This document shows, in pieces, positions 1-32,650 of a stretch of 32,650 bases of DNA (the stretch's first letter is position 1; every line of letters starts with the position of its first letter). The translations under genes and the position numbers were made by a program. Origin of the DNA: Bacteroidales bacterium. Its GTDB lineage: Bacteria > Bacteroidota > Bacteroidia > Bacteroidales > FEN-979. The stretch covers positions 1 through 32,650 of the forward strand of contig JADHVQ010000018.1 in the NCBI GenBank assembly GCA_016783905.1, in the 5' to 3' direction. Under the pieces are notes generated by a model. The model worked only from the letters and a program-made list of their open reading frames with translations. It did no database searches and had not been told where the DNA came from.

Positions 1-1
1 T

Positions 2-1261
2 GATCCCGATGCCTTTGTCCATGAACTTGCTGAAGGCGTGATTGGCGACCAGTACCCCGTGCCGGACCGGATGCTGAAATATCCTGAAGCGATCGTGCAC
101 GATTACCTGGTGCAGGAGATGTGCGACAACCGGCCGCCCAAAGGAAAATACGACCTCTTTGCCACCGAAGGAGGTACCGCTGCCATGTGTTACATTTTCG
201 ATTCACTGATGCAGAATTTCCTGGTCAAACGGGGAGATAAAGTGGCGCTGTTCATCCCGATATTTACTCCCTACATTGAGATCCCTGAACTCGATCGGTT
301 TCGTTTCAAAGTGATCCATATCAATGCCACAGGAAAGACCGTGGATGGAATGCATAACTGGGAATACCCGGATGATGAACTGGATAAACTGAAAGACCCG
401 GAGATCAAAATCGCTTACCTGGTCAACCCGAGCAACCCGCCATCCGTAGCACTGAGTCCCCGCGAACGGAAAAAGATCATCAACATCATCAAAAAAGACA
501 ATCCCAACCTGACGTTTATCACCGATGACGTCTATGGAACCTTTGTCAAGGGATTCCGTTCCCTGATGGCCGAGATCCCGCATAACACGCTGGGCGTTTA
601 CTCTTTTTCAAAATACTTCGGCTGTACCGGGTGGCGCCTTGGAGTCATCGCGCTCCATGAGAAGAATATCTATGACCGGATGATCAAAGAGCTGCCCGAA
701 AGCAAGAAAAAAGCGCTGCATAAACGGTACCAGTCTATACACCTTCATCCGGAAAAACTAAAGTTTATCGACCGGATGGTAGCCGACAGCCGGATGGTGG
801 CACTCAACCACACTTCCGGACTCTCCCTGCCACAGCAAACGCAGATGATGCTCTTTGCCGCTTTTGCACTCTTCGACACGAAAAATGCATACAAGCAACT
901 TGCCACCGAGATCATTCACCACCGGCTTACATTGCTCATTGAAGGGATGGGATTCAAGGTGAAACCCAATCCCGACCGGGCCGGTTATTACGCCGAGCTT
1001 GACATCATGTTGTGGGCCGAAAAGACCTATGGAAAAGAGTTTGCCAAATTCCTGGAAGAGAACTTTGAACCGGTGGATGTCGTTTTCCGGCTGGCAGAAC
1101 TTGAGTCCATCGTCCTGCTGAACGGAGGCGGCTTCGACGCCCCGGAATGGTCGATCCGCGTTTCACTGGCCAATCTTAACGACAACGCATACAGTGCCAT
1201 CGCTAAAGGAATTAAAGAGATCGTGACCGAATACATTGACGACTGGAAACAATCTACATAG
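2..1261 (+). CDS. asdA: aspartate 4-decarboxylase (5'-truncated by window edge)
   Basis: PLP-dependent fold-type I enzyme of the aspartate 4-decarboxylase/aspartate aminotransferase family, which converts L-aspartate to L-alanine and CO2 in the cytoplasm. The frame is open from base 2, so the gene begins outside the window; the GTG at 38 is unlikely to be the start. Visible family features are EGGTAAMCYIFDSL near the N-terminal side, NPSNPPS, the PLP-lysine segment YSFSKYFGCTGWRLG (Lys codon at 611-613) and LPQQTQMMLFAAFALFD. Family members are about 530-550 residues, so roughly the last 420 are present. In other bacteria this enzyme is paired with the AspT aspartate:alanine exchanger; here only a possible relic follows. 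The family assignment is firm. Decarboxylase rather than plain transaminase activity is inferred from the family-specific motifs. Confidence 0.88.
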   Translation, partial: DPDAFVHELAEGVIGDQYPVPDRMLKYPEAIVHDYLVQEMCDNRPPKGKYDLFATEGGTAAMCYIFDSLMQNFLVKRGDKVALFIPIFTPYIEIPELDRFRFKVIHINATGKTVDGMHNWEYPDDELDKLKDPEIKIAYLVNPSNPPSVALSPRERKKIINIIKKDNPNLTFITDDVYGTFVKGFRSLMAEIPHNTLGVYSFSKYFGCTGWRLGVIALHEKNIYDRMIKELPESKKKALHKRYQSIHLHPEKLKFIDRMVADSRMVALNHTSGLSLPQQTQMMLFAAFALFDTKNAYKQLATEIIHHRLTLLIEGMGFKVKPNPDRAGYYAELDIMLWAEKTYGKEFAKFLEENFEPVDVVFRLAELESIVLLNGGGFDAPEWSIRVSLANLNDNAYSAIAKGIKEIVTEYIDDWKQST

Positions 1262-1317
1262 GTATAGAACCAAAGTTTTTCCTTATTTTAGATTTCCAAA
1301 CGTCAACACGATTCTTT

Positions 1318-1511
1318 ATGGAATGGTTACTTCACACGTTCCGCGGGCATCCGGAGCTCGCTGCCGAAATGGGCGTTGGCTCCGATCCGGAAATCACCGG
1401 TTTTGCCTCTTTTGTAGGGCCCTCCTCCCCGCGGGTTTATTACAGTTGGGGGCCCAGCTCAACTACCAGATCATGGTCGCCAAAATGAAGCGACTAACAG
1501 GAGAGGAGTAA
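1318..1511 (+). pseudogene. possible decayed AspT-type antiporter remnant
   Basis: The 313 bp between the decarboxylase and the SLC12-type gene contain no intact gene. A 56-codon frame at 1318-1488 begins MEWLLHTFRGHPELA, which resembles the start of AspT-family aspartate:alanine antiporters. It then loses similarity, and an alternative frame stays open to 1511, as expected after frameshifts and an internal deletion. The position directly downstream of the aspartate decarboxylase is where aspT would be expected. The similarity is short and was recognised by eye only, so this could also be non-coding sequence. Confidence 0.3.
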
Positions 1512-1532
1512 GCCTGCCTGCTAAAATATCCG

Positions 1533-1540
1533 TACCTTTA
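1533..1540 (+). promoter_or_regulatory. possible -7 box for the SLC12-ATPase gene
   Basis: TACCTTTA matches the Bacteroidota -7 consensus TAnnTTTG at all but the last fixed base. It would place transcription start about 30 bp before the ATG at 1575. No TTTG is visible at the -33 position, so this is weak. Confidence 0.25.
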
Positions 1541-1574
1541 TATTTCGGATCGTAACGAAATCTGTCTCTGATTC

Positions 1575-4500
1575 ATGGAAAAAGCCAGAAAATTTGGTGC
1601 GTTCGCAGGTGTCTTCACCCCATCGTTACTGACGATCCTCGGGGTGATCATGTACATGCGCCTGGGTTGGGTTGTGGGGCAGGCCGGACTGATCACAGCC
1701 CTGATGATCATTGTGCTTGCACACGTGATCTCTGTTTCAACGGGTCTCAGCATCTCCTCCATTGCCACCGACAAAAAAATCAAAGCAGGTGGGATCTACT
1801 ACATCCTATCCCGCAGTTTGGGCTTACCTATCGGAGGAGCCATCGGGATTACCCTCTTTATCGGAACCGCCCTGAGCATTTCCCTCTACCTTGTTGGATT
1901 TGCTGAGAGCTTCCTTGCCATAGACGCCATCCGGAACTTTACCGGCCTGGAACAAAATGTCATGGGATTCCGGATCGTTGGTACGGTTGCCATTGTAATC
2001 CTGGTGATCATCGCTTTCATCAGTACCTCGGTAGCCATCAAAACCCAGTTCTACATCATGGGTGCGATCGGGTTGTCGCTGGTCTCTATCTTCATCGGCT
2101 TTTTTGTAAATGATGAATTTTCGTCCAGCGCCATCACTCTCTCTTACCTCAAAGACGGGATCTCTCCCGAGATCGTTTTCGCTATCTTCTTCCCGGCCGT
2201 AACCGGATTCACTGCCGGGGTGGCCATGTCGGGGGACCTGAAGGACCCCAAAAAGACCATTCCGCGTGGGACACTCGCAGCTATCGGTTGCGGTTTTATC
2301 ATCTACGTCGCGCTGGCGGTTGGCTTAGCCCTGTTTGTCGACCGGGAGTTGTTACTGACTGACTACAACTTCCTGATGAAGGTGGCCTGGTTCTCACCTC
2401 TGGTGATCGCCGGCATCTGGGGAGCTACTCTATCTTCAGCGCTGGGGGGCATCCTGGGCGGCCCCCGGATCCTGCAAGCGATCTCCTCCGACCAGATCAC
2501 ACCGAAGATCTTTGCCCGGGGATATGGGGCTTCCAATGAACCACGAAACGCCCTGCTGCTCATCTTTCTCATCGCTGAAGCCGGCATCCTGATAGGAGAG
2601 CTGGATGTGATAGCCGGAATTGTGACCATGTTTTACCTGGCCTCATACGGTTTTATCAACATCGCCTTCTTCCTGGAGAACTGGGCCAGTACCGATTTCC
2701 GTCCCTCCTTCCGGGTGAATCGTTACATCGGCTTGATCGGCTTCATCGCCGCTTTCGGCGTGATGTTCAAGCTGGATATGCTCTCGATGTTTGCTGCCTT
2801 CATCATCATGGGTCTGCTTTACTTCTTCCTGAAACGGAAACAACTCAAATCAGATTATGGGGATGTATGGCAAAGCGTCTATTCATCGCTGGTAAGATCA
2901 GCTTTACACCGAATGAGCAAAAGCACATTAGAACAACGGAACTGGCAGCCTAACATCGTACTTTTCAGCGGCGGCACTGAGAAACGGCCTCACCTTATTG
3001 AATTCGGGAAATGCCTGGTAGGACGACACGGTGTTCTTTCCAATTTCGACCTGATTGAAAAGAAAGATGCGAAGGTACTATTTCCCAAATCCCAGGAGAA
3101 TATCACTGCGGAGAAGGCGGAGACCGGGGTTTTCACCCGAAGGAAAACGGTCAGGGACCTTTACGACGGAATCGAAACTATTTCCAGTGTTTACGGTTTC
3201 TCCGGTTTTGAGCCTAATACCGTGGTGATGGGGTGGGCACGGGAGACGCAACAACCAGAACGGTTCGCCGGGATGCTGATATCTCTTTACGAACTTGACC
3301 TCAATGTGCTGCTTCTGGATTACGACAAACGGACCGGTTTCGGGAAATACAAAACGATTGATATCTGGTGGAAGGATATCAGCAACCAGGGGAACCTGGC
3401 ACTGTCTCTGTGCAAACTGCTGCTGCTTTCAGATCACTGGCAAGAGGCCCGGATCCGTTTGATGATTGTCAATTCCCTGACCGAGCACCAGGATCATATC
3501 ATTACTGAAGCGGAAGAGCTGCTCGATTCCCTGCGGATCAACGCCTCGGTGAAAGTAATCGATAATCACATCGAACAACAACCGTTTTACGAAATCGTGC
3601 TGGCAGAATCCCGTAATACCGACCTGGTCATCACCGGCATCCCGGAGATAGAGAAGGGGAAAGAGGCCGAATACATTGAGACTACCAACCACCTCCTTCA
3701 CCAGATTGGTACTGTTCTCCTAATCAAGGCTTCATCCACATTCAAAAAACTAAACCTGAAAGTGGATACACAACAATACAAATACATCACCGAGACATCT
3801 AACGTTCAACCACTCAAAACGATGAATATCCCGTTACCAGTTGATTCGCTACCGGAAAAGATTCCGGATGAGCTGAAAGAGGCATATGCGTCATGTTCAC
3901 AACTAATTCAACATTTTCACAAAGAATACATTCTTCAAGCATTCAAATTCAATAGTAATAAGGTTCTTGCCCTGGAGAAAAATATCTTCGGATCATTTCA
4001 GATCATTGAATCTGAACAGTTCCTGAACGCTCCCCGCGAAAAGCAAAGCAGACAACTCTCTTTACTGAAAACGAACCAGTTGATCTTAACGGAGAAAATT
4101 GTCCAGGAGCTACAGAAGGCAATCAATACAAACCAGCGGGAAAGGCTGAACAAGGGATTGAATTTCCTTCTTGACGGGATCAGTCAGGTAGTGCAGGATG
4201 CGCCGGTCAGGATCACCAGTAAACTTTATGCAAACCATCTCGAAGCCAATAAAGATGATACCATCTCCGCCAGGGTATATAAGCGGCTGACACGCTGGTT
4301 CAGGTCTGACAGGAAAGTAGCACAGGGAGTTCCATATGCGGTACGGTTCCAACGTCTCCTCAGGGAATACCTGCCCGAAGCATTCTACAAAAAACTGGAG
4401 GATGCTCTCAGCCAGCTCTGGCAGGTGAATGTAAGCACCATCGAAGAGTTTCACCGGTATCTGAACACCTGGCAGAGATATCTTCTTCTCTTTGAGCAAC

Positions 4501-6773
4501 GTGACATTACTCCGGAACTGCTGGCCACTGCAAAAAAGGAGATCTCAGAATCCATTGTCAGGCTGAAGAAGCTCACTGACGATGCGGAAGAGATCCTTTC
4601 CTCGCGCCTGCTTGAAGGTGTTACAGAGCTATTCACCGGCATCAGTAAACTCATCGATTCGGGACCAGTCAACCTGAACCTCAGGCATAAGGATGACGTC
4701 TACATCAAACGTATCCAAAAAATATTTGCACTCTTTCCTGATCGATGGTCTTCAAACAGGATCCTCCTGTATAACGGAATCATCCTTTCGATCCGACTCA
4801 AATTATTTACCGGCAGGCTCCGGAAGATCATTGAACGTACCCTTGCTGAGATCAGACAGTTGACCGAAGACCGGATCATCCGGCAGACAGCGATCCTGAA
4901 TACCCGTTTAGGTGAATACCTGGAAGAGCTTCAAAAAGATCCCTCCGGAGAATTTAACCTGAACGAACATGAACTGGAATGGGATGACAGGACCAATTAT
5001 CAGTTGAGTCTGGACCGGATCATCGATAAATCGTTCATCGGGATAAAAACGCTGATCAACAAACTGCCTGAACAAACCGAGCTGATCTATCCGGGAGCGG
5101 TGAAGCAACCCGTTGATCTGCTCAGGGGAGAGCCTGGATCCCTCTCCGTTTCAGTCTATCAACTTGTTGATTATCACGTGCAAAGTCAGCTTTTTGAGTC
5201 GCTGCAATGGTCCCGTGAAACACTTCCGGTTGTGATCTTCACTGCCGCATCCAGGATCAGGAATTCCCTTCGTCTGGTCAGTATCGGGAACATCAATCCG
5301 GAGGCGAAAAGCAGTCTGGAAATGGTGCTGCGGGAAGATGATGTCGCGGGCATGTCGCCGGGATGGGAAGGATTCGTTACGTTTGTTTCGGAACAGCGTT
5401 TTATCGTGGAAGATGAGATGAAAAGCATCCGGGAAGCATTGAACCATCTGCAGCGGGAACTGGAATACAAGATGAACCAGACGGCTGACGAACTGACGGT
5501 GGCAGGTCTTCTTAAAACGCCTGACGTTTACAAACAGTATACCAGGAAACGGGAAACCCATAAGAAGATGTCGTTGCTCAGGAGCTCGATGCAATCGGTA
5601 AAACAGAAGTTGAACAGATTCAGTGCCGGCATCTGGTACAAGCAAAGCGACGCCTTCCTGCTGGCGAAAAAGATCAGCCGGGGGGAAGGGAAACAGCGGT
5701 CGGTTGTTGATTCCCTGCTGACATTATACGAAGGGGTAACCCCTAAAGAAGAGGCCTTAAACCGGTTGCCATTTTATTACCGCCAGCTTTTCCTGCAGAA
5801 GTACAACTTCAAATCGGAATTCTGGGTGAACCGGCAAAAAGAGATCGACCTGATGCAGAAAGCCATTGCACGGTATAAAAACGGATTCTCCGGCGGTATT
5901 CTGATCCGTGGAGAACGCAATGCAGGTAAGACCTTCTTCATTAACTACATCGCTGTCAACCTCTATCCCTCGCATCCGGTATATGCGCTCAATTCTCCCT
6001 CCGCCGGCTCCGCTGATCCGGAGGTGTTCATGAACATCCTGCGTGAAAGTACCGGTGTGGAAGGAACAGCTGATTCCATTTTCGCCACGCTGAAAGATGG
6101 TTCTCTCATTGTCATCGATGATCTTGAACTCTGGTGGGAGAAATCAGAAAGAGGAACGGCTGTGGTGGAGCTGATCGGTGAACTGATCCGCAAATACGGG
6201 CACAAATGCCTATTCATCCTGACGGTCTCCCACAACAGCTTCCAGATCATAAACCAGATCACAGGGATTGAATCCTGTTTCCTGTCGGTGGTAGACCTCC
6301 AGCCCTTTAATGCCCTCGCCATCCGGAAAGTGCTGATGTTCCGCCATCATACCAGCGGTATGGATATCCGCCGGTCAGACAAGCACAACTCCCGGCTTTC
6401 CCGAACGGCCCAGGCAAAACTCTTTGCCCGCTATTTCACCTATACAAAAGGCAATATTGGCGCTGCATTGCTTGCATGGATCGCAAACATCACCGATGTC
6501 CGGGAGAACACCCTGTTCATCCGGCAGCCACAACTCCCCGATCATACGATGCTGCAGAGACTCCCTCCCGGATTGAAGATCTACCTGTTGCAGTTCGTCC
6601 TGCATAAAAGGCTGGACCTCCCAAAATTGCAAAGGGTGACCAGGGATGCTCCTGAAGTGGTTGAAAAACAGATCCAGTTCATGAAACGTACCGGATTGAT
6701 CAACGAGCGGGCAGGTCAGGTTTTTGAACTGAACCGGTACCTGTATGTGCTCATGAAAGATATCGTTCAATAA
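1575..6773 (+). CDS. SLC12-type cation-chloride cotransporter fused to a P-loop ATPase
   Basis: A 1732-residue protein with at least three parts. Residues 1 to about 420 are a membrane domain with the SLC12/APC signature (FTPSLLTILGVIMYMRLGW, GGIYYILSRSLG, FAES). Residues about 420-735 match the cytosolic C-terminal domain of SLC12 transporters, including NTVVMGW and IDIWWKD at 595-601. Residues about 735-1395 are polar, predicted helical and not recognised. Residues about 1396-1732 form an AAA/STAND-like ATPase: Walker A GERNAGKT at 1446-1453, a Walker B-like segment LIVIDDLE near 1511-1518, and a probable winged-helix end. Bacterial SLC12 homologues are usually much shorter and lack an ATPase. 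The likely role is ion or amino-acid symport controlled by the cytosolic modules; substrate and direction cannot be told. The downstream MscS gene suggests osmotic control. There is no internal stop across 5.2 kb, so the fusion appears real in this sequence. Confidence 0.85.
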   Translation: MEKARKFGAFAGVFTPSLLTILGVIMYMRLGWVVGQAGLITALMIIVLAHVISVSTGLSISSIATDKKIKAGGIYYILSRSLGLPIGGAIGITLFIGTALSISLYLVGFAESFLAIDAIRNFTGLEQNVMGFRIVGTVAIVILVIIAFISTSVAIKTQFYIMGAIGLSLVSIFIGFFVNDEFSSSAITLSYLKDGISPEIVFAIFFPAVTGFTAGVAMSGDLKDPKKTIPRGTLAAIGCGFIIYVALAVGLALFVDRELLLTDYNFLMKVAWFSPLVIAGIWGATLSSALGGILGGPRILQAISSDQITPKIFARGYGASNEPRNALLLIFLIAEAGILIGELDVIAGIVTMFYLASYGFINIAFFLENWASTDFRPSFRVNRYIGLIGFIAAFGVMFKLDMLSMFAAFIIMGLLYFFLKRKQLKSDYGDVWQSVYSSLVRSALHRMSKSTLEQRNWQPNIVLFSGGTEKRPHLIEFGKCLVGRHGVLSNFDLIEKKDAKVLFPKSQENITAEKAETGVFTRRKTVRDLYDGIETISSVYGFSGFEPNTVVMGWARETQQPERFAGMLISLYELDLNVLLLDYDKRTGFGKYKTIDIWWKDISNQGNLALSLCKLLLLSDHWQEARIRLMIVNSLTEHQDHIITEAEELLDSLRINASVKVIDNHIEQQPFYEIVLAESRNTDLVITGIPEIEKGKEAEYIETTNHLLHQIGTVLLIKASSTFKKLNLKVDTQQYKYITETSNVQPLKTMNIPLPVDSLPEKIPDELKEAYASCSQLIQHFHKEYILQAFKFNSNKVLALEKNIFGSFQIIESEQFLNAPREKQSRQLSLLKTNQLILTEKIVQELQKAINTNQRERLNKGLNFLLDGISQVVQDAPVRITSKLYANHLEANKDDTISARVYKRLTRWFRSDRKVAQGVPYAVRFQRLLREYLPEAFYKKLEDALSQLWQVNVSTIEEFHRYLNTWQRYLLLFEQRDITPELLATAKKEISESIVRLKKLTDDAEEILSSRLLEGVTELFTGISKLIDSGPVNLNLRHKDDVYIKRIQKIFALFPDRWSSNRILLYNGIILSIRLKLFTGRLRKIIERTLAEIRQLTEDRIIRQTAILNTRLGEYLEELQKDPSGEFNLNEHELEWDDRTNYQLSLDRIIDKSFIGIKTLINKLPEQTELIYPGAVKQPVDLLRGEPGSLSVSVYQLVDYHVQSQLFESLQWSRETLPVVIFTAASRIRNSLRLVSIGNINPEAKSSLEMVLREDDVAGMSPGWEGFVTFVSEQRFIVEDEMKSIREALNHLQRELEYKMNQTADELTVAGLLKTPDVYKQYTRKRETHKKMSLLRSSMQSVKQKLNRFSAGIWYKQSDAFLLAKKISRGEGKQRSVVDSLLTLYEGVTPKEEALNRLPFYYRQLFLQKYNFKSEFWVNRQKEIDLMQKAIARYKNGFSGGILIRGERNAGKTFFINYIAVNLYPSHPVYALNSPSAGSADPEVFMNILRESTGVEGTADSIFATLKDGSLIVIDDLELWWEKSERGTAVVELIGELIRKYGHKCLFILTVSHNSFQIINQITGIESCFLSVVDLQPFNALAIRKVLMFRHHTSGMDIRRSDKHNSRLSRTAQAKLFARYFTYTKGNIGAALLAWIANITDVRENTLFIRQPQLPDHTMLQRLPPGLKIYLLQFVLHKRLDLPKLQRVTRDAPEVVEKQIQFMKRTGLINERAGQVFELNRYLYVLMKDIVQ

Positions 6774-6797
6774 TGTAATTCAATAAAAGAACCTGCC

Positions 6798-7541
6798 ATG
6801 GAAATACCCGGACCAGACCCTGCCCATCTTTTCATCCGTTTTATCGGATGGGGTGCGGCCATCTTTCTGCTGCTCCGCCTGCTGAGGTTCCTGCTTCCCC
6901 TGTTGCTTAGCAGGAAAAAATCCGGGAAGATCCTCTTCCGAATGTTCCCGGTAGCGGAACTGGCCGTCTGGCTGATCTTTTTGTCCTGGTTCATCTTCCT
7001 CTTTTCAGAGGCAGATGAGATCTATGTATACATCGTGCTCGCTATCCTGCTGATGATGCTCTTCTGGATCTCCCGTTACTGGGTCAAAGACCTCATCGCC
7101 GGAGTGATTTTTCGTAGCTCTGCCCGCCTGAAACCAGGTGACATCCTCCATTTTGAGGATCTGAAAGGAACCATCCGAAAATTTGGTAACTATTCGGTCG
7201 AACTGGAGACACAGGACAACCAGGTGATCTTTATCCCTTACAGCAAATTAATCGATGCCGTCAATGTCAAAAGTGAGCCCACCGGACAGAGCCAGGGATA
7301 TACCTTTACCCTGGTGTGTGACCATATAGAAGATCAGTCGGAGCTGATGCAGCAGATCAAAGCCACTGTCCTGACATCCCCCTGGGTGTCGGTAAACCGG
7401 ATGCCGGTTATCAACCTGGAAAGCCAGGCCGATGATACTTATCATTTCGAGATCACGGTCTTCCCGATCGATAAATCCTTTGCCGGGAAAATAGAAAAAC
7501 TGGTGAAGGAGAAATTTGCGGGGAAGAACATCGATAAATGA
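6798..7541 (+). CDS. MscS-family mechanosensitive ion channel
   Basis: A 247-residue small-conductance mechanosensitive channel of the inner membrane, which opens under membrane tension to release solutes. Three hydrophobic segments lie at about residues 8-35, 50-70 and 74-95. The pore-lining end (WVKDLIAGVIF) runs into the MscS beta domain, with KPGDILHFEDLKGTIRKFG and VIFIPYSKLID followed by a C-terminal alpha/beta part. The length is close to minimal MscS proteins. The ATG at 6798 lies 24 bp after the SLC12-ATPase stop with no terminator between, so the two are probably co-transcribed. That pairing couples a solute importer or exporter with an emergency release valve. The family call is secure; conductance and regulation are not visible. 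Confidence 0.85.
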   Translation: MEIPGPDPAHLFIRFIGWGAAIFLLLRLLRFLLPLLLSRKKSGKILFRMFPVAELAVWLIFLSWFIFLFSEADEIYVYIVLAILLMMLFWISRYWVKDLIAGVIFRSSARLKPGDILHFEDLKGTIRKFGNYSVELETQDNQVIFIPYSKLIDAVNVKSEPTGQSQGYTFTLVCDHIEDQSELMQQIKATVLTSPWVSVNRMPVINLESQADDTYHFEITVFPIDKSFAGKIEKLVKEKFAGKNIDK

Positions 7542-7644
7542 CCGAAAGAGGAAGGGAGGTTACACCATTCTTAATACAATGAGCTGATTAAATTGAATCG
7601 ATAAGATTGTTGGGGGCACATGGTAAAAAGACAACAACACAGCC

Positions 7645-7800
7645 CCCCCCTGGTGGGCTACCCACACCCCCGCAGCGGTAGCGCCAGCTTTGGAACCTTC
7701 AAGGATATAACTTCCCAGCAGCGTATGGAACATACCACATCTTGTGGGGGTCAATGGTGATGGAGTTGGCTTCCGAAACTGCCTGAAAAGCATTATACAC
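7645..7800 (-). pseudogene. collapsed PLP-dependent (group II) amino-acid decarboxylase remnant
   Basis: On the minus strand one frame reads [17 protein letters not shown], the PLP-lysine region of group II decarboxylases (glutamate/tyrosine decarboxylase type), and then hits a stop at 7701-7699. A second frame picks up at once with [20 protein letters not shown], a more C-terminal block of the same family. The intervening residues are missing. The change of frame occurs at GCTGCTGGGAAG (7711-7722), which can be read as both AAG and LLG. This suggests a deletion between short matching sequences. A run of eight C (plus strand, near 7643-7650) interrupts the remainder. No functional enzyme can be made. 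Confidence 0.65.
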
Positions 7801-8005
7801 CTCCCGATGTCGGCCAGCCAGTGGACAGCTCAGCTGAAAGTAACGCCGTAGGAATCAGAAAGATAATCGCGGCAACAACCATGTAGAAGACCTGTTGCCA
7901 GCCGGTTTCGGCCAGCATCGGCAGGTTCCTGATGCTCATGATGAACGCAAGGGTGATCATGATGAGCTTGAAAAGATTCAGGTGCGTTGATTTCTGGTTT
8001 ATAAT
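7793..8005 (-). pseudogene. N-terminal fragment of an APC-family amino-acid antiporter
   Basis: The frame encodes the first two membrane segments of an APC permease of the glutamate:GABA antiporter type: FKLIMITLAFIMSIRNLP, then [14 protein letters not shown], a well-conserved early block. It ends abruptly at a stop right after GGV and is joined to decarboxylase sequence. About 400 residues of a normal permease are absent. The frame is open upstream to an ATG at 8062, but that stretch is not permease-like and no good start codon precedes the conserved part. With the decarboxylase fragment this is the relic of a decarboxylase-antiporter pair of the kind used in acid resistance. Confidence 0.6.
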
Positions 8006-8028
8006 GTTTGTGTTTGTGATGTAAGAGG

Positions 8029-8127
8029 TTAGCCTACAACCATTGAGAGCACATAGAGGCAATAGAATATCACAAGAATAATGACCGGGAGAACGGCAAG
8101 CCAGTTTCCTTTTGTTTCCTTATCCAT
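8029..8127 (-). CDS. 32-residue single-span membrane peptide (candidate micro-protein)
   Basis: An ATG at 8127 opens a 32-codon frame: a charged start MDKETKGNWL, a hydrophobic stretch long enough to span the membrane once (VLPVIILVIFYCLYVLSMVV), and a TAA. A perfect Bacteroidota -7 box (TATATTTG) sits 22 bp upstream. It lies between flxA and the permease/decarboxylase relics. It could be a genuine small membrane protein, or the surviving end of a transporter that belonged to the decayed locus. Nothing in it indicates a function. Confidence 0.35.
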   Translation of the reverse strand: MDKETKGNWLAVLPVIILVIFYCLYVLSMVVG

Positions 8128-8148
8128 GGCAAGAAAATATCTCTAGTG

Positions 8149-8156
8149 CAAATATA
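8149..8156 (-). promoter_or_regulatory. candidate -7 box after flxA
   Basis: TATATTTG on the minus strand is a full match to TAnnTTTG. It begins directly after the flxA stop and precedes the micro-ORF. No TTTG is seen at -33, so it may be fortuitous. Confidence 0.35.
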
Positions 8157-8990
8157 CTAAAATTCATCCGGTAATGTATTCAGCTCCTCATAGGTGAACA
8201 CCGGGCCATCTTTGCACACATAGGTACTGCCGATATTGCAGCGGCCGCATTTTCCCAGTCCACATTGCATCTTCATCTCCAGGGTTGTGATTACATCTTT
8301 GGGGGCAAATCCAAGTTTATCGAGCGACATGAGTGTGTATTTGATCATGATCGGTGGCCCGCATGTGATGACTTTCGTGTTTTCCACCTTTGGTTTAACA
8401 ACCTCTTCCAGAATCTTCGGGACCACTCCTACATGTTCTTTCCAGGTATCCTCCGGTTTATCGATGGTAAGGATCATCTGAAGTGATTCATTGTTCTTCC
8501 ACTCTTCTAACTCCTCTTTGTAACAAAGATCAGCAGAAGTACGGGCTCCGTAAAGAATGGTGAAATCCGCATAATCGCTGCGGTTATCAATAGCGTACTG
8601 GATCAGTGAGCGTAATGGAGCCAGTCCGATTCCTCCCCCGACAAACAGCAGGTTTTTTCCTTTCAGGTCTTTCAGTGGGAACCAGTTTCCATAGGGTCCC
8701 CTGATTCCCACTTCATCCCCTTCATCCAGATCACGATGGATGTCGGCGGTTACAATCCCTGCACGTTTGATAGAGCAATCGAAGGCGCCTTTCCTTGTAG
8801 CCGATGAGGCAATGCAAAAGGTGCACTCTCCACTGCCAAGCAAAGAGAACTCTACAAACTGTCCGGGCATCCAGTTAAATTGCTCTGTCAATGATTCCTC
8901 CCTGAATTTCAACCGGTAGGTCCTGATATCCGGTGTCTCCTGGATGATCTTATCGATCGTACAGATCATGGGGACTAATAGTTGTTCCAT
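8157..8990 (-). CDS. flxA: FlxA-like FAD/NAD(P)H oxidoreductase subunit
   Basis: A 277-residue flavoprotein of the ferredoxin-NADP reductase fold and probable NAD(H)-reactive subunit of the Flx-Hdr complex. It has an N-terminal FAD-binding barrel (MPGQFVEFSL, GIRGPYGNWF), a nucleotide-binding domain with GGGIGLAPLRS at 118-128 and CGPP at 210-213, and a C-terminal [2Fe-2S] site with Cys 243, 248, 251 and 259, as in PyrK/AsrB-type proteins. It is the last gene of the hdrCBA-flxDCBA operon, separated from flxB by 108 bp filled with octamer repeats. In D. vulgaris FlxA is the NADH-oxidising subunit. The family assignment is strong; NADH versus NADPH preference is inferred from that homologue. 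Confidence 0.88.
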   Translation of the reverse strand: MEQLLVPMICTIDKIIQETPDIRTYRLKFREESLTEQFNWMPGQFVEFSLLGSGECTFCIASSATRKGAFDCSIKRAGIVTADIHRDLDEGDEVGIRGPYGNWFPLKDLKGKNLLFVGGGIGLAPLRSLIQYAIDNRSDYADFTILYGARTSADLCYKEELEEWKNNESLQMILTIDKPEDTWKEHVGVVPKILEEVVKPKVENTKVITCGPPIMIKYTLMSLDKLGFAPKDVITTLEMKMQCGLGKCGRCNIGSTYVCKDGPVFTYEELNTLPDEF

Positions 8991-9001
8991 ATTCTTAAAT
9001 A

Positions 9002-9025
9002 GTGAAATGGTGAAATGGTGAAAAT
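9002..9025 (+). repeat. three-copy octamer tract gtgaaatg
   Basis: Two exact copies of gtgaaatg and one variant (gtgaaaat) lie in tandem just upstream of the flxA start, inside the operon. It is a second 8-bp periodic tract next to the larger one at 9061-9108. Confidence 0.7.
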
Positions 9026-9060
9026 ATGTTTCATATTATTCTGCATTACTACATTGATTC

Positions 9061-9108
9061 ATTCCTGCATTCCTGCATTCCTGCATTCTTGCATTCCTTC
9101 ATTCCTGC
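9061..9108 (+). repeat. six-copy octamer tract attcctgc
   Basis: Six tandem 8-bp units: attcctgc three times, attcttgc, attccttc, attcctgc. They fill the flxB/flxA gap and run into the end of flxB. The minus strand reads GCAGGAAT repeats. Related copies lie near 31869 and at the window end (32628-32650), in the opposite orientation. Confidence 0.9.
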
Positions 9109-10148
9109 ATTGTATTTACAACCTTATTTACTACCTCAAAAATACTGATGTTTACCGGGCAGGAGATGGTGCACTTGCCGCAGCCAATGCAGAGATTCAC
9201 CCCGAACCGCTCCTTGTAATAGACAAACTTATGCATAGATCGCTGGCGCCAGCGACGGTATTTCACCGGCCTGGGATTGTGCCCTCCTGCCATCAGGGTG
9301 AAATAGACGTTGTTACAGGAGTCGTAACTCTTGTACCTGACGCCTTTGTCCCTGATCTTCTCATCCGAAATTTTGAAACAGTGGCAGGTGGGGCAGACGA
9401 ATGCACAGGTGTTGCAGCTGACACAGTTGGAAGAGACCTCTTCAAAAGCAGGCGAATCAAACTTGTCCTGCATCTTTTCGTTGATCTCTTTGTAATCCAT
9501 CGATAACCGGAAAGATCCGGCAAATTTGTCGTACTGTTTTTTCATCTCCTCCTTTGCAGCGCCATTGGCTGCGGAGAGTCCTTTGTTATTCTCCTTCAGG
9601 AAATTTTTCCCTTTCTCCGTGCGTGCCTGAAGATAAACCTTGCCGTCACCCACATGGATCACCGCTACATCCATGGCATCCAGGTTTTCCACATCGTAAT
9701 CGAGGGAGGTACAGAAACAATGGGTTACTGCCTGATCACAACGGGGAGAGATGAGGATGGTGTTCTCCCGTCTTTTCTCATAATCGGTATCGATGTAGTC
9801 CCATTTGTAAACAGCATCCAATACCTGAAGTCCCCGTGCATCGCAATGCTTGACACCCAGTACGACCCGTTTCCCGGCCAGCGGATCCTCCGTGGTATCG
9901 CTGAGCTCCGTTCCCTCGCTGGTGGCTGTGTATTTCATCACCTTCGCCGACTTGGGAAAAAAGAGGGATTTTACACTCATCGTTTGCGGAATCGGAGAAT
10001 CCGGATCGCATCCGGCAAGCGAATCCACTTTTTTGAAATCGTACTTGCCAAATTTCTCTACCGGCGCATAGGTCTCATGCGCGTTGATGATCGCCTCATA
10101 AAACGCCTGGAGTCCGGCTGAATCAGTACTGTATGTTGTCAGGTTCAT
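9099..10148 (-). CDS. flxB: FlxB-like iron-sulfur subunit (AsrA/hydrogenase beta-like)
   Basis: A 349-residue electron-transfer protein of the family that includes anaerobic sulfite reductase subunit A. The N-terminal part carries GVKHCDARGLQVLD around 98-111, typical of that family. The C-terminal part has a ferredoxin-like pair of clusters: Cys 242, 245, 248 and 252 (CVSCNTCAFVCP, with extra Cys at 255 and 257) and Cys 320, 323, 326 and 330 (CIGCGKCTISCP). It lies between the other Fe-S subunit and flxA, with 14 bp to the upstream gene, and probably relays electrons between FlxA and the Hdr module. The last residues (MQE) and the stop codon are contributed by the octamer repeat. The B and C names follow operon order and could be swapped. 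Confidence 0.8.
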   Translation of the reverse strand: MNLTTYSTDSAGLQAFYEAIINAHETYAPVEKFGKYDFKKVDSLAGCDPDSPIPQTMSVKSLFFPKSAKVMKYTATSEGTELSDTTEDPLAGKRVVLGVKHCDARGLQVLDAVYKWDYIDTDYEKRRENTILISPRCDQAVTHCFCTSLDYDVENLDAMDVAVIHVGDGKVYLQARTEKGKNFLKENNKGLSAANGAAKEEMKKQYDKFAGSFRLSMDYKEINEKMQDKFDSPAFEEVSSNCVSCNTCAFVCPTCHCFKISDEKIRDKGVRYKSYDSCNNVYFTLMAGGHNPRPVKYRRWRQRSMHKFVYYKERFGVNLCIGCGKCTISCPVNISIFEVVNKVVNTMQE

Positions 10149-10162
10149 CGTTCAGAAATGCA

Positions 10163-11014
10163 TTACATGATAAAATCGTCAGGGTCACTCATACTGTATT
10201 TGTAAAAGGCTCCCCGGTCGCCTTCAATCATCCCGGCCTGGTGTTCCTGGAAGTTTTCGTAGACCACTTTCTCATTCTGCTTATGCAACAGGTGCAGAGG
10301 CAAGTGACTGGGGCAGGCTTTTTCGCAGTTGCGGCAATCCACACAACGCCCGGCCAGGTGCAGCGACCAGGTCATCAGTGCATGGAATGCGCTGGAGGTG
10401 GTGTTGGCGCCATGATAGAGCGTAGAGGTCTCCTGGTCTATGCAACACTTGTCACAGTAACAGAGCGGACAGGAGTGACGGCAGGCGTTGCAGCGGATGC
10501 AGTTTTCGAACACCTCTTCAAAGTATGTCAACCGTTCGGTCAGTTCCTTCCCATCCAATTCGCGGATGTCGGCATTCACCTGGTACTCCCGCTTTCCTGA
10601 TGGTGTCCCCAGCATCTCGTCAAACACAACCGAATCGGGCATTACGCATTCAAGGCAGTTCTGTGCCTTTTGACCGGCCTCATCCACCACCCCTTCACAG
10701 GCAATCCCGACGATGTAGAGGTTTTCCCGTTTTACCTGGTTCTCAGTGAGCATCAGGTTCAGGGCGCGACTGTCGCACCCCTTGACCACCAATCCAACCC
10801 GTTTATTGCGGGTATGCTCGTACTTCAGGTAGTTGGTGAGATTAAAAACCGATTTTTCGGTAAAAACGAGTTGATCCACATCCTGGTAGTGATGGATCAG
10901 CACCGGTACCTGGTTTTCATCAAAGCCCGAATTGCGGTAACCGATGAATACATCGATCTTCTCCTCAGAGAAGAGCTTACCCGCAATCTCCTTAATTTGC
11001 TTTGTATAGTCCAT
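10163..11014 (-). CDS. flxC: FlxC-like iron-sulfur subunit
   Basis: A 283-residue electron-transfer protein. A front domain contains VGLVVKGCDSRALNL (about 73-87) and CEGVV, as in F420-hydrogenase/formate dehydrogenase beta-like proteins. Two ferredoxin-type clusters follow: Cys 172, 175, 178 and 182 with more Cys at 185, 187, 190 and 191, then Cys 224, 227, 230 and 234 (CVDCRNCEKACP). The Cys-rich PLCYCDKCC stretch parallels the PTCHCF stretch of the neighbouring FlxB-like protein, so the two subunits look related. It starts 5 bp after flxD and ends 14 bp before flxB, so it is surely co-transcribed. A specific role as FlxC is inferred from gene order and family. Confidence 0.8.
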   Translation of the reverse strand: MDYTKQIKEIAGKLFSEEKIDVFIGYRNSGFDENQVPVLIHHYQDVDQLVFTEKSVFNLTNYLKYEHTRNKRVGLVVKGCDSRALNLMLTENQVKRENLYIVGIACEGVVDEAGQKAQNCLECVMPDSVVFDEMLGTPSGKREYQVNADIRELDGKELTERLTYFEEVFENCIRCNACRHSCPLCYCDKCCIDQETSTLYHGANTTSSAFHALMTWSLHLAGRCVDCRNCEKACPSHLPLHLLHKQNEKVVYENFQEHQAGMIEGDRGAFYKYSMSDPDDFIM

Positions 11015-11019
11015 GTTTA

Positions 11020-11499
11020 TTAGCTATTTTCCTTTTTGTAGAGACGCAGTGGCCCCAGTTTTTTGATATCCTCCGTAACCTTGGCAACCACGTTGGCGAA
11101 TTTCTGTCCCTCGGCTGCCGATACCCACGAGAACTGGACACGATCCTCATGATAACCCACGAAATTCAACAGTTTCTTGGTGACCAGGAACCGGCGGCGG
11201 GCATAGTAATTCCCGGAGATGTAGTGGCAGTCCCCGGGATGGCAACCCGATACCAGGACCCCGTCGGCTGTGGTTTGCAACGATTTAATGATGAACCATG
11301 GGTCCACGCGGCTTGAACAGGGAATCCGGATGATCCGGATGTTAGGCGGATACTGGATCCGGCTGGTCCCTGTCAGGTCAGAACCTGCGTAGGAACACCA
11401 GTTGCAGAGGATCCCCATGATCACAGGCTGCCAGTCGGGCGGAGCCTCCAGGTGGGGTTTCTCGATGCTGACAATTTTCTCTATTACTTCTGTTTCCAT
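11020..11499 (-). CDS. flxD: FlxD, MvhD/FlpD-type [2Fe-2S] electron-transfer subunit
   Basis: A 159-residue member of the MvhD family, which passes electrons into HdrA in methanogens and in Flx-Hdr complexes. The five family cysteines are visible: Cys 32 and 35 (CNWCSYAGSD), Cys 61 (RIPCSSRVD), and Cys 86 and 91 (GCHPGDCHY). The length is typical. The start codon overlaps the hdrA stop by one base (TGATG), implying translational coupling and a tight HdrA-FlxD partnership. Assignment to the family is firm. Confidence 0.9.
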   Translation of the reverse strand: METEVIEKIVSIEKPHLEAPPDWQPVIMGILCNWCSYAGSDLTGTSRIQYPPNIRIIRIPCSSRVDPWFIIKSLQTTADGVLVSGCHPGDCHYISGNYYARRRFLVTKKLLNFVGYHEDRVQFSWVSAAEGQKFANVVAKVTEDIKKLGPLRLYKKENS

Positions 11500-13472
11500 C
11501 AGATGGCAACTATCTCGTTAATGATTTGCATATCGGTAAATCCGGCCAGGTCGATGGCCATGCTGCGGCAGATGGCTACACAGGATCCACAACCCTGGCA
11601 TACGCCTTCGTTGATCTTGGCAACCGTTCGAAGCTCCTTGAATCCATATCCCAACGGGATCTCTTCGGTTACAATAGCCTGGTAAGGGCATACGTTGACA
11701 CAGTTCTGGCAGCCGGTACAGAACTCGTTGTTGACATGGGCGATCATCGGATCCTTTTTCATGGTATCCCCGGCAAAGAGCCCGCACACCTTCGCAGCGG
11801 TGGCTGAAGCCTGTGCAACCGAATCAGGGATGTCCTTCGGAGCCTGGGTACAACCTGCCAGGAATATGCCGGCTTTGGCCGTTTCCACCGGACGGAGTTT
11901 CGGGTGGGCTTCGGAGAGGAATCCATATTTGTCGTAAGAGATCCCTAGCAATCGCGCCAGGTCGGGATTGTCTTTGTAAGGATATATAGCGGTGGCCAGA
12001 ACCACCAGGTCAGCCTCCACTTCAACCACTTGTCCGATCTGAGCATCCTCTCCCTGCACCATCAGCTTATCTCCCTTCTTGTAAATCTTCGATGCCCTGC
12101 CCCGGAGATAGGTAGCACCGGTTTCAACCTGGGCCCGTTTCACAAACTCTTCATACCCTTTTCCTGCTGCTCGTATATCCATGTAGAAGACATACGCATG
12201 CGAGTCTTGCACTTTGTGATGCAGCAGGAGGGTATGCTTGGCAGTATACATGCAGCAGATCTTGGAGCAATATTCGATCCCCTTGGCCTCGTCGCGGGAG
12301 CCCACGCATTGGATAAAAACAACGTTTTTGGGCACCTTTCCGTCTGAGGGGCGAACCGGCACGCCACCGGTAGGACCGTTGGCAGAGACCATCCGTTCAA
12401 ACTCCAGCGAGTTGATGATGTCTTTAAACCGGCCTACGCCATACTCTTCGTATGGTTTCGGGTCCCAGAGATCGTATCCCGTAGCCACCACCACGGCGCC
12501 GATTTCCCGTTCCACAATTTCATCCTGCATGGTGTAATCGATCGAACCCTTTTCACACACCTTGGCACAGATCCCGCACTTGCCCTTGATCAGCATAGTA
12601 CAATGTTCGGCATCAATGACCGGTTTGTTGGGAACGGCTTGCGGGAAGGGGCTATAGATCGCTTTCCGCTTGTCGATGCCCATGTTGAATTCGTTGGGAA
12701 CCTTTACCGGGCATTTCAGCCAGCAGGCGCCACAACCGGTACAGGTATCGAAGTTGACGTAAGAGGCTTTCCGTTTGATCTTTGCCTTGTAATTCCCCAC
12801 ATAGCCATCCAGTTCTATTACTTCAGAATAGGGTAGCAATTCAATGAATGGATGGCTGGCCACATCCACCATTTTTGGAGTAAGAATACACTGGGAACAG
12901 TCGAGTGTGGGGAAGGTCTCATCTAGCTGGGCCATCTTTCCTCCGATGGATGGACTCTTTTCCACAAGCACCACAGGGATCCGGGCATCGGCTATGTCGA
13001 GGGCAGCTTGAATGCCGGCAATCCCCCCTCCTATCACAAGAGCCCGTTTGGTAACCGGAACCGAAATCTCGTGTAGCTGTTCATTGGCGATCGATTTGGC
13101 TACCGCCATCCTGATCAGGTCACTTGATTTCCCGGTGGCTGCTTTTTTATTTTTCTGATGAACCCAGGAGGAGTGCTCCCGGATGTTTGCTACCTCCAGT
13201 AAATAGGGATTCATCCCTGCATCGGAGAGTGCTTTCCGGAAGGTCTTCTCATGCATACGGGGGGAGCAGGCGGCCACGACCACTGATGTCAGCCTTTGTT
13301 GTACAATGGCATCCCGAATCATCTGCTGGCCTGGATCGGAGCACACGTATTTGTAATCTATGGCATATTTGACCTCTTTGATCTTTTTTGCCTCTTCCAC
13401 TACAGCCGGAACATCAACAAAGTCCCCGATGTTTGCACCGCAAAAACAAACAAAAACACCTACACGAGCCAT
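11499..13472 (-). CDS. hdrA: HdrA, FAD iron-sulfur core subunit of heterodisulfide reductase
   Basis: A 657-residue flavo-iron-sulfur protein, the likely electron-bifurcating centre of the complex. The N-terminal domain has CFCGANIGD (Cys 9, 11). The FAD Rossmann motif VIGGGIAGI lies at about 147-155, followed by GGKMAQLDETFPTLDCSQC (Cys 192, 195), a hallmark of HdrA. An inserted ferredoxin motif is at Cys 244, 247, 250 and 254. Two C-terminal [4Fe-4S] motifs follow, FCTGCQNCVNVCP and VCQGCGSCVAICR. It has cysteine rather than selenocysteine throughout. It overlaps hdrB (TAATG) and flxD (TGATG) by one base each. The length matches the HdrA group found in bacterial flx clusters. Confidence 0.93.
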   Translation of the reverse strand: MARVGVFVCFCGANIGDFVDVPAVVEEAKKIKEVKYAIDYKYVCSDPGQQMIRDAIVQQRLTSVVVAACSPRMHEKTFRKALSDAGMNPYLLEVANIREHSSWVHQKNKKAATGKSSDLIRMAVAKSIANEQLHEISVPVTKRALVIGGGIAGIQAALDIADARIPVVLVEKSPSIGGKMAQLDETFPTLDCSQCILTPKMVDVASHPFIELLPYSEVIELDGYVGNYKAKIKRKASYVNFDTCTGCGACWLKCPVKVPNEFNMGIDKRKAIYSPFPQAVPNKPVIDAEHCTMLIKGKCGICAKVCEKGSIDYTMQDEIVEREIGAVVVATGYDLWDPKPYEEYGVGRFKDIINSLEFERMVSANGPTGGVPVRPSDGKVPKNVVFIQCVGSRDEAKGIEYCSKICCMYTAKHTLLLHHKVQDSHAYVFYMDIRAAGKGYEEFVKRAQVETGATYLRGRASKIYKKGDKLMVQGEDAQIGQVVEVEADLVVLATAIYPYKDNPDLARLLGISYDKYGFLSEAHPKLRPVETAKAGIFLAGCTQAPKDIPDSVAQASATAAKVCGLFAGDTMKKDPMIAHVNNEFCTGCQNCVNVCPYQAIVTEEIPLGYGFKELRTVAKINEGVCQGCGSCVAICRSMAIDLAGFTDMQIINEIVAI

Positions 13473-14416
13473 TATTCTACCTCACTTTCTGCTGTGACAG
13501 CTTTTTTGGGTTTTTTCTTCTCTTCAGGAGTTTCAATCTCTTCCCCGATGTGAGCCAGTGCCGGTTCAATCGGGATGATATGTTTCGCGGGCATCAAATC
13601 CTTCATAGGATATCCGAATGCCAGCGCCATCAGTTGGGTGATATAAAGGATCGGGATCTCATATTTTTTACCTGCTCTCTTTTCAATATCCGGCTGCCGC
13701 ATGTCGAGGTTCGACTGACACAGTGGGCAGGCTACAACAATTGCATGTGCTCCGCTCTCTTTGGCCATCTCCAGGATGGTTCCGCTGAGTGACAGGACGA
13801 TTTCCGTGTCGCTGATGGAGAAGGAAGCTCCGCAACATTCGGTTTTGAAATCGAAAGCGGTGGGTGTGGCGCCAAGCGCTTCCATGATCCGGTCCATCGA
13901 CATCGGATATTCCGGTGAATCAAACTGGGTGACGTTTTTCGGGCGGGTCAGCAGGCATCCATAATAGCAGGCGATTTTCAGCCCTTTCAACGGATAGGTT
14001 ACCTTTTCGGCAATGGCATCTGTTCCGATGTCCTCATAGAAAAACTGAAGCATTGATTTCACATCCACATCGCCATGGTATTCGCCCTCTTCCACGATGG
14101 TGGAGTTGATCTTTTTAGCCAGTTCCGGATGGCTGTCCATCTCCACCTTGGTGCTTTTCATCCGTGAATAACAGGAAGCACATGCAATGCCCATCGTTTT
14201 ATTGGGCAACCGCTCAGCCAGCACCAGGTTTCTCAAGGGGAGCGCCAGAGCAAAATTCTCGGTCATCACATGGGCAGAGGTGGCGCCGCAACAGTTCCAG
14301 TCGGGCAACTCCTCCATTTCCACATCCAGGGATTTCATCACCAGTTTCAGGGTACTATCGAACTCTTCACTGGTCCCGTGTGCCGAGCAACCCGGAAAAT
14401 AGGTCAGTTTTGTCAT
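13472..14416 (-). CDS. hdrB: HdrB, disulfide-reducing subunit with two CCG domains
   Basis: A 314-residue catalytic subunit expected to bind two noncubane [4Fe-4S] clusters, which cleave a disulfide in HdrB. Both CCG domains have their cysteines: Cys 10, 42, 43, 79 and 82 (PGCS, NCCG, CASC), and Cys 150, 154, 194, 195, 230 and 233 (YYGC, ECCG, CPLC). A short charged tail (about 300-314, KKKPKK then acidic) extends beyond the usual core. The gene starts 8 bp after hdrC and overlaps hdrA. The physiological disulfide is unknown here: DsrC is the proposed partner in sulfate reducers, and none is encoded in this window. Confidence 0.92.
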   Translation of the reverse strand: MTKLTYFPGCSAHGTSEEFDSTLKLVMKSLDVEMEELPDWNCCGATSAHVMTENFALALPLRNLVLAERLPNKTMGIACASCYSRMKSTKVEMDSHPELAKKINSTIVEEGEYHGDVDVKSMLQFFYEDIGTDAIAEKVTYPLKGLKIACYYGCLLTRPKNVTQFDSPEYPMSMDRIMEALGATPTAFDFKTECCGASFSISDTEIVLSLSGTILEMAKESGAHAIVVACPLCQSNLDMRQPDIEKRAGKKYEIPILYITQLMALAFGYPMKDLMPAKHIIPIEPALAHIGEEIETPEEKKKPKKAVTAESEVE

Positions 14417-14424
14417 GGTTCGGA

Positions 14425-15012
14425 TTATTTGGTCTTTTCCAGTTTTTCAGCCATCCTGAACATGCGCTGGATGGCCTTCGCACTCTTCACCTTCTCATGC
14501 CCCAGGGGGATCTTTCCTTTGAGCAGGGCTTTGGGAGCCAGGTGCATATCCTTGAACAGGTTCCGGGTCCGGATATTGAATTCGGCCATCATGCGAAGCT
14601 CGTAATTGCGGCCATAATGTTTGATCATATCCAGGAATATCTCATGGAATATCCGGATTTGTTTCACTTTCGGATTGTCTGAATTTACATTCTCTTCGAT
14701 GGCCAGGTGGCGGATCGCCTCCATCACCCGGGGAATATCTATTTCACGCGGACATCTTCCGGAACAGGCAGCACAGGTCAGGCAAAACCACATGGAGTTG
14801 GCCATGTAAGTCTCTTCTTTCATTCCCAGCTTTACCATCTGCATGATCTCACGGGGGGGAAAGTCCATGAAATCGCTGACCGGGCAGGTAGAGACACATT
14901 TGCCGCATTGGTAACATTCCAGGATGTTGCTCCCGCTTTTCCTGTTAACAGCTGTGAGGAATTTATTCTCAATTTGTTGTCCAAGAGCGATCATAAATGC
15001 TTTATATGTCAA
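14425..15012 (-). CDS. hdrC: HdrC, ferredoxin-like subunit of heterodisulfide reductase
   Basis: A 195-residue soluble Fe-S subunit that links HdrA to HdrB. Two [4Fe-4S] motifs are clear: Cys 33, 36, 39 and 43 (CYQCGKCVSTCP) and Cys 77, 80, 83 and 87 (CLTCAACSGRCP). A helical C-terminal part follows, as in other HdrC proteins. It is the first gene of the operon; a palindrome and the terminator of the preceding tonB operon lie within 100 bp upstream. No membrane segment is present, so this is the cytoplasmic HdrABC type and not the membrane HdrDE type. Confidence 0.92.
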   Translation of the reverse strand: MTYKAFMIALGQQIENKFLTAVNRKSGSNILECYQCGKCVSTCPVSDFMDFPPREIMQMVKLGMKEETYMANSMWFCLTCAACSGRCPREIDIPRVMEAIRHLAIEENVNSDNPKVKQIRIFHEIFLDMIKHYGRNYELRMMAEFNIRTRNLFKDMHLAPKALLKGKIPLGHEKVKSAKAIQRMFRMAEKLEKTK

Positions 15013-15052
15013 TTGTTAGTAAAATAACAGGCTAAAATTAACAAAAGTTTCG

Positions 15053-15069
15053 TTTGGAATATTTCCAAA
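15053..15069. promoter_or_regulatory. 17-bp palindrome upstream of hdrC (candidate operator)
   Basis: TTTGGAATATTTCCAAA has perfect 7-bp arms around TAT, 40 bp before the hdrC start and just downstream of the tonB terminator. The position suits a repressor or activator site for the hdr-flx operon. No convincing TAnnTTTG box was found beside it, so the promoter itself is not placed. Confidence 0.45.
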
Positions 15070-15071
15070 TT

Positions 15072-15106
15072 AAAAAGGCCATCTCACGTTGAGACAGCCT
15101 CTTTTT
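15072..15106 (-). terminator. intrinsic terminator of the exbB-exbD-exbD-tonB operon
   Basis: The minus-strand transcript can fold AGGCUGUCUCA/UGAGAUGGCCU (11 bp including two G-U pairs) around an ACG loop and is followed by a run of five U. The plus strand also has a T-run after the hairpin. It lies about 70 bp after the tonB stop and before hdrC. Confidence 0.7.
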
Positions 15107-15107
15107 C

Positions 15108-15182
15108 CAGTAGGGACGCCGCATGTAGAGATACCGCATGGGGACGCCCTACGTAGGGACCACCCATGGGTCGTCCCTACTG
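15108..15182. repeat. 75-bp REP-like palindromic element
   Basis: The element is bounded by perfect 11-bp inverted repeats (cagtagggacg ... cgtccctactg). Nested inside is a second palindrome, gtagggac...gtccctac with centre CCCATGGG. It sits between the tonB stop and the terminator, and its edge contributes the tonB TAG codon. This suggests a dispersed, REP-like extragenic element. Confidence 0.65.
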
Positions 15183-15956
15183 GAGCGTAAATTTGATCGG
15201 CAGGTTATAGGATACCCGTACCGGGATCCCTCGTTGTTTTCCGGGGGTCCATCTGGGCATGCTCTTCACAACCCGGACAGCCTCTTCGTCACAACCTCCT
15301 CCGATTCCGCGAAGGACCTTCACTTTACTGACCGAGCCGTTGGTTTCCACCACAAAGTTCACAAATACCCTTCCCTGGATGCCAAGCTCTTTGGCTTCCT
15401 CAGGGTACTTGATGCTCTCGCTGAGGAATTTATAAAGAGCGGCTTCTCCACCGGGGAATAGAGGATTCTCCTCTACTACAGTGAAAATCTCAGCTTCTTT
15501 GGGTTGTTCGATAACTTGTGGTTTATCTTCCACGATCCCAAAACCGGGTTCTTCGGAAGGTACCTCTGTGTTCACTTTTTCAGCCAGCAGATCCTGCTTA
15601 CCAAAATCTGACTCTACGGCTGTATCTTCAACAACTACCGGTGCTGTAAACTTCACCTTTTCCTGAAGTGCTTCAGGAGGAGGAGGAGGAGGAGGAGGAG
15701 GAGGAGGTTCATCCTGCGGTATATCCAGCATCTCTGCTCCTACACTCATCTCTTCCTTCAAAATCCTTCCTTTGGTAACAACCGCAGTGATGATGGGATA
15801 GGCCACCACGCCAGCCATAACCAGCATGGCAACGATCATAGAGATAATGATATACTTTTTATACTTCTTCCGAAGCATGTACGCTCCATAGGCCTTGTTT
15901 CGATTCTTAAAGACCATTTCCTCAAGGGATTCTACAGGTTCGTGTTTTACTGTCAT
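15177..15956 (-). CDS. tonB: TonB energy-transducing protein
   Basis: A 259-residue periplasm-spanning protein that delivers proton-motive-force energy from ExbBD to outer-membrane receptors. It has a short cytoplasmic start (KNRNKAYGAYMLRK), one membrane anchor at about 35-62, a linker with 11 consecutive prolines (84-94) encoded by eleven CCT codons, then an acidic region. The C-terminal TonB domain begins at about 170 with FPGGEAALYKFLSESIKYP and includes IQGRVFVNFVVETNGS. It is the last gene of the exb operon. The stop codon lies in the REP-like element. The assignment is clear for the family, though Bacteroidota genomes usually have several paralogues. Confidence 0.92.
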   Translation of the reverse strand: MTVKHEPVESLEEMVFKNRNKAYGAYMLRKKYKKYIIISMIVAMLVMAGVVAYPIITAVVTKGRILKEEMSVGAEMLDIPQDEPPPPPPPPPPPEALQEKVKFTAPVVVEDTAVESDFGKQDLLAEKVNTEVPSEEPGFGIVEDKPQVIEQPKEAEIFTVVEENPLFPGGEAALYKFLSESIKYPEEAKELGIQGRVFVNFVVETNGSVSKVKVLRGIGGGCDEEAVRVVKSMPRWTPGKQRGIPVRVSYNLPIKFTLQ

Positions 15957-15986
15957 AGTCCTCTGGTTTATAAAATGAAACGAAAC

Positions 15987-16670
15987 CTACTTTACTTGTA
16001 CCTTAATTTTAGGATATTCCGTGAGCGGAGTGCCGGCTTTTGCAGCATGGATCATCATCACCTCCACCTGGCCGATATCCACAACAGCATAGCTGGCAAT
16101 GTTGCAGATCGCCATCTCGTCGATGATGTTGACAATATCCCTGTATTTAGCTGCTGTATCCGCTTTGATCAGTACGATAGGTCCCAGTTTATCATCCAAT
16201 TTCATCTGTTTGATTGTATTGTCAAAGGTCGAATCAGCAACGATGATCTCACCGGTTAACCGTTTATCCCGGTATTCTGTGATCTTAGTAAAGAGATCCC
16301 GGTTCCGGTTAAGTAACATTTTCCGTATGCCATCTTTACTGAAATCACTTATTATCAGCCGGGGCATGGGTTTATCAGGAGAGGGCTGGCCTTTGTAATA
16401 AAAGACCTCATCATTCCCTGCAAGCAGAATGTTCAGGGTTCGTTCTGCAGAGATCTTAGGCTGGGATTTTTCCTCCTGATTATCCTTTTCAGGCATGGTG
16501 ATCACCATCACCTTTGGCTTGGCGAAGGCAGTGGTAAGCATGAAAAAGGTAATGAGCAAACACATGAGGTCGACCATCGGAGTCATGTCAATCTCGGTTG
16601 GGTGCTTTTTCGCCCTCTTCTTTTTGCTTCCCTTCTTTCCGCCTTGATCTTGGGTTTGTATCTGAGCCAT
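15987..16670 (-). CDS. exbD: ExbD/TolR-type proton-channel subunit (second copy)
   Basis: A 227-residue inner-membrane protein. A basic N-terminus (KKGSKKKRAKKHP) precedes IDMTPMVDLMCLLITFFML, a single membrane span with the Asp that carries protons in the family. The rest is periplasmic. It lies 30 bp before tonB and 36 bp after another exbD. The two copies differ in sequence, so they may form a heteromeric motor component with the ExbB upstream. The periplasmic part is longer than in E. coli ExbD (141 residues), as is common in Bacteroidota. Confidence 0.88.
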   Translation of the reverse strand: MAQIQTQDQGGKKGSKKKRAKKHPTEIDMTPMVDLMCLLITFFMLTTAFAKPKVMVITMPEKDNQEEKSQPKISAERTLNILLAGNDEVFYYKGQPSPDKPMPRLIISDFSKDGIRKMLLNRNRDLFTKITEYRDKRLTGEIIVADSTFDNTIKQMKLDDKLGPIVLIKADTAAKYRDIVNIIDEMAICNIASYAVVDIGQVEVMMIHAAKAGTPLTEYPKIKVQVK

Positions 16671-16706
16671 ATCAGTTGCTTTTATCTATGAAATCTCACT
16701 ATCCAA

Positions 16707-17348
16707 TTATTTTTCCGGAGGAAGGTCTTCCAACCCGACCTTCTCCGAAACCATGTTGGTTATGAGATTGAACTTATTAACTTTATTATCCTGCAGCAGG
16801 TCCATGATCTCCTTCACAACCATGTAGTTGGCGTCGGCATCTCCTTTGATGGCCACTTCAGCCCGGGGATTCACGATACGGGAATATAGGACCCAGTAGC
16901 CGAGTTGGTTGTCGACCGAATCGTATGGCATTCCTACCTGGAGCAATTCCCGCTTTTCCGCATTTTCTGCATGTATCCATTTCTTCAGGTCTTTCAGTGG
17001 CATTCCGAATCCTGAGAGGCGACCGAAGAGATCATACTCTTCGGGGGTGAATGTCATCTCATACCGCTCTGCCATCTTCTTCAGGATCTGTTCCCGATAC
17101 TTGGTGGTTGAATCTATCCCGTTATCGACATTGAAAAACACCTTTCCTTCCTTATCAATGAAGATTGTCATGAGGTTAAAATCGGGCGCCTGTTTCTCTG
17201 AAATGGAATTGGGGCTATCGATCATGGCAGCTTCCTGAGGGCGGAATGAGGCGGTCAACACGAAAAAGACAAGCAACAGCGAAAAGAGGTCCACCATAGG
17301 CGTCATGTCTATGCGTGGCGTACTGACTGGGGGTTTTATCTTAGGCAT
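16707..17348 (-). CDS. exbD: ExbD/TolR-type proton-channel subunit (first copy)
   Basis: A 213-residue inner-membrane protein. RIDMTPMVDLFSLLLVFFVL gives the single span with the conserved Asp. The periplasmic domain ends with AEVAIKGDADANYMVVKEIMDLL, which matches the ExbD fold. It lies 65 bp after exbB and 36 bp before the second exbD. Tandem divergent exbD genes are usual in Bacteroidota TonB operons; which copy serves TonB cannot be told from sequence. Confidence 0.88.
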   Translation of the reverse strand: MPKIKPPVSTPRIDMTPMVDLFSLLLVFFVLTASFRPQEAAMIDSPNSISEKQAPDFNLMTIFIDKEGKVFFNVDNGIDSTTKYREQILKKMAERYEMTFTPEEYDLFGRLSGFGMPLKDLKKWIHAENAEKRELLQVGMPYDSVDNQLGYWVLYSRIVNPRAEVAIKGDADANYMVVKEIMDLLQDNKVNKFNLITNMVSEKVGLEDLPPEK

Positions 17349-17413
17349 TTACTTCCATTTTTAATGATGAATAACAGATCAAACGTACAAACGTCTGAAG
17401 TCAACCGAGCTCT

Positions 17414-18238
17414 TTACTTGGTTGAAGCAGCAAAGGTCTGTATCAGGCTGAATCCGGCTTCATCAATCTTGTAGGTGAAGTTGTCGATTATCGTGGAGAA
17501 GTAGTTATAGAAGATCACAGCCAGCAATGAACCGATGATACCGAATGCGGTATTGATCAGCGCCTCGGAGATACCGGTAGCAAGTGCAAGGGCATCGGGA
17601 GCGCCGGCGGTTGCCAATGCACCGAAAGCCCGGATCATCCCGAGTACGGTACCGAACAAACCGAGTAATACGGAGGAGGTGGCGATGGTTGACAGGATAA
17701 CGAGGTTGCGGGAAAGGATCGGCAGCTCCAGCGCTGTGGCCTCTTCAAATTCCTTCTGCAGGGCCACAAGCTTCTGGTCTTTTTCCAATGTCCGGTCCTC
17801 CTTCAGGGACTTATAACGCAGCAAACCTGCTCTCATCACGTTAGCCAGAGATCCTCTTTGCTGGTCACAGGCATCAACGGCATCATCGATCTGGTTGGCA
17901 TCCATGAAGTCCTGCAATTTTTTCACAAATACATTGATTCTTCCTTTCCCTTTGGCACGGGTAAGAGTAATCCATCGCTCAACGGAGAAGATCAACAGTA
18001 TCAGGTTGATGGAAATCAGAAAAGGTACAACCCATCCACCCTTATACACCATACCCAGATAGTTGCCTGGCAACGGATGGCCTGCCGGGTTTCCGCCTTC
18101 GAAGTTGATAGGGTTCCCCATAATAAACAGGTATATCAGAACCGCAATTACAAATGCCACGATAAAGGCACCTGTTGTGAAAACAGATCTTAAAGCGTCA
18201 CCTAATCCTGCTCCGTCTTGTTTATTCTTCTTGCTCAT
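17414..18238 (-). CDS. exbB: ExbB/TolQ/MotA-family proton channel protein
   Basis: A 274-residue inner-membrane protein with an N-terminal span (FIVAFVIAVLIYLFIMG), a second span near 70-85 (VVPFLISINLILLIFSVERW), a cytoplasmic helical loop, and the family core at about 185-250 (LFGTVLGMIRAFGAL, ATGISEALINTAFGIIGS). It makes the proton channel with ExbD and drives TonB. It is the first gene of the operon, with a promoter at 18302-18331. The sequence does not separate ExbB from TolQ; the downstream exbD-exbD-tonB favours ExbB. Confidence 0.9.
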   Translation of the reverse strand: MSKKNKQDGAGLGDALRSVFTTGAFIVAFVIAVLIYLFIMGNPINFEGGNPAGHPLPGNYLGMVYKGGWVVPFLISINLILLIFSVERWITLTRAKGKGRINVFVKKLQDFMDANQIDDAVDACDQQRGSLANVMRAGLLRYKSLKEDRTLEKDQKLVALQKEFEEATALELPILSRNLVILSTIATSSVLLGLFGTVLGMIRAFGALATAGAPDALALATGISEALINTAFGIIGSLLAVIFYNYFSTIIDNFTYKIDEAGFSLIQTFAASTK

Positions 18239-18301
18239 TTTTGAAATTTTAAGTTGATAAATTATTGATTACTTGATTTCTTTCAATGGCTAAATGAACG
18301 G

Positions 18302-18331
18302 CAAATTTATAAAAAAAAAATAGAATGCAAA
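18302..18331 (-). promoter_or_regulatory. promoter of the exbB-exbD-exbD-tonB operon
   Basis: On the minus strand TTTG (18331-18328) and TAAATTTG (18309-18302) are separated by 18 bp that include a long T-run. Both fit the Bacteroidota -33/-7 consensus. It lies between the TPR gene stop and exbB, showing that exb is a separate transcription unit. Confidence 0.6.
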
Positions 18332-18335
18332 CAGA

Positions 18336-20024
18336 TTATTTGACCACCCGCTTAAGTGCTTCGACCATCTGTTTGGCTTTTTCATTTTCCGGATCAATGG
18401 CCAGTACATCGTAGTTATATTTCAGTGATTCCCTGGCAAGATCCAGGTTCTTTTTATCGAGGACGTACTGGTGATAGTAAAAGTAGGCCAAATAATAATA
18501 AGCTTCCAGACGTTGCTTGTGGTATTTCACCGTGTCTTCCTTGGTGATTTCCAGGATCTGTTCATAAACCGGCTTGGCAAGTCCTTCATCACTCTCCGGA
18601 TCAAGGTTGAAGAGGGTTCTTGCCCACCAGGTAAACCCGGGGATATAGGTTGGTTGCTCCAGGGTGAACCGTTCAAACATGACAGCTGCATTGGCATAGT
18701 CCTGGATATTGTAATACGCTTTTGCCCAGTTGTAAACATCCAGCACATTGGCTTCACCGACGGAATCCTTAAGTGTGTAAATCCGGATAGCATTGTTATA
18801 ATCTTTGTACTTGATGTAGCTCATTGCCACCTCTGAGAGGAGATCAACTTTTGAGCTGTCAAGCTCCCATGCTTCGTACAAAACGATAGCAGCCAAAGAG
18901 TCCTTATCATTCCTGGAAAGTAACCGGCCGTAATAGGTAACATCCGTGGTGCGGATCTTATCCTGAGGGGAGCGGTCAAAGAATTTCTCAATGGCTTTCA
19001 GCCCCTTCTCGAACTCCTCATTCTCATATAAGGCGTAAGCCCGGGCTCGATAGAGATCAATGATGTTAGTATCCATTTTGAGTACCGCATTGATCTCGGT
19101 AATGGCCTCAGGATAGTCCTGCAACTCCATCAGGGTGTTGATGAACTGGAGTCGGGCCGGAATGTTGCCGGCAGAGAGTTCAAGGAATTTCTTGAACATC
19201 TTTTTTACTTCAGAATATCTTCCTGCTTTGTAGAGCAAGAAGCCAAGCTCGCGGTATGCCGGAGCAAAGGTTGAATCAATTTTCACTCCCTCTTCGTATA
19301 AGTTGAGAGCCATCTGGTACTGCTTGGCCCTCATCCAGAGTTGTCCTATCCGTAGCTTGGCCATCGAGGAGTTGGGGTTGAGGGATTGGACGATGTTGTA
19401 GTTGGCGATGGCGTTGGATCCGTCATTCAGCAAGGAAATATAGGCATCTCCCCGTACGAGATAGAGCTCGATATCCCGCGGGTTTTTATTTTCAGCTTCC
19501 CGGAGGTAGGTGAAGATCTGCGCGGTATCCTTCACATTTGCCTGCACAAACGCATCCGCCATCTTCACCAGTGAACGGGCATGCCGCTCCGGTGACATCT
19601 CGATTTTGTTCTTTCTGGTAGGCAAGAGAGAATAGGCTTTATCAAGATACTGCTGCGCCTCCCCGAGCTTGCCCTTGAGCATAGCCACCTCTGCCAGGCC
19701 GGCATAGTTGATAGGACTGGTAGGTTCCTGCTGAACCCCTTTGGTGAAAAGAGACTGGGCCTGGTCCGTCAACTCCTGCAGGGAGGCATTGAGGGTGTCG
19801 GCAAAATAGCGCTTCAAGTAATTATCGCCATAATAGAAATAGACATCCCCGTCAGAAGGGTTCTCCGCCAGGATAGAGCTGAATAGTTTGTCTGCAGCAT
19901 TAAACTGCTCACTGCGGGTAAGTTTGATGGCATCGGCAAGGTCCTGGGATTGAGCCGTCCGGATGAATGGAGTCATAACCAGGAAGAGAGCCAGGATACC
20001 ATATCTCTTAGCAACGCATATCAT
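18336..20024 (-). CDS. secreted TPR-repeat protein
   Basis: A 562-residue protein. The ATG at 20024 is preferred over one 66 codons upstream, because it follows AGGAG closely and starts a signal peptide (ILALFLVMTPFIRTAQSQ). The mature part is a chain of tetratricopeptide repeats, for example NPSDGDVYFYYGDNYLKRYF, YRELGFLLYKAGRYSEVKKM and YYNIQDYANAAVMFERF. It is likely periplasmic and works as a scaffold for protein contacts. The start is 19 bp after the PstS-like gene, so the two share a transcript. Location next to the TonB motor suggests a role in envelope energisation, but no partner is visible. Confidence 0.8.
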   Translation of the reverse strand: MICVAKRYGILALFLVMTPFIRTAQSQDLADAIKLTRSEQFNAADKLFSSILAENPSDGDVYFYYGDNYLKRYFADTLNASLQELTDQAQSLFTKGVQQEPTSPINYAGLAEVAMLKGKLGEAQQYLDKAYSLLPTRKNKIEMSPERHARSLVKMADAFVQANVKDTAQIFTYLREAENKNPRDIELYLVRGDAYISLLNDGSNAIANYNIVQSLNPNSSMAKLRIGQLWMRAKQYQMALNLYEEGVKIDSTFAPAYRELGFLLYKAGRYSEVKKMFKKFLELSAGNIPARLQFINTLMELQDYPEAITEINAVLKMDTNIIDLYRARAYALYENEEFEKGLKAIEKFFDRSPQDKIRTTDVTYYGRLLSRNDKDSLAAIVLYEAWELDSSKVDLLSEVAMSYIKYKDYNNAIRIYTLKDSVGEANVLDVYNWAKAYYNIQDYANAAVMFERFTLEQPTYIPGFTWWARTLFNLDPESDEGLAKPVYEQILEITKEDTVKYHKQRLEAYYYLAYFYYHQYVLDKKNLDLARESLKYNYDVLAIDPENEKAKQMVEALKRVVK

Positions 20025-20043
20025 ACCTATATCTCCTAATCGT

Positions 20044-20997
20044 TTAGTTTTTGATTTCCACAATTCTGATGGGTTGGGTAGCCGGAACAAGTCCTGAGTG
20101 CAGAATAATGAGCTGACCATTGGGGCCGGCAATGTAGGCAGAAAGCCCGAATGCCAGGCCGCTGTAAGTTTGACGGTTAATGCAATAGACTCCGCGGATA
20201 AACGGATATAGCCCCTCGGCAATGTAAGCCTGGTAAGGCCGGTAATAATTAGCAGAAGGGTCGTTATTTCCAGGAGAACTGATCCCGACCACTTTGATCC
20301 GGTTCAGGAAGTTGTTTGATACCGAATCACGCTTATCACTCACCCAGTTGACGCTTATCACTCCTACGGCACTTTTATTATGTTCCACGTAATTGATCAC
20401 CTCGTTGTTGGATTGTACAGCATAACAAATCGCCGGAAGGCTGTCGAGCTCGAACTTCTCCTTAAAATACCTTGGATTTCCTGATTTGTAATGGTCGAAC
20501 ACCACGCTGATCTCTCCCAGTTTGGAGGAGGGATTGATCTGGTTCCACCGGGTGATCTTTCCTGTGAAGATATCCCTGATCCGGTCGTATGGAATCTTCT
20601 GATCTGGATTTTCATTGTTCACAATCAGAGCTACAGCATCATATGCAATGAGAGTGGTTTTGGGTACGATCTGCTGGGCGGTCAGGATCTCATTTTCCCG
20701 CTGGGTCAGTTTCCGGTTTACCACAATCAGGGGAGCACTGTCGTTCATGAAGTATTCAAATACCTCTGTCTCCGTGCTGTAAATGGTGTCAAACTTCGCA
20801 TACTTATATATGGCTTCAAAGGTATGGATCTCAGACTCCATAACCAAGCGGTAGGAGTCATCCATGGCTACCTTGATGGTTCCCCGCGTTGGAGTGTCCA
20901 GCTGTTTCAACGGATCTCCCCCACAACCCATCAGGAATAATACGCAAACAACTCCCATAACGGAGAGTAAGTTCCATCCGGTAAAACGATTTTTCAT
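20044..20997 (-). CDS. PstS-like phosphate-binding lipoprotein
   Basis: A 317-residue substrate-binding protein, taking the ATG at 20997. This start gives a lipoprotein signal peptide ending LFLMGC, with lipidation expected at that Cys. An upstream in-frame ATG at 21075 would place 26 odd residues before it and would lie on the promoter. The body shows the PstS-like fold: VVNRKLTQRENEIL, DAVALIVNNENP, IRDIFTGKITRWNQI, VGVISVNWV, YPFIRGVYCI. No pstCAB genes are nearby, so it is probably not part of a classical phosphate ABC importer. In Bacteroidota such proteins often accompany TonB-system genes; the ligand is unknown. Confidence 0.8.
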   Translation of the reverse strand: MKNRFTGWNLLSVMGVVCVLFLMGCGGDPLKQLDTPTRGTIKVAMDDSYRLVMESEIHTFEAIYKYAKFDTIYSTETEVFEYFMNDSAPLIVVNRKLTQRENEILTAQQIVPKTTLIAYDAVALIVNNENPDQKIPYDRIRDIFTGKITRWNQINPSSKLGEISVVFDHYKSGNPRYFKEKFELDSLPAICYAVQSNNEVINYVEHNKSAVGVISVNWVSDKRDSVSNNFLNRIKVVGISSPGNNDPSANYYRPYQAYIAEGLYPFIRGVYCINRQTYSGLAFGLSAYIAGPNGQLIILHSGLVPATQPIRIVEIKN

Positions 20998-21042
20998 AAG
21001 GTGACTTTTGCTTAAACTACTGGCATTCTTAATCAAGGAGGA

Positions 21043-21076
21043 CAAAGATATGAATTTTCTTGTTTGAACAGCCAAA
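21043..21076 (-). promoter_or_regulatory. promoter of the PstS-like/TPR transcription unit
   Basis: On the minus strand TATCTTTG (21050-21043) is a full -7 match, and TTTG (21076-21073) lies 22 bp upstream, slightly longer than usual. It sits in the 113-bp gap before the PstS-like start at 20997, which supports that start choice. Confidence 0.55.
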
Positions 21077-21106
21077 TTTTTCCGGATGAAATTCCGGAAA
21101 ATGGCT
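21070..21106 (-). terminator. strong hairpin at the end of the nuo transcript
   Basis: A 9-bp perfect stem (ttttccgga/tccggaaaa, 6-nt loop) is extended by AGCCA/TGGCT across a 3-nt bulge, directly after the stop of the 67-residue protein. There is no U-run on the minus strand, so it may be a processing or stabilising hairpin rather than a standard terminator. Confidence 0.4.
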
Positions 21107-21110
21107 TCGG

Positions 21111-21314
21111 TCAGCTATCTTCATGATCACGCCGTTTCCGTTTGGTCAACACACGGGCAATCCTGAAGAGACCATAGAGGTAGAGAAACACGGAGAAAAC
21201 CACGCGTATCTCAATGCTAAGATAAGAAAATGAGGGGCTTACAAGTAAAAAGGTGGCCAGCACAAAGAATCCCAATGATATCAGGATAGAGAAATAGATG
21301 TTGAACTTTTCCAT
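21111..21314 (-). CDS. small two-span membrane protein, function unknown
   Basis: A 67-residue protein with two hydrophobic stretches (about 7-28 and 37-55) and a basic C-terminus (RVLTKRKRRDHEDS), predicting a hairpin in the inner membrane with a cytoplasmic tail. It begins 6 bp after the preceding small gene, so the two are co-transcribed, probably at the end of the nuo operon. I do not recognise a family. Confidence 0.6.
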   Translation of the reverse strand: MEKFNIYFSILISLGFFVLATFLLVSPSFSYLSIEIRVVFSVFLYLYGLFRIARVLTKRKRRDHEDS

Positions 21315-21320
21315 GGAAGA

Positions 21321-21647
21321 TTAACGAAGAACCTGCCAGTAAGGTATCCCGGTATCGGCTTTTTTTTGCTCCCAGTATGCGGGCGTTACCACCTTACCAT
21401 CTCTTCTGAAAAGCTTTTGCTGGTAAACAACGACCGTGGGATTGAATAGGATATCTGTTACTCCGATAACAAATGTTTCGAGGAGATTCCCCTCTTTATC
21501 TTTTTCCTGTTCACTCTTCACTTCATAGCCATTATAGGTGAGGAGGTCCGTCAGAAAATCCATCCGTTCCCTGGTGATTCCGCTCTCCACCACCGTGCAC
21601 CTGATGCCGTCGATCTCGGCTACGTTATGTTTTCCTTTTAATGCCAT
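21321..21647 (-). CDS. conserved-looking hypothetical protein downstream of nuoN
   Basis: A 108-residue soluble protein, taking the ATG at 21647. An in-frame ATG at 21728 would overlap nuoN by about 60 bp and adds a non-protein-like start. The body has VAEIDGIRCTVVESGITRER, a charged region KSEQEKDKEGN, and VIGVTDILFNPTVVVYQQKLF. There are no cysteines forming a cofactor motif and no membrane span. It starts 22 bp after nuoN and 6 bp before the 67-residue membrane protein. I do not recognise the family; linkage to nuo suggests an accessory role, but that is a guess. Confidence 0.6.
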   Translation of the reverse strand: MALKGKHNVAEIDGIRCTVVESGITRERMDFLTDLLTYNGYEVKSEQEKDKEGNLLETFVIGVTDILFNPTVVVYQQKLFRRDGKVVTPAYWEQKKADTGIPYWQVLR

Positions 21648-21669
21648 AGTTAGAGGTGTTTTCCGGTTC

Positions 21670-23085
21670 TTAGTAGATGCCGAAGGTAAACTGATTGATG
21701 AATTCATAAACAGGGCTGTAAATGCCAATGATGACCAAACCTGCTACGCAGATTGCCAGGCCCAGGCGGGAATAGCCGTCACTCTTAAAATATTCGATCG
21801 GCTTGTCGCTCCGGTTCAGGAACATCGCTTTAACAACCAGGAGGTAGTAGTAGAGAGCGATGATCGTATTCAGCACAGCAATCAGCACCAGAATATAGAG
21901 CCCTTGTTGGGCAGCAGCCGTGAAGAGGAAGAATTTGCCGAAGAATCCTGCCACCGGCGGGATCCCGGCCAGGGAGAAAAGAGCCAGCATCATGGTGAGA
22001 CTCAGTTTGGGATTGGTCCGGTAGAGCCCGTCGTAATCATCGATGTTCTCTTTCCCGGTGCGGTTGGAAATTACCGCTACCACACCGAATGCTCCCAGGT
22101 TCGAGAAAATATAAACCAGAACAAAGTAAATTACAGTGGTCATCCCGAGCTGACTTTGTCCAATGATTCCAAGGAAGATAAAACCTGCCTGGGCGATGGA
22201 GGAAAAAGCGAGGAACCTTTTGAGATTCTGTTGGCGTAGGGCAAATAGGTTCCCGATGGTCATCGTCAGGATGGAGGTCACGTAGATCACATCCTTCCAC
22301 ATGATGGTGATTTTCGAAAATACTGTAAATAACAGGATAGTGAAGATCATCACGGCTGCTCCCTTGGATATCACCGAAAGATAAGAGGTGATATTCACAG
22401 GTGCTCCTTCGTAAACATCGGCCGTCCAGAGATGGAATGGGACAATGGAAATTTTGAAAGCCATACCGGCAAAAAAGAAGATAAATGCCAGGATCTGAAG
22501 AGGAGCGCCGTTGATGCCGTTCACTACCTCATCAAAATAGAGGGTGCCTACCGTACCATAGATCATGGAGAGACCATACAGCAGGATCCCGGAGGAGAGG
22601 GCTGAGATAAAGATCAACTTCACCCCGGCTTCAGCTGATTTTTCCTTGAACCGTTCGAAAGCCGCCAGTGCTGCCAGTGGGATCGTGGCCAGTTCAAGTC
22701 CGAGGTAGAACATCAGGAAATCACCAGAGGAGAGCATGTACTCCATCCCGATCAGGGTAGATAACAGCAACAGGAAATACTCACTGATTTTCTCCTTGTT
22801 CTCCTCTTTTTTCAACCAATCGACTGACTGCAAGAAAACGATGAACACCCCGATGGTAATGATGTTTTTCATCATCAGGGTCAGGGGTGTGGTCACGTAC
22901 ATTCCGCCAAACAGGCTTCCGGTGGGCCCTGGGATAAAACCAAGGATCATCACCGCACCAAAAAGGATGAGTGCGGGGAGAATGATCTTTCGCTTCCGGT
23001 CGGCCGGCAGGAATATCTCAACCAATAAAAGAATCACCGTGATCAGCACCAGCAGTAATTCATGTCTCATGATCAGCATCAGCAT
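21670..23085 (-). CDS. nuoN: NADH-quinone oxidoreductase subunit N
   Basis: A 471-residue antiporter-like proton-pumping subunit of the complex I membrane arm, with about 14 membrane spans. Family features include FLMFYLGLELATIPLAALAAF (conserved Glu in the middle span), AGVKLIFISALSSGILLYG, KISIVPFHLWTADVYEGAP and SLAGIPPVAGFFGKFFLF. It is the last complex I gene, 45 bp after nuoM. The length is normal. The start is the first of three nearby Met codons and could be a few residues later. Confidence 0.95.
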   Translation of the reverse strand: MLMLIMRHELLLVLITVILLLVEIFLPADRKRKIILPALILFGAVMILGFIPGPTGSLFGGMYVTTPLTLMMKNIITIGVFIVFLQSVDWLKKEENKEKISEYFLLLLSTLIGMEYMLSSGDFLMFYLGLELATIPLAALAAFERFKEKSAEAGVKLIFISALSSGILLYGLSMIYGTVGTLYFDEVVNGINGAPLQILAFIFFFAGMAFKISIVPFHLWTADVYEGAPVNITSYLSVISKGAAVMIFTILLFTVFSKITIMWKDVIYVTSILTMTIGNLFALRQQNLKRFLAFSSIAQAGFIFLGIIGQSQLGMTTVIYFVLVYIFSNLGAFGVVAVISNRTGKENIDDYDGLYRTNPKLSLTMMLALFSLAGIPPVAGFFGKFFLFTAAAQQGLYILVLIAVLNTIIALYYYLLVVKAMFLNRSDKPIEYFKSDGYSRLGLAICVAGLVIIGIYSPVYEFINQFTFGIY

Positions 23086-23130
23086 GTCGTCTGAATTTTA
23101 TATCGTCTTATACTCTTTATTTTCGTTCGA

Positions 23131-24633
23131 TTAATTCATGCCCGGGAGCAACTTTTCGATCATTGGCCCCAGTCCGTTGGTAATCATATTGGATAACCAC
23201 AAGGGTGCGATACCGATGGCCGTGATCCCGAAGATCAGGGTTCCAACACTCATCCTGTCATACCATTTGGCATCGGTTATCAGCTCATACTCTTCCTTGT
23301 TGATCTTTCCGTATAACATCATGGCGACAACCCGCAGGATATAAACAGCCGTCACAACGATGGAGGAGGCTGCAATGATGGTGGCCACCCGGTGGAAGGT
23401 ATCTGCATGCTGGAAAGCGCCGACGAAGATGGTCATCTCAGCCACAAAGCCACTGAATCCCGGAAGTCCGAGGGAGGCCAAACCGGCAATGACATAAGCC
23501 ACCGCCAGGAAGGGCATCACCTTCATCAGGCCGCTCATCTCGTTGATATATCTTGTATGGGTACGTCCATAGATCATCCCGATCAGGGCAAAGAAGAGGG
23601 CTGTCATAATTCCGTGTGAGATCATCTGCATGATCGCACCATTCATGGCCGTTTCGTTGAACATCAGGATGGCGAAAAGGACCAGACCGCAATGGCTCAC
23701 GGAGGAGTATGCATTGATGTATTTGAGGTCTTTCTGCCAGATGGCTCCCAGCGCTCCGTAGATGACACTGATGGTGGTCAGGATCAGGAAGATCCAGGCC
23801 AGCTCATGAGCGGCTGCCGGAAGCAGGAAAACGGCGACCCGGTAACATCCGTATCCCCCCAGTTTCATCAGCACACCGGCGTGAAGCATCGAAACGGCTG
23901 TGGGAGCCGAAGCATGACCATCGGGCGACCAGGTATGGAACGGAAACAAAGCTCCGAGCACTCCGAACCCGATAAACAGGAAGGGGAAGAAGAAAAGTTG
24001 GGTGTTCAGTGGAATATTCACCTTCGCAATCTCAGGGATTTCGAATGTAAGCGGACCGCCGGCCGGGTTGGAGTTGAAGTAGAGACCCAGCATTCCAACC
24101 AGGATCAACGCCGAACCTCCCATCAACATCAGGGTCAGCTTCATCGCGCTGTAATGCCTCGGACCGGTTCCCCAGATCCCGATCAGCAGGTACATGGGGA
24201 TTACCGCAACCTCGTAAAAGAGGAACATGGTAAAGAGGTCCAGCGAGATGAAAAATCCAAATACCCCTGATGACAGAAGAATCAGCGAGGTGAAAAACTC
24301 TCGCGGGAGGTCATCAACATCCCAGGAGGCAAAAATCCCTGCAAAAATCACCATGGAGGTCAGGCCAATCATGGCAACCGAAATCCCGTCGACACCAATA
24401 TAGAAATGGATGTTGAGGGTTTCATACCAGACATAATTGCTGGCAAAGAGGAACTCTGCCGTGTTTCCGGCATGCCGTTCGGCCAGGAACCATAGGATGA
24501 TGATGGCTGAAGTGATCAGCTGAAATGTCATCCCGATGGCAGAAACAACACGCACCTGCTTATTGTCCCTGGTAAACAGGATCCCGATGATGGTCAGGAT
24601 CGGAATAATGATCAATAACAGAAGTATATTCAT
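23131..24633 (-). CDS. nuoM: NADH-quinone oxidoreductase subunit M
   Basis: A 500-residue antiporter-like proton-pumping subunit. Diagnostic blocks are FYIGVDGISVAMIGLTSM, LFTMFLFYEVAVIPMYLLIG (key Glu), LFPFHTWSPDGHASAPTAVS, LKYINAYSSVSHCGLV and GLPGFSGFVAEM. It is located in the inner membrane between NuoL and NuoN in the arm. It starts 14 bp after nuoL, and the length matches the family. Confidence 0.96.
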   Translation of the reverse strand: MNILLLLIIIPILTIIGILFTRDNKQVRVVSAIGMTFQLITSAIIILWFLAERHAGNTAEFLFASNYVWYETLNIHFYIGVDGISVAMIGLTSMVIFAGIFASWDVDDLPREFFTSLILLSSGVFGFFISLDLFTMFLFYEVAVIPMYLLIGIWGTGPRHYSAMKLTLMLMGGSALILVGMLGLYFNSNPAGGPLTFEIPEIAKVNIPLNTQLFFFPFLFIGFGVLGALFPFHTWSPDGHASAPTAVSMLHAGVLMKLGGYGCYRVAVFLLPAAAHELAWIFLILTTISVIYGALGAIWQKDLKYINAYSSVSHCGLVLFAILMFNETAMNGAIMQMISHGIMTALFFALIGMIYGRTHTRYINEMSGLMKVMPFLAVAYVIAGLASLGLPGFSGFVAEMTIFVGAFQHADTFHRVATIIAASSIVVTAVYILRVVAMMLYGKINKEEYELITDAKWYDRMSVGTLIFGITAIGIAPLWLSNMITNGLGPMIEKLLPGMN

Positions 24634-24647
24634 TCGTCAGCCGTTTA

Positions 24648-26564
24648 TTAGGTCCATAAATAAATGAATACCAGGGCGAGAATCACCGCTCCGGAGACAA
24701 ATACAAGTGCGTATTGTTGCAATTGTCCCGACTGAAATCCCTTGATCCTGTCAGAGGCCTGGTTGGTAACATAAGAGATGCCGTTCATGGAGCCGTCGAC
24801 AATGTGGCGGTCGAACCATGCGATCGGTTTGGAAATATGATCAAAGATGATCTTTTGTGTAATGAACAGGTAGAGCTCATCGACATAGAATTTATGATAA
24901 GCCGCCCTGTAGAACCCATGCAAGGCGTGAGCAATTTTGCCGGGGATACCGGTTGGTTTGAGATACATGACCCAGGCTACCCCTATGCCAACTAATGCGA
25001 TGACAATAGAGGGGATAGCGATGATCCATTCGGTGTGAAGTTCAAATATATGCCTGTCGGATGTAACCAGGTGTGAGAATGGGATAAACCCGGCAAACAT
25101 CGCTCCGAAGGCCAGGAAGATCAGTGGTATCGTCATCGATTTTGGCGCCTCATGCGGAGCATGATGATAATCCTGTTTCTTTCCCCAGAATATACCAAAG
25201 TAAAGCCGGAACATATAAAATGCTGTCAGGCCGGCTACCACGTATTCAATGAGGAAAAGTGCGGTGTCGTGATGGTAAGCGGCCACCAGGATCTCATCTT
25301 TGCTGAAGAACCCTGAAAAGGGAGGGATCCCGGCAATGGCCAGGCAAGCAATTAAAAAGGTAATGTGCGTGATCGGCAGGTATTTCCGCAGTCCTCCCAT
25401 TTCATGCAGGTAATTGCTGTGAACGGCATGGATGATGGCCCCGGCACAGAGGAAGAGAAGCGCTTTAAAGAAAGCGTGGGTAAAGAGGTGGAACATCGAC
25501 GCCATGTATCCCAAACCTTCATGTCCTCCCATACCCGAAACTCCCAGCGCACACATCATATATCCGATCTGGGACATCGTAGAGTAGGCGAGCACACGCT
25601 TGATATCGTATTGAGTACAGGCGATGATCGCCGCAAAAAGGGAAGAGAAGGCCCCTACCCAGGCTACGAGCTGTAACGCTATAGGCACGGTAATATAGAT
25701 CGGGAACAAACGGGCAACCAGGTAAACACCTGCAACAACCATGGTGGCGGCGTGGATCAGTGCTGAAACCGGAGTTGGGCCCTCCATGGCATCGGGCAAC
25801 CAGATGTGGAGCGGGAACATGGCCGATTTTCCGGCTCCGCCCATGAAGATCAGGATCATCGCCCAGGTGAGGACTGACATGCCGATAAACGTAGCCGCCG
25901 GAGGGGTACCAATCGCCGGCCCGGTGGGGCTGGTCAGTGTCAGAAAGTCAAAGGTGCCGCAATAGTAAGAAAGAAGCAGGATCCCGATCAGGAATCCCAG
26001 GTCGGCGAAACGGGTAACGATAAACGCTTTTTTGGAGGCGGCAACCGCGGTGTCTCTCGTATAATAGAACCCTATCAGCAGGTAGGAGGAGACCCCTACC
26101 AGCTCCCAGAATATATACATCTGGAAGATGTTGGTGGCAACCACCAGCCCCAGCATGGCAAAGGTAAAGAGAGAGAGGAAGGCATAGTACCGCTCAAAGC
26201 CCTTTTCGCCTTTCAGGTACCCTGTGGAGTAAATGTGAGCCATCAGCGATACGGTGGTAACGACGATCAGCATCATGACCGAAATGGGATCAATAAACAC
26301 ACCCATGTCAATATGCAGCGTGTCTGTAAACCGTAGCCATAGGGTGTTATACCCTATAATCTGCTGGTATACATCATCCACCCTCCCAACAACAAAGAAA
26401 TATTTGTATGCCGTATAGATGGATAGGATCCAGGAAATAAAGAGACCTGCAGACCCAACGATCCCGGAAACTGCAGGCTTGAATTTATTACCCAAGAAAC
26501 CGATCAGGATGAAGAGGAAGAACGGTATCAGGACGATCCAGATGGTGTAAGAGAAGTCAAACAT
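24648..26564 (-). CDS. nuoL: NADH-quinone oxidoreductase subunit L
   Basis: A 638-residue distal antiporter-like subunit, including the long amphipathic lateral helix and last span at the C-terminus (about 540-638). Blocks seen: IDPISVMMLIVVTTVSLMAH, YIFWELVGVSSYLLIGFYY, SAMFPLHIWLPDAMEGPTPV, KRVLAYSTMSQIGYMMCALG and AGIPPFSGFFSKDEIL. It begins 66 bp after nuoK, across the G-rich palindrome at 26581-26627. It completes the proton-pumping set L-M-N, so the complex should pump protons (or possibly sodium). Confidence 0.96.
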   Translation of the reverse strand: MFDFSYTIWIVLIPFFLFILIGFLGNKFKPAVSGIVGSAGLFISWILSIYTAYKYFFVVGRVDDVYQQIIGYNTLWLRFTDTLHIDMGVFIDPISVMMLIVVTTVSLMAHIYSTGYLKGEKGFERYYAFLSLFTFAMLGLVVATNIFQMYIFWELVGVSSYLLIGFYYTRDTAVAASKKAFIVTRFADLGFLIGILLLSYYCGTFDFLTLTSPTGPAIGTPPAATFIGMSVLTWAMILIFMGGAGKSAMFPLHIWLPDAMEGPTPVSALIHAATMVVAGVYLVARLFPIYITVPIALQLVAWVGAFSSLFAAIIACTQYDIKRVLAYSTMSQIGYMMCALGVSGMGGHEGLGYMASMFHLFTHAFFKALLFLCAGAIIHAVHSNYLHEMGGLRKYLPITHITFLIACLAIAGIPPFSGFFSKDEILVAAYHHDTALFLIEYVVAGLTAFYMFRLYFGIFWGKKQDYHHAPHEAPKSMTIPLIFLAFGAMFAGFIPFSHLVTSDRHIFELHTEWIIAIPSIVIALVGIGVAWVMYLKPTGIPGKIAHALHGFYRAAYHKFYVDELYLFITQKIIFDHISKPIAWFDRHIVDGSMNGISYVTNQASDRIKGFQSGQLQQYALVFVSGAVILALVFIYLWT

Positions 26565-26580
26565 AAGTTTTTATTTATGA

Positions 26581-26627
26581 CCCCTCCCCTGCACCCCTCC
26601 CCTTGAGGGGAGGGGCCGGGGGTGGGG
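26581..26627. repeat. C/G-rich palindromic repeat between nuoK and nuoL
   Basis: A perfect 10-bp inverted repeat (cccctcccct tg aggggagggg, 26594-26615) is followed by ccgggggtgggg. It fills most of the only sizeable gap in the nuoJ-N part. The plus strand has four G-runs of four or more within 21 bases, a G-quadruplex pattern. It is shaped like an extragenic repeat. Confidence 0.75.
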
Positions 26628-26630
26628 TAA

Positions 26631-26948
26631 TTAATACTTCATCTCATCCATCTTCTCTACATCGATGTTGACAATGCGACGGTAGATGTTGATGATGATG
26701 GCGATTGCCACGGAAGCCTCAGCGGCAGCCACAGCGATGATGAAGATGGTAAAAAACATCCCTTCCATGTGCTCTGGAAAGAGGATCTTGTTGAATGCCA
26801 CAAAATTGATACAGACCGAGTTCAGGATCAACTCTATCGACATGAGCATGGTGATCAGATTCTTTCTCACCAGGAATCCATACACCCCCACGAAAAACAT
26901 GACGGTGGAGAGGATTAAAAACCAGGATAATGGAACTCCTTCAAACAT
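26631..26948 (-). CDS. nuoK: NADH-quinone oxidoreductase subunit K
   Basis: A 105-residue membrane subunit with three spans. The conserved acidic residues lie in LITMLMSIELILNSVCINFV (span 2) and AVAAAEASVAIAIIINIYR (span 3), both part of the central proton path. It starts 18 bp after nuoJ. The length is exactly that of the family (about 100 residues). Confidence 0.95.
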   Translation of the reverse strand: MFEGVPLSWFLILSTVMFFVGVYGFLVRKNLITMLMSIELILNSVCINFVAFNKILFPEHMEGMFFTIFIIAVAAAEASVAIAIIINIYRRIVNIDVEKMDEMKY

Positions 26949-26966
26949 AGGTTGGTACTTTAGCTG

Positions 26967-27476
26967 TTAATCTTTACGTTTCTTGGCCAGGACGATGGCG
27001 CCGATCATGGCAGCGAGCAGAAGCACACTGATGACTTCAAAAGGCAATGCATATCCATGCCTTCCGTAACTGATCAGGTTCTCCCCGATGTCTGTTACAT
27101 TGACCAGTTCAGTACTCCCCACAGATCCCGGAAAATTATACTGTAGAATAACTACGATGCAGAGTGCTGCCCCAACCAACGCCACCATGGCGGCAGGCCA
27201 TTTTTTCATCAGGCTTGCCGTCGGCAGCTTTTCAGCAATATGGCTGGTAAGCAGGATCGAGAAGATGATCAGCACGACGATCCCGCCAGCATATAATGTC
27301 AGCTGGATGGCTGCCAGGAAATTGTATTTCAGCAGGAAGTAGAGGCCTGCAGTGGATACCAGTACGAACAACAGGAAGGTGGCTGCCCGCAGGATCCGCC
27401 TGCTGGTCACCGTAAGGATAGAGAAGATCACAATGACCGCCGAAAAGAGGAGAAACATGAATTGATTGCTCGTCAT
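26967..27476 (-). CDS. nuoJ: NADH-quinone oxidoreductase subunit J
   Basis: A 169-residue membrane subunit with five hydrophobic segments. The third includes FLAAIQLTLYAGGIVVLIIF, the block with the pi-bulge segment seen in NuoJ/ND6. Its ATG overlaps the nuoI stop by one base (TAATG). The length is typical for the short bacterial form. Confidence 0.93.
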   Translation of the reverse strand: MTSNQFMFLLFSAVIVIFSILTVTSRRILRAATFLLFVLVSTAGLYFLLKYNFLAAIQLTLYAGGIVVLIIFSILLTSHIAEKLPTASLMKKWPAAMVALVGAALCIVVILQYNFPGSVGSTELVNVTDIGENLISYGRHGYALPFEVISVLLLAAMIGAIVLAKKRKD

Positions 27477-27955
27477 TATTCTATATCTTTAATAATGGAT
27501 GATCCGGGTTTATTCAAAATTTTGGTCAGTTTGGTACGATCAAACACCGCATGCTCAAAAGTCTGGTCCCAGTCCAGCGCTTCCGACGGACAGGTCTTGA
27601 CACAGAGGCTGCAAAAGGTGCACATCGAAAGGTGATATATGTGCTTGTCGATGATGCGCTTCTTTTTGCCGTCGGGCAGTTCGATCCGGTCGGAAATGAC
27701 CTCGATGGATCCGTTCGGACAGTTCGTCTCACAGATTCCGCAGCCGGTACAACGATGCTGGTTATGCTCGTCGTGAGGCATGATGAGATCTCCTTTGAAA
27801 CGCTCAAACATCTTCAGTTTTTTCCGGTTCTCAGGATATTGCTGTGTGACAATCTGCCCGGGACTGAAAAAGTATCTTCCGGTCACCGACATGCCGATGA
27901 GCAGGGATCGAAATCCCCAGAAGATATCTGTAAAATATTTGGTGAAACTGTTCAT
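27476..27955 (-). CDS. nuoI: NADH-quinone oxidoreductase subunit I (2 x [4Fe-4S])
   Basis: A 159-residue peripheral-arm ferredoxin-like subunit carrying clusters N6a and N6b: Cys 69, 72, 75 and 79 (CTGCGICETNCP) and Cys 112, 115, 118 and 122 (CTFCSLCVKTCP). An amphipathic N-terminal region (FWGFRSLLIGMSVTGRYFF) anchors it to the membrane arm. With no NuoEFG encoded here, NuoI is the likely entry point for electrons from a reduced ferredoxin. It starts 4 bp after nuoH and overlaps nuoJ. Confidence 0.95.
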   Translation of the reverse strand: MNSFTKYFTDIFWGFRSLLIGMSVTGRYFFSPGQIVTQQYPENRKKLKMFERFKGDLIMPHDEHNQHRCTGCGICETNCPNGSIEVISDRIELPDGKKKRIIDKHIYHLSMCTFCSLCVKTCPSEALDWDQTFEHAVFDRTKLTKILNKPGSSIIKDIE

Positions 27956-27959
27956 AATC

Positions 27960-29048
27960 TTAGAAATGCCAACCCATTAATACAATGAAAGCCATGATGA
28001 GAATATTGACCAGGTTGATCGGAAGAAGGTATTTCCACTCCAGGGTCAGGAGTTGGTCGATCCGTAACCGCGGGAAGGTCCACTTGAACCACATCATCAG
28101 CCAGATGACAAATGCAGTTTTACCAAAGTACCAAACAAGTGGCGGGATGAAGTCCATCACGTGGTTGAATCCTTCCCATCCATAAATATGAAACGGCATC
28201 CATCCGCCGAGAAACACGGTAGCGGCAATGGAAGCAACGATAAACATGTTCATGTATTCGGCCAGGAAGAAGAAGGCAAACTTGATTCCCGAATACTCGG
28301 TATGGAAACCGGCGGTCAGTTCCGACTCAGCCTCAGCCAGGTCGAAAGGACCCCTGTTGGTTTCAGCGGTACTGGCGATCAAAAAGATCACAAAGGCAAT
28401 GAAGGCCGGGATGTGACCTTTGAAAATAAACCAGCCGGTCGACTGCATCTCCACAACCTGGGAGAATTGCATGGTTCCTGCCAGGACGATGATGGTGAGC
28501 AGGGAGAGTCCTACCGACAGTTCGTAGCTGATGATCTGGGCGCCACTTCGCATCGCACCGATCAGCGAATACTTATTGTTGCTGGACCACCCGGCCAGCA
28601 ATACCCCTATCACCCCCAGCGAGGTTACGGCAATCACATACATGATCCCGATATCAAAGTCGATGGCATGCAGCCCCTTGGCAAACGGAATGGCTGCGAT
28701 GGCCATGAAAGAGGCTATGATTACAATAAAAGGGGCGATGTTGAACAGGAGCTTATCGGAATTCTTGATATAGACCAGCTCTTTCATCAACAGCTTGATA
28801 AAGTCGGCGATGGTCTGAAAGACTCCGTAAGGTCCCACCCGGTTGGGGCCGACGCGATTCTGCATGAAAGCACACACCTTTCGCTCTGCATATACCAGGA
28901 ACAGGCCGACAATTGCGTAAAAGAGCAGGAAGACAAGTCCGATGATGGTCATTTCCACGAGCAGCGCCCAGAACGGTGGCAACCACTCATAGAGAGCCTG
29001 GTCGATCGACTGGGTGAATGACGTGAAGTCATAAATGTTGAAAGCCAT
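27960..29048 (-). CDS. nuoH: NADH-quinone oxidoreductase subunit H
   Basis: A 362-residue membrane subunit at the junction of the two arms, forming much of the quinone chamber. Blocks seen: [40 protein letters not shown] (acid-rich loop) and [13 protein letters not shown]. The ATG at 29048, 13 bp after nuoD, is preferred; an in-frame TTG at 29072 would overlap nuoD by 11 bp. About eight spans are predicted. Normal length. Confidence 0.95.
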
Positions 29049-29061
29049 ATTTATTATGGTA

Positions 29062-30189
29062 TTATCTGTCAATATCCGGAATTACTAAGTCGAGGGAAGC
29101 GCCGATAGCAACCAGGTCGGCGATCTTCATTTCGCGGCTGATCTTATCCAGCACGCCAAGGTTCACAAAACTGGGGGTACGGAATTTCATCCGGACCGGG
29201 TTCTTGTTTCCATCTGAGATGCAATAGATACCAAGTTCGCCGCGGGCCGACTCCACGCACTGGTAATACTCCCCCTCAGGCAGCCTGATGATGGGTTTCA
29301 TCTTGGCGCTGAAATCCCCTTCGGGGATGTTGTCGATCAGCTGCTCAATGATATTCATCGATTCCCGCATCTCATCTATCCTCACCATATAGCGGCTATA
29401 GGTATCTCCTTCGTGACGCAAAACCTCCCTGAACTCCACCTTATCATACATGGCATAGGGGTGTTTTTTACGGATATCGCAGGCCCATCCCGATCCACGA
29501 CCTGAAGGACCGGTTACCCCATAGTTGATCGCCAGCTCTTTCGATAAGACTCCGACGCCTTTGCTCCGCTCAAGGAAAATGACGTTTCCACTGAGGATCC
29601 TATCATAGTCCTTGATCTTCTTCCGGTTGTACTTCAGAAAATCCTTGACGCGTTTCTGAAAGTTGGGATGGACATCCCGCATCAGACCTCCAGGAGTGTA
29701 GTAACTGTGTAATAACCGGGAACCGAACGACTCTTCAAAAATGTCGAGGATGTGTTCCCGGTCACGGAGTCCGTAAAAGAAGCAGGTGAGTCCGCCAAGG
29801 TCCATGCCGAAACTCGACCACCAGAGCTGGTGGGAGGCGATCCGGTTCAACTCGTCGAGGATCGTACGAATGTATTTGACCCGCTCGGGGACTTCTACCT
29901 CCAGGGCTCCTTCCACCAGCAGGCAAACAGCGTGGTTGTTGATGTGAGCAGAGAGATAATCCATCCGGTCAGTGAGGTGAATAATCTGCTGATACGTATC
30001 TTTTTCGCACATCTTTTCAATGCCGCGGTGTATGTATCCGCAATGGGGTTGCAATTTCTTAACGATCTCCCCCTGCAGGGTGACCACCAGCCGGAGAACC
30101 CCGTGGGTAGAGGGGTGCTGGGGTCCCATATTAATATGGTACTCTTCCTCCTCGATGCTCTGAACAGGCAGGTTAATGATCTCTTTCAT
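29062..30189 (-). CDS. nuoD: NADH-quinone oxidoreductase subunit D
   Basis: A 375-residue 49-kDa-type subunit that forms the quinone site with NuoB and Nuo[16 protein letters not shown] gives the quinone-binding His loop, [18 protein letters not shown] is the central family block, and it ends at ...PDIDR as usual. The ATG at 30189, 2 bp after the nuoC stop, is preferred; an in-frame start at 30252 would lie inside nuoC. It is a separate gene from nuoC, whereas some Bacteroidota have a fused nuoCD. It is followed directly by nuoH: nuoE, nuoF and nuoG are missing from their usual place. Confidence 0.95.
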
Positions 30190-30191
30190 AC

Positions 30192-30650
30192 TTACAATTC
30201 TACGATGTTCACTTCGTCTGTGTAATCTTTCCGCATAGGATATCCTACCCAATCCTCCTCCAGAAGGATCCGGCGCAGGTCGGGATGGCCTGTGAAACGG
30301 ATCCCGAAAAGATCCCAGACCTCCCGCTCAAAAAAATCAGCGGTCATCCATAGGTCGGTGACAGTGTCAAATTCCGGGGTTTCCCGGTTATCTGTTTTGA
30401 CTTTCAACTCCACGGAATGATTCAGGGAGGTAGAGGTAAGGTGATACACAACACCCAGTTCGGTCCCCCAATCAACCCCGGTCAGGCAAAAGAGGTAGTC
30501 AAAATCAAGTTCCTTCTCCTCTTTCAGATGGGTAGTTAATGTTTTCAGTTTATCGGGTGGGATCAGGAAAGTAAGGAACTGCTTATTCTCCTCCTGTTGG
30601 GCCTCGGGAACAATCTCCAGAATTTTGTCTGTTAACTTTTCACTGTCCAT
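30192..30650 (-). CDS. nuoC: NADH-quinone oxidoreductase subunit C
   Basis: A 152-residue 30-kDa-type scaffold subunit of the peripheral arm. Blocks: DYLFCLTGVDWGTELGVVYH, TDLWMTADFFEREVWDLFGI, FTGHPDLRRILLEEDWVGYP and PMRKDY, the signature end of NuoC. Its start is 123 bp from the nuoB stop, an unusually large gap for this operon, filled by tandem repeats. It ends 2 bp before nuoD. Confidence 0.95.
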   Translation of the reverse strand: MDSEKLTDKILEIVPEAQQEENKQFLTFLIPPDKLKTLTTHLKEEKELDFDYLFCLTGVDWGTELGVVYHLTSTSLNHSVELKVKTDNRETPEFDTVTDLWMTADFFEREVWDLFGIRFTGHPDLRRILLEEDWVGYPMRKDYTDEVNIVEL

Positions 30651-30661
30651 GATTGAAATCT

Positions 30662-30719
30662 GAATATCGTGAATATCGTGAATACCGTGAATATCGTGAA
30701 TACCGTGAATATCGTGAAT
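30662..30719 (+). repeat. 9-bp tandem repeat between nuoB and nuoC
   Basis: Six tandem copies of gaatatcgt/gaataccgt (30662-30715) plus a partial seventh. The last four copies alternate between the two forms, giving an 18-bp higher-order pattern. The tract begins 11 bp upstream of the nuoC start. It is followed by ttgcttcgcttcgcaatgac (30724-30743), itself shaped like a known type of dispersed intergenic sequence. Confidence 0.9.
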
Positions 30720-30773
30720 GGTGTTGCTTCGCTTCGCAATGACAAGGGTGAAATAGCGAAATTTTCAATCTAA

Positions 30774-31352
30774 TCATAATTTAATGGTTCTTCTTCGTCC
30801 GTCGTCTTTCGTCTTTCGTTCCTTTGCGATGGTCTCCAGCTTGATTTTCCGCTGAAGTTGCATGACCCCGTATAGCAGGGCTTCGGGACGGGGCGGACAG
30901 CCGGGGATGTAGACATCGACCGGGACGACGTGGTCAACGCCACGGATCACATGATAGGTATTATAAAAAAAGGGGCCTCCGGAAACGGCACATGCCCCCA
31001 TAGCGATCACATATTTGGGATCCGACATCTGATCGTAAAGACGTTTCAGTACCGGGGCCATCTTGTTGACGATTGTTCCGGCCACCACGATCACATCAGC
31101 CTGCCGGGGAGAAGCGCGGTAGACCTCGATACCAAAGCGGGCAAAATCGTGACGGGATGCGCCTGTTGCCATCATCTCAATTCCGCAGCAGCTGGTGGCA
31201 AACGTCAGCGGCCAGATCGAGTTGGAGCGTCCCCAGTCGATGACGTCGTCGATGGTGGTGAGCATCACATTTCCTCCGGTTTTCTCGAACAACTCCAGGG
31301 TTTCGTTGTCCTGAAAATCGGCATACTTCATGTTCTTGATCCTTACTCCCAT
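30774..31352 (-). CDS. nuoB: NADH-quinone oxidoreductase subunit B (cluster N2)
   Basis: A 192-residue subunit holding the terminal [4Fe-4S] cluster N2 that reduces quinone. Ligands are Cys 55 and 56 (TSCCGIEMM), Cys 121 ([10 protein letters not shown]) and Cys 152 ([10 protein letters not shown]). Two starts are possible: the ATG at 31352, overlapping nuoA by 10 bp, or the ATG at 31331, which has an AAGGA eight bases upstream and may be the better one. The last 15 or so residues are very basic and come from a CGAAAGA-type repetitive stretch, so this tail is probably a recent extension. Confidence 0.95.
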
Positions 31353-31693
31353 TTCAATGCTCCTTTCTTCCAGGCGTACAACAGGCCCAAACCTAAGACA
31401 AAGAAAAAGATGACGATCTCAATAAACCCGGTAATGCCCGCCTGCTTCATCACTACCGCCCAGGGGAAGATGAAGACCGTCTCCACATCAAAAATCAGGA
31501 AGATGATCGCGAACAGGTAATACCCCACGTTAAACTGAAGCCAGGTCAGTCCCTCAGTAGGGATGCCGCATTCATAAGCTTCGGCTTTTTGAGGATTGGT
31601 AGAGGTGGGGGGAATGTAGCTCGAGAAAAGGATTGCTACTCCGACAAGAAAGGCTCCCACAATGAAAAAGAGAATCAGACTTTCAGCGCTCAT
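31343..31693 (-). CDS. nuoA: NADH-quinone oxidoreductase subunit A
   Basis: A 116-residue membrane subunit with three spans. The conserved loop reads [13 protein letters not shown], with the Cys that marks NuoA/ND3, followed by [20 protein letters not shown] with its acidic residues. It is the first gene of the operon, with a well-formed promoter 27-59 bp upstream and a palindrome in the leader. Its end overlaps nuoB. Confidence 0.95.
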
Positions 31694-31696
31694 ATC

Positions 31697-31710
31697 GTTA
31701 ATCGATTAAC
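31697..31710. promoter_or_regulatory. perfect 14-bp palindrome in the nuoA leader
   Basis: GTTAATCGATTAAC is its own reverse complement. It lies 4-17 bp upstream of the nuoA ATG and just downstream of the predicted transcription start, where a bound repressor would block the promoter or the ribosome. Confidence 0.45.
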
Positions 31711-31719
31711 AAACAGGCG

Positions 31720-31752
31720 CAAAGATAAAAAGATTCTCTTTTAACCATCAAA
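31720..31752 (-). promoter_or_regulatory. promoter of the nuo operon
   Basis: On the minus strand TTTG (31752-31749) is followed after 21 bp by TATCTTTG (31727-31720), a full match to the Bacteroidota -33/-7 consensus. The predicted start is near 31713, about 20 bp from the nuoA ATG. Confidence 0.7.
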
Positions 31753-31819
31753 GATATATTTACCTCTATATATATACTGATATTAATTAGCTGATTGCCT
31801 GTCAACTAAGTCTATAATT

Positions 31820-31833
31820 TTGATAAATGTCAA
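31820..31833. promoter_or_regulatory. Fnr/Crp-like box, copy 1
   Basis: TTGATAAATGTCAA fits the TTGAT-N4-(A/G)TCAA pattern of Crp/Fnr-family regulators. An identical copy follows at 31842, 22 bp centre to centre. It lies between the nuo promoter and the toxin-antitoxin genes, so either could be the target. Confidence 0.4.
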
Positions 31834-31841
31834 AGGGGGGG

Positions 31842-31855
31842 TTGATAAATGTCAA
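31842..31855. promoter_or_regulatory. Fnr/Crp-like box, copy 2
   Basis: This is an exact second copy of TTGATAAATGTCAA, on the same face of the helix as the first (22 bp, two turns). Each box is followed by a G-rich stretch, so a duplicated repeat unit is an alternative reading. Confidence 0.4.
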
Positions 31856-31928
31856 TAGGGGAGGTGAAAATGCAGGAATGTGGGGTCAGATTACCACACC
31901 TTTTTTTCCATTATAGTAAAATTTTTCG

Positions 31929-31936
31929 TACTTTTG
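31929..31936 (+). promoter_or_regulatory. candidate -7 box of the toxin-antitoxin pair
   Basis: TACTTTTG is a full match to TAnnTTTG, 12 bp before the antitoxin ATG, leaving only a very short leader. The -33 region is a T-run without a clear TTTG. Confidence 0.4.
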
Positions 31937-31948
31937 TTCAATAGCTTA

Positions 31949-32179
31949 ATGAGAGTGACCTATACGATACATATTCATGACAAGGGCAAGAAGGCAAAAA
32001 GCATTATCAACATGCTGAAGGCACTCGAAGAGGATTATGATTTCATTGAAATAGTTGAAGAACCCCACGAAATTTATCCTCAGACCGAACAACTTCTCAA
32101 AAAGAGATATAGAGAATTCCAGGAAAACCCGACCGGGAAAGACTGGAACGAACTGAAAAAAGAGCTAAAAAAATCGTGA
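31949..32179 (+). CDS. antitoxin-like protein of a type II toxin-antitoxin pair
   Basis: A 76-residue protein taking the ATG at 31949; the ATG at 31880 would add a 23-residue hydrophobic start and lies upstream of the -7 box. The N-terminal part (MRVTYTIHIHDKGKKAKSII) looks like a beta strand plus helix, and the C-terminal part is a charged helix (EQLLKKRYREF, WNELKKELKKS) suited to wrap a toxin. Its stop overlaps the toxin start (GTGA). Antitoxin identity rests on size and on the neighbour rather than on a recognised DNA-binding family. Confidence 0.65.
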   Translation: MRVTYTIHIHDKGKKAKSIINMLKALEEDYDFIEIVEEPHEIYPQTEQLLKKRYREFQENPTGKDWNELKKELKKS

Positions 32180-32481
32180 CTGCCGGCAAAGTCATTTACA
32201 CGTCCGGTGCAGAGGCGGATATCAAAGAATCGTATATCTGGTATGAGGCACAGCAGTCCGGCTTAGGAGATAAATTCCTTCATGAAATTGATACTCATGC
32301 AATAAGAATTCTGAAAAATCCCGATCATTTTCCTGAAGTTCTTCAAAACATTCACAAGGCAAACTTTATCAAATTTCCCTTCTCCATCTTCTTTGTTATT
32401 TCTAAAAGGGATATATACGTTATTGCTATTTTCCACAATAGCAGAAACCCTCAGATCTGGAAAAACCGGACTATAAAGTGA
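32176..32481 (+). CDS. RelE/ParE-family toxin
   Basis: A 101-residue protein of the ParE/RelE fold: YTSGAEADIKESYIWYEAQ, GLGDKFLHEID, RILKNPDHFPEV, KFPFSIFFVISKRDIYVIAI and a final FHNSRNPQIWKNR. The spacing of these blocks is typical of the family, whose members inhibit DNA gyrase (ParE) or cleave ribosome-bound mRNA (RelE). The start is GTG, overlapping the antitoxin by four bases, which gives translational coupling. Which target applies cannot be told. Confidence 0.82.
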   Translation: MTAGKVIYTSGAEADIKESYIWYEAQQSGLGDKFLHEIDTHAIRILKNPDHFPEVLQNIHKANFIKFPFSIFFVISKRDIYVIAIFHNSRNPQIWKNRTIK

Positions 32482-32531
32482 CTCCCTGTATTCCGGTTCA
32501 CAATTTCTGTTATTTTATCTACTTCGATCAT
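32451..32531 (-). pseudogene. possible 5' stub of a rimP-like gene cut off by the toxin gene
   Basis: On the minus strand an ATG at 32531 opens a 26-codon frame starting MIEVDKITEIVN, which faintly resembles the N-terminus of the ribosome maturation factor RimP, with a TAGTTTTG -7-like box upstream (32556-32549). The frame ends inside the toxin gene. The similarity is short; it may be chance. The rest of 32482-32650 shows no gene. Confidence 0.15.
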
Positions 32532-32627
32532 ATCCAACTTAAAAAATCCAAAACTATACAGATACAAGGACGATAACGTAAAAAACTTCGCCGACAAAGA
32601 TTTAGCCCGGTTTGGGGTTCAGTGTGA

Positions 32628-32650
32628 TATGCAGGGATGCAGGAATGCAG
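32628..32650 (+). repeat. octamer repeat tract at the window end
   Basis: atgcaggg, atgcagga, atgcag: the same 8-bp family as at 9061-9108, in the opposite orientation, and it runs off the window. A partial copy (atgcaggaatg) is near 31869, so the family flanks the toxin-antitoxin pair. Confidence 0.7.

Follow-up and report, generated by a model that had tools for sequence, protein, structure and literature searches.

The window analysed here is a 32,650-nt stretch of a Bacteroidales genome, read on its forward strand. Near its start a single open reading frame (1575-6773, +) without stop or frameshift encodes a protein of 1732 residues in four modules: the membrane and C-terminal domains of SLC12 come first, then a stretch of about 655 residues in which long helices are duplicated, and last an AAA+ ATPase of ORC/STAND-like type that ends in a winged helix. 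The initial annotation had read a cotransporter, a helical region and an ATPase in one uninterrupted frame, and the open frame of 1732 codons bears this out. A short gene for an MscS-like protein follows on the same strand; the features of both genes are listed in Table 1. Upstream lies an aspartate 4-decarboxylase gene truncated at the contig start (2-1261); congeneric loci (L032-L034) likewise have aspartate 4-decarboxylase, together with a 566-581 aa gene, upstream of the fusion. Promoter and terminator scans gave matches at chance level only.

Table 1. Features of the fusion gene and its downstream partner (window positions).
Feature	Position	Strand	Residues and basis
SLC12 transmembrane domain	1575..2864	+	residues 1-430; Pfam PF00324, TIGR00930, NKCC1 alignment
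Ser287-Ser288 (equivalent to NKCC1 Ser613-Ser614, Na+-coordinating)	2433..2438	+	alignment to NKCC1 chain 7smp
SLC12 cytoplasmic C-terminal domain	2865..3779	+	residues 431-735; Pfam PF03522, conservation profile
Helical module	3780..5747	+	residues 736-1391; AlphaFold2 model, hhalign
ORC/STAND-like AAA+ ATPase with C-terminal winged helix	5748..6770	+	residues 1392-1732; alignments, Foldseek, VIA-align
Walker A GERNAGKT	5910..5933	+	residues 1446-1453; homologue alignment
Walker B-like IVIDDLELWWE	6108..6140	+	residues 1512-1522; core IVIDDLE, 1512-1518
Winged helix-like C-terminus	6543..6770	+	residues about 1657-1732; 1uly profile match, 1w5t structural alignment
MscS-like partner gene, 247 aa	6798..7541	+	24 bp downstream of the fusion; Pfam PF00924, model, Foldseek

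The genome is a draft of 128 contigs, and an assembly or annotation artefact could in principle have united unrelated genes; the relatives make this practically impossible. The initial annotation had let the standing of the fusion depend on whether relatives share its domain order, and they clearly do. Dozens of independent assemblies have full-length homologues (about 1645-1760 aa) in which the modules stand in the same order, and the architecture is present in about 87 non-redundant loci from Bacteroidota metagenome-assembled genomes (MAGs), isolates and MAGs with other labels. About twenty of 149 related genomes carry the fusion, at identities down to 25-35%. A scan of named genomes, in which loci were retrieved with the full-length alignment and hence via SLC12 peptides, gave 80 loci with about 70 complete fusions, chiefly in Bacteroidales MAGs. 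Isolates with the fusion are Fulvivirga sp. M361, F. marina, Mangrovivirga halotolerans, and Marinigracilibium pacificum; it is also found in MAGs labelled Ignavibacterium, Calditrichota, Marinimicrobia, and Latescibacterota, labels that may be wrong. Purifying selection acts on each of the four modules, with pN/pS against congeners of about 0.1 for the membrane domain, 0.2 for the C-terminal domain, 0.45 for the helical module and 0.25 for the ATPase. The uninterrupted frame, the full-length homologues and the purifying selection thus exclude a join artefact near 3780 or 5760.

The N-terminal module is an SLC12 transporter. PF00324 (AA_permease) matches residues 13-431 above its cut-off (E 2e-48), PF03522 (SLC12 C-terminal domain) matches residues 592-670 (E 5e-8; 32.8 bits against a cut-off of 27), and NCBIfam TIGR00930 matches with E 5e-125, yet under that model's own curated cut-off; PDB matches are NKCC1, KCC, and NCC. 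The protein begins almost at TM1; the long regulatory domain that precedes this point in animal NKCC/KCC is missing. In an alignment to NKCC1 chain 7smp (NKCC1 numbering derived from chain offsets), Y105, P207, and T210 match the K+-site residues Y383, P496, and T499, and A284, S287, and S288 match A610, S613, and S614 of the Na+ site. The K+-site Tyr, Pro, and Thr are conserved among the fused proteins; of 97 fused sequences, 95 have serine at the first Na+-site serine position and 94 at the second, as do all 11 sampled SLC12 proteins that stand alone. KCCs have Gly or Ala at both serine positions (PMC7200160). Retention of serines that are typical of NKCC/NCC and absent from KCCs suggests that the transporter is probably Na+-coupled, despite the K-Cl in the NCBI family name. 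The initial assignment to an undifferentiated NKCC/KCC class therefore stands as to SLC12, while the Na+-site serines point to the NKCC/NCC type. The protein resembles the NKCC1/NCC branch in its membrane domain, cytoplasmic C-terminal domain and ion-site residues, and differs in its missing N-terminal domain, in about 1000 extra residues of helical scaffold and AAA+ ATPase, and in its MscS partner gene. Some SLC12-helical proteins of 1310-1345 aa are without the ATPase (L044:26-4054, L045:6074-10006, L152, L181).

The helical module follows the transporter directly. In an AlphaFold2 model (pLDDT 82.5, pTM 0.74) it consists of helices of 40-80 residues and two short strand-containing inserts. 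The module is an internal duplication, its two halves being related with an hhalign probability of 94% (3.6% for a reversed control), and it is the fastest-evolving part of the fusion. The roughly 660 residues that the initial annotation had left as unrecognised helical sequence belong to a single homologous module: hhalign relates the helical regions of SLC12-fused proteins, CPA2-fused proteins and the main standalone group with 99% probability, against about 1% for reversed controls, and detected no such homology in the smaller ATPase forms. Profile searches gave no convincing PDB relative for the helical region, and matches to the AAA+ domain took up the VIA-align list, so the helices may still have a known fold.

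The C-terminal module has an AAA+ core with a Walker A motif, followed by a winged helix, as in ORC-type proteins. Foldseek and VIA-align matches are Orc/Cdc6, RuvB, Apaf-1, and PABY2304; the best fold is 1w5t (Orc2; Z 15.9, rmsd 5.3, 320 residues, across 670-1005 of the model), and the winged helix has a profile match to 1uly (E 1e-3). These matches support the AAA/STAND-like ATPase of the initial annotation, whose intact Walker A and Walker B-like segment are also confirmed (Table 1). Gly1446, Gly1451, and Lys1452 of Walker A are invariant in 71 aligned full-length homologues, and position 1516 is Asp or Glu in 72 of the 87 SLC12-fused members. Like Orc2 1w5t, Apaf-1, and PABY2304, the module combines AAA+ core, winged helix, Walker A and a conserved G-N sensor-like motif; unlike ORC/Cdc6 AAA+ proteins and STAND NTPases, it is C-terminal and preceded by a transporter and helices. 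It also differs from STAND NTPases in that WD40, TPR or LRR sensor repeats are absent after the winged helix, where the protein ends. Pfam AAA/STAND models stay below cut-off, with AAA_16 at 17.6 against 32.6 in the window protein (1417-1470) and, in relatives, nSTAND3 at 26.7 against 27.2 and nSTAND1 at 23.2 against 27.1; hence the module is called ORC/STAND-like and is not filed as STAND.

The Walker A lysine is present in 93 of 94 transporter fusions but in only 16 of 36 other proteins that carry the module (14/34 without two contig-truncated entries). Members that stand alone without a transporter or without this lysine indicate that the module has ATP-independent uses. Covalent fusion and a conserved Walker A could also mean that the ATPase itself powers transport, so that a secondary cotransporter would have become an ATP-driven pump. 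This is very improbable: the fold is ORC/STAND-like and neither ABC nor P-type, for which reason an ABC-like pump was rejected; the Na+-coupled site residues are retained; and relatives that lack the ATPase (L152, L176, L181) still have the transporter with some of the helices.

The downstream gene encodes a protein of the MscS fold. It matches PF00924 (E 6e-10; 39.6 bits against a cut-off of 20.2), and its model (pLDDT 88) has the three TM helices, beta domain and alpha/beta domain seen in MscS, YnaI, YbiO, and MscK, which are its Foldseek matches (E 1e-11 to 1e-10). In contrast to the MscS family, partners of this kind have only about 240 aa and a TM3 without canonical Ala/Gly-rich packing. 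TM3a of the window partner is YVYIVLAILLMMLFWISRYW, which lacks the Gly/Ala-rich pore lining of a conducting channel. The alignment-based median of Ala plus Gly in 22 TM3 residues is 2 for the short partner class and 6 for partners of the standalone forms. With a TM3 that is bulky and poor in Ala and Gly, the partner keeps the MscS fold but is not filed as a conducting channel; judged by these residues it may be non-conducting, in which case "channel" would be a misnomer, and short MscS partners in general may be tension-sensing scaffolds rather than open pores.

Among 130 non-redundant loci, an MscS gene lies directly downstream of 72/87 SLC12 fusions, 6/6 CPA2 fusions and 4/4 short forms, and is adjacent on the same strand to the one fusion with another multi-TM N-terminus and to 26/32 standalone entries. 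Contig ends truncate two of the latter (L064, L066), which are in fact SLC12 fusions; this corrects the count to 24/30, and a few other standalone entries are likewise cut. The gap between fusion and MscS gene is at most 50 bp in 71 of 76 pairs and exactly -4 bp in 20. Partner-type MscS (E <= 1e-25; one 69%-complete genome with a fragment omitted) occurs in 21 of the 149 related genomes, all of them among the 22 with an ATPase-bearing fusion (Fisher 1e-24, uncorrected for phylogeny). Twelve SLC12 fusions with downstream sequence have no adjacent MscS gene. Three genomes with such a fusion (G058, G119, G112) have MscS elsewhere; one with a fusion (G140) has no close MscS partner genome-wide, and one whose fusion lacks the ATPase (G143, L045) has no MscS match genome-wide. 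As a conserved partner, the MscS-like gene makes this a system of at least two genes. The fusion by itself, which had been singled out as an undescribed system, does appear to be undescribed, but the MscS-like partner had been missed.

Other small genes recur upstream of the fusion. A gene of 170-182 aa with a lipoprotein-like signal lies directly upstream at ten loci (L035, L040, L044, L045, L121, L124, L129, L152, L176, L181), often where no MscS gene is adjacent; two copies tested had no Pfam match. In a single clade without adjacent MscS (L116, L117, L122, L123, L125, L127, L153), a conserved secreted protein of 233-249 aa that resembles an outer-membrane beta-barrel is encoded upstream.

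The helix-ATPase module is also used with transporters of other families. By profile search, 77/395 genomes of the phylum and 44/77 genomes of one family have the ATPase. At L075 (4508-13041) the module is fused to a CPA2-type antiporter (PF00999), and genes for MscS, TrkH, and TrkA follow in that order; five other loci (L058, L077, L080, L084, L090) have the CPA2 fusion, then MscS, then a large multi-TM gene. In all six a 414-aa protein with 9-12 TM helices is encoded ahead of the fusion; the L075 copy has no Pfam match. A protein of 1465 aa at L091 (7062-11459), beside MscS, TrkH, and TrkA, joins the module to a multi-TM region of about 400 residues that has no Pfam or PDB match. Smaller ATPases occur beside a CPA2 gene that is not fused to them and a short MscS-like gene (L057, L093, L101); at L104 the place of MscS is taken by a TM gene of 185 aa to which no profile matched. 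Soluble forms of about 1000 aa are found with canonical MscS, and short forms of about 430 aa with MscS. The module is thus a plug-in that is joined to or encoded with CPA2 and also stands alone with MscS.

CPA2, TrkH, and TrkA, found in operons of this module, are ion transport components that are placed under cytosolic nucleotide-binding modules. Their own regulators are Rossmann-type RCK/KTN domains, whereas the module here is AAA+. We know of no CPA2 or TrkH/TrkA system that is paired with MscS. That an antiporter of an unrelated family carries the module too suggests that ion control in a major bacterial phylum follows a general principle.

The patchy distribution (77/395 genomes) and the weak sub-threshold nSTAND matches in relatives would also fit a role in defence or cell suicide, in which a STAND-type sensor ATPase has membrane parts dissipate ion gradients upon infection; STAND/ORC-type ATPases are frequent in prokaryotic conflict systems (PMC7159879). 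Such a role is improbable. No PADLOC model matches the fusion or MscS, apart from one marginal DruC match in a distant relative, and C-terminal sensor repeats are absent. The transport residues are conserved, the MscS pairing spans families, the module travels with CPA2, TrkH, and TrkA, and congeneric full-length homologues keep their gene order.

On a firm architecture, a role of the ATPase module as a regulatory switch or in complex formation is most likely. Somewhat better than evenly supported is the specific proposal that cotransporter, AAA+ module and MscS-like protein form a modular, two-gene complex for nucleotide-switched ion and volume homeostasis. Its engine would be an NKCC/NCC-like, Na+-coupled chloride cotransporter, probably also of K+, that brings Na+, K+, and Cl- inward. 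The duplicated long-helix scaffold would link this transporter to the AAA+ nucleotide switch with its winged helix, and the short MscS-like protein most likely assembles with the helix-ATPase part, since MscS tracks that part across architectures, although genes paired in an operon need not encode proteins in contact. Binding of ATP or ADP, presumably with ATP turnover, together with membrane tension or ionic state at the MscS-like subunit, would change the scaffold such that the transporter is switched or localised, coupling salt uptake to the osmotic and energy state of the cell.

The same MscS association is seen without a transporter, in standalone forms, and without the Walker lysine (L054-L056), and the helical part, a large duplicated region, evolves fast. 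The helix-ATPase part could accordingly be a scaffold that serves mainly to assemble or position an MscS-type complex, with the transporter as membrane anchor or client and ATP binding structural rather than a signal; this is unlikely, though more credible than a role in defence. Walker A is kept in nearly all transporter fusions and the ion-site residues of the transporter are conserved, so neither part seems passive.

In animal NKCCs, kinases act on the N-terminal domain, and Trk, Ktr, and Kef are controlled by RCK domains. The proposed switch would follow a similar logic with other modules, AAA+ control standing in for the kinase-controlled N-terminal domain. Cotransporter switching is a central question in animal physiology, and this bacterial lineage seems to embed the regulator in the polypeptide itself. 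A regulator-bearing transporter paired with a relative of mechanosensitive channels is tractable, and in it salt transport may be tied to cell tension and nucleotide state.

The component families are known; no description of their combination, or of SLC12 or MscS with an ATPase/STAND fusion, was found in the open-access literature searched. Whether the system amounts to a new class of bacterial membrane complex is evenly balanced; in such a class, ion transporters that can be exchanged for one another (SLC12, CPA2, and at least one further multi-TM protein without a family match) would be coupled to an MscS-type subunit by an ORC/STAND-like AAA+ switch on a duplicated helical scaffold, which would give Bacteroidota and related phyla a general, ATP-gated control of volume and ions. 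The system suggests functions for many genes known just as permease, MscS or ATP-binding protein.

The remainder of the window includes two gene groups on the reverse strand. Genes for HdrA-like, HdrB-like, and sulfhydrogenase beta- and gamma-like subunits (8157-14416, -) may encode an NAD(P)H-linked Hdr complex, and a Nuo operon for Complex I lies at 21670-30252 (-), with NuoN, NuoL, NuoH, and NuoD recognised.
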